From Janthinobacterium sp. CG3 (GTDB taxonomy: Bacteria > Pseudomonadota > Gammaproteobacteria > Burkholderiales > Burkholderiaceae_D), in assembly GCF_000344615.1 (NCBI RefSeq), contig NZ_KB467824.1, positions 3,414,326 through 3,478,325 on the forward strand: a stretch of 64,000 bases of DNA. Direction: 5' to 3'. This document shows positions 1 to 64,000 of this stretch, piece by piece. Under the pieces are notes generated by a model. It ran no database searches. It was given only the letters and a program-made list of their open reading frames with translations, and was not told where the DNA came from. The position numbers and the translations under genes are program-made. Within the stretch, counting starts at the first letter, position 1; each line of letters starts with the position of its first letter.

Positions 1-430
1 GCGTCTGCAGCGCGCGGTAGTAGGGGAACAGCCGCGCCGGTTGCGCCGGCGCGCCGGCCAGCAGCTCATCGAGGTATTCGATGACGCCCTGGTACAGCTC
101 GGCCACCGCCTGGGCGTTGTCGACGTTGTATTCCAGGCTGCCGAGCTTGAAGCGCTCGAGCGCCTGCTCGGCCGCCTGGGTCAGCAGGCCGACGCCGTCG
201 ACGTCGACCATCAGCAGCGCGCCGTGGGCCTGGTGCAGGTGCGACTTGGCGTGCTGCAGCGCGGTGGCGCGCTCCTCCAACTGGCGCCCGCCGGCCTCGA
301 ACAGCGCGGTGCGCGAGCGCCCCAGCGCTTCGCGCACCTCCGCCATCACCCACGACAGCGGGCCGGCGTCGAAGCCGGCCGGGGCCGGGTGGGGCGCGCC
401 AGGCGCGGGCGAAAAATCAGTTGTGCTCAT
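1..430 (-). CDS. chpA: ChpA/PilL-type chemotaxis histidine kinase, N-terminal fragment (cut by left edge)
   Basis: The reading frame starts with ATG at 430 and runs off the left edge, leaving about 143 codons. It begins MSTTDFSPAPGAPHPAPAG and continues as an alpha-helical segment (SWVMAEVREALGRSRTALFEA, then LLMVDVDGVGLLTQAAEQAL) that resembles the first Hpt-like region of the large CheA-type kinases of the Pil-Chp system. The position supports this: it is the last gene after pilG, pilH, pilI and pilJ on the same strand, 35 bp beyond the pilJ stop. The kinase would phosphorylate PilG and PilH to control type IV pilus extension and retraction. The catalytic domains lie outside the window, so the name rests mainly on gene order. 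Confidence 0.8.
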   Translation of the reverse strand, partial: MSTTDFSPAPGAPHPAPAGFDAGPLSWVMAEVREALGRSRTALFEAGGRQLEERATALQHAKSHLHQAHGALLMVDVDGVGLLTQAAEQALERFKLGSLEYNVDNAQAVAELYQGVIEYLDELLAGAPAQPARLFPYYRALQT

Positions 431-465
431 GCTTGCCTCGGCAATTCAATGGGGGCCGCGCCATG

Positions 466-2766
466 TCAGGCGACGACGCGGAAACGCGACACCGAGTTTT
501 TCAATTCCTGCGCCAGCACCGACAGCTTGTGGATCGACTGCGCGGTCTGCTGGGTGCCGTCCTGGGTCTGTTCGGTCACTGCCAGGATGTGCTGGATGTT
601 CAGCGCGACGCCGTTGGCCGAGGTGGCCTGCAGCCCGGTGGCGTAGGAAATTCCCTGGATCAGCTCGGCCAGCCGGTTCGACACCTGGCTGATGTCCGAC
701 AGCGCCGCGCCGGCCGCGTCGGACAGGCGCGCGCCCTCGACCACGCCCTGGGTCGACTTTTCCATCGCCGCCACCGCGTCGTGGGTGTCGGTCTGGATGG
801 TGCGCACCAGCGCGCCGATCTGCTTGGCCGCCGCCGCCGAGCGCTCGGCCAGCCGCTGCACCTCCTCGGCCACCACCGAGAAGCCGCGCCCGGCCTCGCC
901 GGCCGAGGCGGCCTGGATCGCCGCGTTCAGCGCCAGCACGTTGGTTTGCTCGGTGATGTCGGAAATGAGTTCGGTGATTTCGCCGATTTCCTGCGACGAC
1001 TCGCCCAGGCGCTTGATGCGCTTCGAGGTTTCCTGGATCTGCTCGCGGATCTCGTGCATGCCCTTGATGGCGTTTTCCACCGCCGTCGAACCCTGCCGCG
1101 CCGCCGCCAGCGACTGGCGCGCCACGTCGGCCGACTCGCTGGCCGACTTCGACACGTCGGTGATCTCGTTGGCCATCTTGACGACGGTGGCGCTGGCGTC
1201 CTGGATTTCGCGCGACTGCTGCTGCGAAGCGCTCAGCAGGCCGCTGGAGATGCTGTTGGCGTGGGTCGAGGCGCGCGTGACCTGCTCGGCGGTGGCGGTG
1301 ACGCGCCCGACCAGGCCGCGCAATTCCTCGACCGTGTAGTTGACCGAGTCGGCGATGGCGCCGGTGATGTCCTCGGACACCGTGGCCTGCACCGTCAGGT
1401 CGCCGTCGGCGACCTCCTGCAACTCGTTCATCAGGCGCAAAATGGCCGCCTGGTTCTGGTCGTTGGTGGCCTTGGCCTGCTCCTCCTTGCGCTGCGACAG
1501 CAGGCGCTGCGCCTCGGCGTCCTGGCGCCGGCGCTCGGCGCCGCGGGTGCGGTTGCTGGAATCCTGCAGCAGCACGCGGCCGATGCCGGCCGCCGCGACC
1601 AGCGTCAGCAGCGCCGAGGCGATCATCACCCAAAATTCCTTGCCGAGCGAATCCTGGTCGCTGTGGTAGGTTTGCTGCAGCAGCGCCAGGCGCTGGCGCA
1701 CGCCCTCGTTCTCGCTGAAGATCAGCTGCTCGGCCGCCTTGGCAGCGGTGTACTTGTCGAGCTTGTCGAGGATCGAGGCGACCAGCTTTTGGTAGGTGTC
1801 GAAGCGGGTTTTTAGCACGTTGAGCATGTCGCGCAACTCGGGGTCGCGGCTGGCGCCGACCTGCAGCGCCTCGTTGCCGTTCAAAAAGGCGTCGATGGCG
1901 GCGCGGAAGTAGGTGGTGTCGCCGCCCAGCTGGAACGCGGTCTCCGAGCTGATGCCGCCGGAGCTGAGGAATTCGCTGGCGTTGCGGCTCATGCGCTGGG
2001 TCAGCATCATCAGGCGCCCCAGCACCGCCATCTCGCGCGCGCTGGCGCCGCGCTGCACCTTCAACGCGACGATCTCCTCGCTCTGGTCGAGCAGCACCGG
2101 CGAGAGCGTGTTCAACTGCTCGAGCGTCAGGTCGAAGGCGCTCAGCTCGGCCTTGGTGCGCAGGATCACCTGCGCCGCCTTGTCGCTGCTGGCCCATTTC
2201 TTTTGCGCGTCGGCCACCATCGGCGCCAGCGCGGCGCTGGCCTGGCCGACGTTGCGGCCCTGGTAGTTGCCGCCGCCGGCCATCAGCGCCAGGTCCTGGC
2301 TCAATTCGGCGCGGCTCTGCTCGAGCTGGCGGAAGGCCTCGGCGTTGCCCTGCACCGCGTTGGGCGCGGCCTTGCCGACGCGCTGCGAGTGCATCAGCGC
2401 GTCGCTGGCGATTTGCGTCTGGGTCGACAGCGCCGCGCTGTGGCGGATGTTCAGCGCGACGAACAGCAGGCTGGTGGCCAGGCTCAGCGCCAGCACCGTC
2501 GACAGCACGCTGAGCTGCTTTTGCAACGGCAGGTGGCCGACCAGCGGCAGGCGGAAGTCACTGTCGCGGCTGCTCTCGCGCTGCGCCCCGCGGCGGTTCT
2601 TGCTGCCGAGCGCGTCGCGCAGGCGCAGCGGCGCCTCGTCGGCGGCCGGCGCCGCGGCGGGCCGGGGCGGCGCGCCGGGGCCGGCGTCGGCGAACTCCGA
2701 GTTCGCCGACGGCTCGTCAACCGGCTCCGGCCTGGCCCTGGAGAACATCGCTGATATCAATCCCAT
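466..2766 (-). CDS. pilJ: Type IV pilus methyl-accepting chemotaxis protein PilJ
   Basis: This 766-residue inner-membrane receptor would feed the Pil-Chp kinase. The start is the ATG at 2766 ([15 protein letters not shown]), preceded by a GGGAG ribosome site five bases away; a longer reading frame upstream lacks one. After a Pro/Ala-rich cytoplasmic leader there is a membrane helix near residue 85 ([19 protein letters not shown]), a periplasmic sensor of the PilJ N-terminal type, a second helix near residue 400 ([18 protein letters not shown]) and a long C-terminal coiled-coil signalling domain. The hairpin tip [20 protein letters not shown] followed by [18 protein letters not shown] is the family signature that contacts CheW and CheA. 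Neighbours are pilI upstream and the CheA-like kinase downstream. Confidence 0.95.
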
Positions 2767-2847
2767 TCCATCTCCCAATTGCTGCGTGTGCGTTGCGTAT
2801 TCGTGGCCCGGCCGCGCCGCCAAGGCGGGCGGCCGGCGCTCGTCATC

Positions 2848-3408
2848 TTAAAAACCGACCTGTAAAAAGCGCGCCTCGCGCACCAGCAGGGCCAGGTCGA
2901 GCATGCTCCAAGCCTGGCCGTCGGCGTCGACGAAGTGCCGCGCCGCCCACGCCGGCGCGGCGGCGGCGTCCGGCTGCGCCTGCATCTGGCCGCTCTGGCG
3001 CAGCCCCAGCACGCGCTCGGCCAGCAGCGCGCAGTTGAAGCCCAGCGCCGGCGCGAACGTGACGACGCGGCTGTCCGGCCCGCTGGCGCAGGCCGCCTCG
3101 CCGCGGTAGCGCGCCAGGTCGACGACGCCGGTCAGGTTGCCGCGCAGGTTGCACAGGCCCAGGTACCAGTCGCGCGCCAGCGGCACCGCGCCGATCGGCG
3201 CCAGCGCGACGATCTCGCCGACCTGGGTCAGGTCGAGCAGGCAGTGGCGCGCGCCGACCAGCACGCCGAGCTGCTTGCTGCGGTCGACCGCGCCGCTCTT
3301 GGCCGCCTGCATGCGTTCGAGCAGCTGCACCTGGTACTGGCGCAGCCGGCTGCGGCGCTCGGCGCCGTCGGGCGCGGCCGGGGGGGGCTGGTGGCCGGGC
3401 GGCGCCAT
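2848..3408 (-). CDS. pilI: CheW-domain adaptor PilI
   Basis: The 186-residue protein is the CheW-like scaffold expected to couple PilJ to the ChpA kinase. The ATG at 3408 (MAPPGHQPPPAAPDGAERR) lies only 2 bp past the pilH stop, so the longer frame upstream is ignored. The CheW fold is visible in LVGARHCLLDLTQVGEIVAL, the conserved VPLARDWYLGLCNLRGNLTG turn with Trp and the RGNLTGVVDL strand, and the C-terminal ARHFVDADGQAWSMLDLALL. Its length is normal for PilI. It sits in the order pilG-pilH-pilI-pilJ and is probably translated from the same message. Confidence 0.92.
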   Translation of the reverse strand: MAPPGHQPPPAAPDGAERRSRLRQYQVQLLERMQAAKSGAVDRSKQLGVLVGARHCLLDLTQVGEIVALAPIGAVPLARDWYLGLCNLRGNLTGVVDLARYRGEAACASGPDSRVVTFAPALGFNCALLAERVLGLRQSGQMQAQPDAAAAPAWAARHFVDADGQAWSMLDLALLVREARFLQVGF

Positions 3409-3410
3409 CG

Positions 3411-3776
3411 CTAGCCGAGCGCGGCGATTTTGGCCAGCAGCTCGGCCGGGTCGACCGGCTTGACCAGGTAGTCGCGCGCGCCCTGGCGCATGCCCCAGAT
3501 ACGGTCGGTTTCCTGGCTCTTGCTCGAGCAAATGATGATCGGCACGTCCGCCAGTTCCGGGTCGCGGGCGATCGAGCGCGTGACCTGGAAGCCGTTGGCG
3601 CCGGGCATGACGACGTCCATCAGGATCAGCTGCGGCTTTTGCAGCTTGATCTGCAGCAGCGCCTCCTCGCCGTTGTCGGCGGTGGTCACGGCGTAGCCGT
3701 TGCGCACCAGGATGTCGGTCAGGTAGTAGCGCTCGGTGGGCGAGTCGTCGACGATGAGAATTGTATGTATGGCCAT
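3411..3776 (-). CDS. pilH: Twitching motility response regulator PilH
   Basis: A single-domain CheY-like receiver of 121 residues with no output domain. The acidic pocket is VDDSPTERYYL near residue 10, the phospho-acceptor is Asp54 in LILMDVVMPG, and the conserved lysine is in DYLVKPVDPAELL. In Pil-Chp systems PilH acts with PilG downstream of ChpA to set the balance of pilus retraction and cAMP-linked output. It lies between pilG (87 bp upstream) and pilI (2 bp downstream). The assignment as PilH rather than PilG rests on gene order and on the DDSPTERYYL motif. Confidence 0.93.
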   Translation of the reverse strand: MAIHTILIVDDSPTERYYLTDILVRNGYAVTTADNGEEALLQIKLQKPQLILMDVVMPGANGFQVTRSIARDPELADVPIIICSSKSQETDRIWGMRQGARDYLVKPVDPAELLAKIAALG

Positions 3777-3863
3777 GTGCGCCCCTGCTGCTTTATTGGT
3801 ATGTGTAAGTGCGAAACGTGCGGCGCCGCGCCCGGCCCCCAGCCGGGGTCGCGGCGCCGCATT

Positions 3864-4274
3864 CTAGCCCGCCGCGGCGCTGTGCTCGCGCACGGCCGCC
3901 AGCAGGCTGTCCTTGGTAAACGGTTTGGTCAGGTAGGCGGCCGAACCGACCATCGCGCCGCGCGCGCGGTCGAACAAGCCGTCCTTCGAGGACAGCATCA
4001 GCACCGGCGTGGCGTGGAATTTCGCGCTCTTCTTGATCAGCGCGCAGGTCTGGTAACCGTCCAGGCGCGGCATCAGGATGTCGCAAAAGATCAGCGCCGG
4101 ATGGTGGTCGTTGATCTTCGCCAGCGCGTCGAAGCCGTCCTCGGCGAGCACCACCTGGTAGCCGGCCTGGCTGAGGAAAATCTCGGCCGAGCGGCGGATC
4201 GTGCTGCTATCGTCGATCACCATGATTTTCAAGCCGGCCTGCGGCACGGCTGTGGACTGCGGCGTTGTCGTCAT
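3864..4274 (-). CDS. pilG: Twitching motility response regulator PilG
   Basis: This 136-residue stand-alone receiver heads the Pil-Chp cluster. It has a short N-terminal extension (MTTTPQSTAVPQAGLK), the acidic pair in MVIDDSSTIRRSAEIFLSQA, Asp65 in LIFCDILMPRLDGYQTC as phospho-acceptor and a conserved lysine in AAYLTKPFTKDSLL. The motif CDILMPRLDGYQTCALIK is typical of PilG. It would be phosphorylated by the ChpA kinase and promote pilus extension. It is the first gene of the leftward unit, with about 80 bp between it and the rubredoxin stop. Confidence 0.93.
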   Translation of the reverse strand: MTTTPQSTAVPQAGLKIMVIDDSSTIRRSAEIFLSQAGYQVVLAEDGFDALAKINDHHPALIFCDILMPRLDGYQTCALIKKSAKFHATPVLMLSSKDGLFDRARGAMVGSAAYLTKPFTKDSLLAAVREHSAAAG

Positions 4275-4357
4275 TTTTGCTCACTGGGGGCATGAAGCCA
4301 CACGATAGCATAGGCGCGGGCAAACCCGGCGCCTTTCCCGATCCGCGGCAAGATTAA

Positions 4358-4549
4358 CTAAATCACCACCATCTCGAAATCGTCCTTGCGCGCGCCGCAT
4401 TCCGGGCAGGTCCAGTTCATCGGCACGTCGGCCCAGCGCGTGCCCGGCGCGATATCCTCGTCCGGCAAACCGGCCGCCTCGTCATAAACCCAGCCGCAAA
4501 TAAGACACATCCACGTTTGGAATTGCTGCGTTGTTTCGTTACTACTCAC
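4358..4549 (-). CDS. Rubredoxin
   Basis: A small iron-only electron carrier of about 63 residues. The two metal-binding pairs are CLIC in TWMCLICGWVYDEAAGLP and CPEC in MNWTCPECGARKDDFEMV, at the usual rubredoxin spacing and with the usual aromatic residues. I chose the GTG at 4549 (VSSNETTQQ) because AAGGGTGG lies just upstream of it; a TTG at 4570 opens the same frame but has no clear ribosome site. It is divergent from the thiD-like gene with only 57 bp between them. Rubredoxin next to thiD and hemL is a familiar arrangement in this bacterial group. Its redox partner is not in the window. Confidence 0.9.
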   Translation of the reverse strand: MSSNETTQQFQTWMCLICGWVYDEAAGLPDEDIAPGTRWADVPMNWTCPECGARKDDFEMVVI

Positions 4550-4606
4550 GTTCTGCCACCCTTCAATCAAGTAAAATGCTGAATTAGGTATCTTAATCTA
4601 CCCGCC

Positions 4607-5449
4607 GTGCAAAACCAAACTTCTCCCCTCATATTAAGCTTCGGCGTGTCCGATCCAGTCGGCGCGATCGGCATCCAGGCCGACCTGGCCGTATTTTCCG
4701 CCTTCGGCTGCCACGGCCTGACGGTCAGCACCGCGTTGCTGATCGGCGACACCGCGCGCGTCGAAGACATCCAGGAGGTCGACCCGGACTGGGTCTCCGA
4801 CCAGGCCCGCGTGCTGCTCGAAGACATGGCCGTGGCGGCCATCAAGATCGGCGCGCCGTTCGGCGTCGAGCACATCACCGCGATCGCCGAAATCGTCTCC
4901 GACTACCCGGACGTGCCGCTGATCCTCGACCCGTTCACCTCGGCGCTGCCGGAACAGGGCATCGACGGCGAGGAAATGCTGACCGCGCTGCGCCAGTTGC
5001 TGGTGCCGCAGACGACGGTGCTGCTGCTGTCGCAGGTGGAACTGGAGCGCCTGGCCGAAACCTGGCGCGACCCGGACCCGGCCGACACGCTGCGCGCCGA
5101 CGTCGACTACCTGCTGGCTTTGGGCTGCGAATTCGTGCTCGTCACCGGCACCCCGAACCCGGGCCAGGGCGAGCACGCGCTGCGCGCCAACACCCTGTTC
5201 GGCAGCGACGGCGTGGTGCGGCACGACCCCTGGCAGCCGCTGGCCGGCAGTTTCAGCGGCGCCGGCGCGACGCTGTCGGCGGCGCTGACGGCGTTGATGG
5301 CGCGCCAGGGCGACGGCGGCTGCGACGCCGCGCTGGCGCTGCGGGCGGCGCAGGACTACACCGCCGGCGCGCTGGCGCACGCGCAGCGCTTCGGCATGGG
5401 CAAGCTGGTGCCGAACCGGCTGTTCCGCCAGCTCGGCCTGGCCGCGTAA
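4607..5449 (+). CDS. thiD: ThiD-like hydroxymethylpyrimidine / phosphomethylpyrimidine kinase, divergent
   Basis: A 280-residue ribokinase-fold protein starting at a GTG. The ThiD family phosphorylates HMP and HMP-P for thiamin synthesis. Family features are [20 protein letters not shown] near residue 23, [13 protein letters not shown], the [15 protein letters not shown] stretch and the C-terminal [14 protein letters not shown]. Several key positions are unusual: the glycine-rich start reads [13 protein letters not shown] instead of SDxSGGAGIQADL, and the anion-hole motif normally ending in Cys (GTGC) reads [11 protein letters not shown]. It may therefore be weak, specialised or non-catalytic. 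It is followed 52 bp later by hemL. Confidence 0.75.
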
Positions 5450-5501
5450 AGCAAGCCCGACGACCATCCAGCTCAACGACTCACTTTCGGAAAACCCGAC
5501 C

Positions 5502-6791
5502 ATGACAAACATCTCGAAAAACGACACCCTGTTCGCCCGCGCCCAGAAAACCACACCGGGCGGCGTCAACTCGCCGGTGCGCGCCTTCCGTTCGGTCGGC
5601 GGCACGCCGCGCTTCATCACGCGCGCCGAAGGCCCTTATTTCTGGGACGCCGACGGCAAGCGCTACATCGACTATATCGGTTCCTGGGGTCCGGCCATCG
5701 TCGGCCACGCCCACCCCGAGGTGGTCGAGGCGGTGCAGCGGGCGGCCGCGCGCGGCCTGTCGTTCGGCGCGCCGACCGAGGGTGAAATCGAGATGGCCGA
5801 GGAAATCCACAAGCTGGTGCCGTCGATCGAGCAGGTGCGCCTGGTCTCGTCGGGCACCGAGGCGACCATGAGCGCGCTGCGCCTGGCGCGCGGCGCCACC
5901 GGGCGCGACAAGATCGTCAAGTTCGAGGGCTGCTATCACGGCCACGCCGACTCGCTGCTGGTCAAGGCCGGCAGCGGCCTGCTGACCTTCGGCAACCCGA
6001 CCTCGGCCGGCGTACCGGAGGACTTCGTCAAGCACACCCTGGTGCTGGACTACAACAGCGTCGAACAACTGCAGGACGCCTTCGACAGCTTCGGCGCCGA
6101 GATCGCCTGCGTGATCGTCGAGCCGGTGGCCGGCAACATGAACCTGATCAAGGCCACGCCGGCGTTCCTGCAGGCGATGCGCGCGCTGTGCAGCGAGCAC
6201 GGCGCGATCCTGATCTTCGACGAGGTGATGTGCGGCTTCCGCGTCGCGCTGGGCGGCGCCCAGGCGCTGTACAACATCCGGCCGGACCTGACGGCGCTGG
6301 GCAAGGTCATCGGCGGCGGCCTGCCGGTGGCGGCGTTTGGCGGCAGCGCGGCGCTGATGCAGCACATGGCGCCGCTGGGCGCGGTCTACCAGGCCGGCAC
6401 GCTGTCGGGCAACCCGGTGGCGGTGGCGGCCGGCATGACGACCCTGAAACTGATCCAGGCGCCCGGCTTCTACGAGGCGCTCGGCGCGACCGCGCACAAA
6501 CTGGCGCGCGGCCTGACGGCGGCGGCCAAGGAAGCCGGCGTGACCTTCTGCGCCGACGCCATCGGCGGCATGTTCGGCATCTACTTCAGCGAAACGGTGC
6601 CGACCAGCTACGCCGAAATGATGGCGGGCGACCGCGGCAAATTCAACGCCTTCTTCCACGCCATGCTCGACGAGGGCGTGTACTTCGCGCCGGCGGCGTT
6701 CGAGGCGGGCTTCGTCTCGGCGCAGCACGACGACGCCGTCATCGACGCCACCATCGAGGCGGCGCGGCGCGTCTTCGCCAAGCTGGCGTAA
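5502..6791 (+). CDS. hemL: Glutamate-1-semialdehyde 2,1-aminomutase
   Basis: This 429-residue PLP enzyme converts glutamate-1-semialdehyde to 5-aminolevulinate, the entry to haem in the C5 pathway. It shows the full family pattern: [20 protein letters not shown] at the N terminus, [17 protein letters not shown], the [19 protein letters not shown] segment, [10 protein letters not shown], and the PLP lysine at residue 268 in [12 protein letters not shown]. The length is standard. It follows the thiD-like gene on the same strand and ends 111 bp before the convergent TetR-family gene, with a REP-like palindrome in between. Confidence 0.97.
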
Positions 6792-6815
6792 GGGCGCACC
6801 GCCGCGCTTTTGCAG

Positions 6816-6845
6816 GTCGGGTTAGCGCGCGGCGCGCAAGCCGAC
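6816..6845. repeat. REP-like imperfect palindrome
   Basis: The stretch between hemL and the TetR-family gene contains a 30-bp imperfect palindrome with GTCGG and CCGAC arms around a GCGCGC core. It resembles the extragenic palindromes found at many sites in proteobacterial genomes. Related copies in this window lie at 20912-20980 and 24682-24750. There is no T-tract beside it, so it is not a standard terminator. Confidence 0.5.
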
Positions 6846-6902
6846 ATCGCCGGCCCGACAGCACCGCCGCGCCAGTCAAAACCGGCGGCGCAACCGCCAA
6901 AT

Positions 6903-7463
6903 TCACTCCCCCAGCAAGCGCCGCGGCAACTGCTGCATCGCGCGCAGAAACGGCGCGGTGTCGCCCAGCGCGCGCGCGACGATCAGCGAACCCTGGATGC
7001 TGACCACGGCGTCCTCGGCGCGCCGCAGCGCCTCGCCCGGCGCCACGCCGGCCCCCTGCGCCGTCTTCGCCAGCGCGCCAATGAGCAGCTTCATCCGTTC
7101 GCCGATGCGCTGCTGGAAAACCGCGCCGGCCTCGCCGATGGTGAACACGTCGGTCAGGCAGGACGATTCACCCTGGCGGTAAAACTCGGCGAGCTTGGCG
7201 GCAAAACATTCCAGCCGGCGCGCCGCCGGCTCCTCTCCTGCCAGCGTGGCGAGGACGTGTTCGCCAAACCACGCGCTGACCGCCGACATCGCCGCGTTGG
7301 CCATGTCCTCCTTCCCCTTCGGAAAATGGTGGTACAGACTGGAGCGGCCCAGCCCGGTGGCGCTCGACAGACGCCCCAGGCTGGCGCCCTCATAGCCGTA
7401 TTGGCGGAAGGCGGCGAGGATGCGCAAGACGATTTCATCGCGCGGAAGGGCGGCAGTGGACAT
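6903..7463 (-). CDS. TetR/AcrR-family transcriptional regulator
   Basis: A 186-residue one-component regulator. The N-terminal helix-turn-helix is seen in ILAAFRQYGYEGASLGRLSS followed by ATGLGRSSLYHHFPKGKEDM, the classical TetR recognition region. The C-terminal ligand-binding domain contains CLTDVFTIGEAGAVFQQRIG and resembles the LmrA/YxaF-like subgroup. It is the last gene of a leftward unit behind a GST and a PNPOx-fold protein (65 bp gap). The perfect 16-bp palindrome in the promoter of that unit is the natural candidate operator, which would make the regulator autoregulated. The inducer is unknown. Confidence 0.9.
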   Translation of the reverse strand: MSTAALPRDEIVLRILAAFRQYGYEGASLGRLSSATGLGRSSLYHHFPKGKEDMANAAMSAVSAWFGEHVLATLAGEEPAARRLECFAAKLAEFYRQGESSCLTDVFTIGEAGAVFQQRIGERMKLLIGALAKTAQGAGVAPGEALRRAEDAVVSIQGSLIVARALGDTAPFLRAMQQLPRRLLGE

Positions 7464-7528
7464 GGAAGCGAGGCGGTTGCGTGTTAGTCGCCCAATTTAA
7501 ACGCCGTGCCGGGAAACCGCAAGGTTTA

Positions 7529-8524
7529 CTAGTCCGTCGCGGCGCCGGACTGCGGCCATGATCCGGTCCTCTCCAACAAAGGCGACATCTGCGCCTCGCC
7601 CCAGCGCAAAGGCAGGGAATTTTCCACCAAAATGGCCCGCACGATGTCGAAGCGGAACAGACGCTGCGCGCCGACGAAGGCGTCAACCTCGGCGCCGTCC
7701 CAGACGATGCGCGCCCTCACCGCCAGGTACAGCAGGTCGCCGCTGGCGAAATCGATGAAGAGCAAGCCGGCGCGCGGATCGAGCATCAGGTTGCCGGTCG
7801 TATTGAAGAAGAAATTCCCGGAAAACTCAGGTGCCGACAAGGTCCGCTCGTCGTCGATCCGCACAAAACCCGGCTTGCCGCCGCGGTGCGACACGTCGAC
7901 GCCGGCCGGCTGCCCGGCGTCGCCGGCAAACGCGCTGGCGATGAAATAGGTGTCGGCCGCGCCGATCAGCCGCCGCATATCGCCGTCGAGACCCTCGCCG
8001 CGGCGTACCCGGCGCTCGCCCCGCCCCGCCGCGGCGTCCAGCAGCGCCGGCTGGCGCGCCTGGATATACTTCGGGCAGTTGCCGAAACTCTGGTCGAGGC
8101 GCGCCGCGAACCCGGCTTCCGTCAGCCGTTCCACCGTCACGTTGGCCCGGTTGCGCCGCCTGGTGTGCGGCTCGACGCCCAGCAGGCCCAGCGGCGCGCC
8201 CGGCGACAGCGCCCCGGCCAGCGGGTCGGCGAACAAGGGACGGGCGCTAATCGACAGGTGCGTCGGGTCCGGCGCGACGATGAATCCGGGCCGCCCGACC
8301 AGCACCGAGGCCCAAGGTTGCCCGGCGCGGTCGACGCTGCCGACCAGGACGAAAGGCAATTGCGCGAAGAATTCGCGATGTTGATCCGGCATTTCCGCGC
8401 GGATGAACGAACTAGCGTGCGCCTCAAGTTTGGCGCGCACGCCAAGCCGCTCCTGTACGGCGCGCTCGCCGGCGTGAAACGGGGATAGCGCACCCGGCGA
8501 CCCGGGAACTGGACTCGTGGACAT
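7529..8524 (-). CDS. Pyridoxamine 5'-phosphate oxidase-fold flavoprotein (PNPOx family)
   Basis: A 331-residue protein of the PNPOx-like split beta-barrel group. The first barrel is visible in FFAQLPFVLVGSVDRAGQPW followed by SVLVGRPGFIVAPDPTHLSI, and the second in FFNTTGNLMLDPRAGLLFID, which resembles the flavin-binding strand pair. Between them is NCPKYIQAR, a motif common in this subfamily. Proteins of this type are usually flavin oxidoreductases for small molecules; the substrate cannot be read from the sequence. It lies between a GST gene (48 bp upstream) and a TetR regulator (65 bp downstream), which suggests a response to electrophilic or toxic compounds. Confidence 0.82.
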   Translation of the reverse strand: MSTSPVPGSPGALSPFHAGERAVQERLGVRAKLEAHASSFIRAEMPDQHREFFAQLPFVLVGSVDRAGQPWASVLVGRPGFIVAPDPTHLSISARPLFADPLAGALSPGAPLGLLGVEPHTRRRNRANVTVERLTEAGFAARLDQSFGNCPKYIQARQPALLDAAAGRGERRVRRGEGLDGDMRRLIGAADTYFIASAFAGDAGQPAGVDVSHRGGKPGFVRIDDERTLSAPEFSGNFFFNTTGNLMLDPRAGLLFIDFASGDLLYLAVRARIVWDGAEVDAFVGAQRLFRFDIVRAILVENSLPLRWGEAQMSPLLERTGSWPQSGAATD

Positions 8525-8572
8525 TGCGTAAGCTCCTCGTCAATAACATGTTTCCGTTGTCGGCAAGGACGC

Positions 8573-9211
8573 TTAGGTCTCGGCTTTGGTTGCGCTCGCC
8601 TGCATCGGCACGAAACCCGGCAGCGCTTCGACGCTACTCAACCAGTTACGCAGGTTTGCATACGGCTCCAGCGGAATGCCGCCTTCGGGCGCGTGCGCGA
8701 TGTAGCTGTAGCAGGCGATGTCGGCGATGCTTGGCTGGGTGCCGACCAGGAAGGCGCGCCCGGCCAGATGCGAGTCGAAAATCCCCAGCACTCGCACCGC
8801 GAGCGCCTGGGCCGCCGCGCGGTCGCACGGGACGCCAAACAGCGCCGCCGCCCGCGCCAGCGCCGGACCGCGGGCGATTTCCCCGGCCGCCACCGACAGG
8901 AAGCGCTGCACGGCGGCGGCGCCCTCGGCGTCGCGCGGCAGCCAGTGCGGCTCGCCATACTTGCTGGCCAGGTAGACCAGGATCGCGTTCGAGTCGGCCA
9001 GCGTCACATCGCCGTCCTCGATGACCGGCACCTGCCCGAACGGGTTCTTGGCCAGGAACGCCGGCTGCTTCTGCTCGCCGCCGCGCAAATCGACATAGAT
9101 CATTTCCACCGGCAAGTCCAGCAGCGACAGGAACAACTGGACCCGGTGCGCGTGCCCGGAAAGACGAAAACCGTACAGACGGATGGCTTGAGCGGGTTGG
9201 GGAGTTGGCAT
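8573..9211 (-). CDS. Glutathione S-transferase family protein
   Basis: The 212-residue protein has the two-domain GST layout. The thioredoxin-like N-terminal domain runs from IRLYGFRLSGHAHRVQLFLS, with the cis-proline/glutathione-binding region NPFGQVPVIEDGDVTLADSN (the Ser of the DSNAI motif contacts glutathione), and the helical C-terminal domain ends in FLVGTQPSIADIACYSYIAH. The start is ATG 9211 with AGGAA upstream; the longer frame is not used because the promoter lies within it. It is the first gene of a GST / PNPOx / TetR operon. The SGHAHRVQL motif (Ser, no Cys) places it among small bacterial GSTs of unknown substrate. Confidence 0.9.
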   Translation of the reverse strand: MPTPQPAQAIRLYGFRLSGHAHRVQLFLSLLDLPVEMIYVDLRGGEQKQPAFLAKNPFGQVPVIEDGDVTLADSNAILVYLASKYGEPHWLPRDAEGAAAVQRFLSVAAGEIARGPALARAAALFGVPCDRAAAQALAVRVLGIFDSHLAGRAFLVGTQPSIADIACYSYIAHAPEGGIPLEPYANLRNWLSSVEALPGFVPMQASATKAET

Positions 9212-9243
9212 GGCGGTTTTCCTGTGTAAAGTTGACCCCATCA

Positions 9244-9273
9244 ATAATACCGAACGTTCGGTACAGAAGTAAA
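9244..9273 (-). promoter_or_regulatory. Promoter of the GST operon with an embedded palindromic operator
   Basis: On the minus strand a -35 element TTTACT (9273-9268) and a -10 element TATTAT (9249-9244) are separated by 18 bp. The spacer holds a perfect 16-bp palindrome, TACCGAACGTTCGGTA, at 9248-9263. The ribosome site and ATG of the GST gene follow at 9211. A perfect palindrome filling the spacer is a typical repressor site, and the TetR-family gene at the end of the operon is the likely binder. That pairing is inferred. Confidence 0.75.
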
Positions 9274-9321
9274 CAACAATCGCGCCGCCAACGAAAAAAA
9301 ATCCGCCGCTTGTCGCTTCCC

Positions 9322-10107
9322 TCAAGCGCCGCGGCTGCGCTTGCGAAACTCTTCCGGCGTGATGCCCAGCATGCGGTGGAACATCGCGATAAAGGCCGAC
9401 GAGGTGCTATAACCCAGCTCCAGCGCGACCGACTGCACCGGCATCCTGGCGTCCAGCATCGGCAGCGCACTCACCAACCGCAGCCGCTGGCGCCATTCAC
9501 TGAAGGACATGCCGAGGTCGCGCTGGCAGCGCCGCGACAACGTGCGCTCGGTGCTGTGCACGGCCCGCGCCCACGCCTCCAGCGAGCGCTTGTCGCTGGG
9601 GGTTTTGCGCAACTCGGCCAGCACCTGGCCCAGCGTCGGGTCGTCCGACATCGGCAGGTAGCTGTCGTGCCGCGGCGCCAGGCCGAGCTGGTCGATCAGC
9701 ACCTGCACCAGGCGCGCGTCCTCGGCGCCGCGCGGGTAGTCGACCTTGCGCGCCGTCAGATCGGCCAGGATCGATGTGATGACCGGGCCGACCGCCAGCG
9801 TGCAGGTGTCCGCCGGCAGCCCGGCGCACAGCTCCCGCGACAGGTACAGCGAGCAAAACCACGCTTCGAAGCGGTTGCTGCCGGTGTGCTCGACCTCGGG
9901 CGGCAGCCAGATGCCGTAGTGCGGCGGCGCCAGGTAGCTGCGCTGCGCCAGCTTGACTTCCATGACGCCGCTGAACGAGTAGACGAATTCGCCCCAGCCG
10001 TGGCTGTGGCGCGGATAGGTGCTGTCGCTTTCTAGCTTTTCGCTGCGGATGTAGACCGGATGGGGCAGTTCGTCGCTGAACGGCGGCTGGCGCAGGTGTA
10101 CGGCCAT
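9322..10107 (-). CDS. AraC-family transcriptional regulator with cupin sensor
   Basis: A 261-residue regulator. The N-terminal half is a cupin-type sensor (YPRHSHGWGEFVYSFSGVME, then APPHYGIWLPPEVEHTG). The C-terminal half has two helix-turn-helix motifs: LEAWARAVHSTERTLSRRCQ and VQSVALELGYSTSSAFIAMF, ending in the conserved RMLGITPEEFRKRS. It is divergent from an EamA-family exporter across about 195 bp, an arrangement typical of cupin/AraC regulators controlling a neighbouring efflux gene. The effector is unknown. Confidence 0.9.
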   Translation of the reverse strand: MAVHLRQPPFSDELPHPVYIRSEKLESDSTYPRHSHGWGEFVYSFSGVMEVKLAQRSYLAPPHYGIWLPPEVEHTGSNRFEAWFCSLYLSRELCAGLPADTCTLAVGPVITSILADLTARKVDYPRGAEDARLVQVLIDQLGLAPRHDSYLPMSDDPTLGQVLAELRKTPSDKRSLEAWARAVHSTERTLSRRCQRDLGMSFSEWRQRLRLVSALPMLDARMPVQSVALELGYSTSSAFIAMFHRMLGITPEEFRKRSRGA

Positions 10108-10301
10108 TTTGTCCGAAGTGTCGTATTGTTTGTCTGGTTTTAACTATACCATCCCAAGCCGCCACCCCTATAATTGACCACAAGGGCGCAACTGCGCATC
10201 ACCGCAGCATTACGCGGCATAAAACAGGGAATAGCTATGTTCGCACTTCATCAACGGCGCGGCGTCGCGGAACGTGCCGCCGGCGCCACCGGGCGCACCG
10301 C

Positions 10302-11204
10302 ATGAGCGCCGCGCGCAAACCGCTCGACGGCTTCGCCGCGCTGGTGATGCTGGTGCTGTGCATGTGCTGGGGCTTGCAGCAGGTCGCGGTGAAGGCGACC
10401 GCCGTCAGCATGAGTCCGATGCTGCAGACCGGGCTGCGTTCCGGCGGCGCGGCGCTGATGGTGTGCGCGCTGATGTTTTGGCGCGGTAACGGTTTTTCGC
10501 TGCGCGACGGCACCTTCTGGCCCGGCATCGCCGCCGGCGTCTTGTTCGCCGCCGAGTTCCTGTGCGTCTCGCTCGGGCTGAACTACACCTCGGCCTCGCA
10601 TATCGTCGTGTTCCTATACGCGGCGCCGATTTTCACCGTGCTCGGTCTGAACTGGGGCGTGGCCGGCGAGCGTCTGGGGCGCATGCAGTGGGCCGGCATC
10701 GGCGCCGCTTTCGCCGGCATCGCGCTGGCGTTTTCAAATGGTTTCACCGGCGCCGGCACGGGCTGGAGCGACACGCTGATCGGCGACGGTTTCGCGCTGC
10801 TGGCCAGCCTGTTCTGGGCCGCCACCACCATCGTCGTGCGGCGCTCGTCGCTGTCGGAGGCGGCGCCCACCACTACGCTGTTGTATCAACTGGCGGTGGC
10901 GGCGGTGATTTTGATCGCCGTGGCCGTCGGCGACGGCGACGTGCAGGCGATTTCGATGACGGCCATGGCTTGGGTCAGCATGTTTTTCCAGGTCGTCATC
11001 GTCGCCTTTGCCAGCTACCTGGCGTGGTTCTGGATGTTGCGGCGCTATCTGGCCTCGCGCATTTCCGCGTTTTCGTTCATGACGCCGCTGTTCGGCGTCG
11101 GCTTCGGCGTGCTGCTGCTGGACGAGCAGTTGAGCGTGCGCTTCGCCGCCGGCGCCGTGCTGGTGTTGGCCGGTATCGTGATGGTCAATCTGCGCCGCAA
11201 TTGA
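10302..11204 (+). CDS. EamA-family (DMT superfamily) transporter
   Basis: A 300-residue inner-membrane protein with about ten predicted hydrophobic helices in two repeated EamA halves. The first half includes AALVMLVLCMCWGLQQVAVK and YTSASHIVVFLYAAPIFTVL; the second includes FALLASLFWAATTIVVRRSS and ISAFSFMTPLFGVGFGVLLL. EamA proteins usually export metabolites, amino acids or drugs. The substrate cannot be predicted. The divergent AraC gene is the likely regulator. Its stop is 1 bp from the stop of the convergent gene downstream. Confidence 0.9.
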   Translation: MSAARKPLDGFAALVMLVLCMCWGLQQVAVKATAVSMSPMLQTGLRSGGAALMVCALMFWRGNGFSLRDGTFWPGIAAGVLFAAEFLCVSLGLNYTSASHIVVFLYAAPIFTVLGLNWGVAGERLGRMQWAGIGAAFAGIALAFSNGFTGAGTGWSDTLIGDGFALLASLFWAATTIVVRRSSLSEAAPTTTLLYQLAVAAVILIAVAVGDGDVQAISMTAMAWVSMFFQVVIVAFASYLAWFWMLRRYLASRISAFSFMTPLFGVGFGVLLLDEQLSVRFAAGAVLVLAGIVMVNLRRN

Positions 11205-11205
11205 G

Positions 11206-11685
11206 CTATTGCCGCGCCGCCTGGCCGGTGAAGGGGACCGGGAACAGGTCGACGCCGGCCATTACGATGCCCTGGGCCAGGTAGATCATGTAGCCGGTCT
11301 CGCTGCCGCGGGTTTCGATGCGGTTCTGGCCGGTGCGGCTGTTGTCCTGGTACTTCGCGCCGGGCTTCACTTTCAGGAACAAGCCGTCCGGCGCGGACAG
11401 GCCGCAGGAGTGCGCGTCCATCTCGACGCCGACGCCGCCGGCGTTCAACTGCGCGCTGGTACCGGCGCGCATCGATGGCTCGGCCAGTTTCCAGGGGCCG
11501 TCGACGCGGCCGCCTTCGCGCGTGCTCAGCGCGTAGCCGGTCGGGGTTTTGACGATGTTGATGACGGCGACGCCGCCGGCGGCAAGCGCGTAGCTGCCGA
11601 CCAGCGCGTCGCAAGCGAGCGCGGCGCCTGGGGCCAGCACCAGCAGGGTCAGGGCCAGCGCGTTCAGGGGCAGTATGTTCGGCAT
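11206..11685 (-). CDS. Hypothetical secreted protein
   Basis: I do not recognise this 159-residue protein. It begins with a clear signal peptide (LPLNALALTLLVLAPGAALA, cleavage likely before CDALVG) and contains two cysteines, at the mature N terminus and in DAHSCGLS. The mature part looks like a small beta-rich domain: SYALAAGGVAVINIVKTPTG, then DGLFLKVKPGAKYQDNSRTG, and GYMIYLAQGIVMAGVDLFPV. It might be a lipoprotein if cleavage occurs at the Cys, but the preceding residues fit a lipobox only loosely. It is convergent with the EamA gene and 101 bp from the HAD gene. Confidence 0.7.
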   Translation of the reverse strand: MPNILPLNALALTLLVLAPGAALACDALVGSYALAAGGVAVINIVKTPTGYALSTREGGRVDGPWKLAEPSMRAGTSAQLNAGGVGVEMDAHSCGLSAPDGLFLKVKPGAKYQDNSRTGQNRIETRGSETGYMIYLAQGIVMAGVDLFPVPFTGQAARQ

Positions 11686-11786
11686 GGGGATGGCCTTGGT
11701 GACTGGAAAGGATGAAGTTTATAGCAAGCCGGTTGTTTTACATGTTCAATTGGCAATGTAAAACAAACCAGAGGCAGGGGCCGGGG

Positions 11787-12485
11787 TTACGTCTTGGGTT
11801 TTGTCAACGCGTCGATCAGGCCGGGTAGCTGCGCCATGGCGTCGAACGTGGCGTGGGCGCCGGCCGCCCGCAGCCGCGCGGCCTGCCCCGCCACTATGTG
11901 GCCGCCGCCGGTGAAGCCGAGCACGTACATGCCGGCCGCCGCCGCCGCGGTGACGCCGGTGACGCTGTCCTCGACCGCCGCGCAGGCGCCCGGCGCGACG
12001 TCGAAACCGCCGGCCGCCACCAGATACACGCCCGGGTGCGGTTTGGCGCTACCGACCAGGTCCGGCGTGTAGATGCGCGCGCCGAACAGCGGCGCCAGCC
12101 CGGTGCGGCCCAGCGCCGCGTGCACCCGCGCGCTGCTGCTGTTGCTGGCCACCGCCTTCGGCAGCGCGATCGCCGCCATGGCCGACGCCACGCCGGGCAC
12201 CAGCGCCAGCCGCAGGTCGCACTGCGCCTCCACCAGCGCGCGGATGGCGGCCAGCTCGGCTTCGCTGGCGTCGGCGCCACATTCCCCGAACACTTCCACC
12301 AGCAGCGGCGCCAGTTCGCGGCCCAGCAGCGGCCGGATCAGCCCTACCAGGCGCTCGCCGTCGCCGAAGCGCGGTTGCAGCGCCGACAGCAGCGCGTCCA
12401 GCGCCACCGCTTCGCTGTCGATCAGAACGCCGTCGCAGTCACTGACCAAATGGGTAATCGGGCCAATACGGCGGCTAGTCGGCAT
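11787..12485 (-). CDS. HAD-superfamily sugar-phosphatase-like hydrolase
   Basis: A 232-residue haloacid dehalogenase-fold hydrolase. Motif I is HLVSDCDGVLIDSEAVALD, with Asp nucleophile and Asp+2 in the DCDG form; motif II is the Ser in AVASNSSSARVHAALG; motif III is the Lys in GSAKPHPGVYLVAA; motif IV is CAAVEDSVTGVTAAAAAGM. This is the subgroup of beta-phosphoglucomutase and 2-deoxyglucose-6-phosphatase-like enzymes. I chose ATG 12485 (MPTSRRIGP) because the family motif begins soon after. It is divergent from the AraC regulator of the polyol operon and may remove phosphate from one of its intermediates, but that link is only positional. Confidence 0.85.
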   Translation of the reverse strand: MPTSRRIGPITHLVSDCDGVLIDSEAVALDALLSALQPRFGDGERLVGLIRPLLGRELAPLLVEVFGECGADASEAELAAIRALVEAQCDLRLALVPGVASAMAAIALPKAVASNSSSARVHAALGRTGLAPLFGARIYTPDLVGSAKPHPGVYLVAAGGFDVAPGACAAVEDSVTGVTAAAAAGMYVLGFTGGGHIVAGQAARLRAAGAHATFDAMAQLPGLIDALTKPKT

Positions 12486-12879
12486 GGGGGGCTCGCATGT
12501 GTATCTCCAATCGCAGTTGTTTAAGTCGGCGCGGCGCGGGGCGGCGCGCGCGTGAGCGGCGGCCAGCGTGGCCCGGACGCCGTAATCGTAGACGCCCGGG
12601 CGCCGGCGCACCACGTCGAATGGAAAGCATCTTCGATACTATTTTGTTGTTCCGTCGGAGCCAGATGCAAACGTATTGCATAGAAAATTGTGACGCGCTG
12701 CACCAAATTTGACATTTTTCCGCCTATCTACCGCCGGAATGCAAAAAAAGTATCAGTTAACCGCGCCATATGTAGTGGTGCAAGGCAGCTCAAGTACATA
12801 GAATGAAGCCATAAATGATGACAACGCGATCCGGCAAGGCAACAGCGCCGCGGTCAGCGAAGCATAACTGGAGACATGC
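12486..12879. promoter_or_regulatory. Gene-free divergent promoter region between HAD and AraC genes
   Basis: About 390 bp without a credible gene. Most of it is more AT-rich than the flanking coding DNA, as expected of promoters for two divergent genes. I see GGAG eight bases before the AraC start and no clear perfect palindrome. Short reading frames here are on both strands and look random. Confidence 0.5.
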
Positions 12880-13761
12880 ATGAAGCCCGATCTCGAACTG
12901 GTTTGTGTACGGCGCGACGAGTCCTTTACCGCCTGGTCGCATGGCTATCCCTATCGCACGGTGCGCTGGCACTTCCATCCCGAATACGAGATCCAGCTGA
13001 TCACCAGCACCACCGGCAAGTTCTTCGTCGGCGACTACATCGGCGATTTCGAGCCGGGCAACCTGGTGATGTCGGGGCCGAACCTGCCGCACAACTGGGT
13101 CAGCGAGCTGCCCGACCACCGTCCGGTGCAGCAGCGCTGCCTGGTGCTGCAATTTTCCAGCGAATTCATCGCCGACGCGATCCACGCCTTCCCCGAGCTG
13201 CAGCAGGTCGAGGCGCTGCTGGCCGAGTCGCGCAGCGGCTTGCTGTTCACGGCCGCCGCCGGCGTCGCCGCCAAGCCGTTGATGCTGGCGCTGTTGGAGG
13301 CCAAGGGCTGCCGCCGCGTGCTGTTGTTCCTGTCGCTGCTCGACCTACTGCTGCACGACGCCGGGCGGCGCCCGCTGGCCAGCCCGGACTACCTGCCCGA
13401 CCCGAACAGCTATATGTCGTCGAAGATCAACCTGGCGCTGGCCTACATCGGCAAGAACCTCTCGACCGACCTGCGCGAAACCGACCTGGCCGAGCTGACC
13501 GGGCAGAACGTCAGCTCGTTCTCGCGCTCGTTCCGCAAGCACACCGGGATCTCGTTCGTGCATTACGTGAACCAGCTGCGCATCCGCATTTCCTGCGAAA
13601 TGCTGACCAATAGCGAACTCAGTATCACCGAGATTTGCTACAAGGTCGGCTTCAACAACCTGTCCAATTTCAACCGCCAGTTCCTGGCGCAAAAAGGCAT
13701 TCCGCCGTCGAAGTTCCGCCGCTACGACGAGATGAAAACGGCGAGCGCCGCCACCGGCTAG
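12880..13761 (+). CDS. AraC-family regulator of the polyol operon
   Basis: A 293-residue regulator with an N-terminal cupin sensor (VRWHFHPEYEIQLITSTTGK, FEPGNLVMSGPNLPHNWVSE) and a C-terminal double helix-turn-helix (LRETDLAELTGQNVSSFSRS, LSITEICYKVGFNNLSNFNR, then GIPPSKFRRY). This architecture is typical of sugar-responsive activators. The gene lies 145 bp upstream of, and on the same strand as, the periplasmic sugar-binding gene of an ABC importer. That operon's promoter has a good -10 but no good -35, which fits activation. The start is ATG 12880 with GGAG upstream. Confidence 0.88.
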   Translation: MKPDLELVCVRRDESFTAWSHGYPYRTVRWHFHPEYEIQLITSTTGKFFVGDYIGDFEPGNLVMSGPNLPHNWVSELPDHRPVQQRCLVLQFSSEFIADAIHAFPELQQVEALLAESRSGLLFTAAAGVAAKPLMLALLEAKGCRRVLLFLSLLDLLLHDAGRRPLASPDYLPDPNSYMSSKINLALAYIGKNLSTDLRETDLAELTGQNVSSFSRSFRKHTGISFVHYVNQLRIRISCEMLTNSELSITEICYKVGFNNLSNFNRQFLAQKGIPPSKFRRYDEMKTASAATG

Positions 13762-13819
13762 CCGTCCCACCCACCTCCCCCCACCCTGCCGCCCCGCCAC
13801 CAGAAAAGGAGGCCGCGTA

Positions 13820-13891
13820 CTGCCCGAATTACGGGCAGCGCCACAGTGTTGCCCGTCGCAACAACGTCAAAACCCAAGCACCCATTATAAA
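13820..13891 (+). promoter_or_regulatory. Candidate control region of the polyol ABC operon
   Basis: Upstream of the binding-protein gene are two small inverted repeats: CTGCCCG and CGGGCAG around AATTA (13820-13838), and TGTTGC and GCAACA around CCGTC (13847-13863). A -10-like TATAAA sits at 13886-13891, with no good -35 at the right distance. The arrangement would suit an activator binding just upstream of the promoter. AraC proteins often use direct rather than inverted repeats, so assignment to the neighbouring regulator is tentative. Confidence 0.4.
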
Positions 13892-13906
13892 AACTAAGGA
13901 GACATC

Positions 13907-14830
13907 ATGTTCTACTCGAAAAAATTGATCGCATTGGCCGCTGGCCCGCTGGGCGCCATGCTACTGTCCGCCCCCGCCCCCGCCCTGGCCGCGCCGCTGA
14001 AGATCGGCATGTCGTTCCAGGAGCTGAACAACCCGTATTTCATCACGATGAAAAAGGCGCTGGAGGAAGCCGCCGCCACGCTGGGCGCCAGCGTCGTCAT
14101 CACCGACGCCCGCCACGACGTGTCGAAGCAAACCAGCGACATCGAGGACATGATCCAGAAGAAAATCGACATCCTGCTGCTGAACCCGACCGATTCGGTC
14201 GGCATCCAGTCGGCGGTGAAGTCGGCCCACGCCGCCGGCGTGATCACGGTGGCGGTGGACGCCAACGCCAACGGCCCGGTGGCTTCCTTCGTCGGCTCGA
14301 AGAACTTCGACGCCGGCCAGATGGCTTGCACCTTCCTGGCCAAGAACCTGGGCGGCAAGGGCGACGTCGCCATCCTCGACGGCATCGCCGTGGTGCCTAT
14401 CCTGGAGCGGGTGCGCGGCTGCAAGGACGCGCTGGCCAAGTTCCCGGAGATTAAAATCGTCACCACCCAGAACGGCAAGCAGGAACGCGACCAGGCCCTG
14501 ACCGTGACCGAAAACATCCTGCAGGCGAACCCCAAGCTGAAGGGCATCTTCAGCGTCAACGACGGCGGTTCGATGGGCGCGCTGTCGGCCATCGAGGCCA
14601 GCGGCAAGGACGTCAAGCTGACCAGCGTGGACGGCGCGCCGGAGGCGATCAAGGCCATCTTGAAGCCGAACTCGAAGTTCATCGCCACCGCCGCCCAGTA
14701 CCCGCGCGACCAGGTGCGCCTGGCGCTGGCCATCGCGCTGGCCAAGAAGTGGGGCGCCAACGTACCGGCCAGCGTGCCGGTCGAAGTGAAGCTGGTGGAC
14801 AAGGACGGCGCCAAGACCTTCAGCTGGTAA
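13907..14830 (+). CDS. Periplasmic sugar-binding protein of a ribose-type ABC importer
   Basis: A 307-residue substrate-binding protein of the RbsB/periplasmic-binding-protein-4 type. A signal peptide ends near ALAAPLKIG. The mature protein has the usual first motif GMSFQELNNPYFITMKKALE, the IDILLLNPTDSVGIQSAV loop, VDANANGPVASFVGSKN and GIFSVNDGGSMGALSAIEAS. The start is ATG 13907 with AAGGAG upstream. It is followed by ATPase and permease genes and then by a dehydrogenase, a kinase and an SDR. The substrate is therefore probably a sugar alcohol or a related pentose/tetrose; the binding protein alone does not say which. Confidence 0.92.
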   Translation: MFYSKKLIALAAGPLGAMLLSAPAPALAAPLKIGMSFQELNNPYFITMKKALEEAAATLGASVVITDARHDVSKQTSDIEDMIQKKIDILLLNPTDSVGIQSAVKSAHAAGVITVAVDANANGPVASFVGSKNFDAGQMACTFLAKNLGGKGDVAILDGIAVVPILERVRGCKDALAKFPEIKIVTTQNGKQERDQALTVTENILQANPKLKGIFSVNDGGSMGALSAIEASGKDVKLTSVDGAPEAIKAILKPNSKFIATAAQYPRDQVRLALAIALAKKWGANVPASVPVEVKLVDKDGAKTFSW

Positions 14831-14836
14831 CTCCGG

Positions 14837-14863
14837 GCGCCCCGCGGCCGCGGCCCGGGGCGC
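14837..14863 (+). promoter_or_regulatory. GC-rich hairpin between binding-protein and ATPase genes
   Basis: An 8-bp perfect GC stem (GCGCCCCG with CGGGGCGC) encloses an 11-base loop immediately after the binding-protein stop. There is no T-run. Such intercistronic hairpins in ABC operons commonly protect the upstream message or reduce read-through, so that binding protein exceeds ATPase. The effect here is inferred. Confidence 0.5.
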
Positions 14864-14890
14864 TGTTTCAAAAACGGCAAGAGGCACGCA

Positions 14891-16367
<1,477 letters not shown>

Positions 16368-16390
<23 letters not shown>

Positions 16391-17360
16391 CACCCCGCCC
16401 GCCGCCCCGGCCCCGGCCGCCGCGCTGTGGCGCGCCCTGGGCAAACAAGCGGCCTTCCTGCCCTTCGCCGGCTTGCTGCTGGTATGCGCGGTGATGATCG
16501 CCACCACCGAGCACTTCCTGTCGCTCGACAACCTGGTCAACATCGCGCGCCAGGTCTCGATCAACGCCATCATCGCCGTCGGCATGAGCTGCGCCATCAT
16601 CAGCGGCGGCATCGACCTGTCGGTCGGCTCGGTGATGGCGCTGACCGGCACCCTGAGCGCCGGCCTGATGGTGGCCGGCGTGCCGCCCGCCGCCGCCATC
16701 CCGATCGGCCTGGCGGTGGGCGTCGCCTTCGGCGTCGGCAACGGCTTCTTCGTCGCCTACGCCAAGATGCCGCCGATTATCGTCACGCTGGCAACGATGG
16801 GCATCGCCCGCGGCATGGCCCTGCTGTACACCGGCGGCTACCCGATCAACGACCTGCCGGCCTGGTTCGAGTTCTTCGGCAAGGGCAGCGTGCTAGGCGT
16901 GCAGGCGCCGATCCTGACCATGCTGCTGGTGTTCGCGCTGGCCTACGTGCTGCTCGAACACACGCCGCCGGGGCGCTACATCTACGCCATCGGCGGCAAC
17001 GAGGAGGCGACCCGCCTGAGCGGCGTGCGGGTGGCGCGCTACAAGCTGCTGGTGTACGCCATCAGCGGCTTCACGGCGGCCATCGCCGGGCTGGTGCTGA
17101 CGTCGCGCCTGATGAGCGGCCAGCCCAACGCCGGCGTCGGCTTCGAACTCGACGCCATCGCCGCCGTCGTCATGGGCGGCACCGCCATCACCGGCGGGCG
17201 CGGCTCCATCGTCGGCACCCTGATCGGCGCGCTCATGCTGGGCGTGCTCAACAACGGCCTGAACATGATGGGCGTCTCGCCCTACCTGCAAAACATCATC
17301 AAGGGCGTGATCATCCTGCTGGCCATTTACATCAGCCGCAACAACGGCAAGCGCGGCTAG
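16368..17360 (+). CDS. Sugar ABC transporter permease (RbsC type)
   Basis: A 330-residue inner-membrane permease of the BPD_transp_2 family. Recognisable segments are [20 protein letters not shown], the family signature in TM2-3, then [40 protein letters not shown] (the cytoplasmic coupling loop) and [20 protein letters not shown]. It starts inside the end of the ATPase gene, so the two are translationally coupled. Together with the upstream binding protein and ATPase it makes a complete importer. Confidence 0.95.
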
Positions 17361-17369
17361 CACCACACC

Positions 17370-17395
17370 AACGGCGCAAAGCCGGGGTCCGACCC
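17370..17395. repeat. GGGGTCCGACCCC palindrome-type repeat
   Basis: The gap between the permease and dehydrogenase genes contains GGGGTCCGACCCC, a 13-bp palindrome with one central base. It is flanked by AAGCC on the left and AGCCCTT on the right. A related element lies at 39272-39299. Repeats of this form appear in intergenic DNA of this bacterial group; the function is unknown. Confidence 0.45.
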
Positions 17396-17443
17396 CAGCC
17401 CTTGCCTTTGGTTTTATCCAACACTTTATCCAACGGAGTTTTT

Positions 17444-18541
17444 ATGCAATACACCGAAATCGACATGCAGGCCGTGGTCTGCCACGGCCCGCAAGACTAC
17501 CGCCTGCAAACCATCAAGCGCCCGCGCGCGCGCGCCAACGAGCTGGTGATCCGCATCGCCGCCTGCGGCATCTGCGCCAGCGACTGCAAATGCCATTCCG
17601 GCGCCGCCATGTTCTGGGGCGGCGAGGGCCAGCCGGGCTGGGTCAAGCCGCCGGTGGTGCCGGGCCACGAATTCTTCGGCTACGTCGTCGAGGCCGGCGA
17701 AGGCGCCGAGGGGCATTTCGGCGTCCAGGTCGGCGAGCGCATCATCGCCGAGCAGATCGTGCCGTGCGCGAAGTGCCGCTTTTGCACCTCCGGCAAATAT
17801 TGGATGTGCGAAGTCCACAACATCTTCGGCTTCCAGCGCGAGGTCGCCGACGGCGGCATGGCCGACTACATGCGCATTCCGCCGACCGCGCTGGTGCATA
17901 AAATCCCCGACGCCGTCTCGCTGGAGGACGCCGCCATCATCGAACCGATGGCCTGCGCGATCCACACCGTGAACCGCGCCGAGGTGCAGCTCGACGACGT
18001 GGTGGTGATCGCCGGCGCCGGCCCGCTGGGCCTGATGATGGTGCAGATCGCCGCGTTGAAAACGCCGAAGAAGCTGGTCGTCATCGACCTGGTGCAGGAG
18101 CGCCTCGACCTGGCGCTGGCCTTCGGCGCCGACGTCGCCATCAACCCGGCCAAGGACGACGCCATGGCGATCGTGCGCGCCCTGACCGGCGGCTACGGCT
18201 GCGACGTCTACATCGAAACGACCGGCGTGCCGGCCGGCGTGACGCAGGGCTTGAACCTGATCCGCAAGCTGGGCCGCTTCGTCGAATTCAGCGTGTTCGG
18301 CAAGGAGACCAGCGCCGACTGGTCCATCATCGGCGACCGCAAGGAACTCGACGTGCGCGGCGCCCACCTGGGACCGTACTGCTACCCGGTGGCGATCGAC
18401 CTGTTCGAGCGCGGCCTGATCACCTCGAAGGGCATCGTCACGCACGCCTTCGCGCTGGACGACTGGGAACGGGCGTTCGCGCTGGCGAACTCGCTCGACT
18501 CGATCAAGGTGCTGCTGAAACCGGCCGCGGCCCAGGGCTGA
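17444..18541 (+). CDS. Zinc-dependent MDR polyol dehydrogenase (erythritol/L-threitol dehydrogenase-like)
   Basis: A 365-residue medium-chain dehydrogenase. The catalytic zinc region is ACGICASDCKCH together with VVPGHEFFGYVVE; the structural zinc is held by the four cysteines of CAKCRFCTSGKYWMC; the NAD site is VVVIAGAGPLGLMMVQIAAL. Segments such as MFWGGEGQPGWVKPPVVPGH and GGYGCDVYIETTG, and SVFGKETSADWSIIGDRKEL, match my recollection of the erythritol/L-threitol dehydrogenase group. The start is ATG 17444, although the open frame extends far upstream. A kinase follows after 2 bp. The exact polyol is not established. Confidence 0.85.
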   Translation: MQYTEIDMQAVVCHGPQDYRLQTIKRPRARANELVIRIAACGICASDCKCHSGAAMFWGGEGQPGWVKPPVVPGHEFFGYVVEAGEGAEGHFGVQVGERIIAEQIVPCAKCRFCTSGKYWMCEVHNIFGFQREVADGGMADYMRIPPTALVHKIPDAVSLEDAAIIEPMACAIHTVNRAEVQLDDVVVIAGAGPLGLMMVQIAALKTPKKLVVIDLVQERLDLALAFGADVAINPAKDDAMAIVRALTGGYGCDVYIETTGVPAGVTQGLNLIRKLGRFVEFSVFGKETSADWSIIGDRKELDVRGAHLGPYCYPVAIDLFERGLITSKGIVTHAFALDDWERAFALANSLDSIKVLLKPAAAQG

Positions 18542-18543
18542 GC

Positions 18544-20121
18544 ATGGACGGCAAAGACTACGTCATCGGCGTCGACATCGGCACCCAGAGCACCAAGGCG
18601 CTGCTGGTCGACTGCGCCGGCGCCATCGTCGCCCAGCACGCGCGGGGCTACCAGGTCGACACGCCGCAGCCGCTGTGGGCCGAGCAGTGGCCGGACGTGT
18701 GGTACCAGGCGGTGCTGGAGTGCGTGGCGCAGGTGGTGCGCCAGAGCGGCCTGCGCGCCGAACAGATCAAGGCGCTCTGCGTGAGCAGCCTGTACGGCGG
18801 CTCCGGCATTCCGGTCGACGCCGACATGCGTCCGCTGCACCCCTGCCTGATCTGGATGGACCGGCGCGCCACCGCCGAGGTGGAATGGGTCCGGCAAACG
18901 CTCGACCTGGAGCGGCTCTACGACATCACCGGCAATTCGGTCGACAGCTACTACGGCTACACCAAGATGCTGTGGCTGCGGCGCCAGCGCCCGGAGGTGT
19001 GGCGCCGCACCCGCCAGTTCCTGCCGCCGAACAGCTACATCAACTACCTGCTGTGCGGCGAGGTCGCGGTCGACCACAGCTCGGCCGGCAATATCGGCGG
19101 CGTCTACGACATGCGCGGGCGCCGCTGGTCGCTGGAGATGCTGCAGCGGCTCGGCATTCCGGCCGCCATGATGCCGGCGCGCCTGGTCGACTCGTCCGAG
19201 GTGGTCGGCGGCCTGCTGCCGGCACTGGCGCAGCGCCTCGGCCTGCTGGCCGGCACGCCGATCGTCGCCGGCGGCGTCGACGCGGCGGTGGCCACCTTCG
19301 CCGCCGGCGTCAGCGGCGCCGGCCAGCACGTGGCGATGATCGGCACCAGCATGTGCTGGGGCTACATCAACCAGCGGGTCGATGCGCGCAACGGCCTGAT
19401 CAGCATGCCGCACGTGCACAACGGCGGCGAGGACTTGTACGTGTTCGGCGGCGCCATCGCGGCCGGCGCCTCGGTCAGCTGGTTCCGCGACGCGTTCTGC
19501 CAGGCCGACGTCGACGCCGCGCGCGCGCTCGGCCACGCCGATCCGCACCGGCTGATGGAGGACAGCGCCGCCAAGGTGCCGGCCGGCGCCGACGGCGTGC
19601 TGTTCCTGCCCTACCTGATGGGCGAGCGCAGCCCGATCTGGGACGCCAAGGCCAGCGGCGCCTTCGTCGGCCTGAGCCTGTACCACAGCCGCGCCCACCT
19701 GTACCGGGCGGTGCTGGAGGGCGTCACGTTCGCGCTCAAGCACAACATCGACGCCGGCGCCAAGGGCGCGCAATCGCTGGACGACAAACTGATCGTCGTC
19801 GGCGGCGCCGCCCACTCCGACCTGTGGATGCAGATCATCGCCGACGTCACCGGCTACCCGGTCTACACCATCGCCGAAAACGTCGAAGCGGCGCTGGGCG
19901 CGGCGCTGCTGGCGGCGCTGGGCACCGGCCTGGTGACGCCGCGGGCGGCGCGGCGCGGCTGGATTACGCTGGTGCCGCGCGCCGTGCCGGACGCCGCCGC
20001 CGGCGCCGTCTACCGCCGCGGCTTCGCGCTGTACCGCGAGCTGTATCCGGCGCTGAAACCGATCATGCACGGTTTGCAGGCGGCGCCGCAGCAGGCCGCC
20101 GAACAGCCTGCGTCACTTTAA
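18544..20121 (+). CDS. FGGY-family carbohydrate kinase
   Basis: A 525-residue sugar kinase with the two actin-like FGGY domains. The N-terminal phosphate-1 loop is VIGVDIGTQSTKALLVDCAG, the substrate region includes PLHPCLIWMDRRATAEVEWV, and the C-terminal ATP site includes DDKLIVVGGAAHSDLWMQII followed by the IAENVEAALGAALLAALGTG stretch. The group includes xylulokinase, L-ribulokinase and erythritol kinases; the sequence looks closest to the less-characterised kinases of polyol operons. It starts 2 bp after the dehydrogenase stop and is followed after 10 bp by an SDR. It probably phosphorylates the ketose formed by the dehydrogenases. Confidence 0.88.
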   Translation: MDGKDYVIGVDIGTQSTKALLVDCAGAIVAQHARGYQVDTPQPLWAEQWPDVWYQAVLECVAQVVRQSGLRAEQIKALCVSSLYGGSGIPVDADMRPLHPCLIWMDRRATAEVEWVRQTLDLERLYDITGNSVDSYYGYTKMLWLRRQRPEVWRRTRQFLPPNSYINYLLCGEVAVDHSSAGNIGGVYDMRGRRWSLEMLQRLGIPAAMMPARLVDSSEVVGGLLPALAQRLGLLAGTPIVAGGVDAAVATFAAGVSGAGQHVAMIGTSMCWGYINQRVDARNGLISMPHVHNGGEDLYVFGGAIAAGASVSWFRDAFCQADVDAARALGHADPHRLMEDSAAKVPAGADGVLFLPYLMGERSPIWDAKASGAFVGLSLYHSRAHLYRAVLEGVTFALKHNIDAGAKGAQSLDDKLIVVGGAAHSDLWMQIIADVTGYPVYTIAENVEAALGAALLAALGTGLVTPRAARRGWITLVPRAVPDAAAGAVYRRGFALYRELYPALKPIMHGLQAAPQQAAEQPASL

Positions 20122-20131
20122 GGGGAAGCAC

Positions 20132-20863
20132 ATGCGATTCGATTTCAGCGGCAAAAAAATCATGGTGACCGGCGCCACCAGCGGCATCGGCCTGGTCACC
20201 GCGCAACTGCTGCGAGCGGCCGGCGCCGCGGTCGTCGCGGTCGGGCGCGACCGCGCCAAGCTGGCCGCGCTGCAAGCCGACAGCAGTTGCGAGCCGCTGC
20301 CGCTGGACGTCGCCGACGGCGCCGCCATCGAGCGCGCGCTGGCCGGCGTGCGCGGCTTGGACGGCCTGGTCAACTGCTCCGGCGTGGCGCAACTGGAGTC
20401 GTGCCTGGAACTGCGCGGCGAGCACTTCGACCGCGTGATGGCGGTCAACGCGCGCGGCGCGGCGCTGGTGGCGCGCCACGTCGCCGCCGGCATGGTCGCC
20501 GAGCGGCGCGCCGGCAGCATCGTCAACGTCTCCAGCCAGGCCGCGCTGGTGGCGCTGGAAGAGCACCTGTCGTACTGCGCGTCGAAGGCGGCGCTGGACG
20601 CCATCACCCGCGTGATGTGCCTGGAACTGGGGCCGCACGGCATCCGCGTCAACAGCGTCAACCCGACCGTGACGCTGACGCCGATGGCCTTGCGGGCCTG
20701 GGGCGACCCGGCCAAGAGCGCGCCCATGCTACAGGCGATTCCGCTGCGCCGCTTCGCCCGGCCGGACGAGGTGGCGCGGCCCATCCTGTTCCTGCTGAGC
20801 GAGGCGGCGTCGATGATCAGCGGCGTCAGCCTGCCGGTGGACGGCGGCTACACCTGCCGTTAA
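20132..20863 (+). CDS. SDR-family oxidoreductase, L-xylulose reductase (DCXR)-like
   Basis: A 243-residue classical short-chain dehydrogenase. The cofactor site is VTGATSGIGLVTAQLL, with NCSG in place of the usual NNAG. The catalytic Ser is in IVNVSSQAALVAL, and Tyr and Lys are in LSYCASKAALDAI. Segments LELGPHGIRVNSVNPTVTLT and RAWGDPAKSAPMLQAIPLRR strongly resemble animal dicarbonyl/L-xylulose reductase, which interconverts L-xylulose and xylitol. This supports a pentitol or tetritol substrate for the operon. The ribosome site AGGGGAAG precedes the ATG, and it is the last gene of the unit. Confidence 0.85.
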   Translation: MRFDFSGKKIMVTGATSGIGLVTAQLLRAAGAAVVAVGRDRAKLAALQADSSCEPLPLDVADGAAIERALAGVRGLDGLVNCSGVAQLESCLELRGEHFDRVMAVNARGAALVARHVAAGMVAERRAGSIVNVSSQAALVALEEHLSYCASKAALDAITRVMCLELGPHGIRVNSVNPTVTLTPMALRAWGDPAKSAPMLQAIPLRRFARPDEVARPILFLLSEAASMISGVSLPVDGGYTCR

Positions 20864-21167
20864 GCGGCGGATTGTATCGCCCGCTTAACCCATTGAACGT
20901 CAGCCGACAACGTTGGCCGGGAGCGGCGCGCCTCGCTTCGGCCAACATGGCCGGATGGCGCCCGATCGGTTGATCCGGCCTACGGCACGCTAACTGGACG
21001 CCCCGCGGCGCCGCCACGCATGCCAAGCGGCACTAACAATTGCTTACACCTCCGTTACACCGGCGTCCGGCAATAGTTGCTACACTGCGCCGACATGAAA
21101 CCGCCCCCCTCCCTTCTGATTTAACGCGCCGACCGCCACGTTGGCCGTCCGTTTTGCATTGGCCAAC
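20864..21167. other. Gene-free stretch with two adjacent REP-like hairpins
   Basis: This 304-bp interval after the SDR gene has no credible gene. It holds a long hairpin at 20912-20946 (arms GTTGGCCGG and CGGCCAAC, with an inner AGCG/CGCT pair). A second palindrome, with GCCGGAT and ATCCGGC arms, lies at 20949-20980. No T-run follows either. The rest, 21005-21167, leads into the NRAMP-family gene and includes an inverted TTGGCC/GGCCAA pair at about 21141-21166. Confidence 0.55.
20912..20980. repeat. Paired REP-like palindromes (BIME-like)
   Basis: Two palindromes lie side by side: 20912-20946 with a GTTGGCC/GGCCAAC stem, and 20949-20980 with a GCCGGAT/ATCCGGC stem. The tail CTACGGCACGCTAACTGGAC (20980-20999) is nearly repeated at 24726-24745. 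Together with 6816-6845 these look like members of one dispersed intergenic repeat family. Confidence 0.5.
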
Positions 21168-22439
21168 ATGACATTATTTAAGCGCATCAGCAACCACGAG
21201 GCCGTCCAGGCGCTCGGTCCAGGCTTGATCACCGGCGCCGCCGACGACGACCCGTCCGGCATCGCCACCTATTCCCAAGCCGGCGCCCAGTTCGGCTTCA
21301 ACATGTTGTGGACGCTGGTGCTGACGTACCCGCTGATGGTCGGCATCCAACTGGTGTCGGCGCGCATCGGCCTGGTCACCGGGCGCGGCCTGGCCGCCAA
21401 CATCCGCCGCGCCTTCCCCGCTTGGCTGCTCTACAGCATCGTCTCGCTGCTGCTGGTGGCCAACATCATCAACATCGCCGCCGACGTCGCCGCGATGGGC
21501 CAGGCGCTGCGCCTGCTGACCGGCGTCGGCTCGGCGCACTTCTATTCGCTCGGCTGCGGCTTCCTCTGCCTGACCCTGCAAATCTTCCTGCCCTACCGCA
21601 CCTATGTGCGTTACCTGAAATGGCTGACCCTAGGCCTGCTGGCCTACGTCGCCACGGTGTTCGCCATCAAAATGCCCTGGACCGAGGTGGCGCGCCACAC
21701 CGTCTGGCCCAGCTTCACCTGGAACAAGGAGTCGGTGGCGATGATCGTGGCGATCTTCGGCACCACCATCAGCCCCTACCTGTTCTTCTGGCAAGCCTCG
21801 CAGGAAGTCGAGGAGTTGCGCGCCGACGGCGGCGGCCAGCCGCTGCGCAAGGCGCCGGAATACGCCGGCAAACACCTGCGCCGCATCAAACTCGACACTT
21901 ATATCGGCATGGGGTTTTCAAACCTGGTGGCCTACTTCATCATCCTGACGGCGGCCGCCACGCTGGGCGTGCACGGCATCAGCAACATCGACAGCTCGGC
22001 CCAGGCGGCCGAAGCGCTGCGGCCGATCGCCGGCGAATTCGCCTTCTTCATCTTCGCCATGGGCATCCTGGGCACCGGCCTGCTGGCGGTGCCGGTGCTG
22101 GCCGGCTCGGCCGCCTACGCGGTCACGGAAAGCTTCCGCTGGCCCAACGGGCTGGACCTGAAGGCGCTGGAGGCGCGTGAATTCTACGTCATTATCTCGC
22201 TGGCGACGATAGGCGGCATGGCGCTGAACTTCGCGCCGATCGACCCGATCAAGGCGTTGATCTGGTCGGCCCAGATCAACGGCGTGATCGCGGTGCCGAT
22301 CATGGTCGTGATGATGCTGCTGGCGCATAACAAGAGCGTCATGGGCCGCTTCACGCTGACGGCCCGCCACACCGCCATCGGCTGGATCGGCGTGGCGGTG
22401 ATGCTGGCGGCGGTGGTGGCGATGTTCGCCACCATGTAG
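21168..22439 (+). CDS. NRAMP-family metal transporter, atypical metal site
   Basis: A 423-residue inner-membrane protein with about eleven hydrophobic helices, of the NRAMP fold. TM1 carries GPGLITGAADDDPSGIATYS where classical Mn/Fe transporters have DPGN, and TM6 carries IFGTTISPYLFFWQASQEVE where they have the MPH motif. Asp and Pro of TM1 are kept, but the Asn and the TM6 Met and His are not. The metal may thus differ from Mn2+ or Fe2+. The ATG at 21168 (MTLFKRISNHEAVQ) is preferred to a TTG at 21141. It lies alone between the polyol operon and a lectin gene. Confidence 0.85.
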   Translation: MTLFKRISNHEAVQALGPGLITGAADDDPSGIATYSQAGAQFGFNMLWTLVLTYPLMVGIQLVSARIGLVTGRGLAANIRRAFPAWLLYSIVSLLLVANIINIAADVAAMGQALRLLTGVGSAHFYSLGCGFLCLTLQIFLPYRTYVRYLKWLTLGLLAYVATVFAIKMPWTEVARHTVWPSFTWNKESVAMIVAIFGTTISPYLFFWQASQEVEELRADGGGQPLRKAPEYAGKHLRRIKLDTYIGMGFSNLVAYFIILTAAATLGVHGISNIDSSAQAAEALRPIAGEFAFFIFAMGILGTGLLAVPVLAGSAAYAVTESFRWPNGLDLKALEAREFYVIISLATIGGMALNFAPIDPIKALIWSAQINGVIAVPIMVVMMLLAHNKSVMGRFTLTARHTAIGWIGVAVMLAAVVAMFATM

Positions 22440-22454
22440 GCGCAGCCGCGGCCC

Positions 22455-22817
22455 TTACTGGATCTTCAGGTCGCCGTCGATGTTGGCGATGTCGCCGTGG
22501 CCGGCGATGTAGCGGGTGATGTCGAGCGTCGCCCATTGCCAGCTGCCGTCGATCTTTTGACAGTACGCCGACAGCACCACCGAGACGTTTTCGGTGGTCT
22601 GTTTGTAACTGCCGTTGGGCACGAAGCCGGCGCTGGGCGCGGCGTCGTTTTCCGCCTGCAGCGAACCGTCCAGGTTGACCAGGCCGCCCGACAGGTTGGT
22701 GATGTTGGCGCCGCTGGCGACCCAGCTCTGGTCGCGGCGCTGCGCCTTGCCGTACAGGTTGGAATTGATCTGGGTGGCAGTTCTTTGATAGCTGCCGGAT
22801 GGAACGAATCGAGACAT
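22455..22817 (-). CDS. CVNH (cyanovirin-N homology) domain lectin-like protein
   Basis: A 120-residue protein made of two similar halves. Half one runs from FVPSGSYQRTATQINSNLYG to GGLVNLDGSLQ; half two runs from FVPNGSYKQTTENVSVVLSA to IANIDGDLKIQ. The NLDGSL/NIDGDL endings and the internal duplication are the mark of the cyanovirin-N fold, which binds oligomannose glycans. Only one cysteine is present (AYCQK), so the disulphides of cyanovirin-N are absent, and there is no signal peptide; it is probably cytoplasmic unless exported by another route. The start is ATG 22817 with AGGGAG upstream. The natural ligand is unknown. Confidence 0.82.
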   Translation of the reverse strand: MSRFVPSGSYQRTATQINSNLYGKAQRRDQSWVASGANITNLSGGLVNLDGSLQAENDAAPSAGFVPNGSYKQTTENVSVVLSAYCQKIDGSWQWATLDITRYIAGHGDIANIDGDLKIQ

Positions 22818-23140
22818 GGTGACTCCCTGTTGGACTGTAAAGCGTCGCTTTGTCACAGCCATCTTTTTACCCGCGGCGCAAAGGCAAAAAGAACAAACTC
22901 TGGCGCCGCTACCCGGACCCGGCGTCGTATCAATATGGAACAGTTTCGTGCAAATTTTCCGACCTATGCTCTCCAATTGTCACCCGCATCAAAACAGGCA
23001 TGACACAAATAAACCTTGCTGGCCCTAGCTCAAGATTGCTTGCTTTTCGTAATGTCGGAACATGACTAGACGTGACGAAATATGTCATCCATGGCCAGCG
23101 GATGACCTATTTCATCAGTCCTCGCGGGAACGCCGGGAAC

Positions 23141-24109
23141 TTATTTGAGCCAGCCGCGGCGGCGGAAGTACCAAAACGGCGCGATCGCGCTGGTGATCAT
23201 CAGCGCCAGCGCGAAGGGATAGCCGAGCGACCAGTCCAGTTCCGGGAACCAACCCTTGAAATTCATGCCGTAGATGCTGGCGATCAAGGTCGGCGGCAGG
23301 AAGGCGACGCTGGCCACCGAGAAGATCTTGATGATCTTATTTTGGTTGATGTTGATGAAACCGACGGTGGCGTCCATCAGGAAGTTGATCTTATCGAACA
23401 GGAAAGAGGTGTGGCCGTCCAGGGATTCGATATCGCGCAGAATTTGGCGCGCCTCCTCGAATTGCTCGGAATTGAGCAGGCGCCCGCGCATCAGGAAGCT
23501 GACGGCGCGGCGCGTGTCCATCATGTTGCGGCGGATGCGCCCGTTCAAATCTTCCTCGTGGGCGATGGAGTTCAGCGCGGCGGCCGCGTCCTGGTCGGTG
23601 AACTCTTCCTGCAGCACGCGGCCGCTGACCTCTTCCAGGTTCTGGTAAATGCCCTCGAGCGCGTCGGCCGAATACTCGGCGTCGGTGGCGTACAGGTCCA
23701 GCAGCACGTCCATGTAGTCGGCGATCGAACCGGGCCGCGAGCGCGCGCGCATGCGCACCAGGCGGAACACCGGCAGGTCGTCGGTATGCACCGAGAACAA
23801 CATTTTCTTGGCCAGGATGAAGGCCACGGTGACGATGCGCGACGGCCCGTCGTCCTCTTCCAGCAGGAAGTCGGTGCGCAAGTGCAGGTCGCCGTTTTCC
23901 GCCTCGTAATAGCGGGCCGACGCCTCGATGTCCTTGACTTCGTCTTCGCCCGGCAGCGTGACGCCGTAGATCGCCTTGACCCAGGCGCGCTCGTCGTCGT
24001 TCGGGTCGGTCAGGTCGACCCAGACCGGCTCCACGCTTTCCAAGTCGGTGCGGCTGTCGATCGGCACCTGGTTGAGCCGGCCATTTTGTAAAACAAAGAC
24101 ATTGATCAT
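23141..24109 (-). CDS. corA: Magnesium/cobalt transporter CorA
   Basis: A 322-residue CorA-family channel. The large N-terminal cytoplasmic domain (WVDLTDPNDDERAWVKAIYG onwards) is followed by two C-terminal membrane helices. The pore signature is IASIYGMNFKGWFPELDWSL, containing GMN, and the chain ends in FALALMITSAIAPFWYFRRR followed by a positively charged tail. It transports Mg2+ (and Co2+/Ni2+) across the inner membrane. It appears to be a single-gene unit. Length and motifs are standard. Confidence 0.95.
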   Translation of the reverse strand: MINVFVLQNGRLNQVPIDSRTDLESVEPVWVDLTDPNDDERAWVKAIYGVTLPGEDEVKDIEASARYYEAENGDLHLRTDFLLEEDDGPSRIVTVAFILAKKMLFSVHTDDLPVFRLVRMRARSRPGSIADYMDVLLDLYATDAEYSADALEGIYQNLEEVSGRVLQEEFTDQDAAAALNSIAHEEDLNGRIRRNMMDTRRAVSFLMRGRLLNSEQFEEARQILRDIESLDGHTSFLFDKINFLMDATVGFININQNKIIKIFSVASVAFLPPTLIASIYGMNFKGWFPELDWSLGYPFALALMITSAIAPFWYFRRRGWLK

Positions 24110-24252
24110 GCGCGCTCTCAGCCGGACGTTGGGTTGTCGTATATCGTATAGATGGTGCTAGCGCCGGCCGCCAATCGCAGCGCCAAAATCAAAACAGCGC
24201 AAGTGTACCCGCAAAGCCCTTTTCCCGACCAGTCCGGTCGCGAAATTTTGCC

Positions 24253-24654
24253 TCAGCGGGTAGCCTTTTCAATCATTTTGTCCTGCATGGTGGCGGGCGC
24301 CGTGTCGGGCGCCGCCGCCGCCGGCGCTTTCGGCGACTCGATGCCCTTGGTCCGGTGCACCACCACCACTTCGCTGCCGGGATGGTTGGCCGCACAGTCG
24401 ACGTCGGACAGCACGGTTTTACCGTTGATGACGCATTTGCGCAGCACGCCGGCGGCCGGCGCGCCCAACGCCTGTTGCGAACTTTGCACGACGGCTTCGG
24501 CGCCGGCGCCCTTGACCAGCTTGTGCCAGCCGTCGGCAAACAGGTTGCGTTCGGCGCGCATGGAAAATAGCGCCGCCAGGGCGACGGCCGCGAACGCGGC
24601 GGAGAGGATGGCGACCCAGTACAAATTGATGGCGCCGCGTTGTCGATGATGCAT
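24253..24654 (-). CDS. Small membrane-anchored protein with DUF4124-like Cys segment
   Basis: I do not firmly recognise this 133-residue protein. It has one N-terminal membrane helix after a short basic start (INLYWVAILSAAFAAVALAA), a periplasmic helix region, and a short cysteine segment CVINGKTVLSDVDCAANHPG. That segment resembles the DUF4124-like pattern seen in many betaproteobacterial envelope proteins. The tail is Ala/Pro-rich. The start is ATG 24654 with a strong AAGGAGG site. It stands alone between corA and the mtgA operon. Confidence 0.72.
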   Translation of the reverse strand: MHHRQRGAINLYWVAILSAAFAAVALAALFSMRAERNLFADGWHKLVKGAGAEAVVQSSQQALGAPAAGVLRKCVINGKTVLSDVDCAANHPGSEVVVVHRTKGIESPKAPAAAAPDTAPATMQDKMIEKATR

Positions 24655-24681
24655 TGTTACCTCCTTGTGGTGGAAACGAAC

Positions 24682-24750
24682 AAAACCAACGGGCTCGGAA
24701 CCCAAGCCGCGAAGTGCGCGCCGACCTACGCCACGCTAACTTAACGCCCC
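24682..24750. repeat. REP-like element
   Basis: The gap between the small membrane protein and mtgA contains an inverted GGGCTCGGAACCCAAGCC stretch (an imperfect palindrome) followed by CTACGCCACGCTAACTTAAC at 24726-24745. The second part matches 20980-20999 with three differences. It therefore belongs with the other REP-like elements of this window. Confidence 0.45.
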
Positions 24751-24754
24751 GGCG

Positions 24755-25477
24755 TTACGGCAATTCGGCCGAGCCCATGCGGCGCAAGATGACGCCGGTG
24801 CGCCGCGCCAGGTAGCCGGACCCGCGGTGCTTGTCGAAAAAGCGCGGATTGGGCAGCATCACGGCCAGCTTGGCGGCCTGGCTGGCGCCCAGGCCCGCCG
24901 CGCCGACGTTGTAGTAGTGGCGCGACGCCGCTTCGGCGCCGAAAATGCCGGTGCCGAACTCCACCACGTTCAGGTAGATTTCAAAGATGCGTTCCTTGTC
25001 CATCAGCGTTTCCAGCATGAACGTGATGATCAGCTCCTGGCCCTTGCGCAAATAGCTGCGCGAGCCGGACAGGAACAGGTTCTTCGCCAGTTGCTGGGTG
25101 ATCGTCGAGCCGCCCGACACCACCTTGTGCTTGCGGGTATTCTTTTCGTAGGCCTTTTGCAGCGCCTCCCAGTCGACCCCTTCGTGCCCGGAGAAGTTGG
25201 CGTCCTCCGAGGCGATGATGGCGCGCTTGAGGTTGTTCGAGATGCCTTGGTACGGCACCCAGGTGTGCTTCAGCTCGGCGTTCGGGTTTTTCTCCTGCAA
25301 CACCGACAATTGCTCGCGCATGAAGGCGGTGCTGTCCGGGTCGTGCTTGACCCACCAGCAAATTTGCAAAAGGAAATACAACTGGATCACCAGGAAGGCG
25401 CTCACCGGCAGCAGGAAAATCCACTTGATCCACCCGCCGATGCCGCCGCGCGGCGCCGTCTTGCGCGCCTTGCTCAT
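24755..25477 (-). CDS. mtgA: Monofunctional biosynthetic peptidoglycan transglycosylase
   Basis: A 240-residue membrane-anchored glycosyltransferase (GT51) that polymerises lipid II into glycan strands. One N-terminal helix ([20 protein letters not shown]) precedes the catalytic domain. The first catalytic Glu is in [20 protein letters not shown], and the second conserved motif is [20 protein letters not shown], followed by [20 protein letters not shown] and [20 protein letters not shown]. There is no transpeptidase domain, as expected for MtgA. The ATG overlaps the aroE stop by four bases (ATGA). Confidence 0.96.
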
Positions 25478-26304
25478 AGCGCCGCGCGCAGTCGCGCCAG
25501 CACCGCGGCGGTGTCGGGGCGCACGCCGCGCCAGACCAGGAAGGCTTCGGCGGCCTGTTCGACCAGCATGCCCAGGCCGTCGCGCACCTGGGCGCCGTGG
25601 GCGGCGGCAAATCGCATGAATACCGTCGGCTGGGCGCCGTACATCATGTCCAGCGCCAGCGTGTGGCTGGCGAACAGCGCCGGCGCCAGCGGCGGCAGTT
25701 CCCCGCCCAGGCTGGCCGAGGTGGCGTTGATGATCAGGTCGAAGGGCGCGTCCGGCTGGTCGAATTCGCAGGCTTGCAGCAACCCGGCGGCGCCGGCCAG
25801 CGGCGCGAACTGCAACACCAGCGCGTCGGCGGTGGCGCGCGTGCGGTTGGCGATCAGCAATTGCGCCGGGCGCTGCTCCAGCAGCGGCAGCACGACGCCG
25901 CGCGCGGCCCCGCCCGCGCCCAGCAGCAGCACGCGCTTGCCGGCGATGTCGACGCCGGCGTTGCGCATGATGTCGGCGACCAGGCCGTCGCCGTCGGTGT
26001 TGTCGCCGTGGATCTCGTTGTCGATGAAGCTCAGGGTGTTGACGGCGCCGGCCGCCTGCGCCCGCACCGTCAGCGCGGTGGCCAGCTTGCACGCCTCCAG
26101 CTTGAACGGCACCGTCACGTTGGCGCCCTGGCCGCCGGCGGCGAAGAAGGCGCGCGCGGCGGCGGCGAAGCCGTCCAGCGGCGCCAGCATGCGCTCGTAG
26201 GCGATGTCCTGGCCGGTCTGGGCGGCGTAGGCGGCGTGGATCTCGGGCGATTTACTGTGCGCGATCGGGTTGCCGAACACAGCGTAGCGGGCGGCGCCGC
26301 TCAA
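25474..26304 (-). CDS. aroE: Shikimate dehydrogenase
   Basis: A 276-residue NADP-dependent enzyme reducing 3-dehydroshikimate to shikimate. Family motifs are [20 protein letters not shown], with Ser residues for substrate binding, and [16 protein letters not shown] with the catalytic Lys. Further ones are [10 protein letters not shown] and the nucleotide site [20 protein letters not shown], followed by [12 protein letters not shown] for NADP. It overlaps both neighbours by four bases (tonB-like upstream, mtgA downstream), so all three are coupled. Confidence 0.96.
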
Positions 26305-27188
26305 TGCGCGCTACTAGTCAGATTGGCTTCCATTTTTTCTTCACGGGTAAATTTGAACCGCGTGATGATAACCCACAGATCATCCTTGTCGCTAGATAAC
26401 ATATTCGGCGGGAAACGCCCGAACGGCGCCGCGCGCCGCACGATCGCCAGCGCGGCGGCGTCGAGCGCCGGGTTGCCCGAGCCTTTCTCGATGCGCACGC
26501 CGCCGTCCTTCATATAAATCGTACCGTCCTGGAAAATCGGGATGTAGACCACCAGCTCGCCGTACATCTTGCGGCCGTTTTGCTGCGGGAAATTGAGCGT
26601 GCCGATTTCCTCGACGCGCTTTTGCATGGTCTTGTAATACATCGCATAACCGACCTCCTGCGTGCTGGGCGTGATGAAGGTCTTGCGCGGGCGCTTGTTC
26701 TGGTCTTCGATGGTTTGGTTGATTTCGGCGCTCATGCGGGCGATCGCCTTGCTCGTTTCAAGCAGGTCGGCGCCCTTCGGGGTCGGGTCGGGCGGGTTTT
26801 TTTCGGTGATCGGGGCGGCCCGGTACGGCGTCGGCTGGTGCACCTGCGTCATCAGGTCGCGCTGGCGCTGCTCCAGGTCGGCGATGCTGCGCTTGCTCGA
26901 CTTGACGCTGTCGCCGGTTTCCATCTTGCGCATGTCGGGCAGCGGCGACTTGGCGCGGCCGGCGTCGGCCTGGCCGCCGCCGTCCAGGTTGGCCTGCGCC
27001 AGCGCATCCGCCTTGAGCGGCTTTTTCTTGTGCTTGGCGTTGACCAGGATCACTTCCAAGCCGGGATCGGTGGGCGCCAGCGGCGGCGGCGCGGGCGCGA
27101 CGAAGTGCACTCCCAGCAAAGCGCCGTGCGCCAGCAGCGAAATCGCGACGGCGATGATCAGGAAACGGTTTTGTTGAAAATACGTCAC
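26301..27188 (-). CDS. TonB-family energy transducer
   Basis: A 295-residue protein anchored by one N-terminal helix ([20 protein letters not shown], with the conserved Ser and His of TonB proteins), then a long charged periplasmic linker and a C-terminal TonB domain ([20 protein letters not shown], then [20 protein letters not shown]). It would pass proton-motive energy to an outer-membrane receptor. ExbB/ExbD are not in the window. I prefer the GTG at 27188 (MTYFQQNRF); a TTG at 27194 is also possible. It overlaps aroE by four bases, an unrelated gene coupled by operon structure. Confidence 0.85.
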
Positions 27189-27290
27189 GCGCAAGCAGGC
27201 ATCGGTTCGTTACTTCGGAAGAATAGCGATAGTGGGGATTCTACGTGATTGGCGCCGCGCCCTTCCGGGTTTTTCGCGGCGCCCACGGCT

Positions 27291-29357
27291 TTACTCCACG
27301 GCCGGCTCGGTGCCGGCGGCGGCGCTGGCCAGTTCGGCCAGTTCGGCGTCGGCGCCCTGGCCGGCCTCCTGCAAGGTTTCGGCGGCGGCGGCGCCGCCGT
27401 CCTGGTCGGCCTCGTCCTCATAGTCCAGCTCGGCGTCCGCCGCCAACTCCGGCGCCGCCGCGATGTCCAGCAGCCGCACCTCGATCGACAGGTCGACCTC
27501 GTCCCAGCGCAGGATGTCGAGGGTGACCGAGGCGCCGCGCGCCACCTGCGGCATGCCCGGCAGCTTGATCACCAGCGGAATGTCGACCAGGCGCAGCAGC
27601 TCGTCCTTCAACACCACGGCCTCGACCTGGCGGGCGGTTTCCTGGCCCAGCCAGCGCAGGCACCAGTAGCGTTCCATGTTCGACTGGAACTCGCCGTAGG
27701 CCGCGTAGGCGGCGTCGAAGGCCGACACGATGGCGAACAAATTGGCGTCGCGCGGCTTGAACGGCGCCACCAGCGGCGCCGTCACGCCGTGCTCGGCGCA
27801 GGCGATGATTTGCCACTGGTTGACCAGGTCGGTGTAGCGGCGCAGCGGCGAGGTGCTCCAGGCGTACTGGTCGACGCCCAGGCCCTGGTGCGGCGCCGCG
27901 TGCGTAACCATGCGCACCTGCATCTTGGCGGCCCAGCCGTTGCCGCTGCCGCCGCCCTGGGCGCGGTAGATGCCGGGCACGCCGTGCTCGTGCATCAGCT
28001 TGCCCCAGCTGCTGTTGGCGAAAATCATCAGCTCGGCGACGATCTTGTCGAGCGGCGCGCCGCGCTTGCGGCGCGCCACCGTGACGACGTCGTTCTCGAC
28101 GTAGAAGTTGAAGTCGACGCGGTTGTTCTGCTCCGGCTTCAGGCCGAAACCCTCGCGCTTTTTCATGCGCCCCTGCTCCAGCTGCTGGGCCCACTGCCAC
28201 AGCACGCCCAGCTCGGCCTTGTGCGGGTAGTCGCCCTCGCCGCTGGCCAGGGTTTCCTCGTTGACCAGGTCGTCGAGGTCGTTGTGGCGCAAATTGCTGG
28301 CGATCGGCACCAGCTCGGCCCGGGTTTCCGTCTTCAGCACGCTCCAGTCCGTCGGGTCCAGCGTCGCGTACAGCGACAGCGCCGGGCAGGTCTTGCCCTC
28401 GGCCAGCGTGAAGGCGGCGACTATCTCGTCGGGCAACATGGTGATCTTGTCGCCGGGCATGTACACGGTCGACATGCGCTGGCGCGCCATTTTGTCGATC
28501 GCGTCGTCCGGGCGGATGCCCAGCGCCGGCGCGGCGATATGGATACCGACGCGCAGCGTGCCGTCGTCCAGCTTGACGACCGAAAAGGCGTCGTCGATCT
28601 CAGTGGTGGTGACGTCGTCGATCGAGAACGCGGCGACCTCGGCCAGCGGCAACTTCGCCGTCACGCCCGGCACCGGCACGTCGGGGAAACCGGCGCCCTT
28701 GGGGAAGTTCTCGAACAGGAACTTCGACAGATGCAAGTCCTTCGGCGTGGCGACGCCGCCGGTGGCCAACATCAGCCGCGCCGGGTTGGTGTGCAATTCG
28801 TTGCACGCCGCTTCCAACGCCTTGTACTCGATGGTGTTCTTGTCCGGCTTGAACAACAGTTGCAACACCATGTTTTGCATCGAGGCCGGCAAGGTGTTCG
28901 CCTTCAACTCCTCGACATAGCCGGCCTGCACCAGCATTTGCAGCTTTTTCTTTTCGATGCCGGCCAGCGCGGCCTTCAGCGACGCCTCCGGCGCGGCCTT
29001 GTAGCGGCCGCGGCCCTTCTTGTAGAAATACACCGGCGCCGAATGCAGCGCCAGGATCAGGCCGGCCGCCTCGGGCGCCAGCGGGGCGTGGCCGAAATAC
29101 TCGGCGCCCAGCTCGGCGAAGCCGAACTCCTCCTCGCCCGCCACTTCCCACAGGAAGTCGAGGTCGATCTCGGCGGCGACCGCCTTGGCCTTCTCCAGCA
29201 ATTCGACCGGGGCCGGCGCCGCGTACTGCAACAACACGTCCTTGATCTTGACCTTGGTGCGCTTGCCGCTGGCCATCTCGACCTGATACGCCTCGCCCGC
29301 TTGCGACATCATCGTGCCCACCTTGAAATCGCCGGATTCTTCAAAAAATAGATTCAT
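27291..29357 (-). CDS. RNB-domain exoribonuclease (RNase II family)
   Basis: A 688-residue RNase II-type 3'-5' exonuclease. The catalytic acidic cluster is VAAFSIDDVTTTEIDDAFSV, the arginine motif is STSPLRRYTDLVNQWQ, and PGDKITMLPDEIVAAFTLAE lies between them. The N-terminal region resembles the winged-helix and cold-shock part of the short betaproteobacterial RNB enzymes rather than RNase R. The C terminus ends in an acidic Glu/Asp/Ala-rich tail. It lies 10 bp after ubiC on the same strand. I leave the symbol open because it could be named rnb or a paralogue. Confidence 0.88.
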   Translation of the reverse strand: MNLFFEESGDFKVGTMMSQAGEAYQVEMASGKRTKVKIKDVLLQYAAPAPVELLEKAKAVAAEIDLDFLWEVAGEEEFGFAELGAEYFGHAPLAPEAAGLILALHSAPVYFYKKGRGRYKAAPEASLKAALAGIEKKKLQMLVQAGYVEELKANTLPASMQNMVLQLLFKPDKNTIEYKALEAACNELHTNPARLMLATGGVATPKDLHLSKFLFENFPKGAGFPDVPVPGVTAKLPLAEVAAFSIDDVTTTEIDDAFSVVKLDDGTLRVGIHIAAPALGIRPDDAIDKMARQRMSTVYMPGDKITMLPDEIVAAFTLAEGKTCPALSLYATLDPTDWSVLKTETRAELVPIASNLRHNDLDDLVNEETLASGEGDYPHKAELGVLWQWAQQLEQGRMKKREGFGLKPEQNNRVDFNFYVENDVVTVARRKRGAPLDKIVAELMIFANSSWGKLMHEHGVPGIYRAQGGGSGNGWAAKMQVRMVTHAAPHQGLGVDQYAWSTSPLRRYTDLVNQWQIIACAEHGVTAPLVAPFKPRDANLFAIVSAFDAAYAAYGEFQSNMERYWCLRWLGQETARQVEAVVLKDELLRLVDIPLVIKLPGMPQVARGASVTLDILRWDEVDLSIEVRLLDIAAAPELAADAELDYEDEADQDGGAAAAETLQEAGQGADAELAELASAAAGTEPAVE

Positions 29358-29367
29358 TGCTCTGTTC

Positions 29368-29964
29368 TTATAGTCTGTTTATTAATGTTTCGGTTGCAAC
29401 AGGGTGCGCCAACGCCAATACCGTCGGCAGAAACACCTCTGTCACCAGCAGCAATCCTTGGCGGCGCTGGTACAGGCAGCGCCGCGCGTACAAAATCCGC
29501 TCGTCGTGGCCGGCCGGCCCCAGCGCGGCCAGCGCGCGCCGCGCCAGCGGATGCCCGGCGCGCAGGCGGGCGAATTCCAACGGCCCGCGCCGCACCTTGC
29601 GGTCGCCGAACAGCGTGGTGCCCAGCGAGCGCTCGCCCAGCGCGCTGAACAGCGGCCAGTCCGACGCCGTCGCCGACATCGGCACCACGGTATGGCCGAA
29701 CACCACCGGCGTATTATCACACCTGAGCAGCACTTCGCGCTCCCACACCCGCCCGGGCCGGTGCAAACCGATCGCCGCGGCCTCGTCCGACAGGCAGCGC
29801 GCGGTCAACTGGTGCAGGCACTGGACGCGGAAGCTGCCGCTGTGCGCGCGCAACTTGGCCGTCAGCGAGCCGCCGCCGACAAGCCAGTGGCGCAGCGCCG
29901 GCGGCGCGTTGACGGCGTTGATGTGGCGCTGCCATTCGGTCTGCCGGAGCGAACCGCCGCTCAC
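29368..29964 (-). CDS. ubiC: Chorismate lyase
   Basis: A 198-residue enzyme that removes pyruvate from chorismate to give 4-hydroxybenzoate, the first ubiquinone-specific step. The family pattern is visible in VWEREVLLRCDNTPVVFGHT, then LGTTLFGDRKVRRGPLEFAR and ERILYARRCLYQRRQGLLLV with the final EVFLP strand. The GTG at 29964 overlaps the stop of the upstream hydrolase by four bases (GTGA). It sits between yqiA and the RNB exonuclease in the mpl operon. Confidence 0.9.
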   Translation of the reverse strand: MSGGSLRQTEWQRHINAVNAPPALRHWLVGGGSLTAKLRAHSGSFRVQCLHQLTARCLSDEAAAIGLHRPGRVWEREVLLRCDNTPVVFGHTVVPMSATASDWPLFSALGERSLGTTLFGDRKVRRGPLEFARLRAGHPLARRALAALGPAGHDERILYARRCLYQRRQGLLLVTEVFLPTVLALAHPVATETLINRL

Positions 29965-30542
29965 CGCGCGCCGTCCGCGACGCCGCAAAACGCCAGCACC
30001 GGCGCCAGGTAATCGGCGAACTCGGCGATGCCGTGGTCGCTGCCCTGGATCACCTGCTGGCGCGCGCCGGCGTAGTGCGCCACCATGTCGCGGTAGTCCA
30101 GCACCGCGTCGCCGGTGGCGGCGATCAGGAAATACCGTTGCGGCTCGGTAATGCGCGGCACCGCCAGCGCGCGCAGCTCGTCGATATACTCGCGTTTGAA
30201 CTCGAACGGCGCGTCGGAATGGAATTGGGTGGTGACGCCGACGTGTTTGTCGAGGTCTTGCAGCGGCTTGATGGCGGGGTTCAGCAACACCGCGCGGCAA
30301 GCCAGGCGCTCCGCCAGCCAGGTCGCGTAATAGCCGCCCAGCGACGAACCGACGATGCATAACTCGTCAGCCGGCACCGCCGCGGCCAGCGCCAGCGCCA
30401 GCTCGATGGCCAGCTTCGGCGAGGCCGGCAACTGCGGGCAGCGCCACTGCGCGGACAGCCCCAGCGCGTCCATGCGCCCGGCCATTAGGCGCGCCTTCAT
30501 CGACAGCGGCGAGGAACGGAATCCGTGCAGGTACAAAATCAT
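29961..30542 (-). CDS. yqiA: YqiA/YcfP-family alpha/beta hydrolase
   Basis: A 193-residue esterase-like protein. The N terminus is MILYLHGFRSSPLSMKARLM, the nucleophile elbow is CIVGSSLGGYYATWLAERLA (Ser in GSSLGG), and the acid/His end of the triad is in GDAVLDYRDMVAHY and QGSDHGIAEFADYL. The length is typical of YqiA. E. coli YqiA is a broad esterase without a settled role. It overlaps mpl by four bases and ubiC by four bases. Confidence 0.9.
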   Translation of the reverse strand: MILYLHGFRSSPLSMKARLMAGRMDALGLSAQWRCPQLPASPKLAIELALALAAAVPADELCIVGSSLGGYYATWLAERLACRAVLLNPAIKPLQDLDKHVGVTTQFHSDAPFEFKREYIDELRALAVPRITEPQRYFLIAATGDAVLDYRDMVAHYAGARQQVIQGSDHGIAEFADYLAPVLAFCGVADGAR

Positions 30543-31909
30543 TGCGCCAGCGCCTCCAGCAACTTCTGGTGCACGCCGCCGAAGCCGCCGTTGCTCATCA
30601 CAATGATCTGGTCGCCGGGACGCGCGGCGCCGGCCACGGCCGCCACCAGCGCGTCGATCTGCTCGAAACTGCTGGCGCGCGCGCCCAGCGGCGCCAACGC
30701 GTCGCCCAGGCTCCAGCCCAGCGCCTCGGGGCTGCCGAAACCGAATACCAGGTCGGCGTCGACCAGGCTGCCCGGCAAGGCGTCCTTCATCGCCCCCAGC
30801 TTCATGGTGTTCGAGCGTGGTTCCAGCACCGCCAAAATGCGGCCCTTGGCGCCGATCTTCTGGCGCAATCCGCCCACGGTGGTGGCGATGGCCGTCGGAT
30901 GGTGGGCGAAATCGTCGAACACGGTAATGTCGTTGACCACGCCGCGCACTTCCATGCGCCGCTTGACGTTTTCAAACCTGGCCAGCGACTGCGCCGCCTG
31001 GGCGGTCGGCACGCCGACGTGGCGCGCGGCGGCGATGGCTGCCAGCGCGTTGCAACGGTTGTGCCTGCCCGTCAGTTGCCACTCGACCCTGCCGGCGACC
31101 TTGCCCTGGAACAGCACGTCGAAACTGCCGTCGTCGTGCTCGTTCATGGCCCAGTCCTTGTCGTCGCCGTGGCCGAAGCTTTCCTTTTCGCTCCAGCAAC
31201 CGCGCTGCAACACCCGGCCCAGCGCCGCCTCGTCGCCGTTGAAGACGATCCGGCCGATGCCCGGCACGGTGCGCGCCAAGTGGTGGAATTGCGTCTCGAT
31301 CGCGTGCAGGTCGGGGAAGATATCGGCGTGATCGTATTCGAGGTTGTTCATGACCGCGGTTTTCGCGTGGTAGTGGACGAACTTGCTGCGCTTGTCGAAG
31401 AAGGCCGTGTCGTACTCGTCCGCTTCGATAACGAAGAAGTCCGAATCGACGCCCTTGCCCGACAAACGCGCCGAAATGCCGAAGTTCATCGGCACGCCGC
31501 CGATCAGGAAACCGGGCGCGTAACCGGCGTCCTCGAGAATCCAGGTCAGCATGGCCGACGTCGTCGTCTTGCCGTGCGTGCCGGCCACGGCCAGCACCCA
31601 CTTGTTGCGTAAGATATGTTCGCCGATCCACTGCGGCCCGGACACATAGGGCAGGCTGCGGTTCAGAATCTCCTCGACCAGCGCATTGCCGCGCGACACC
31701 ACGTTACCGATCACGTACAGATCGGGCGCAAGCTTGGTCTGTTCCGGGCTGAAACCCTGGATCAACTCGATGCCCTGGGCTTCCAGCTGGGTGCTCATCG
31801 GCGGGTAAACGTTGGCGTCGCAGCCGGTGACGCGGTGGCCGGCTTCCTTGGCCAGCACTGCGAGGCCGCCCATAAAGGTGCCGCAGATGCCGAGAATATG
31901 AATATGCAT
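30539..31909 (-). CDS. mpl: UDP-MurNAc:L-alanyl-gamma-D-glutamyl-meso-DAP ligase
   Basis: A 456-residue Mur-type ligase that re-attaches the recycled tripeptide to UDP-MurNAc. The N-terminal Rossmann segment is HIHILGICGTFMGGLAVLAK and the ATP loop is LAVAGTHGKTTTSAMLTWIL. Family residues continue in EADEYDTAFFDKRSKFVHYH and DDFAHHPTAIATTVGGLRQK. The length is standard. The ATG at 31909 is chosen by homology (MHIHILGICGTF); the open frame reaches further upstream. It is the first gene of a leftward run with yqiA, ubiC, RNB, tonB, aroE and mtgA, and matches AmpD elsewhere in the window in muropeptide recycling. Confidence 0.95.
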   Translation of the reverse strand: MHIHILGICGTFMGGLAVLAKEAGHRVTGCDANVYPPMSTQLEAQGIELIQGFSPEQTKLAPDLYVIGNVVSRGNALVEEILNRSLPYVSGPQWIGEHILRNKWVLAVAGTHGKTTTSAMLTWILEDAGYAPGFLIGGVPMNFGISARLSGKGVDSDFFVIEADEYDTAFFDKRSKFVHYHAKTAVMNNLEYDHADIFPDLHAIETQFHHLARTVPGIGRIVFNGDEAALGRVLQRGCWSEKESFGHGDDKDWAMNEHDDGSFDVLFQGKVAGRVEWQLTGRHNRCNALAAIAAARHVGVPTAQAAQSLARFENVKRRMEVRGVVNDITVFDDFAHHPTAIATTVGGLRQKIGAKGRILAVLEPRSNTMKLGAMKDALPGSLVDADLVFGFGSPEALGWSLGDALAPLGARASSFEQIDALVAAVAGAARPGDQIIVMSNGGFGGVHQKLLEALAQ

Positions 31910-32050
31910 GTTGAGAGGCTTGCGCTGGCGAATGTGTAAGTGTGAGATTTTACCTGAGAAGGCGGCCGCCCCCGCGTCAAAGTACAACTTGCCAACTGCG
32001 CCACGCCACCCCGCCGCTACCGTTTCGCGGTTCGGGGTATCATCGTCTGC

Positions 32051-32668
32051 ATGACAAACGCTTACGACGACGCCCAAGGGCTGCGCAACGAAATTGCCGC
32101 CGCCGCCGCGCGCCTGGTCGCCCAGGACGGCGCCGACTACAGCACCGCGAAACGCAAGGCGGCGCGGCAACTGCTCGGCGATACCCCGTCCGTCGCCAAT
32201 TTCCTGCCCGACAACGCGCAGATTGAAAACGAGGTACGGCTGTATAACGCGCTGTTTCTCGCCGATACGCAACCGGCGCGGCTGTTCCAGCTACGCACCA
32301 TTGCCTTGCAGGTGATGGAGGCGCTGGAGCGCTTCCACCCCTATCTGACCGGCGCGGTGTTCAACGGCACCGCCGGGCCGCACGCGGAAATTTACTTGCA
32401 GTTGTTCGCCGACAGCGCCAAGGACGTGCAGATTTTTCTGCTGGGTAAGAACGTGAATATCGACATTTCCGAAACCCCGCACTTCAAGGGGCCGCGCTTT
32501 GACCCGGTTGAAACCGTCAGTTTCCTGTGGAACAAGGAGGGCGTGCACGCGGCCTTGTACGAACTCGACGACCTGCGCGGCGCCCTGAAAGCCAAGGCCG
32601 TGCGCACCGACGCGGCCGGCTTGCGGGCGCTGCTGTTGGCAAGCACGCAAAACCCCGCCGCCGGGTAG
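32051..32668 (+). CDS. Conserved hypothetical protein
   Basis: I do not know a function for this 205-residue soluble protein. The first third is helical and charged (AKRKAARQLLGDTPSVANFL, EVRLYNALFLADTQPARLFQ). The middle contains RFHPYLTGAVFNGTAGPHAE followed by IYLQLFADSAKDVQIFLLGK, which looks like a small alpha/beta domain with an NGTAG loop, perhaps nucleotidyltransferase-like. It is divergent from mpl across about 140 bp, and the two may share a control region. Homologues adjacent to mpl would be the best clue. Confidence 0.75.
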   Translation: MTNAYDDAQGLRNEIAAAAARLVAQDGADYSTAKRKAARQLLGDTPSVANFLPDNAQIENEVRLYNALFLADTQPARLFQLRTIALQVMEALERFHPYLTGAVFNGTAGPHAEIYLQLFADSAKDVQIFLLGKNVNIDISETPHFKGPRFDPVETVSFLWNKEGVHAALYELDDLRGALKAKAVRTDAAGLRALLLASTQNPAAG

Positions 32669-32693
32669 CCGGCTTGGCCGCGCGCTTCGTCTT

Positions 32694-32730
32694 GCGCCGC
32701 TATATATATATGTATATCTATATGCGGCGC
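32694..32730. repeat. AT-rich palindrome with GC clamps
   Basis: GCGCCGC at 32694-32700 and GCGGCGC at 32724-32730 bracket 23 bp of nearly pure TA sequence, an inverted structure that could extrude as a cruciform or fold in RNA. It is the most AT-rich spot in this GC-rich neighbourhood and lies downstream of the hypothetical gene. No T-run follows, so a terminator role is unclear. Confidence 0.55.
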
Positions 32731-32867
32731 GTTGAAATAGTCAAAACCCCCCATCCATCGGCTGAAACCGGTATGGAGTGATCCCGGGTATTCGTCGGCC
32801 CGAGCAGCACCCGCGCGCATTTCCTGTACAGTGTCGGTTGTTTAATACCTTTTTCCAGTGAATTGCC

Positions 32868-33413
32868 ATGGCAAAGAAGAACTTCGCTACCTACGCCCTC
32901 GTCGCCCTGCTGTTTGGCGGCATGGGCGCCTACGTCGCCGTTACCAGCAATAAAGCCGAGCCGCTGCCGGCCGCCGCCGCGCCAAGCGTCAACGGTCCGG
33001 TGCAGGCTTTGTTCGCGCAGTCGCTGCCCGACGCCGCGGGCAAGGGGCAAGCCCTGTCGCAGTGGAAGGGCAAGGCGATGGTGGTGAATTTCTGGGCGCC
33101 GTGGTGCGCCCCTTGTGTTGAGGAAATGCCGGAACTGTCGGCGCTGCAGCAGGAGATGTCCGGCAAAAACGTACAAGTCATCGGCATTGGCATTGATTCG
33201 CCCGGCAACATCGCGCAATTTGCCGAAAAAGTGAAGATTTCCTATCCGGTGTACGTGGCCGGCATGGGCGGCACCGACTTGTCGCGCCAGTTTGGCAATA
33301 CTGCCGGCGGCTTGCCCTACACGGTCCTGATCGGCGCCGACGGACAGGTCAAGAAGACCTATCTGGGCCGCTTGAAGTTTGAACAATTGCGTGCCGACCT
33401 GGCTACACTCTAA
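32868..33413 (+). CDS. TlpA-like thioredoxin-fold disulphide reductase
   Basis: A 181-residue periplasmic protein anchored by one N-terminal helix (NFATYALVALLFGGMGAYVA). The thioredoxin domain has the active site NFWAPWCAPCVEEMPELSAL (WCAPC) and the cis-proline region in GGLPYTVLIGADGQ. TlpA/ResA-like proteins reduce disulphides in cytochrome maturation or oxidative defence. It is followed by aroQ after 84 bp on the same strand. No dedicated DsbD partner is nearby. Confidence 0.9.
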   Translation: MAKKNFATYALVALLFGGMGAYVAVTSNKAEPLPAAAAPSVNGPVQALFAQSLPDAAGKGQALSQWKGKAMVVNFWAPWCAPCVEEMPELSALQQEMSGKNVQVIGIGIDSPGNIAQFAEKVKISYPVYVAGMGGTDLSRQFGNTAGGLPYTVLIGADGQVKKTYLGRLKFEQLRADLATL

Positions 33414-33497
33414 TTATTTCGACAATATATTTTCTCTTGCCAAGGCACCCCTTTGGCGGCAAAATGCGGAACTTTCGCGAAAAATGGTCTCTAATAC

Positions 33498-33935
33498 ATG
33501 GCAAAAAACCTCCTTCTGCTGAACGGTCCCAACTTGAATTTATTGGGGACGCGCGAGCCAGAGGTCTACGGCGCGAGCACTTTGGCCGACGTCGAGCAAG
33601 CCGCGCAGGCCCAGGCCAGGGCGGCCGGCGCGCAGCTTTCTTGCTTTCAAAGCAACCACGAGGGTGCCTTGATCGACCGCATCCACGCCGCCAAGACCGA
33701 GGGCGTGGACGCCATCGTCATCAATCCGGGCGGGCTCACGCACACCAGCGTGGCCTTGCGCGACGCCTTGGCGGGGGTGGCCATTCCGTTCGTGGAAGTG
33801 CATATTTCGAATGTTCATCAGCGCGAAGCATTTCGCCACCACTCTTTTCTCAGCGCGATCGCGCAGGGCGTGATCTGCGGCCTCGGTATCGATGGATATC
33901 GCTTTGCCATCGACTTTGCGCTTAAAACACGTTAA
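33498..33935 (+). CDS. aroQ: Type II 3-dehydroquinate dehydratase
   Basis: A 145-residue type II dehydroquinase that makes 3-dehydroshikimate from 3-dehydroquinate. The lid and active-site region is [20 protein letters not shown] (Tyr and Arg), followed by [40 protein letters not shown] and [20 protein letters not shown] with the catalytic His. It is upstream of accB as in many Burkholderiales. With aroE in this window, two consecutive shikimate steps are present at separate loci. Confidence 0.96.
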
Positions 33936-34025
33936 TCTACGCGATCTGCACGCAATTATCGCGGGATGCTTCTGAGCAATAGCACCGCATTACTCTTATA
34001 ACAATATAATTCCAAGGGGTTTTAC

Positions 34026-34493
34026 ATGGATTTACGAAAACTGAAGACCTTGATCGACCTGGTCGCCGAGTCGGATATCGCCGAGCTGGAAGTGACCGAA
34101 GGCGAGAGCAAGGTCCGCATCGTCAAGTCGTCCGCCATGCCGCAAAACCAAGTTGTCATGATGCAGCCGCAAGGCATGCAGCAGCAGTACCAGCAAGCCG
34201 GCGCGCCGATGGGCGCGGCGCCGACCGCTGCGGCGCCTATCGCCGCCGTCGAGCCGACCGGTTACGTGGTCAAGTCGCCTATGGTCGGCACCTTCTACCG
34301 CTCGTCGGCCCCGGGCACCCCGGCCTTCGTCGAAATCGGCAGCACCGTCAAGGAAGGCGACACCCTGTGCATCATCGAGGCGATGAAGCTGTTGAATGAA
34401 ATCGACTCGGACGCAGCCGGTGTCGTGACCCAGATTCTGGTCGAGAACGGCCAGCCGGTCGAATTCGGCCAACCCCTGTTTGTGATCGGCTAA
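34026..34493 (+). CDS. accB: Acetyl-CoA carboxylase biotin carboxyl carrier protein
   Basis: A 155-residue carrier protein. The N-terminal part ([20 protein letters not shown]) resembles other AccB proteins, a Gln/Pro/Ala-rich linker follows, and the biotinyl domain starts at [20 protein letters not shown]. The biotin-accepting lysine is in [12 protein letters not shown]. Upstream there is a -10-like TATAAT at 34005-34010 and an AAGGGG ribosome site. accC lies 91 bp downstream on the same strand. Confidence 0.97.
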
Positions 34494-34584
34494 CAGCCAG
34501 CTAGGCGGCCGCTCCGGCCGCCCGCAGCGCCCTTCACTTGCCGCCGGCCTGCCCGGCTCTCACAGACATACGCGAAACCTACCC

Positions 34585-36000
34585 ATGTTTGAAAAAATCC
34601 TTATTGCCAACCGGGGTGAAATTGCCCTCCGTATTCAGCGCGCTTGCCGCGAAATGGGCATCAAGACGGTTGTGGTCCATTCCGAAGCCGACAAGGACGC
34701 GAAATACGTCAAGTTGGCCGACGAATCCGTTTGCATCGGACCGGCACCCTCCAGCCTGAGCTACCTGAACATGCCAGCCATTATCAGCGCGGCGGAAGTG
34801 ACGGACGCCGAGGCGATCCATCCGGGTTACGGCTTCCTGTCGGAAAACGCCGACTTCGCCGAACGCGTCGAAAAATCCGGTTTCGTCTTCATCGGACCGC
34901 GCTCGGAATCGATCCGTCTGATGGGCGACAAGGTCTCGGCCAAGCAAACCATGATCAAGGCGGGCGTGCCCTGCGTGCCCGGCTCCGAAGGCGCGCTGCC
35001 GGACGATCCGAAAATCATCATCCAAACCGCGCGCAAGGTCGGCTATCCGGTCATCATCAAGGCGGCCGGCGGCGGCGGCGGGCGCGGCATGCGCGTCGTC
35101 CACACCGAGGCGGCCCTGCTGAACGCGGTGGCAATGACCAAGGCCGAGGCCGCCACGGCTTTCGGCAACCCCGAAGTGTATATGGAGAAGTACCTGGAAA
35201 ATCCGCGCCACGTGGAAATCCAGATCCTCGCCGATGAATTCAAGAACGCCGTCTGGCTGGGCGAACGCGACTGCTCGATGCAGCGCCGCCACCAGAAGGT
35301 CATCGAGGAGGCGCCAGCGCCGGGCATCCCGCGCAAGCTGATCGAAAAAATCGGCGACCGCTGCGCCGAGGCTTGCCGCAAGATCGGCTACCGCGGCGCC
35401 GGCACCTTCGAGTTCCTGTACGAAAACGGCGAGTTCTATTTCATCGAGATGAACACGCGCGTGCAGGTCGAGCATCCGGTCACCGAGATGATCACCGGCA
35501 TCGACATCGTGCAGGAACAGATCCGCATCGCCGCCGGCGAGAAGCTGCGCTTCCGCCAGCGCGACGTGATGCTGTCCGGCCACGCCATCGAATGCCGCAT
35601 CAACGCCGAAGACCCGTTCAAGTTCACGCCGTCGCCGGGCAAGATCATTTCCTGGCATACGCCGGGCGGTCCCGGCATCCGTGTCGACTCGCACGCCTAC
35701 GCCGGCTACTACGTGCCGCCGCACTACGATTCGATGATCGGCAAGGTCATCGCCTACGGTGCCACGCGCGAGCAAGCCATCCGCCGCATGCAGATCGCGC
35801 TGTCGGAAATGGTCGTCGAGGGTATTTCGACCAACATCGCGCTGCACCGCGAACTGATGATCGACGCGCGCTTCATGGAAGGCGGCACCAACATCCATTA
35901 TCTGGAACAGAAACTGGCGGACATGCCGGACTTGTCCAAGGGCGCCGCCAAGGTCGGCCCTGGCATCGCCAACAAGTTGGACGTCAAGGTACAAGCATGA
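34585..36000 (+). CDS. accC: Biotin carboxylase subunit of acetyl-CoA carboxylase
   Basis: A 471-residue ATP-grasp enzyme that carboxylates biotin on AccB. The N-terminal domain begins [20 protein letters not shown], the ATP loop is [20 protein letters not shown], and the catalytic region includes [37 protein letters not shown] and [20 protein letters not shown]. The length is standard. The stop overlaps the start of prmA by four bases (ATGA). Confidence 0.98.
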
Positions 36001-36944
36001 GCTGGACAGAAATCGTCATCGAAATAGCGCGCGACAACGCCGAGGCCCTGTCGGACGCCTTGATGGAAGCGGGCGCCCTGTCGGTGTCGGTGGAAGACGC
36101 CGACGAGGGCACCGACGCCGAGCAGCCGCTGTTCGGCGAACCGGGCATGGAGCCGGAAGAGGCGGCATGGGAACACAGCCGCGTGGTGGCCCTGACCGAC
36201 GTCGACGCCGACCAGAGCGCCATCGTGGCGGCCGCGGCCAAGGCGATCCGCCTGAAAACCGCGCCGGCGTTCACGCTGCGCGCGGTGGCCGAGCAGGACT
36301 GGGTGCGGCTGACGCAGTCGCAGTTCGCGCCCATCCACATCGGCAAGAACATCTGGGTCGTGCCGAGCTGGCACGAGGCGCCGGACCCGGAAGGCCTGAT
36401 CCTGGAGCTGGACCCGGGCCTGGCCTTCGGCACCGGCAGCCATCCGACCACCCGCCTGTGCATGGAATGGCTGGAAGCCAATCCGGCGCCCGGCAAGACC
36501 GTGCTCGACTACGGTTGCGGCTCGGGGATTCTGGCGATGGTGGCCAAGAAGCTCGATTCGGGCGTCGTCACCGGCGTCGACATCGACCCGCAAGCGATCG
36601 AATCGGCGCGCGACAACGCCTTGCGCAACAAGTGCGACATCGAATACTTCCTGCCGGACACGTTCGCCAAGTCGGCGCACGCCGGGCAGCGTTTTGACAC
36701 CGTCGTGGCGAATATCTTGTCGAGCCCGTTGAAGGTGATGGCGCCGATGCTGTCCGGCCGCGTCGCCGACGGCGGCGCCCTGATCCTGTCGGGCGTGCTG
36801 GCGCGCCAGGCCAACGAAGTGATCGACGCCTACGCGCCGTTTATCAAGTTGGGCGTGTGGGCCGAGCAAGACGGCTGGGTTGCCCTGCATGGCCGCCTCG
36901 GCAGCGATGCGGCGCCGCTGGCGCGCGTCAAAGAAGGCGCGTAA
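35997..36944 (+). CDS. prmA: Ribosomal protein L11 methyltransferase
   Basis: A 315-residue SAM-dependent methyltransferase that trimethylates L11. The N-terminal L11-binding domain begins [20 protein letters not shown]. The SAM motif is [20 protein letters not shown], preceded by [20 protein letters not shown] and followed by [13 protein letters not shown]. It starts within the accC stop. The accC-prmA coupling is common in Betaproteobacteria. Confidence 0.96.
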
Positions 36945-36952
36945 CCACCGCA

Positions 36953-38275
36953 ATGGCGCTCGCCACCAAATGCCCCCATTGCAACACACTGTTTCGGGTC
37001 GCTGCCGACCAGTTGAAGTTGCGTGGGGGCATTGTGCGCTGCGGCTCCTGCAATGAAGTATTCGACGGCAACGCCGCCCTGCACGACCCGGCTGCGCTGC
37101 CGCCGCTGGCGGCACACGCCGCCCCGCCCCCTGCCCATGCTGTTGCCGAGCGTTCCGCCGGCCAAGCCGCGTCCGCGGCCGAGGAGCAGCCCTACGCGCT
37201 CGACTTCGATACCTCCTTCGACCCGTATGGCCTGTTGCCCGAATACGCCCAGCTGAAACCGCTGCAGCCGGAGGAGTTGACGTTGGGGCCGCAGTGGGAG
37301 GCGGAGCTGGAGTCCGAGTTGCAGCCCGCGCCCGACGACGCATTGGCGTCGGATCTGCATGCAGCCGACGAGCCGGCACGCCAGCAATTGGTCGAGTCCG
37401 AACTTGAACCTGAGCCAGAGCCCGCATTCGAAACCGCGCCTGAGCCAGAGTCCGACATCGAGCCTTCCCTTGACGACGAATCAACGGCCGCGTTGCCAGC
37501 GGAGTCCGCGGCCGACGCGGAACGCCGGCGCGGCCAGGACGCGCCCCCGTCTTTGCTGCTACGCCGTTCCAACGACGGCCGGCGCGAACCCTCGTTCGAG
37601 GCGCCGGGCGACGACGCCGAGCCGCCACCAGCCAGCATTGCGGCGGACCAGGACGCGCCCATAACGCCCGCCGAAGACGCCATGGCAAGCGACGACAAAG
37701 CCGACCTCGAACAGTTGCCCGAGCACGAAGACGAAGACGAGGATACCGGCGAAGACGAGCCGGGCTTCGTCAAGCAAGGCCGCCGGCGCCAGCGCGCCGG
37801 CAAGATGCTGCGCACGCTGATGGCGGCCGGTTCGCTGGTGCTGCTGCTCACGCTGCTGGCGCAAGGCGCGACCACCTTCCGCAATCAATTGGCGGCCCAG
37901 GTGCCGCAGCTAAAACCGGCGCTGGTGTCGCTGTGCGCCGCGGTGGGATGCCGCGTCGAGCTGCCGGCGCAGATCGACCTGTTGTCGATCGAACCTGGCG
38001 AACTGCAAAGCCTGGCCGAGCGGACCTTCTCCTACGCAACCGTGCTACGCAATACCAGCGGCGGCGCGCAAGCTTGGCCCTATCTGGAGTTGACGCTGGA
38101 CGACGCCAGCGACAAGGCGGTGCTGCGCCGCGTGATTGCGCCGCGCGACTACCTGCCGCAGTCTATCAATCTCAGCAAGGGATTTCCCCCGCGCTCGGAA
38201 CAAGCCGTTAAACTCTACGTTGAATTGGCCCAGTTGAAGGCATCTGGCTATCACATCGCAATTTTCTATCCATAG
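36953..38275 (+). CDS. Zinc-ribbon / DUF3426 membrane protein
   Basis: A 440-residue protein. The N terminus is an MJ0042-type zinc ribbon with two Cys pairs (TKCPHCNTLFRVAADQLKLR then VRCGSCNEVFDG). A long low-complexity region rich in Glu, Asp, Pro and Ala follows. One membrane helix (MLRTLMAAGSLVLLLTLLAQ) is next, and the C-terminal DUF3426 domain ends in QLKASGYHIAIFYP. The family has no settled function. It follows prmA after 8 bp, the usual place in this group. The ATG at 36953 is preferred because the zinc ribbon begins immediately after it. Confidence 0.85.
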   Translation: MALATKCPHCNTLFRVAADQLKLRGGIVRCGSCNEVFDGNAALHDPAALPPLAAHAAPPPAHAVAERSAGQAASAAEEQPYALDFDTSFDPYGLLPEYAQLKPLQPEELTLGPQWEAELESELQPAPDDALASDLHAADEPARQQLVESELEPEPEPAFETAPEPESDIEPSLDDESTAALPAESAADAERRRGQDAPPSLLLRRSNDGRREPSFEAPGDDAEPPPASIAADQDAPITPAEDAMASDDKADLEQLPEHEDEDEDTGEDEPGFVKQGRRRQRAGKMLRTLMAAGSLVLLLTLLAQGATTFRNQLAAQVPQLKPALVSLCAAVGCRVELPAQIDLLSIEPGELQSLAERTFSYATVLRNTSGGAQAWPYLELTLDDASDKAVLRRVIAPRDYLPQSINLSKGFPPRSEQAVKLYVELAQLKASGYHIAIFYP

Positions 38276-38283
38276 ACACTATC

Positions 38284-39222
38284 ATGACCAAGACCTCCCT
38301 GATCTGCGGATCACTCGCCATCGACACCATCATGCAATTTAGCGGCCGTTTCGGCGAATCCCTGCTGGCGGACCAACTGCACAAGGTCAATGTATCCTTC
38401 CTCGTGCCGACCCTGCGCACCGAGTTCGGCGGCTGCTCCGGCAACATCGCCTACAACCTGAAAATGCTGGGCGGCGAGCCGCGCATCATCGGCGTGATGG
38501 GCCAGGATTGCGGGCCCTACCTGGAACGCCTGCAAAAACTCGGCATCTCCACCGAAAACATCATGATCAAGGCCGACAGCTACAACGCCCAGTGCTTCGT
38601 CACGGCCGACGCCGACAACAACCAGATCAACGCCTTCCACCCGGGCGCGATGTCGTTCGCGCATGAAAACAATGTCGCCAAAGCCGGCCCGGCGCGGGTC
38701 GCGATCATTTCGCCGGACGGCCACGAAGGCATGCTCAAGCACGCGCAAGACTTGGCCGACATCGGCATCCCGATCATGTTCGATCCGGGCCAGCAACTGC
38801 CGATGTTCAACACCGAGCAATTGATCGACTTCATCGACAAAGCCACCTACGTCACCGCCAACGACTACGAAATCGAAATGTTGATGGAGCGCACCGGCCT
38901 GACCATCCAAGACATGGCCAGCCGCCTGGAAGCGCTGATCGTCACGCGTGGCGAACAAGGTTCCGAAATTTACACCGACGGCAAGCGCATCGACATCCCG
39001 GCGGTGGCGGCCGACGCGGTGCTGGACCCGACCGGCTGCGGCGACGCCTACCGCGCCGGCCTGCTGTTCGGCATCACCAACGACCTGAACTGGGAAACCA
39101 GCGGCCGCCTGGCCAGTCTGATGGGCTCGATCAAAATCGCCCACCAGGGCGCGCAAAACCACAAGCTGACGGCGAGCGAAATCGGCGACCGCTTCGAAGC
39201 GGCGTTCGGCTACCGCTATTAA
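38284..39222 (+). CDS. PfkB-family carbohydrate/nucleoside kinase
   Basis: A 312-residue ribokinase-fold kinase, starting 8 bp after the DUF3426 gene. Its substrate end is SLICGSLAIDTIMQFSGRF and FGGCSGNIAYNLKMLGGEPR. The ATP and catalytic end is LDPTGCGDAYRAGLLFGI, the DTxGAGD motif with Cys in place of the middle Ala. Adenosine kinase-like proteins in this group look similar, but the substrate is not certain. The start is the ATG after ACACTATC. Confidence 0.88.
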   Translation: MTKTSLICGSLAIDTIMQFSGRFGESLLADQLHKVNVSFLVPTLRTEFGGCSGNIAYNLKMLGGEPRIIGVMGQDCGPYLERLQKLGISTENIMIKADSYNAQCFVTADADNNQINAFHPGAMSFAHENNVAKAGPARVAIISPDGHEGMLKHAQDLADIGIPIMFDPGQQLPMFNTEQLIDFIDKATYVTANDYEIEMLMERTGLTIQDMASRLEALIVTRGEQGSEIYTDGKRIDIPAVAADAVLDPTGCGDAYRAGLLFGITNDLNWETSGRLASLMGSIKIAHQGAQNHKLTASEIGDRFEAAFGYRY

Positions 39223-39271
39223 TGAACCAAGGCGCGCCGCTTGCGCCATGTACACCACCGGCGAAGCGCCG

Positions 39272-39299
39272 GGGTCAGCCCTTAAGGTCTGACCCCGGG
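39272..39299. repeat. GGGGTCAG/CTGACCCC inverted repeat
   Basis: GGGGTCAG and CTGACCCC flank a 10-base centre (CCCTTAAGGT). The same GCCGGGGTC context occurs at 17380-17389. It lies between the PfkB kinase and the convergent DUF167 gene. It may be a dispersed element or a stem-loop for either convergent transcript, but no T-run is seen. Confidence 0.45.
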
Positions 39300-39336
39300 G
39301 TTACGCCATTGGTTTAAAGAGACTTGCCGCGCGCCT

Positions 39337-39645
39337 TCAAGTAGCGGCAACACCCATCAAGCGCGCCACCACCTCCGGCGTCAGCTTGGCCGATACAATC
39401 TCCAGCAATTTGCGTTTATTGGTCTGCCCGTGGGTCAGTGTGATGGCGCTCCCGGGCACGGCCAGCGTAGCGGCCAGGTAGCGGATCAAGGCCTCGTTGG
39501 CCTTGCCTTCAATCGGCTGCGCGTGCAGCTTCAGCTTGAGAGCGTCATCGAGCACGCCGATGACCTCGGTTTTCTTGGCGTTCGCCGTGATCTGCACGGC
39601 CAGACGGACGCCGCCCGGCAGCGCCGAACACCAAGCTTTACTCAT
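39337..39645 (-). CDS. DUF167 / YggU-family protein
   Basis: A 102-residue protein of the YggU type. Conserved segments are AVQITANAKKTEVIGVLDDA, then LKLKLHAQPIEGKANEALIR and ITLTHGQTNKRKLLEIV. Structures of this family are known but the function is not. It overlaps the YggT gene by four bases. This yggT-yggU pairing is widespread next to envelope genes. Confidence 0.9.
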   Translation of the reverse strand: MSKAWCSALPGGVRLAVQITANAKKTEVIGVLDDALKLKLHAQPIEGKANEALIRYLAATLAVPGSAITLTHGQTNKRKLLEIVSAKLTPEVVARLMGVAAT

Positions 39646-40211
39646 CGACTACCAAATAACATGCCGACCAGCAGTTGCGCGACCTGCAGCAGGATCAGCG
39701 CGACCAGCAACGACAAGTCCAAACTGCCAAACAAGGGCACCACCCGGCGCACGGGACGCAGCAGCGGCTCGTTCAAGGCCCGCACAAACGGCGCCAGCGG
39801 CGCATGCGGATTAATCCAGCTAAACACTGCCTCGATTATTAGCAGGGCCATGAAGCCGTACAGAATCCATTGCAGGAAACGCTGCAAAGCCATCAAGAGG
39901 ATGGTTTGGAACGGCATGCCGGCGATCAGCCACAGCGACGTGGCCAACAGCACGACCAGGAAGGCGCCGATCAGGCTAGCCCAATCGTAACCACCGACGC
40001 CGGGCACAATCCGGCGCAACGGGCGCACCAGCCAATCGGACAGTTGAAAGGTGAATTGCGCGACCGTCGATGGCGGTCGTACCCGGACCGCCTGCATCCA
40101 AAACCGCAACAACAAAACGCCACCCAACACGCTGGCAACCGTATCAACGATCAACGTAAGAATACTAAGCACGACGATTCTCCAAAAAAAACCGCTGTGT
40201 GATTGATTCAC
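39642..40211 (-). CDS. YggT-family integral membrane protein
   Basis: A 189-residue protein with two copies of the YggT domain, each of two helices. The first copy includes VLSILTLIVDTVASVLGGVL and FQLSDWLVRPLRRIVPGVGG; the second includes YGFMALLIIEAVFSWINPHA and ALNEPLLRPVRRVVPLFGSL. The repeated LSxxLxRPLRRxVP motif is the family signature. The role is unknown, with links suggested to osmotic or cell-division functions in other bacteria. It starts 42 bp beyond the stop of the H1-like gene. Confidence 0.92.
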   Translation of the reverse strand: MNQSHSGFFWRIVVLSILTLIVDTVASVLGGVLLLRFWMQAVRVRPPSTVAQFTFQLSDWLVRPLRRIVPGVGGYDWASLIGAFLVVLLATSLWLIAGMPFQTILLMALQRFLQWILYGFMALLIIEAVFSWINPHAPLAPFVRALNEPLLRPVRRVVPLFGSLDLSLLVALILLQVAQLLVGMLFGSR

Positions 40212-40253
40212 ACAGCGGCGTATTGCCTCATCAAGGCACCCAAGCGAACTGGG

Positions 40254-41468
40254 TTACGACGGGCGAGTGCTGGTAGGAAACGGCCAGGCTGCTGCCGGTG
40301 CCAACACTGTTTTTGCTGCTGGCGCTACCACCGCTGCCGGTTTGGCGACGGCGGCCTTCTTCGGCGCTGCGGCCTTCTTCGGCTTGGCTGCCGCTTTTTT
40401 CGCGGCTGGCTTCGCTTCGACTGGCGCTACGGCCGCTACCGGCGCCGCTGCAAGTGGCGCTGGCGCTGGAGCCGCTGGCTTGGCTGCTGCTTTGGCCGCA
40501 GGTTTAGCTGCCGCTTTGGCCGCTGGCTTGGCTTCTGCTTTGGCCGCTGGCTTCGCTGTCGCTTTCGGCGCTGGCTTGGCAGCGACAGTAGCCGCTGGTT
40601 TCGCTGCTGCTTTAGGCGCTGGCTTCGCTACCGGTTTGGCCGCTGGCTTCGCGGCCGCTTTGGCCGCTGGCTTCGCTACCGCTTTTGCCGCTGGCTTAGC
40701 CGCTGCTTTGGCCGCTGGCTTCGCTGCGGCTTTAGGCGCTGGCTTCGCTGCTACTTTGGCCGCTGGCTTGGCTGCCGCTTTAGGCGCTGGTTTGGCTGCT
40801 ACTTTGGCCGCTGGCTTGGCTGCCGCTTTAGGCGCTGGCTTGGCTGCCGCTTTGGCCGCTGGCTTGGCTGCCGCTTTGGCCGCTGGCTTGGCTGTCGCTT
40901 TGGCCGCTGGCTTGGCTACCGCTTTGGCCGCTGGCTTGGCTGCCGCTTTGGCCGCTGGCTTGGCTACCGCTTTGGCCGCTGGCTTGGCTACCGCTTTGGC
41001 CGCTGGCTTGGCTGCCGCTTTGGCCGCTGGCTTGGCTACCGCTTTGGCCGCTGGCTTGGCTGCTGCTTTGGCCGCTGGCTTTGCTGCTGCTTTGGCCGCT
41101 GGCTTTGCTGCTGCTTTGGCCGCTGGTTTGGCCGCTGGCTTGGCTGCTGCTTTGGCCGCTGGCTTGGCTACTGCTTTGGCCGCTGGCTTGGCTACCGCTT
41201 TGGCCGCTGGTTTGGCTGCCGCTTTGGCCGCTGGTTTGGCTGCCGCTTTGGCCGCCGGCTTGGCTGCAGCTTTTGCCACTGGTTTGGCGACTGCTTTGAC
41301 TACTGCTTTCGCGGCTGGCTTAGCGGCGGCCTTGGCTACTGGCTTCGCTACTGCTTTCGCGACTGGTTTTGCGGCCACTGCCTTAACTGCTGCTACCGGC
41401 TTTTTAACGACGGGAGCTGCCTTGGCGGCTGGTTTCTTTGTTGCTGGTTTCTTAGCGGCTGTTGCCAT
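40254..41468 (-). CDS. Histone H1-like Ala/Lys/Pro repeat protein (AlgP-type)
   Basis: A 404-residue, extremely basic low-complexity protein. After MATAAKKPATKKPAAKAAPV, dozens of near-identical 8-12-residue units of the AAKPAAKA(A/V)AKP kind fill most of the chain. The C-terminal 70 residues are more varied and end in LAPAAAWPFPTSTRPS. Composition and layout match bacterial H1-like proteins such as AlgP and the chlamydial Hc2 type, which bind and compact DNA. ATG 41468 is preceded by AAGGAG. The repeats are near-identical at the DNA level, so the length could vary between strains. Confidence 0.85.
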   Translation of the reverse strand: MATAAKKPATKKPAAKAAPVVKKPVAAVKAVAAKPVAKAVAKPVAKAAAKPAAKAVVKAVAKPVAKAAAKPAAKAAAKPAAKAAAKPAAKAVAKPAAKAVAKPAAKAAAKPAAKPAAKAAAKPAAKAAAKPAAKAAAKPAAKAVAKPAAKAAAKPAAKAVAKPAAKAVAKPAAKAAAKPAAKAVAKPAAKATAKPAAKAAAKPAAKAAAKPAPKAAAKPAAKVAAKPAPKAAAKPAAKVAAKPAPKAAAKPAAKAAAKPAAKAVAKPAAKAAAKPAAKPVAKPAPKAAAKPAATVAAKPAPKATAKPAAKAEAKPAAKAAAKPAAKAAAKPAAPAPAPLAAAPVAAVAPVEAKPAAKKAAAKPKKAAAPKKAAVAKPAAVVAPAAKTVLAPAAAWPFPTSTRPS

Positions 41469-41754
41469 TTGTCTCTCCTTCATCTGAGATGAGAAATTTA
41501 CGCTACAAGATTAAAACCCGTCCAACCCATCATATTGGGCCAGGCGAATTATTCATCGGCACAAACAACAGGTTTGCGCTAATGAATTCGGCACCAGCTG
41601 AACTGCTGCAACTCCTCACGTTTGCAGCACTTCAGCCATCGTCGGTGCCACCCTGCCCAATCTCGCAGCTGGTGGCAAAGTCTGGTGTGTTGCGTGCCCG
41701 CCGGGACGATTTTCGGTCGTCTTCAACGCGCCCGCAGCCACACCCCATTCTTCA

Positions 41755-41905
41755 AAACAAAAACCGCCATGCCTGAAAAAATTCAAGCATGGCGGCAGAA
41801 AAAAACGGTGTGGGCTTGTGCATATCCGTATGAATTTGTATCCCGATTTGCGATTTTTTGCGATGCCACGCGGCTGAAAAAACCGCGCATTCTAATGCTC
41901 GCATT
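41755..41905 (-). ncRNA. Candidate small RNA (promoter plus terminator, no ORF)
   Basis: On the minus strand a perfect TTGACA (41939-41934) and a weaker TATGAG (41917-41912), with 16-bp spacing, are followed about 150 bp later by a hairpin (CCGCCATGC and GCATGGCGG with an inner TGAA/TTCA step, 41764-41795) and the tract TTTTTGTTTT. That matches a short transcription unit with an intrinsic terminator. The frame across it reads through the terminator, so coding is unlikely. The exact 5' end is an estimate. Confidence 0.45.
41757..41795 (-). terminator. Intrinsic terminator (leftward)
   Basis: A 32-base stem-loop (41764-41795) with a 9-bp GC-containing stem, one mismatch and four further pairs closes on an AAAA loop. 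Read on the minus strand it is followed by TTTTTGTTTT, so it terminates leftward transcription. It does not end any annotated gene directly. Confidence 0.7.
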
Positions 41906-42166
41906 TTCAATCTCATAAAGTACACGAAAACCTTGTCAATGCGCAACCAGCACAACACGTTTTCGTGGGCTTTTTTGCAGGATACGTGCGCTATTTCGCG
42001 GTAGCGCGCCAAATCGGCTTGCCACCCCTCGCGCGCGCCTGCCGGTTGGTACGCGAAGACGCGCGCGCGGGTCTTCGCCGAGGCCATCATTTCGGCGCAA
42101 TTGATACCGGCGGTTCGGGCCGTGGATGGCGCGCCAGAGTAAGCTTGGCGCGCTTGGAACGCGCAT

Positions 42167-42193
42167 AAAAAAACCCGCCAAGGCGGGTTTTTT
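42167..42193 (-). terminator. Bidirectional intrinsic terminator after nrdB
   Basis: A-run, AACCCGCC, AA, GGCGGGTT, T-run: a compact 7-8-bp GC stem with A and T tracts on both sides. It lies 18 bp past the nrdB stop and should end the nrdA-nrdB message. It is symmetric, so it could also stop transcription from the left. Confidence 0.85.
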
Positions 42194-42211
42194 CCACATC
42201 GGCAGAGGCTC

Positions 42212-43360
42212 TTATTCCCAGTTCAGGGCGCCACCGGTCTGGTATTCGATGACGCGGGTTTCGAAGAAGTTACGCTCTTTCTTCAAGTCGATCATTTCGC
42301 TCATCCACGGGAAGGGATTTTCTTCCTGGGCGAACATTTGCTCCAGGCCGATTTGCTGCGCGCGGCGGTTGGCGATGAAGCGCAGGTAACCCTTGAACAT
42401 CGGCGCGTTCAGACCCAGCACGCCGCGCGGCATGGTGTCTTCGGCGTAGGCGTATTCCAGGTCGACGGCCTTGAGGAACAGGCCCTTGATCTCTTCGCGG
42501 AATTCGGCAGTCCACAACAGCGGGTTTTCCATCTTGATCGTGTTGATCAAGTCGATACCGAAATTGCAATGCATCGATTCGTCGCGCAGAATGTACTGGT
42601 ACTGTTCGGCCGCGCCCATCATCTTGTTCTGGCGGCCCAGCGCCAGGATCTGGGTGAAGCCGACGTAGAAGAACAGGCCTTCCATCAGGCAGGCGAAGAC
42701 GATCAGCGAGCGCAGCAGCTTCTGGTCGTTTTCCACGGTGCCGGTGGTGAAGGCCGGGTCGGTCAGCGTGTTGATGAACGGGATCAGGAACTCGTCCTTG
42801 TCGCGGATCGACTTCACTTCGTTGTAGGCGTTGAAGATCTCCGCCTCGTCCAGGCCTAGCGACTCGACGATGTACTGGTAGGCGTGGGTGTGGATCGCCT
42901 CTTCAAAGGCCTGGCGCAGCAGGTACTGGCGGCATTCCGGCGCCGTGATGTGGCGGTAGGTGCCGAGCACGATGTTGTTGGCGGCCAGCGAGTCGGCGGT
43001 GACGAAGAAGCCCAGGTTGCGCTTGACCAGGCGACGCTCGTCGTCGGTCAGGCCGTTCGGGTTTTTCCACAGCTCGATGTCGCGCTGCATATTCACTTCC
43101 TGCGGCATCCAGTGGTTGGCGCAGCCGGCCAGGTATTTGTCCCAGGCCCACTTGTATTTGAACGGCACCAGCTGGTTGACGTCGGTTTTGCCGTTGATGA
43201 TGCGTTTGTCGTCGGCATTGACGCGCTTGGCGACTGCCTCCGGCGCCGCTTCCGGCTCGGCCGCGGCGGCGCCCAGGTTCAGGCCGGTATCGGCCAACGG
43301 GGCCGGTTGCGGCTGGCGTGGCGCTGGCGCCGACGAAACTTCATCATCCCAAGACAACAT
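42212..43360 (-). CDS. nrdB: Ribonucleoside-diphosphate reductase subunit beta (class Ia)
   Basis: A 382-residue R2 protein housing the diiron-tyrosyl radical. Iron ligands are recognisable in the [20 protein letters not shown] segment (Glu, His and, four residues on, the radical Tyr) and in [20 protein letters not shown] (Glu and His). The N-terminal 45 residues are Ala/Pro-rich and specific to this group. The C-terminal tail that docks to NrdA ends GGALNWE. It is downstream of nrdA with about 145 bp between, and ends at a good terminator. Confidence 0.96.
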
Positions 43361-43504
43361 GGTGTGTATTCCTTTATGTGCCGGCCAACAGCCGGCGGGT
43401 AATCTGTAAAAAGACCGCCCGGCGGGCCGGGTCGGGTCAAACTCAAGCGGATACTAGCGGGTACAAGCGGCCGGCGCGGCAAGGCCGCGGCGGCCGTCCA
43501 ACGT

Positions 43505-46450
<2,946 letters not shown>

Positions 46451-46799
46451 TGAAGCTCCCGGTAGCGGCCCGGCGATGTGCCAAGCCGATGGTAATGAAT
46501 TAGAACCCCCGATCAGGCGCGAGTTCTGCGGAAAATGGTGCTTTAAAAAAGCAAAAGAATGCCCCTTCCAACGGCTCTTGAATGTTGGTTCGGGTCATTG
46601 GTTTGCGGATGATAATGTCCGGCGACTGCCTGGTAGCGGTGTTCCAGACGTATCTAGCAACAGTGGTGAAATCCCAGGAGACTACTAGATATAGTGTTGA
46701 AGCTTATAAATTTTACTAATTGTAGTACTCAAATTTGGTTAACGCAAGCGTGCGGGGGGCGAGATATTTGCACTTTTCCACTCTTTTTGTGTTGACTTT
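46451..46799. promoter_or_regulatory. nrdA upstream region
   Basis: This 349-bp interval has no credible gene. It is more AT-rich than its surroundings and carries two NrdR-like boxes at 46682-46697 and 46713-46728. The rest, 46451-46680, would be the nrdA leader. The ampD stop is at the right end. Confidence 0.6.
46682..46728 (-). promoter_or_regulatory. Pair of NrdR boxes
   Basis: The right half of the nrdA upstream region carries CTACTAGATATAGTGT at 46682-46697, matching the NrdR consensus ACACTATATATAGTGT at 13 of 16 positions. A weaker copy, TTACTAATTGTAGTAC, lies at 46713-46728. Their centres are 31 bp apart, three helical turns, as is usual for NrdR operators. NrdR represses ribonucleotide reductase genes when dATP is plentiful. 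Confidence 0.7.
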
Positions 46800-47420
46800 T
46801 CAAACTGTCGCCGGGAAGCCCAGCTGCCGGTAAGTGGGTACTAACGCACCTTGGCGAACCAGCAATTCGCACAATGTTTTTTTATAAAGGTTCCAATCGA
46901 AACAAGGTCCCGGGTCGGTCTTGCGGCCGGCCGCGATATGCTCGTGGCCGCAGACGTCGCGCAGCCGGTAGCGCGCCTGCAGCGCCGCCGTCAGCGCCGC
47001 CAGGGTCGCGTACTGGCTTGCCGTGAACGCCACCACGTCGCTGCCCTCCAGCTCGACCCCGATGGAAAACTCGTTGCAGCGCGGCCGTCCCCGGAACGCC
47101 GACAGGCCGGCGTGCCAAGCCTTGTCGTTGCCGGAAACATACTGGATCAGGCGGCCGTCGCGGCGCACGAAAAAATGCGCCGACACCCGCAAGCCGCGCA
47201 AATCGGCGAACGAGGGATCGGCATTATAGTCCAATCGGCCGGTGAACAAGTCGGACACATGCGGCCCGCCGAAGCGGCCGGCGGGCAGGCTGACGTTGTG
47301 GATCACCAGCAGCTCGGCTTCGGCGCCGTCCGGACGGGCGTCGCAATGCGGCGACGCGTAGCGCGCCGCGCCGGCGCACCAGCCGTCCGCCGCCACCGCC
47401 AGCGCCGCCGCCGGCGTCAC
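46800..47420 (-). CDS. ampD: 1,6-anhydro-N-acetylmuramyl-L-alanine amidase AmpD
   Basis: A 206-residue cytoplasmic zinc amidase of muropeptide recycling. The zinc and active-site residues are in LLVIHNVSLPAGRFGGPHVS (first His), RVSAHFFVRRDGRLIQYVSG, and CGHEHIAAGRKTDPGPCFDW (His and Asp). The N-terminal segment ADGWCAGAARYASPHCDARP is typical of AmpD. It begins with a GTG that overlaps the pilR stop by four bases (GTGA), the last gene of the ccsA-pilS-pilR unit. Confidence 0.93.
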   Translation of the reverse strand: MTPAAALAVAADGWCAGAARYASPHCDARPDGAEAELLVIHNVSLPAGRFGGPHVSDLFTGRLDYNADPSFADLRGLRVSAHFFVRRDGRLIQYVSGNDKAWHAGLSAFRGRPRCNEFSIGVELEGSDVVAFTASQYATLAALTAALQARYRLRDVCGHEHIAAGRKTDPGPCFDWNLYKKTLCELLVRQGALVPTYRQLGFPATV

Positions 47421-48841
47421 GCCTCCGGCTCCTGGATGTTCAACTTTTGCATCTGGTAGCGCAGCTGGCGGAAGCTGATGCCCAGCAGTTGCGCCGCCTG
47501 GGTGCGGTTGAACTGGGTTTGCGCCAGCGCCCGCACGATGATGTCGCGCTCGACCTGGCTCAGGTATTCCGGCAGGCAGTGCGGCAGGCCGGCGCCGCCG
47601 TCCGGCGCCGCCGCGAAGGCGAAACCGGGCGCCGCCGCCGCGGGCGCGCCGTCCAGGCCGGCCGCGGCGGCCGGCGCCGGCGCGGGTACGCCGGCGCCCT
47701 TCAGCGCCAGGTCGCCGACGCCGATGACGCCGTCGTCGGCGTAGGCCAGCGCGCGCTCGAGGATGTTCTCCAGCTCGCGCACGTTGCCCGGGAAGGAATA
47801 GGCGCGCAGCGCCGCCAGCACCGCCGGCGCCAGCGCCGCCGGCTGGCCGGGGCCGGCCAGGCGCGCCAGGATCGCCTCGGTCAGCACCTCCAGGTCGTCG
47901 AGCCGCTCGCGCAGCGGCGGCAGGCACAGTTCGATCACGTTGAGGCGGTAGAACAGGTCTTGCCGGAAGCGCCCCGCCGCCACGCACGCGGACAGGTCCT
48001 GGTGGGTCGCGCTGATGATGCGCACGTCGACCGCCTCCTCGGCGGTGGCGCCGATCTTGCGCACGCGCCGTTCCTGGATCGCCCGCAGCAGTTTCACTTG
48101 CATCGCCAGCGGCAGGTCGGCCACCTCGTCGAGCATCAGCGTGCCGCCATGGGCGGCCTGGAAAAAGCCGTCGCGCTCGTCGACGGCGCCGGTGAAGGCG
48201 CCCTTGCGGTAGCCGAAGAACTCGGCCTCCATCAGCGCCTCCGGGATGGCGCCGCAGTTGACGGCGATGAAGGCTTGCTCGGCGCGCGCGCTTTGCGCGT
48301 GGATCTCGCGCGCCGCCAGCTCCTTGCCGCTGCCGGACTCGCCGCTGATGGCGATCGGCGCCATCGAGCGCGCCAGCCGGGCGATCTGCGCGCGCAGCGC
48401 CTGCACCTGGGCCGATTCGCCCTTCAGGCGCGAGGCCGGCGCCGCCGCGCTGGCGGCCTGGCGCCGCGCGGGCGCGCTCAAGCCCAGCGCCGACTGCACC
48501 AGCAGGCGCAGCTGGTCCAGCGCCACCGGCTTGCAGACGTAGTCGAAGGCGCCGGCCTTGAGCGCGACGACGGCGTTGTCGGTGCTGCCGAAGGCCGTCA
48601 CCACGGCGATCGGCGTGTTCTTATACGCGCCGGCCACTTCGCGCACCAGTTCCAGGCCGAGGCCGTCGGGCAGGCGCATGTCGGTCAGCACCAGCGCGTA
48701 CTCGCTGCGCGCCAGGAAGGCGCGCGCCTGCCCCAGCGAATCGGCGCTGTCGACGTCGAGCCCCATCTTGACGAGCGTGATTTCCAACAGCTCGCGCAAA
48801 TCGGCTTCGTCGTCGACCACCAGGATACGGGGAGAACTCAT
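47417..48841 (-). CDS. pilR: Sigma-54-dependent response regulator PilR
   Basis: A 474-residue NtrC-type activator. The receiver begins ILVVDDEADLRELLEITLVK with Asp in LVLTDMRLPDGLGLEL. The AAA+ domain has Walker A ISGESGSGKELAAREIHAQS, the sigma-54 contact loop FFGYRKGAFTGAVDERDGFF, and LMLDEVADLPLAMQVKLLRA. The C-terminal Fis-type helix-turn-helix is FNRTQAAQLLGISFRQLRYQ. Paired with pilS, it is expected to activate pilin expression through sigma-54. It ends overlapping ampD. Confidence 0.93.
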   Translation of the reverse strand: MSSPRILVVDDEADLRELLEITLVKMGLDVDSADSLGQARAFLARSEYALVLTDMRLPDGLGLELVREVAGAYKNTPIAVVTAFGSTDNAVVALKAGAFDYVCKPVALDQLRLLVQSALGLSAPARRQAASAAAPASRLKGESAQVQALRAQIARLARSMAPIAISGESGSGKELAAREIHAQSARAEQAFIAVNCGAIPEALMEAEFFGYRKGAFTGAVDERDGFFQAAHGGTLMLDEVADLPLAMQVKLLRAIQERRVRKIGATAEEAVDVRIISATHQDLSACVAAGRFRQDLFYRLNVIELCLPPLRERLDDLEVLTEAILARLAGPGQPAALAPAVLAALRAYSFPGNVRELENILERALAYADDGVIGVGDLALKGAGVPAPAPAAAAGLDGAPAAAAPGFAFAAAPDGGAGLPHCLPEYLSQVERDIIVRALAQTQFNRTQAAQLLGISFRQLRYQMQKLNIQEPEA

Positions 48842-48863
48842 GGTGCGGCCTTTTCTGCAAGGT

Positions 48864-50525
48864 TCATAGGGGCGCCGCGAAGGTGATCACGAAGCGGCCG
48901 CTGGCGCGCCGGCCGCCGCTGGCGAAATGGTACTCGTAATCGAGCAGCGCGCCGTTATTCAAACACAGTTCGCGCGCCAGATACAAGCCCAGGCCGGTGC
49001 CCTTGCTGGAGGTGGTGTAAAACGGCTCGAACAGGTGCGCCCGCACCTCCGGCGAAATGCCCGGGCCGTCGTCCTGCACGTGCAGTTCCAGGCGCCGGGC
49101 CTTGTCGCGCACGACGAACAGTTCGATGCTGCCCGGGCCGCCGCTGGCGTAGCGTACCGCGTTGTTGAGCAGGTTGAGCAGGATTTCGCGCAGGTGCAGC
49201 GGGTCGAAGCGCACCTCGGCGGCGCCGCAGCCGTCCAGCCGCACCACCGCGTCGGCCAGCGCGTGGGTTTGCTGGAACTCGGCCATGAGTTCGGCCAGCA
49301 GGGGCGCCAGCGCCAGCGCCTCCTCCTGCACCTGGACCTTGCGCGACAGTTGCAGGATGTCCTCGACCATGCGGTTGACCCGCGCCACGTTGTCGCCGAC
49401 GATGCGCAGCAGGCGCAGGTGGACCGGCTCGACCAGGTCGTCGCTGAGCAGCGCGGTGGCGTGGCCGATCGCCGACAGCGGGTTGCGCACCTCGTGCGCG
49501 ATGCTGGCGGTAAGGCGGCCCATCGACGCCAGCTTCAGTTGCTGCGCCTGGTTTTCGATGGCCGTCACGTCCTGCAGGAAGATGACGCTGCGCTCGGCCG
49601 CCAGGCCGGCCGTGTCGACGGTGGCGAAGCGCGCCTTCAAGTGGGTGGCCAGCTCGCGCCGCCCGCTCCAGGCCGCCGTCACGCCCTGCAGCGCGGCGTC
49701 GGTATAAGGTTTGACGGTGAGGTACACGGTGCTGCGCCCGGCGTCGGCCAGCCAGTCGTCGTAGGCCACGGCGATCGGCCCCAGGCTGGCGCTGTCGGCC
49801 AGGCGGAAATTCAGCTCCAGCCCGGCCAGGCCCAACATCTGCAGGGCCGCCGGGTTGCCGGTGAAGACTTGGCCGTCGCGCCCGACCACCAGTACGCCGT
49901 CGCCCATGTCGGCGATGACCAGGCGGTTGATCGCCAGCTGGATCGCCAGCGCGTTGCCGCGCTGGGCCGCCAGCGCCTCCTGGCCGATCAGCTTGGCGGC
50001 CAGGCGGCTCACCAGCAGTACCACGGCGAAGAAGGAGGCGCCGTACAGGCCGGCCTGTAGCACGCCGCGCTCGCCCTCCAGCGCCAGGACTTGGTAAATG
50101 CTTTCGGACAGCATGAACAGCGTCACCAGCGCCGCGCTGAACAGCGCCAGCAGCAACGGCGCCAGGATCGCCGCGCCGGCCAGCGGGAACAGGTAAAGGA
50201 TGGCCAGGCCGCTGCGCACGCCGCCGGCGTCCATGTAGATCAGCGAGATGACGCCGACGTCGACGGCCAGTTGCACCAGCAGTTGCAGCAGGAAGCGCTG
50301 GCGCCGGTAGAGCGTCAGCAGCGCGAAGGCGGCCGCCAGCAGCAGGTAGGCGGCGCACAGCTCGCCATAGGCCAACTGGCCGCCGCCGTGCCAGCCGACG
50401 CCGCCGACGAGCAGGTACACCAGCAGCACGCTGGCGATCATCATCCGCGTCAGGCTCAGCGTCTGCAGCGAGCGCCAGAAGGTGTCGCCCGACTCCGCCG
50501 TCCAACCGCGCAGGCGCGTCGTCAC
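48864..50525 (-). CDS. pilS: Sensor histidine kinase PilS
   Basis: A 553-residue membrane sensor. About six hydrophobic helices fill the N terminus (including MIASVLLVYLLVGGVGWHGG and LYLFPLAGAAILAPLLLALF). A PAS-like segment follows (LVIADMGDGVLVVGRDGQVF), then the phospho-acceptor His in LTASIAHEVRNPLSAIGHAT and ATP-site motifs ILLNLLNNAVRYAS (N box), VQDDGPGISPEVRAHLFEPF (G1) and TTSSKGTGLGLYLARELCLN (G2). It sits 22 bp upstream of pilR and would control its phosphorylation. Confidence 0.93.
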   Translation of the reverse strand: MTTRLRGWTAESGDTFWRSLQTLSLTRMMIASVLLVYLLVGGVGWHGGGQLAYGELCAAYLLLAAAFALLTLYRRQRFLLQLLVQLAVDVGVISLIYMDAGGVRSGLAILYLFPLAGAAILAPLLLALFSAALVTLFMLSESIYQVLALEGERGVLQAGLYGASFFAVVLLVSRLAAKLIGQEALAAQRGNALAIQLAINRLVIADMGDGVLVVGRDGQVFTGNPAALQMLGLAGLELNFRLADSASLGPIAVAYDDWLADAGRSTVYLTVKPYTDAALQGVTAAWSGRRELATHLKARFATVDTAGLAAERSVIFLQDVTAIENQAQQLKLASMGRLTASIAHEVRNPLSAIGHATALLSDDLVEPVHLRLLRIVGDNVARVNRMVEDILQLSRKVQVQEEALALAPLLAELMAEFQQTHALADAVVRLDGCGAAEVRFDPLHLREILLNLLNNAVRYASGGPGSIELFVVRDKARRLELHVQDDGPGISPEVRAHLFEPFYTTSSKGTGLGLYLARELCLNNGALLDYEYHFASGGRRASGRFVITFAAPL

Positions 50526-50534
50526 GGCCCGGCC

Positions 50535-50783
50535 CTAGGGAAAGGTGGCGTGCGCCTGACTGCAGAAATCGCGCCCCTTGGCCTGCACCGTCTCCGACGA
50601 CGGGTAATACACGCCGCACTGGGCGCAGCACAGCATCGCCTCGGGGTCGGCCAGCGCCTCGGCGCGCGCCGGCGCCGCCGGCGGCCGCGCCCGCTCGCCC
50701 TGCTGGCGCATGCCGCGCAACTTGCTGCGCACCGCCATCAGCACCAGAAAGGCCAGCGCCAGCCAAAATAGAATACGTGTCAT
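50535..50783 (-). CDS. Small Cys-motif membrane protein (PP0621-like)
   Basis: An 82-residue protein. A single N-terminal membrane helix (MTRILFWLALAFLVLMAVRS) is followed by a charged linker and a C-terminal motif LCCAQCGVYYPSSETV with a final Cys in GRDFCSQAHATFP. The pattern resembles the PP0621 group. The four cysteines may bind zinc. It overlaps the ccsA-like gene by four bases and precedes pilS by 9 bp, the normal position in this group. The function is unknown. Confidence 0.82.
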   Translation of the reverse strand: MTRILFWLALAFLVLMAVRSKLRGMRQQGERARPPAAPARAEALADPEAMLCCAQCGVYYPSSETVQAKGRDFCSQAHATFP

Positions 50784-51583
50784 GCCAATCCCCGATGCAA
50801 AACCACTTCCAGTACAAAACGACTGCCGACGTAGGCCAGCGCCAGCGTGGCGAAACCGGCCAGGGTGAAGCTCAGCGCGGTCTTGCCGCGCCAGCCGCGG
50901 AAGCGGCGCCCGGCCAGCAGCGCGGCGAACAGCAGCCACGACAACAGGGTGAACACCGATTTATGGTCCCAGGTCAGCGCCTTGCCGAACAACTGCTCGG
51001 AGAAGACGATGCCCGACAGCACGGTCAAACTGAGCAGGACGAAACCGAAACCTATCATGCGGAACAACAATTTTTCCATCGTCAGCAGGGCCGGCAACTG
51101 GTCCAGCGCGGCGCCGAGAAAGCCCATGCGCTCGCCGCGGGTGTGCAGGCGCGACTCTTGCAGCGCCATCAGCACGGCGTGGAAGGCGGCGATGGTCAAG
51201 GTGCTGTAGGCCAGGATGGCGACGGCGATATGCCAGCCGAACATCGACGACTTGCCCTCCAACAGCACCTGGCTGCCCGGGAAGGCCCAGGCCAGCAGCA
51301 GCACGGCGGCGGCGCTCGGCATGACCAGGCGGCGCAGGCCGTCGAGGGCGAAGTTGCGGTTCTCCAGCCAGTAGGCGCCCACCGAGACCCACAGCGCCGA
51401 CGACAGCATCGCCGCGAAGCCGATGCGCACGCTGCCCGGCGCGATCAAATCGACACCCAGCGTGACGCCGTGCAGCAGCCAGGCCACGCCGGTGGCGGCG
51501 GTAATCCAGGCACCCTGGCGGGACGGGAGGACGGCGCACACGGCGTAGGACAAGGCGGCGGCGATAAAAAAGAATGTCTGCAT
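50780..51583 (-). CDS. CcsA/YpjD-like cytochrome c assembly membrane protein
   Basis: A 267-residue protein with about eight helices. The CcsA family motif region is GWHIAVAILAYSTLTIAAFH, and another conserved stretch is GKALTWDHKSVFTLLSWLLF (an invariant His is expected here for haem handling). It is often called YpjD or cytochrome c biogenesis protein. In this group it normally lies near ffh; here an ABC importer separates them. It leads the pilS-pilR-ampD unit. Confidence 0.87.
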   Translation of the reverse strand: MQTFFFIAAALSYAVCAVLPSRQGAWITAATGVAWLLHGVTLGVDLIAPGSVRIGFAAMLSSALWVSVGAYWLENRNFALDGLRRLVMPSAAAVLLLAWAFPGSQVLLEGKSSMFGWHIAVAILAYSTLTIAAFHAVLMALQESRLHTRGERMGFLGAALDQLPALLTMEKLLFRMIGFGFVLLSLTVLSGIVFSEQLFGKALTWDHKSVFTLLSWLLFAALLAGRRFRGWRGKTALSFTLAGFATLALAYVGSRFVLEVVLHRGLA

Positions 51584-51660
51584 AAGTTTAAGTTTACACC
51601 ATAGGCCGCCCGCGGGGTTCGGGGCGGGCGGGAACGCGCCGGTTCAGGGCGCCGCCGACC

Positions 51661-52458
51661 TCAATCGACGGCGGCCAGGCGCAGTTCGTCGTTGTGGTGG
51701 CGCTGCTGCTCCTCCATCACCAGGTGGCCCAGTTCGCGCTTGAGGGCGTTGAACTCGGCCGAGGCCGGGTCGCGCAGGCGCGGCAGCTCGACCAGCAGGT
51801 CGCGCTTGACCGTGCCCGGCCGGTAGGTCATGACGACGATGCGGTCGGCCAGGTAGAGCGCCTCCTCGATGCTGTGGGTGACGAAGAGGATGGTTTTTTT
51901 CAGCTCGGCCCAGATGCGCAGCAGCTCGTCCTGCAGGTTGCGCCGGGTCAGCGCGTCCAGCGCGCCGAAGGGTTCGTCCATCAGCATGATCGGCGAGTCC
52001 AGCGCCAGCACGCGGGCGATGGCGACGCGCTGGCGCATGCCGCCCGACAGGTCCTTCGGGAAGCGCGCGCCGAAGTCGCCCAGCGAGAGCATTTGCAGCA
52101 GCTTGGCCACGGTGGCGGCGATCTCGGCCTTCGGCGCGCCCTTGATCTCCAGGCCGAAGGCGATGTTCTCGGCCACCGTCATCCAGGGGAACAGCGCGTA
52201 CTCCTGGAACACCATGCCGCGCTCCGGCCCCGGCCCGGTGACCACGCGGCCGTCGGCGCTGATGCCGCCGGCGCTGGGCGGCGCGAAGCCGGCCACCGCG
52301 TTGAGCAGCGTCGACTTGCCGCAGCCGGAAGGCCCCAGCAGGCAGACGAACTGGCCGCGCGGGATTTCCAGGTTGATGTCCTTCAGGGCCACCAGCTCGC
52401 GTTCGTCGGTGCGGAACACCTTGCTGACCTGGCTGATGACGATGTGCGCTGCGCTCAT
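51661..52458 (-). CDS. Sulfonate/nitrate/taurine-type ABC transporter ATP-binding protein
   Basis: A 265-residue ATPase. Walker A is CLLGPSGCGKSTLLNAVAGF, the signature is DLSGGMRQRVAIARVLALDS and Walker B is IMLMDEPFGALDALTRRNLQ; the H-loop is in LFVTHSIEEALYLADRIVVM. These agree with the SsuB/TauB/NrtD group. It begins 1 bp after the permease stop. The substrate is not determined by the ATPase. Confidence 0.93.
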   Translation of the reverse strand: MSAAHIVISQVSKVFRTDERELVALKDINLEIPRGQFVCLLGPSGCGKSTLLNAVAGFAPPSAGGISADGRVVTGPGPERGMVFQEYALFPWMTVAENIAFGLEIKGAPKAEIAATVAKLLQMLSLGDFGARFPKDLSGGMRQRVAIARVLALDSPIMLMDEPFGALDALTRRNLQDELLRIWAELKKTILFVTHSIEEALYLADRIVVMTYRPGTVKRDLLVELPRLRDPASAEFNALKRELGHLVMEEQQRHHNDELRLAAVD

Positions 52459-52459
52459 A

Positions 52460-53308
52460 TCAGTTCTCCATGCCGCGGTGCCAGCGCAGCAGATGATTGT
52501 TCAGTTTGTTCATGGCGACGTCGATGGCCAGGCCGAGCAGGCCGATGCTGATCATGCCGGCCATGATCTTGTCGGACCAAAAATATTCGCGCGCCTCCAG
52601 GATGCGGAAGCCCAGGCCGTTGTTCACGGCGATCATTTCGGAGACGATGACGACGATGAAGGCGGTGCCGATGCCGATGCGCACGCCCGAGAGGATGTAG
52701 GGCACCGCCGCCGGCAGGATCACCCGCACGAACAGCGTGGTGCCGGAGGCGCCCAGGTTGCGCGCCGCGCGCAGGTAGATGCCGTCGACCTGGCGCACCC
52801 CGGCGACGGTGTTCATCAGCACCGGAAAGAAGGCGCCCAGGGCGATCAGGAACACCGCCGGCGGGTTGCCCAGGCCGAACCAGAGGATAGACAGCGGGAT
52901 GTAGGCGATCGGCGGAATCGGCCGCAGCACCTGCACCAGCGGATTGAGCCAGGCGTAGACGCGCGGCTTGGCGCCCATCGCCAGCCCGAGCGGCAGGGCC
53001 AGGCCGGCGCCGATGACGAAGCCGGCGGCGACCCGGTACAGGCTGCCGAGCGAATCGACGATCAGCTCGCCCGAGACGGCCCAGCCCAGCCAGGCGCCGG
53101 CGCCGGCGTAGGCGTAGTCGGCGAACGGCGCCACCGGCAGCAGGTAGGCGATCCAGCGCTGCAGCACCGCCAGCGGCGACGGCAGCACCTGCGGGTTGAC
53201 CCAGCCCAGCATCGCCACCACCTGCCACAGCCCAATTACCGCCGCCGGCACGACCATGCCGATGCCGATTTCGCGCCACTGCCGCGCGCCCACGCCCCTT
53301 GTGCCCAT
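52460..53308 (-). CDS. Sulfonate/nitrate/taurine-type ABC transporter permease
   Basis: A 282-residue permease of the BPD_transp_1 family with five to six helices. It contains SLYRVAAGFVIGAGLALPLG, then IAYIPLSILWFGLGNPPAVF with the loop that follows and LGASGTTLFVRVILPAAVPY, whose ALG-like contact precedes the conserved PAAxPY. It lies between the binding protein (22 bp gap) and the ATPase (1 bp gap). Confidence 0.92.
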   Translation of the reverse strand: MGTRGVGARQWREIGIGMVVPAAVIGLWQVVAMLGWVNPQVLPSPLAVLQRWIAYLLPVAPFADYAYAGAGAWLGWAVSGELIVDSLGSLYRVAAGFVIGAGLALPLGLAMGAKPRVYAWLNPLVQVLRPIPPIAYIPLSILWFGLGNPPAVFLIALGAFFPVLMNTVAGVRQVDGIYLRAARNLGASGTTLFVRVILPAAVPYILSGVRIGIGTAFIVVIVSEMIAVNNGLGFRILEAREYFWSDKIMAGMISIGLLGLAIDVAMNKLNNHLLRWHRGMEN

Positions 53309-53330
53309 GCCGCCTCCGTCGCCGTGTGGT

Positions 53331-54326
53331 TTATTTGACGTTCAGGCTTTTCTTGGCCTGAACCAGCAGGTCGGTCTTGACCCAGTCCTTCGCCAGCGGC
53401 GGCTTGCTCATCTTGCCGACGCCGGTCTTGTGCATGACGTCGGTGGTGGTCTGGATGTGCTCGGGCGTGATGTCGTAGGTGTACGGCGAGTTGCTGATGG
53501 CGTCGTCGAAGTCGTCCTTGCTGATCTGGCCCTTGAAAATCACCTCGCGCACGTATTTCTCGGCCACGGCCGGGGTATCGATGAAGGCCTTGGTGGCCTC
53601 GACGAAGCAGCGCATGAACTTCTCGGCGGCCGGCCGGCGCTCCCTGTAGAACTTCTCGGTCATCACCAAGGTGCGCACCGGCTCGCCGATCGGCGTGTCG
53701 TAGGGCTTCAGCATCTCCTTGCCGAAGCCCTTGTTGAGCGCCTGCGACGATTGCGGCTCGGACTGCATCATGGCGTCGATGTTCTTGCCCATCAGCGCCT
53801 GGTTCAGGTCGGCATAGGCGAGAAACACCAGTTGCACGTCCTTGCCCGGCTGGTCCGACACCGTCAGGCCGTGCTGGGCCAGCTCGGCCAGCAGCAGCAC
53901 TTCCTGGATGCCGCCGCGGGTGACGCCGACCTTCTTGCCCTTCAAGTCCTTCACCGACTGCATTTTCAGGTCGCTGCGCCCGACCAGGCGCGCGCCGCCC
54001 TTGGCGAAACCGGCCACGACGAAGATCGCGGCGCCGCCGGCGCGCCCGGAGATGGCCGCCTCGGACGCGGTGGCGCCAACGTCGAGCTCACCGGCGATGA
54101 TCGCCTGCATCACGTCGAGTCCCTTGGCGAAAATGTGCTCCTCGACCTTGATGCCGCACTTCGGCGCGATTTCCTTGATATACGAGATGGCGCCGAAGTG
54201 GGCGAACTTCAGGTTGCCCAGGCGTACCACCTCCTGGGCCTGCGCGGCGCCGGCCGCCAGCAACCCGCCCGTAATGCCCACGACGGCGGCGGCGATCGCG
54301 CCGGCCCGCTTCCAATGCTTGCTCAT
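53331..54326 (-). CDS. Substrate-binding protein of the same ABC importer (NMT1/SsuA-like)
   Basis: A 331-residue secreted binding protein. A signal peptide ends at AAGAAQAQEV. The mature part begins VVRLGNLKFAHFGAISYIKE and carries IIAGELDVGATASEAAISGR, VKDLKGKKVGVTRGGIQEVL and FLAYADLNQALMGKNIDAMM, the usual pattern of SsuA/NMT1-type proteins. The ligand may be a sulfonate, nitrate or pyrimidine-like molecule; none is clearly indicated. The three genes run leftward as one operon. Confidence 0.9.
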   Translation of the reverse strand: MSKHWKRAGAIAAAVVGITGGLLAAGAAQAQEVVRLGNLKFAHFGAISYIKEIAPKCGIKVEEHIFAKGLDVMQAIIAGELDVGATASEAAISGRAGGAAIFVVAGFAKGGARLVGRSDLKMQSVKDLKGKKVGVTRGGIQEVLLLAELAQHGLTVSDQPGKDVQLVFLAYADLNQALMGKNIDAMMQSEPQSSQALNKGFGKEMLKPYDTPIGEPVRTLVMTEKFYRERRPAAEKFMRCFVEATKAFIDTPAVAEKYVREVIFKGQISKDDFDDAISNSPYTYDITPEHIQTTTDVMHKTGVGKMSKPPLAKDWVKTDLLVQAKKSLNVK

Positions 54327-54538
54327 CCACTTCTCCTGAATAGGGTGTTGTTGCGGCCCGCGATAAACGGCAATTGCCAGCAGATGATACCAAGCGTTGG
54401 CGCGTCAGAAACATTTTTTTATTGCGCAACCGCATGAAACGGTGAGGTCGGGGCTCGATGCCGTGCAATTTGGCCGACTCGGCGTTATGCAAATGGAAAG
54501 CCGCGGCGCAAGCCGGCGCCGCCGCTTTCCAACACCGC

Positions 54539-55276
54539 TCATTTTTCCAGGTATTTGCCGTAAATCGCCTTGTAGCGACCGCTCTTGCGCAATTGCTCGA
54601 GGCCGGCGTTGTAGTCGTCGCGCACGGCCGCGTCGCGGAACACCGGACGGTAATCGCGCGGATCGGGCGGCGGCAGCGCATGCTCCTCGACCGCCGGCAG
54701 CACGAAATGCGGATCGGCGCGCCGTTGCAGGGCGCTGAAATACTGGAAAATGGTGCGGTCGCTGAGCACCACGTCGTAGCGCCCCAGCGACAGCAACAGC
54801 GGCTGCACCGCCTGGTTGTTGCGCTCGACGTACTCGGGGGTGCGGCTGAGCGGCAGCAGCCATTCGGGGTAGCGCTTGGCGGCGCCGACGAAGGCCATGA
54901 TGCTCAGCCCCTTCAGGTCGGCAGGCTTGCGCAGGCGCAACTGGCGCCGCTTCAGCGTATACAAGACGTTGTCGTACAGCACCGGCGCCTCGCCGTAGTG
55001 GCCGCCGTGCGCCGCCATGTCCTCGCCGACGTCCATCATGATCGCGTCGACCTTGCCTTCGATAAAACTGAACGGAATGCGGCCCATCGGCCCGTACTGG
55101 GGGCGCAGCTCGTGGCCGCGCAAGGCCAGCGCCTCGCGCACGACGTCGAGTTCGATGCCCGAATGACTCTCGGCCATGATATACGGCGGCAGGTTGTCGC
55201 CGAACGCCATGCTCACGGGGGCGCCGTGGACGGCGCCGGCCAAGGCCAGCATCAAGGAAAAAATCAACGGTTTCAT
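54539..55276 (-). CDS. Orphan periplasmic binding protein (amino-acid-binding-like)
   Basis: A 245-residue secreted protein of the family-3 solute-binding fold. The signal peptide is KPLIFSLMLALAGAVHGAPV. The mature protein begins SMAFGDNLPPYIMAESHSGI and contains ELDVVREALALRGHELRPQY, SFIEGKVDAIMMDVGEDMAA and the C-terminal YNAGLEQLRKSGRYKAIYGK. No permease or ATPase lies next to it; the adjacent ABC genes are of a different family. It may be a sensor-like or orphan binding protein. The start is ATG 55276; a longer frame is GC-rich noise. Confidence 0.8.
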   Translation of the reverse strand: MKPLIFSLMLALAGAVHGAPVSMAFGDNLPPYIMAESHSGIELDVVREALALRGHELRPQYGPMGRIPFSFIEGKVDAIMMDVGEDMAAHGGHYGEAPVLYDNVLYTLKRRQLRLRKPADLKGLSIMAFVGAAKRYPEWLLPLSRTPEYVERNNQAVQPLLLSLGRYDVVLSDRTIFQYFSALQRRADPHFVLPAVEEHALPPPDPRDYRPVFRDAAVRDDYNAGLEQLRKSGRYKAIYGKYLEK

Positions 55277-55494
55277 GCGTGTCCTGGGCCTCGTGTAGGG
55301 GACGCGCCGGCGGGGGCCGGCCCGGCCATGGTAGCAGGAGTCGGAGCGGGGCGCCGGCGCGGGCGCCAAAAATGCCGGCCGCCGCCCTGGCGCGGGCGCG
55401 CGGGCCGGCGGCCGCGGCCGCCCCCGATGGGGTAAAATGGCGCCCAACGTCCGGCCCCGTGCCGCCCTTCCCAGCTCCACATTGCAGGTTCATC

Positions 55495-56862
55495 ATGCTA
55501 GATAATCTTACCCAGCGGCTCGCCAAGGTCGTCAAGACCATGCGCGGCGAGGCGCGCCTGACCGAAGCCAACACCGCCGAGATGATGCGCGAAGTGCGCC
55601 TGGCGCTGCTCGAGGCCGACGTCGCCCTGCCCGCCGTGCGCGAATTCATCGCCAAGGTCAAGGAAAAATCGATGGGCGAGGACGTCGTCGGTTCGCTCAC
55701 GCCGGGCCAGGCCCTGGTCGGCGTGGTGCAGCGCGAGCTGGCCGCCATCATGGGCGCCGACCTCGGCCCCGACGCCTCGCAGCTGAGCTTTGCCTGCCAG
55801 CCGCCGGCGATCATCCTGATGGCCGGTTTGCAGGGCGTGGGTAAAACCACCACCGTCGGCAAACTGGCGAAGTACCTGCGCGAAGAGAAAAAGAAAAAGG
55901 TCCTGACCGTCTCGGCCGACGTCTACCGCCCGGCCGCGATCGCCCAGCTGCAATCGGTGACCGCGCAAGTGGGCGCCGACTTCTTCCCGTCGTCGAGCGA
56001 CGACAAGCCGGTCGACATCGCGCTGGCCGCGCTGGACTGGGCCAAGAAGCACTACCACGACGTGCTGATCATCGACACCGCCGGCCGCCTCGGTATCGAC
56101 GAGGAGATGATGCGCGAGATCGCCGCCGTGCACGCCGCCGTCAAGCCGATCGAGACCCTGTTCGTGGTCGACGCCATGCTGGGCCAGGACGCCATCAACA
56201 CCGCCAAGGCCTTTAACGACGCGCTGCCGCTGACCGGCATCGTGCTCACCAAGTTGGACGGCGACGCCCGCGGCGGCGCCGCGCTGTCGGTGCGCCACAT
56301 CACCGGCAAGCCGATCAAGTTCGCCGGCGTGTCCGAGAAGCTCGACGGCCTGGAGGCGTTCGACGCCACCCGCATGGCCAACCGCATCCTCGGCATGGGC
56401 GACATCCTGGCGCTGGTGGAAGAGGCGCGCAAGGGCGTCGACGTCAAGGCGGCGGCCGACCTGGCGCAGAAAATCAAGGTCGGCGGCAAGTTCGACATGA
56501 ACGACTTCAAGTCGCAACTGGGGCAGATGAAGAAAATGGGCGGCATGGCCAGCCTGGTCGACAAGCTGCCGGCGCAGTTCCAGCAAGCCGCCGGCGGCAA
56601 GAACATGGACCAGGCCGACAAGCAGGTGCGGCGCATGGTCGGCATCATCGATTCGATGACGCCGCAGGAGCGCGCCAAGCCGGAACTGATCAAGGCCACC
56701 CGCAAACGCCGCATCGCCGCCGGCGCCGGCGTCCAGGTGCAGGAAGTGAACCGCATGCTGACCCAGTTCGAGCAGATGCAGTCGATGATGAAGAAGCTGT
56801 CCGGCGGCGGCATGATGAAAATGATGCGCAGCATGAAGGGCATGATGCCGGGCATGCGCTAA
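55495..56862 (+). CDS. ffh: Signal recognition particle protein Ffh
   Basis: A 455-residue SRP54 GTPase that targets inner-membrane proteins with 4.5S RNA. The N-terminal helical domain begins MLDNLTQRLAKVVKTMRGEA. The GTPase has G1 GLQGVGKTTTVGKLAKYLRE, the DTAGRLGIDEEMMREIAAVH G3 segment and G4 LTKLDGDARGGAALSVRHIT. The methionine-rich M domain ends in SGGGMMKMMRSMKGMMPGMR. ATG 55495 is chosen by homology. Confidence 0.97.
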   Translation: MLDNLTQRLAKVVKTMRGEARLTEANTAEMMREVRLALLEADVALPAVREFIAKVKEKSMGEDVVGSLTPGQALVGVVQRELAAIMGADLGPDASQLSFACQPPAIILMAGLQGVGKTTTVGKLAKYLREEKKKKVLTVSADVYRPAAIAQLQSVTAQVGADFFPSSSDDKPVDIALAALDWAKKHYHDVLIIDTAGRLGIDEEMMREIAAVHAAVKPIETLFVVDAMLGQDAINTAKAFNDALPLTGIVLTKLDGDARGGAALSVRHITGKPIKFAGVSEKLDGLEAFDATRMANRILGMGDILALVEEARKGVDVKAAADLAQKIKVGGKFDMNDFKSQLGQMKKMGGMASLVDKLPAQFQQAAGGKNMDQADKQVRRMVGIIDSMTPQERAKPELIKATRKRRIAAGAGVQVQEVNRMLTQFEQMQSMMKKLSGGGMMKMMRSMKGMMPGMR

Positions 56863-57119
56863 GGCCCGCTTCGACGGGGGGGCGGCGCCGGCCGCGGCGC
56901 GCCCGCCGCGGCGTCGGCCAGCCCCGGGAATGCCGGTGTTTACGGGCAAAACGCCGGTGCCGCGCCCCGAAGCGGTGCGGCGCCGCGCCGGGGAGGCTAT
57001 TTAGGCATGTTTTCCGGGGGAAAACGTGAAAAACACTTGCGTACTCGGTAAAACCCCACCAATATTAGCCGTGCGATCAATTGCGCAATTTCCCATGTGT
57101 TCGTTAAGGAGGCTCGAAG

Positions 57120-57512
57120 ATGGCAACAGCCAAAAAAACCCCAGTAGCAGCGCCAGCTAAAGAAGCTGCGGCAGCCAAACCTGCAGCAGTTAAAAAAGCA
57201 GCACCAGCAAAAGCGGCAGCAAAGCCAGCAGTGAAAAAAGCGGCGGCTCCGGCAGTTCCACGCAAGCCGAACGCAGCGTTCATGAAAGCGATGACACCGT
57301 CCACAGTCTTGGCCGCCGTCGTTGGCGCGGACCCATTGCCGCGTACCGAAGTGACCAAAAAAGTGTGGGACTACATCAAAAAGCTCGACCTGCAAGATCC
57401 GGCGAACCGCCGCATGATCAATGCCGACGACAAGCTCAAAGCTGTGTTCGGCGGCAAAGCCCAAGTGTCCATGTTTGAAATGACCAAGCTCATCTCCGAT
57501 CATTTGAAATAA
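57120..57512 (+). CDS. SWIB/MDM2-domain protein with H1-like N-terminal tail
   Basis: A 130-residue protein in two parts. Residues 1-50 are an Ala/Lys/Pro tail like that of the H1-like protein at 40.3-41.5 kb (MATAKKTPVAAPAKEAAAAK). The rest is a SWIB domain (AFMKAMTPSTVLAAVVGADP, VTKKVWDYIKKLDLQDPANR, then DDKLKAVFGGKAQVSMFEMT), a fold best known from eukaryotic chromatin remodellers. It likely binds DNA. ATG 57120 follows a strong AAGGAGG. A good terminator follows 33 bp after the stop. It uses fewer GC-rich codons than its neighbours. Confidence 0.92.
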   Translation: MATAKKTPVAAPAKEAAAAKPAAVKKAAPAKAAAKPAVKKAAAPAVPRKPNAAFMKAMTPSTVLAAVVGADPLPRTEVTKKVWDYIKKLDLQDPANRRMINADDKLKAVFGGKAQVSMFEMTKLISDHLK

Positions 57513-57545
57513 TAGAACGCGGTCGGCTCCGGTGGCCGATCGGAG

Positions 57546-57581
57546 TGCCCCTGTCGCCAGCGCGATCGGGGCATTTTTTTT
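57546..57581 (+). terminator. Intrinsic terminator after the SWIB gene
   Basis: TGCCCC and GGGGCA arms, with an inner CGC/GCG pairing, are followed by eight or more T residues (57574-57581). It lies 33 bp past the SWIB stop on the same strand. Confidence 0.85.
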
Positions 57582-57656
57582 GCCCGGCCAACACCCCGCT
57601 TGCCGACTTAGGACCCACGGCGAAGAGCGCCGCTGGTTTTCTTGGCGGCGCCGCCA

Positions 57657-58298
57657 TTACATCGCCGTCAGCTCCCAGCGCTTCCACGCCGTCAGCACGG
57701 CGTTCGGGTATTCCGGCCGGCCGCGGCTGCCGTTATAGCGCCCCAGCGCCAGGTACAGGTTGCCGCCCTCCATGTCGACGTACATGCGCAGGATGGCGCA
57801 GCCGTAGCGCAGATTGGTTTGCATGTGGAACAGCTTGCGCCGGTCGCTGTCGCCGATCACGCCGGTCCAGAACGGCATCACCTGCATATAGCCGCGCGCC
57901 CCCGCCATCGACACCGCGTACTTGCGGTAGGCCGATTCAACCTGGATCAGGCCCAGCACCAGGGCCGGGTCGAGGCCGGCGCGGCGCGCCTCGTACCAGG
58001 CCGCCTCGAGGAACTCGGTGCGCACCTGCGCGTCCGGCAGCTTGCGCGCCAGCCGCTGCGACATCTGCGCCAGCCAGTTTTCGTAATGCAGGCGGTCCTT
58101 GTCGGCGCTGAACGTCTGCCGCGGCGGGCGGTCGTCCTTGATCGCGTGCGACAGCGCCAGCCGGACCGAGTCGGCCAGCGCCTCCTCCTTCTGGTTGCCG
58201 GCGCGCGCGCCGCCGCCGCCCATCAGGCCGGCGGCCAGCAGCAGCGCGCCGCTCCAGCGCCACGGCGCGCCGCGCCCGCTAAGCGAGAGCGCTCTCAC
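57657..58298 (-). CDS. Lytic transglycosylase (Slt-type domain)
   Basis: A 213-residue secreted peptidoglycan lytic enzyme. A signal segment lies in [20 protein letters not shown]. The catalytic domain has the Glu of [20 protein letters not shown], then [15 protein letters not shown] and [14 protein letters not shown], with [14 protein letters not shown] at the end; these follow the soluble lytic transglycosylase order. The GTG at 58298 overlaps the proS stop by four bases, so it is coupled to proS. Confidence 0.92.
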
Positions 58299-60031
58299 TT
58301 CCGCATCTGGCCCTGGACGAAGCCGACGATGTCGGCCAGCGCCACGGCGGTGGCCTCGGTGTCGCGGCGGCCCTGGTATTCCAGGTTGCCTTCCTTGAGG
58401 CCGCGCTCGCCGATGACGACGCGGTGCGGCACGCCGATCAACTCCCAGTCGGCGAACATCGCGCCCGGGCGCAGGCCGCGGTCGTCGACGATGACGTCGA
58501 CGCCCGCCGCTTGCAGGGCCGCGTACAGCTGGTCGGTTTCGGCCTTGACCAGTTCGCTGCGGTCGTAGTTCATCGGGCACAGCACCAGCTCGAACGGCGC
58601 GATCGCGGTCGGCCAGATGATGCCCTTGTCGTCGAAGTTCTGCTCGATCGCCGCGCCCAGGATGCGCGTCACGCCGATGCCGTAGCACCCCATCTGCAGC
58701 GGCGCCGGCTTGCCGTTTTCGTCGAGGAAGGTGGCCTTCATGCTCTGCGAATACGAGGTGCCGAGCTGGAACACGTGGCCCACTTCGATGCCGCGCTCGA
58801 TCGCCAGCACGCCCTGGCCGTCCGGCGAGGCGTCGCCTTCGACGACGTTGCGCAGGTCGGCGACAATGGCCGGCTCGGCCATGTCGCGGCCCCAGTTGGC
58901 GCCGGTGTAGTGGAAGTCGGCGTCGTTGGCGCCGCAGCAGAAGTCGCTCATGTTGGCGACGGTGCGGTCGGCAACCACGGTGACCGGCGCCTTGGTGCCG
59001 ATCGGCCCCAGGTAGCCCGGCACGGTGCCGTACACTTCCAGCAGCTCGGCCTCGGTGGAGAAGCGGTGGCCGGCCAGGCCGGCGATCTTGCCGACCTTGA
59101 CTTCGTTGAGTTCATGGTCGCCGCGCAGCAGCAGCATCCAGTATTGTTTCGCGACCTTGCCGTCCTTCTCGCCGTCGACCGTCAGCGCGATGGTTTTCAG
59201 CGTCCGCTCCAGCTTCAGGCCGAGCAGGGCCGCCACGGTTTCGCACTTGACCGTGCCCGGCGTCGAGGTCTTGACCAGCTGCTGCGCCGGCGCGGCGCGC
59301 GCGGCGGCCAGCGGCAGCGCCTCGGCCGCCTCCATGTTGGCGGCGTAGTCGGAGCTCGGGCAGTAGACGATGGCGTCTTCGCCGGTGCTGGCGATGACGT
59401 GGAACTCATGCGAGCCGGAGCCGCCGATGGCGCCGTTGTCGGCCGCCACCGCGCGGAACTTCAGGCCGAAGCGGGTGAAGATCTTGACGTAGGCGTCGAA
59501 CATCACCTTGTACGACGCCTGCAGGCCGGCGACGTCGCGGTCGAACGAGTAGGCGTCCTTCATGGTGAATTCGCGCCCGCGCATCAGGCCGAAACGCGGC
59601 CGGCGCTCGTCGCGGAACTTGGTCTGGATATGGTAAAAATTCAGCGGCAGCTGGCGGTAGGACTTGATCTCGGAGCGCACCACGTCGGTGATAACCTCTT
59701 CCGACGTCGGCTGGATCGCGTAGTCGCGGCCGTGGCGGTCCTTCACGCGCAGCAATTCGGCGCCCATCTTGTCCCAGCGCCCGGTCTCCTGCCACAGCTC
59801 GGCCGGCTGGACCAAAGGCATCAGCAGCTCGATGCCGGCGGCCTCGTTCATCTCCTCGCGGATGATGGCCTCGACCTTGCGGATGACGCGCAGGCCCATC
59901 GGCATGTAGGTGTAAATGCCCGAACCGATGCGCTTGATCATGCCGGCGCGCATCATCAATTGGTGGCTGACGATTTCGGCGTCAGATGGGGCTTCTTTGA
60001 GCGTTGAGATAAAAAAACGGGAGGCGCGCAT
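58295..60031 (-). CDS. proS: Prolyl-tRNA synthetase
   Basis: A 578-residue class II synthetase of the bacterial type. Motif regions are seen in [20 protein letters not shown], then [18 protein letters not shown], followed by [20 protein letters not shown] (motif 2) with [12 protein letters not shown]. The editing (INS) domain occupies the middle, and [20 protein letters not shown] is motif 3. The C-terminal anticodon-binding domain is [17 protein letters not shown] onwards. It is divergent from rppH. Confidence 0.98.
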
Positions 60032-60234
60032 AACGGTGAATTCTTTTTAAAAAGAGAGGGTTATAATCAACCTAATTTTAAAGGATTAGCTGGCTGATGC
60101 GTCCATACTTTATACAAATGCGTGCAATTGGTGCCACTCCGACCGTTTTCGTACCCCGAAAACGCTGCCGGCGTGCGGAGTTGTGGGCAAAAATGTAAAA
60201 AAGACGCTCGGCCGCAGAAAGTTTGAGGTGCACT

Positions 60235-60906
60235 ATGCTCGATCGTGAAGGGTTCCGGCCCAACGTCGGCATCATCCTGCTAAACGCCCAAAATGAGGTG
60301 TGGTGGGGAAAACGGGTGCGCGAGCACTCGTGGCAGTTTCCGCAAGGCGGCATCAAGTACGGGGAAACCCCCGAACAGGCCATGTTTCGTGAACTGGAAG
60401 AGGAGATAGGACTAAGGCAGGAACACGTCAAGATTGTCGGCCGCACGCGCGACTGGTTGCGCTACGAAGTGCCGGACCATTTCATCAAACGCGAAATCCG
60501 CGGCCACTACCGGGGGCAAAAGCAGATTTGGTTCCTGCTGCGTATGTGCGCCCGCGACAACGACGTCAACCTGCGCCTGACCGACCACCCGGAGTTCGAC
60601 GCCTGGCGTTGGCACGAGTACTGGGTGCCGCTGGACGTCGTCATCGAGTTCAAGCGCGACGTCTACCAGAGGGCGCTGCAGGAACTGTCGCGCTTCCTGA
60701 CGTGGCCGGTGCACGGCAACCCGCCGCCGCACCGGCACACCTCGCGCTACCTGCGCCAGCCGCACGCGCCGCGCACGCACGAGGCGCAGCACTGCGAAGC
60801 GCAGCACTGCGAGGCGCTGGAGGCGGCGGTGGCGGTGGCGGTGGCCGAGCCGGCCGCCGAGCCCACCCCGGAACCGGCGCTGCTGGCGCCGGAGCACAAG
60901 GAGTAG
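60235..60906 (+). CDS. rppH: RNA pyrophosphohydrolase RppH
   Basis: A 223-residue Nudix enzyme that removes pyrophosphate from the 5' end of mRNA and triggers decay. The Nudix box is [20 protein letters not shown] followed by IGL. The N terminus is [20 protein letters not shown] and the core ends in [13 protein letters not shown]. The C-terminal 60 residues are a Pro/His/Ala-rich tail with a short tandem repeat ([10 protein letters not shown]). ATG 60235 with GAGGTG upstream is preferred to the slightly earlier start. Confidence 0.93.
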
Positions 60907-60930
60907 GCGCCGGCCGGCGGCAAAACAAAA

Positions 60931-60956
60931 CGGGCATCCAAGGATGCCCGTTTTTT
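60931..60956 (+). terminator. Intrinsic terminator after rppH
   Basis: The stem CGGGCATCC with its near mirror GGATGCCCG is followed by TTTTTT. It lies 24 bp past the rppH stop. Confidence 0.9.
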
Positions 60957-61036
60957 ACATTTATCCCTGTACAGAGTACACATAATCGACACGGGGGTAC
61001 AATGTCGGCTGCTCCAATTAGCCCAGTGACCCAACG

Positions 61037-61459
61037 ATGTTTACTCCCTCCTCCGACGATGTACGCCGTTTCTTCTGCGACATCTACCGCAAGCACCACG
61101 CCAAGGAAATTCTCAGTCCGCTCGAAGCAATCGCGCTCGACTGGATCGTCCAGCACCCCGAATACGAAAGCGATCTGGGCGACGTCGACGCGGCGTTGGC
61201 GCGCGACTACTCGGTCGACGGCGGCCAAGCCAACCCCTTCCTGCACTTGTCGATGCACCTGACCATCGCGGAGCAAATCGCGGTGGACCGCCCGAGCGGC
61301 GTCCGCGCGGCCAGCCAAAGCCTGGCGCAGCGGCTCGACTCCGAACACGCGGCGCACCACCAGATGATGGAATGCTTGGGCCAGATGATCTGGAACTCGC
61401 AGCGCGCCGGCCTGCCGCCGGACGGCGCCGCCTACCTCGAATGCGTGCGCCGGCGCTAA
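61037..61459 (+). CDS. DUF1841-family protein
   Basis: A 140-residue, mostly helical soluble protein of the DUF1841 family. Characteristic segments are MFTPSSDDVRRFFCDIYRKH, then LSPLEAIALDWIVQHPEYES, and NPFLHLSMHLTIAEQIAVDR. The function is unknown. It is followed by the convergent MOSC gene. The start at ATG 61037 is chosen by homology. Confidence 0.88.
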   Translation: MFTPSSDDVRRFFCDIYRKHHAKEILSPLEAIALDWIVQHPEYESDLGDVDAALARDYSVDGGQANPFLHLSMHLTIAEQIAVDRPSGVRAASQSLAQRLDSEHAAHHQMMECLGQMIWNSQRAGLPPDGAAYLECVRRR

Positions 61460-61550
61460 GCTTGCGACAGGCGTCGCCCCACTAGACCTCAAAGGGTTGT
61501 TGGCGGTGCCGGAGCACATGCAAGCCGAGCTGGTCGGCAAAGAGCAAAGC

Positions 61551-62261
61551 TCATCGCCGGCCCTGCTCCACATCGAACAACTCGCTTCCTTCCCAGCGCG
61601 CTTTGCCAGACTGGCTGCGCATCGGCACCAGCTTTTCCGATAGGCCCAGATCCCGCGCCATTCTCGGAAAAACCCGGCAGTAGCTGGTCGACACGCCCGC
61701 AAGGCGCGCGAGCTGCTTGTATTCCAGCACCATATCGTCGGGGACGGACTGCAAAATGCGCACGACGCGCTCACGCCAGTCGTCCGACCAACCGGGCAGC
61801 GAACGCTGCAGGCAGGCGACGGCATCGCCGGGCCTGACCTCGCCGCCGCGCACCACCCGCGCCAACATGCCTCGATGGGCGCCGATCCGTTTGGACAGAC
61901 CTGGCTGGTGGGCATCGAGGTGGCCACATGGTTCGCATTGGAACGTCAGCCAAAGCACCGCCTGCGGACCTATCCTTAACAACGCGCCCGACCGCAACAC
62001 CGAACTATCCAGATCCAATAACAGGTTTTCACGCAGCGCGTTGGCCTCAAGCCGGTATTGATCGTAGGCGTGTACGCCGGCGAGCAACACCTGCCGGGGC
62101 GAGAGCGTGTCCGCGTGGACATCGCCGTCCAGCCCCACGCCGGCGATCGCCACGGCGGCGGGCACGACGCCGGGCTGCGCCGACCGGGCCGATCGGACCC
62201 GAAGCGATCGAACAGTGCCAATCGCCGCCACCGGTTCGGCCACATTAATGCGTTTGTCCAT
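61551..62261 (-). CDS. MOSC-domain protein with C-terminal MGMT-like winged helix
   Basis: A 236-residue protein. The N-terminal MOSC domain has GVGLDGDVHADTLSPRQVLL, NALRENLLLDLDSSVLRSGA and LTFQCEPCGHLDAHQPGLSK with the conserved Cys, then GMLARVVRGGEVRPGDAVAC. MOSC domains bind sulfur and molybdenum-cofactor-related groups. The C-terminal 75 residues (ERVVRILQSVPDDMVLEYKQ, LARLAGVSTSYCRVFPRMAR, then LVPMRSQSG) resemble the DNA-binding half of O6-alkylguanine transferases, with VPMRS in place of PCHRV. Such a C-terminal half would lack the alkyl acceptor. Confidence 0.78.
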   Translation of the reverse strand: MDKRINVAEPVAAIGTVRSLRVRSARSAQPGVVPAAVAIAGVGLDGDVHADTLSPRQVLLAGVHAYDQYRLEANALRENLLLDLDSSVLRSGALLRIGPQAVLWLTFQCEPCGHLDAHQPGLSKRIGAHRGMLARVVRGGEVRPGDAVACLQRSLPGWSDDWRERVVRILQSVPDDMVLEYKQLARLAGVSTSYCRVFPRMARDLGLSEKLVPMRSQSGKARWEGSELFDVEQGRR

Positions 62262-62295
62262 GGCTATTTTTTACGGCAAGTTCTGCTTAGAAAAG

Positions 62296-62326
62296 AAAAA
62301 AGCCACGAAACGAACGTGGCTTTTTT
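62296..62326. terminator. Bidirectional intrinsic terminator
   Basis: An A-run, GCCACG, a short loop, CGTGGC and a T-run form a compact stem between the cytochrome c gene on the right and the MOSC gene on the left. It lies 24 bp past the cytochrome c stop and 35 bp upstream of the MOSC start. Confidence 0.85.
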
Positions 62327-62349
62327 CTTGTCCAACCGGGCCGCGCGTC

Positions 62350-62691
62350 TTAGCGGTGCAGCACCAGGCCGGTAGGCAGGCTGTGCATGTAAGCTGCCAA
62401 ATCCTTGATGTCCTGGTTGGTCAACGGTTTGACTTGGCCGGTCATGATGGCGTTGTTGCGCCCGTTCGGGGCGTCGCCGCGCTTGTAGGCGGTCAGCGCG
62501 TGTTCCAGGTAGTCCTTGTGCTGGCCGGCCAGTTTCGGGTATGAAGGGTCGATCGGCGAACCGAGGTCCTTGCCGTGGCAGGCGGCGCAGCTGTATTTTT
62601 CGGCCAGCGCCTTGCCGGCGTCGATGTTGCCGCCAGCGAAGGCGCTCAAGGAGATGGCGGAGCAGATCAGGGCGGTGAGTATTTTTTTCAT
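62350..62691 (-). CDS. Small monohaem cytochrome c (class I type)
   Basis: A 113-residue secreted protein. A signal peptide (MKKILTALICSAISLSAFAG) is followed by the haem motif CAACH in AEKYSCAACHGKDLG and the axial Met probably in NAIMTGQVKPLTNQDIKDLA. ATG 62691 has GAGGA upstream and is preferred to ATG 62706, which overlaps the upstream stop. It follows a related cytochrome by 11 bp, probably one operon. The electron partner is not visible. Confidence 0.9.
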   Translation of the reverse strand: MKKILTALICSAISLSAFAGGNIDAGKALAEKYSCAACHGKDLGSPIDPSYPKLAGQHKDYLEHALTAYKRGDAPNGRNNAIMTGQVKPLTNQDIKDLAAYMHSLPTGLVLHR

Positions 62692-62702
62692 GTTCTTGTT
62701 CC

Positions 62703-63032
62703 TCATTTCGTCTTGGTTTGCTGCGAGTAGTATGCGGCAACGTCAGCGATGTCCTGGTCCGACAGGCTGGCGGCAATGCCCTTCATGCTCGGGTGCTTGC
62801 GATCGCCCTTTTGATAGGCTTTCAACGCGCTTTCGATATACTTGGCCGACTGGCCACCGATCATCGGCACCTGGAAAACTTCCGGGAAGGTCGCTTTGTA
62901 TCCTGGGATGCCGTGGCAACCGATACACATTTCAACCTTGGCGGTGGCGGCCTTGGCGTTTCCAACGATGTCCGCCGCTGCGGCGACAGTGGCCATGCCG
63001 GCGAGCACGAGAAGTGCGATGATTTTTTTCAT
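62703..63032 (-). CDS. Small monohaem cytochrome c (class I type)
   Basis: A 109-residue secreted protein. A signal peptide (MKKIIALLVLAGMATVAAAA) is followed by CIGCH in AKVEMCIGCHGIPGYKATFP and a possible axial Met in HPSMKGIAASLSDQDIADVA. It and the next cytochrome resemble each other (both have Tyr-rich and SDQDIADVAAYY-like ends), suggesting an old duplication. ATG 63032 is chosen because the hydrophobic signal begins there. Confidence 0.9.
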   Translation of the reverse strand: MKKIIALLVLAGMATVAAAADIVGNAKAATAKVEMCIGCHGIPGYKATFPEVFQVPMIGGQSAKYIESALKAYQKGDRKHPSMKGIAASLSDQDIADVAAYYSQQTKTK

Positions 63033-63301
63033 GGTGGCAAAGGTAATCAGTGGTAATCGGGGATAAGGCGGGTGCAAACGTTGAGCTTTACACTAACAAC
63101 CTGCGATTCTAACCCAAGACGTTCCCGCAAGTCCACTTTGAATGCGCGCCGTGTGGAAGCGCAACCTCGCCGCCGCTTCCCCCCTCGCGCGCCGGCGCCG
63201 CGGGGTGACCGGGCGGGCCACCATGGCCGTTTTGCGCGGTTCTGTCTTATACTCGGCGTAACCGCAACATTCTTCCACTTTACACTGTGATCGACACGTC
63301 C

Positions 63302-64000
63302 ATGCACGCACCTCAAGGCCAAGGCCACCGCTTCCAGGGTTCCGACAACTACGTCGCCACCGCCGACCTGAAACTGGCGGTCAACGCCGCGCTGACCTTG
63401 CAGCGCCCGCTGCTGATCAAGGGCGAGCCGGGCACCGGCAAGACCATGCTGGCCGAGGAGGTGGCGGCGGCGCTGAACATGCCGCTGATGCAATGGCACA
63501 TCAAGTCGACCACCAAGGCCCAGCAGGGCCTGTACGAGTACGACGCCGTCTCGCGCCTGCGCGACTCGCAACTGGGCGACGAGCGCGTGCGCGACATCCA
63601 CAACTACATCGTCAAGGGCGTGCTGTGGCAAGCCTTCACGGCGCCCGAGCCGGTGGTGCTGTTGATCGACGAGATCGACAAGGCCGACATCGAGTTCCCG
63701 AACGACTTGCTGCGCGAACTAGACCGCATGGAGTTCTACGTCTACGAAACGCGCGAGATGGTGGTGGCCAGGCACCGGCCGCTGGTGATCATCACCTCCA
63801 ACAATGAAAAAGAGTTGCCGGACGCCTTCCTGCGCCGCTGCTTCTTCCACTACATCAAGTTCCCCGACAAGGACACGATGGAGCAGATCGTCGCCGTGCA
63901 CTTCCCGACCCTGAAGAAGGATTTGCTGGCGCAGGCGCTGCAAACCTTTTACGCGGTGCGCGACGTCGCCGGCCTGAAGAAGAAACCGTCGACGTCGGAA
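63302..64000 (+). CDS. MoxR-type AAA+ ATPase (cut by right edge)
   Basis: The reading frame starts with ATG 63302 (MHAPQGQGHRFQGSDNYVAT) and runs off the right edge after about 233 codons; a GTG 15 bp earlier is in frame. Walker A is PLLIKGEPGTGKTMLAEEVA, Walker B is VVLLIDEIDKADIEFPNDLL and sensor 1 is PLVIITSNNEKELPDAFLRR, the MoxR/RavA pattern. MoxR ATPases act as chaperones, often with von Willebrand A-domain proteins encoded downstream, outside this window. Confidence 0.9.
   Translation, partial: MHAPQGQGHRFQGSDNYVATADLKLAVNAALTLQRPLLIKGEPGTGKTMLAEEVAAALNMPLMQWHIKSTTKAQQGLYEYDAVSRLRDSQLGDERVRDIHNYIVKGVLWQAFTAPEPVVLLIDEIDKADIEFPNDLLRELDRMEFYVYETREMVVARHRPLVIITSNNEKELPDAFLRRCFFHYIKFPDKDTMEQIVAVHFPTLKKDLLAQALQTFYAVRDVAGLKKKPSTSE

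What the first reader, a model, noticed from the sequence alone, without database searches (positions are those of the whole stretch)
22455..22817. Stand-alone cyanovirin-N-type lectin with one cysteine
Two internal repeats ending NLDGSL and NIDGDL identify a CVNH fold. Classical cyanovirin-N has two disulphides; this protein has a single Cys and no signal peptide. A disulphide-free, probably cytoplasmic CVNH protein in a betaproteobacterium has an unclear glycan ligand and role.
Basis: partly seen in the sequence, partly recalled or inferred. Interest (0 to 1): 0.6.

Follow-up and report, generated by a model that had tools for sequence, protein, structure and literature searches.

The report
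Divergent cyanovirin-type lectin lacking disulphides
A bacterium related to Janthinobacterium carries a small gene for a cyanovirin-like, probably sugar-binding protein without disulphide bonds; such proteins are already known, but a conserved RNA fold just in front of the gene seems to travel with it.

Summary
In detail: 22455-22817 (minus) encodes 120 aa with two internal repeats, one Cys and no signal-like start. It is homologous to CVNH proteins: profile comparison with an alignment that includes a clear CVNH gives 98.3%, at most 7.7% in 40 shuffles. Yet it scores just under Pfam's cut-off (22.3 against 24.5 bits); one of six orthologs passes (24.6). Lack of disulphides is not new: a solved fungal CVNH (2jzl) shows one Cys in the 105 residues seen. 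The gene is patchy (4 of 40 genomes of the genus), under purifying selection and without conserved partners, which fits an optional cytoplasmic lectin. Glycan and role are not shown; several sugar-contact positions differ from CV-N. Unexpected: about 25 nt before the ATG, seven aligned ortholog leaders can form all or part of an H-type pseudoknot with compensatory changes. Rfam has no match there; strong matches in the genomes searched lie only before this gene, also where it sits at unrelated loci. Verdict: a divergent but ordinary CVNH lectin, with a leader RNA worth testing.

The parts
22455..22817 (-). CVNH-like lectin gene, 120 aa (P0001)
   Evidence: ORF; CVNH homology; purifying selection
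22650..22808 (-). Internal repeat 1 (residues 4-56), ends NLDGSLQAE; CV-N Cys8 and Cys22 positions are Ala14 and Ala25
22458..22625 (-). Internal repeat 2 (residues 65-120), ends NIDGDLKIQ; CV-N Cys58 position is Thr75
22560..22562 (-). Codon of the only cysteine, C86 (aligned to CV-N Cys73), invariant in the seven aligned orthologs
22823..22828 (-). Ribosome-binding sequence AGGGAG
   Evidence: read; similar purine-rich sequence in the other leaders
22842..22888 (-). Candidate leader pseudoknot: stem 1 = 22888-22882 with 22872-22866; stem 2 = 22879-22873 (in the loop of stem 1) with 22848-22842
   Evidence: in the window stem 2 has one C-A mismatch (6 of 7 pairs)
22954..22983 (-). Weak promoter-like site; its first hexamer lies in a block GTGAYNATTNNNGAGYAT found 161-172 nt before the ATG in 4 of 4 Janthinobacterium loci
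   Evidence: consensus match only
23141..24109 (-). CorA family gene upstream of the lectin gene; neighbour in 4 of 4 Janthinobacterium carriers
21141..22439 (+). Nramp family gene, convergent neighbour; next to the lectin gene in 2 of 4 Janthinobacterium carriers (window, L021)

Best explanation
This is a soluble, cytoplasmic, divergent CVNH lectin. Two about 50-residue repeats are expected to fold together into one pseudo-symmetric molecule with two glycan sites (inferred from homology). Being unexported, it has no need of the two disulphides of cyanovirin-N; Ala14, Ala25 and Thr75 replace three of the four Cys. Most likely it is an optional weapon or adhesin: stored in the cell, set free when cells lyse or are eaten, where its two sites crosslink glycans (probably mannose-rich) of fungi, protozoa, nematodes or competing microbes. 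Shown here: homology, repeats, Cys pattern, lack of a signal-like start, purifying selection, patchy distribution, no shared partner gene in the neighbourhoods read. Inferred: fold, cytoplasmic location, sugar binding, release, target.
For: Full-length alignment with a clear CVNH protein (blastp 32% over 118 positions; that protein scores 53.1 bits with Pfam CVNH); hhalign 98.3% against at most 7.7% in 40 column shuffles and 0.6% reversed. NCBIfam mannose-binding lectin NF052356 matches residues 9-118 of P0001 with E 4.8e-8 and matches 7 of 7 orthologs, below its cut-off of 80 bits in P0001. dN/dS 0.07-0.30 for 6 of 6 orthologs against the window, some with saturated dS. N48, D50, G51, N112 and G115 are invariant in 7 of 7. 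Patchy: 4 of 40 genomes of the genus, 1 of 15 and 1 of 7 in two other genera. Neighbours differ between genera, which argues against a fixed pathway. Fungal lectins stored in the cytoplasm and acting on ingestion are described (PMC10512399, abstract and passages).
Against: No binding, expression or phenotype data. P0001 is under Pfam's gathering score, as are five of six orthologs. At CV-N contact positions (list recalled) the window has Val47 for Glu41, Ile89 for Arg76 (Arg in 5 of 7 orthologs), Ser9 for Lys3, Arg12 for Gln6 and Gln26 for Glu23, so mannose specificity cannot be carried over. Asp114 is Asn in 2 of 7. The structure prediction failed (pLDDT 32.7). Nothing links the gene to grazing or lysis.
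Confidence: 0.45

Rival explanations
1. An intracellular carbohydrate-binding protein with a housekeeping ligand: it binds the bacterium's own polysaccharide or glycan intermediates.
For: No signal-like start; purifying selection.
Against: No match in 36 of 40 genomes of the genus; no neighbour is shared between genera.
Confidence: 0.18
2. A protein delivered by a signal-less secretion route, a lectin that acts outside living cells on rivals or hosts.
For: Optional, patchy gene at a variable locus, as for many interaction genes.
Against: No secretion gene is shared by the neighbourhoods read (the output was cut); a pilus or type II-like cluster lies near it in one genome only (L022, named by eye).
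Confidence: 0.15
3. A CVNH scaffold reused for a non-sugar ligand, with one conserved free Cys (C86) near former site B.
For: C86 is invariant in 7 of 7 while several sugar-contact side chains differ.
Against: Both Asn-x-Asp-Gly loops are largely kept; the NCBIfam hit is a mannose-binding lectin.
Confidence: 0.15
4. Not a CVNH protein at all but an unrelated beta-repeat protein.
For: Below the Pfam and NCBIfam cut-offs; fold prediction uninformative.
Against: Shuffle-controlled profile match; full-length alignment with a clear CVNH; the 4 PDB sequences at E up to 1 are three named cyanovirin-N and one mannan-binding lectin, 2y1s; ortholog L012 passes the Pfam cut-off (24.6 bits).
Confidence: 0.03

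Closest known systems
Cyanovirin-N (Nostoc ellipsosporum) and the CVNH lectins of PDB 2y1s and 5k79 (Microcystis and Cyanothece by recall)
   Same: Two tandem about 50-residue repeats, N-x-D-G loops, same order of conserved positions
   Different: CV-N has two disulphides (C8-C22, C58-C73; PMC3645700 passages); here one Cys only, longer repeats, several contact side chains changed
Fungal CVNH, PDB 2jzl (Neurospora crassa by recall; the table names it Cyanovirin-N homolog)
   Same: Single Cys in residues 5-109 of 114, hence no CV-N-type disulphide in the part seen
   Different: Its Cys lies a few positions away from the one here (by eye); eukaryotic source
CVNH protein of a Nostoc plasmid (L047, NZ_CP117772.1)
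   Same: Stand-alone, two repeats, no signal-like start, 32% identical over 118 aligned positions
   Different: Three Cys: full pair in repeat 1, one of two in repeat 2
Apparently exported bacterial CVNH proteins (Rhizobium L046, Sinorhizobium L051)
   Same: CVNH repeats
   Different: Signal-peptide-like N termini and a Cys pair in every repeat; three repeats in Rhizobium
NCBIfam NF052356 mannose-binding lectin
   Same: Match over residues 9-118
   Different: 33.6 bits against a cut-off of 80, so not a member of that equivalog

Membership tests
CVNH (Pfam PF08881) | Profile score over the curated cut-off (24.5 bits) | tested here: not met
   22.3 bits; of six orthologs one passes (24.6), five do not (18.0-23.9). 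I therefore call it a divergent CVNH homolog, not a curated member.
CVNH (Pfam PF08881) | Significant full-length homology to accepted CVNH proteins | tested here: met
   hhalign 98.3% with the L047+L046 alignment, 40 shuffles at most 7.7%; L047 itself is CVNH at 53.1 bits
CVNH (Pfam PF08881) | Two tandem repeats of about 50 residues | tested here: met
   0 of 5000 shuffles reach the repeat score
CVNH (Pfam PF08881) | CVNH fold | tested here: inconclusive
   AlphaFold2 with 4 sequences gave pLDDT 32.7
CVNH (Pfam PF08881) | Glycan binding | not testable with these tools
   needs protein; contact positions only partly kept (contact list recalled)
Cyanovirin-N proper | Two disulphides C8-C22 and C58-C73 | tested here: not met
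   A14, A25, T75, C86 in the window
NCBIfam NF052356 mannose-binding lectin | Score over 80 bits | tested here: not met
   33.6 bits
Known riboswitch or leader RNA (Rfam 15) | Match to a family at the leader | tested here: not met
   6 matches at E up to 5 in seven loci: two tRNAs and four below gathering, none on the leader

The most novel reading that the evidence does not exclude
The lectin gene moves between Burkholderiales together with its own leader RNA: an unclassified H-type pseudoknot that ends 23-25 nt before the start codon and controls translation or stability of this one gene, perhaps by sensing a small molecule or a growth state. This would be a new, gene-specific cis-regulatory RNA in front of a CVNH lectin.
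Probability: 0.4. Interest if true: 0.5.

Novelty: new member of a known kind. Interest (0 to 1): 0.32.

Why it matters
As a protein it widens the CVNH family by a divergent, disulphide-free group in Burkholderiales that the standard domain cut-off mostly misses (six of seven orthologs). A small, single-Cys CVNH that should fold in the reducing cytoplasm of E. coli would be easy to produce and test as a glycan reagent. The leader pseudoknot, if confirmed, would be a handle on when such bacteria make a cytoplasmic lectin, and so on what the lectin is for.

Tried and rejected
Rows dropped: 6 of the 10 matching genomes (and L017-L019) have open frames of 529-574 aa with one CVNH repeat and a signal-like start; they, L004 (two-repeat protein, 340 aa as typed) and L052 were left out of the ortholog alignment A2.

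I did not hand in rows from genome-search loci, since the rule does not list them.

Mobile or phage origin: no match in phages or in viral contigs with this protein or its alignment or with the Nostoc protein; these viral scans reach close relatives or conserved peptides only. In plasmids two distant relatives and, with the Nostoc query, one further record. tRNA genes lie near the gene in two genomes outside the genus (Thr, about 310 nt upstream in L016; Arg, about 720 nt downstream in L003), but not in the other four loci of that call or in the window, so tRNA-site integration was not adopted.

Tree of seven orthologs plus the Nostoc protein: of five inner branches none reached the tool's star level and four were drawn open; transfer between families is suggested by the unrelated loci, not by the tree.

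Leader as a DNA operator: stem 1 is a palindrome in some loci, but in others its arms match only through G-U pairs, which favours RNA. Leader as a widespread riboswitch: not supported, since the model matches 4 of 40 genomes of the genus, all carriers, and 6 of 399 in the order, own and G548 strongly and four at E 0.003-0.01, about what 399 genomes give by chance. Limits: only 118 first-look candidates a genome were scored and 11, the latter with stricter filters, so weak copies may be missed. By eye, one of the four weak matches (L058) could form both stems. Results against the pseudoknot: single-sequence folding of the window leader is unremarkable (z -1.34) and prefers a nested alternative; in my own pseudoknot scan the window and L020 prefer other helices (24 and 16 of 300 shuffles as good) and L011 is matched by 37 of 300 shuffles, while L021, L022, L023 and L013 are matched by 0, 4, 3 and 3 of 300.

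My notebook entry calls L052 a degenerate copy; that was wrong: its TAG ends a Cys-containing CVNH repeat protein.

CVNH with Janthinobacterium and 'CVNH domain' with proteobacteria found 0 papers; only open-licence PMC papers are held, so this says little about print in general. Passages were read in PMC3645700, PMC4425051, PMC8707200, PMC11857070, PMC13027065, PMC10512399 and PMC4926178; no paper was read whole.

Full report
What is there. Window 22817 to 22455 (minus strand) is an open reading frame of 120 aa with a good ribosome-binding sequence. Its two halves align with score 84, which 0 of 5000 shuffles reach. It has one Cys, C86.

Is it a CVNH protein? Pfam's CVNH model gives 22.3 bits against a cut-off of 24.5; of six orthologs one passes at 24.6 bits and five do not. 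A search of the own genome with the Pfam model finds nothing. NCBIfam's mannose-binding lectin NF052356 matches residues 9-118 with E 4.8e-8, below its cut-off, and matches 7 of 7 orthologs. The 4 PDB sequences with E up to 1 are three named cyanovirin-N and one named mannan-binding lectin (2y1s). A Nostoc plasmid protein that is a clear Pfam CVNH (53.1 bits) aligns over nearly the whole length (32% over 118 positions). Profile comparison of the seven orthologs with that protein plus two repeats of a Rhizobium CVNH protein gives 98.4% (98.3% when repeated locally), against a best of 7.7% in 40 column shuffles and 0.6% for the reversed profile. I therefore call it a divergent CVNH homolog, while stating that the window protein itself fails the curated cut-off. 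The fold is unproven: AlphaFold2 on four sequences gave mean pLDDT 32.7.

Cysteines. Alignment with CV-N puts A14, A25, T75 and C86 at CV-N positions 8, 22, 58 and 73, whose Cys form its two disulphides (PMC3645700, passages). C86 is invariant in the seven aligned orthologs and none of them has another Cys. This is not new in kind: the solved CVNH 2jzl (N. crassa by recall) shows one Cys in residues 5-109 of 114 (residues 1-4 and 110-114 were not seen). The Nostoc protein has three Cys. Among the relatives compared, the seven with a signal-like N terminus (L046, L051, L008, L017, L019, L048, L050) keep a Cys pair per repeat, and those without have lost one (Nostoc), two (L004) or three (this group) of the four canonical Cys (sequences; judged by hydropathy and by eye). 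The simple reading is that disulphides went where the protein stays in the reducing cytoplasm.

Distribution. Orthologs over the whole length were found in 4 of 40 genomes of the genus, 3 of 294 of the family sample, own genome included (7 further genomes have only distant relatives), 2 of 399 of the order sample, own included (2 more distant), and 1 of 398 of the phylum sample, the own genome (1 more distant). In some searches at most 11 first-look candidates a genome were scored. In the genus of G175 it is 1 of 15, in that of G548 1 of 7. Named orthologs: Janthinobacterium fluminis, a Janthinobacterium MAG and a Rhizobacter MAG. With the Pfam model 3 of 349 genomes of the phylum sample match, all one genus, by one repeat. 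dN/dS against the window is 0.07-0.30 for six orthologs (dS is saturated for some).

Context. In 4 of 4 Janthinobacterium carriers the gene follows CorA in the same orientation. In 6 of 6 non-carrier Janthinobacterium loci that I fetched (of 36 non-carriers) CorA and four genes upstream of it (mtgA-, aroE-, TonB- and RNase-like, named by eye) are kept and no lectin gene is seen. The interval between CorA and a hemL-like gene (named by eye) is variable: the lectin gene, Nramp, a sugar-related operon (window; permease, FGGY kinase and SDR by Pfam), a HAD-like gene (L043, by eye); next to CorA in L039 lies an Rhs-like gene (by eye). In G175, G548 and the Rhizobacter MAG the gene lies among other genes (the output was cut). 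No partner gene was seen to be shared, so it works alone or with unlinked genes.

Function. CV-N has two glycan sites, A from the ends of the chain and B from the middle (PMC4926178, passages). The Asn-x-Asp-Gly loops of both are largely kept here (N48, D50, G51, N112, G115 invariant; D114 is Asn in 2 of 7). Several other contacts that I recall for CV-N are not. A two-site lectin is therefore likely and its exact sugar open. Fungal cytoplasmic lectins that act when the cell is eaten (PMC10512399, abstract and passages) offer the best working model; other bacterial lectins without signal peptides are recalled, not looked up. This step is inference.

The leader. The 80 nt before the ATG are similar between orthologs whose genes sit at unrelated loci. 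RNAalifold on the seven leaders finds, unprompted, a 7-bp helix between GCGCCGC and GCGGCGC. A second helix that I named by eye (TTTGCCA with TGGTAAA) encloses the first arm, so that the two form an H-type pseudoknot ending 23-25 nt before the ATG. On the MAFFT alignment 83.7% of cells pair (0 of 500 shuffles as high; slid versions 29-46%), covariation score 0.327 (3 of 500), cells changed on both sides 7 (11 of 500), further pair types 15 (21 of 500), pairs changed on both sides 5 (33 of 500), although two rows are out of register for stem 1; the tool warns that related sequences can exceed such shuffles without structure. By sequence, stem 1 has 7, 7, 3, 7, 6, 7 and 7 of 7 pairs and stem 2 has 6, 7, 7, 7, 7, 6 and 5 of 7, in the order window, L011, L020, L021, L022, L023, L013, with L022 and L023 read one base shifted. 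On the model-fitted alignment stem 1 pairs in 95.7% of cells (0 of 500), with 6 double changes (0 of 500), but that alignment leans to the structure. A covariance model from four leaders finds the other three (L020, L022, L023) at E 8e-8 to 6e-6, exactly at the start codon; it uses sequence, ribosome-binding site included, as well as stem 1, and three further matches elsewhere have E 0.08-0.6. Rfam has nothing there. With a model from all seven, the element is found in 4 of 40 genomes of the genus, all carriers, and in the order sample in two carriers plus four weak matches at chance level (few candidates scored a genome). Of 18 loci with CVNH proteins given, only the G175 ortholog locus L003 has it; the 17 with other CVNH proteins do not match at E up to 1. 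Against it: seven related sequences are few; the window's stem 2 has a C-A mismatch and its leader folds no better than expected (z -1.34); L020 keeps only 3 of 7 pairs of stem 1; in my own scan three of seven leaders are not exceptional; transcription start is unknown.

Verdict. As a protein it is a new, divergent member of a known kind, and its headline oddity is precedented. The leader is the more interesting part.

Noticed in passing
window 22842-22888 (minus strand) and the same place in L011, L013, L020-L023: Candidate H-type pseudoknot in the leader of the lectin gene, with compensatory changes, no Rfam match, kept at unrelated loci.
   Followed up: yes
L005-L010, L017-L019: Proteins with open frames of 529-574 aa, a signal-like start, a single N-terminal CVNH repeat and a long C-terminal part with a CxxCH motif (by eye); no Pfam match for the one tested (L008). 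A lone repeat should not make the usual two-repeat fold by itself.
   Followed up: partly
L004 (G106): About 340-aa protein with two CVNH-like repeats, no signal-like start and a further C-terminal part; its only Pfam hit is below cut-off (DUF3612).
   Followed up: partly
L046 (NZ_CP050305.1, Rhizobium lusitanum plasmid): Apparently exported protein with three tandem CVNH repeats, an odd number for a fold built from pairs.
   Followed up: no
L048-L050: Proteins with one CVNH repeat followed by what looks like beta/gamma-crystallin repeats (by eye).
   Followed up: no
L052 (G175): The genome with a disulphide-free ortholog also carries a Cys-containing CVNH repeat protein.
   Followed up: partly
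window 6788-23141 and L039-L044: The stretch between CorA and the hemL-like gene is a variable slot in Janthinobacterium: lectin, Nramp, sugar-related operon, HAD-like or Rhs-like genes in different genomes (several names by eye).
   Followed up: partly
4 Janthinobacterium loci, 161-172 nt before the lectin ATG (window about 22983): Conserved block GTGAYNATTNNNGAGYAT, possibly part of the promoter; not found in the three leaders from other genera.
   Followed up: no
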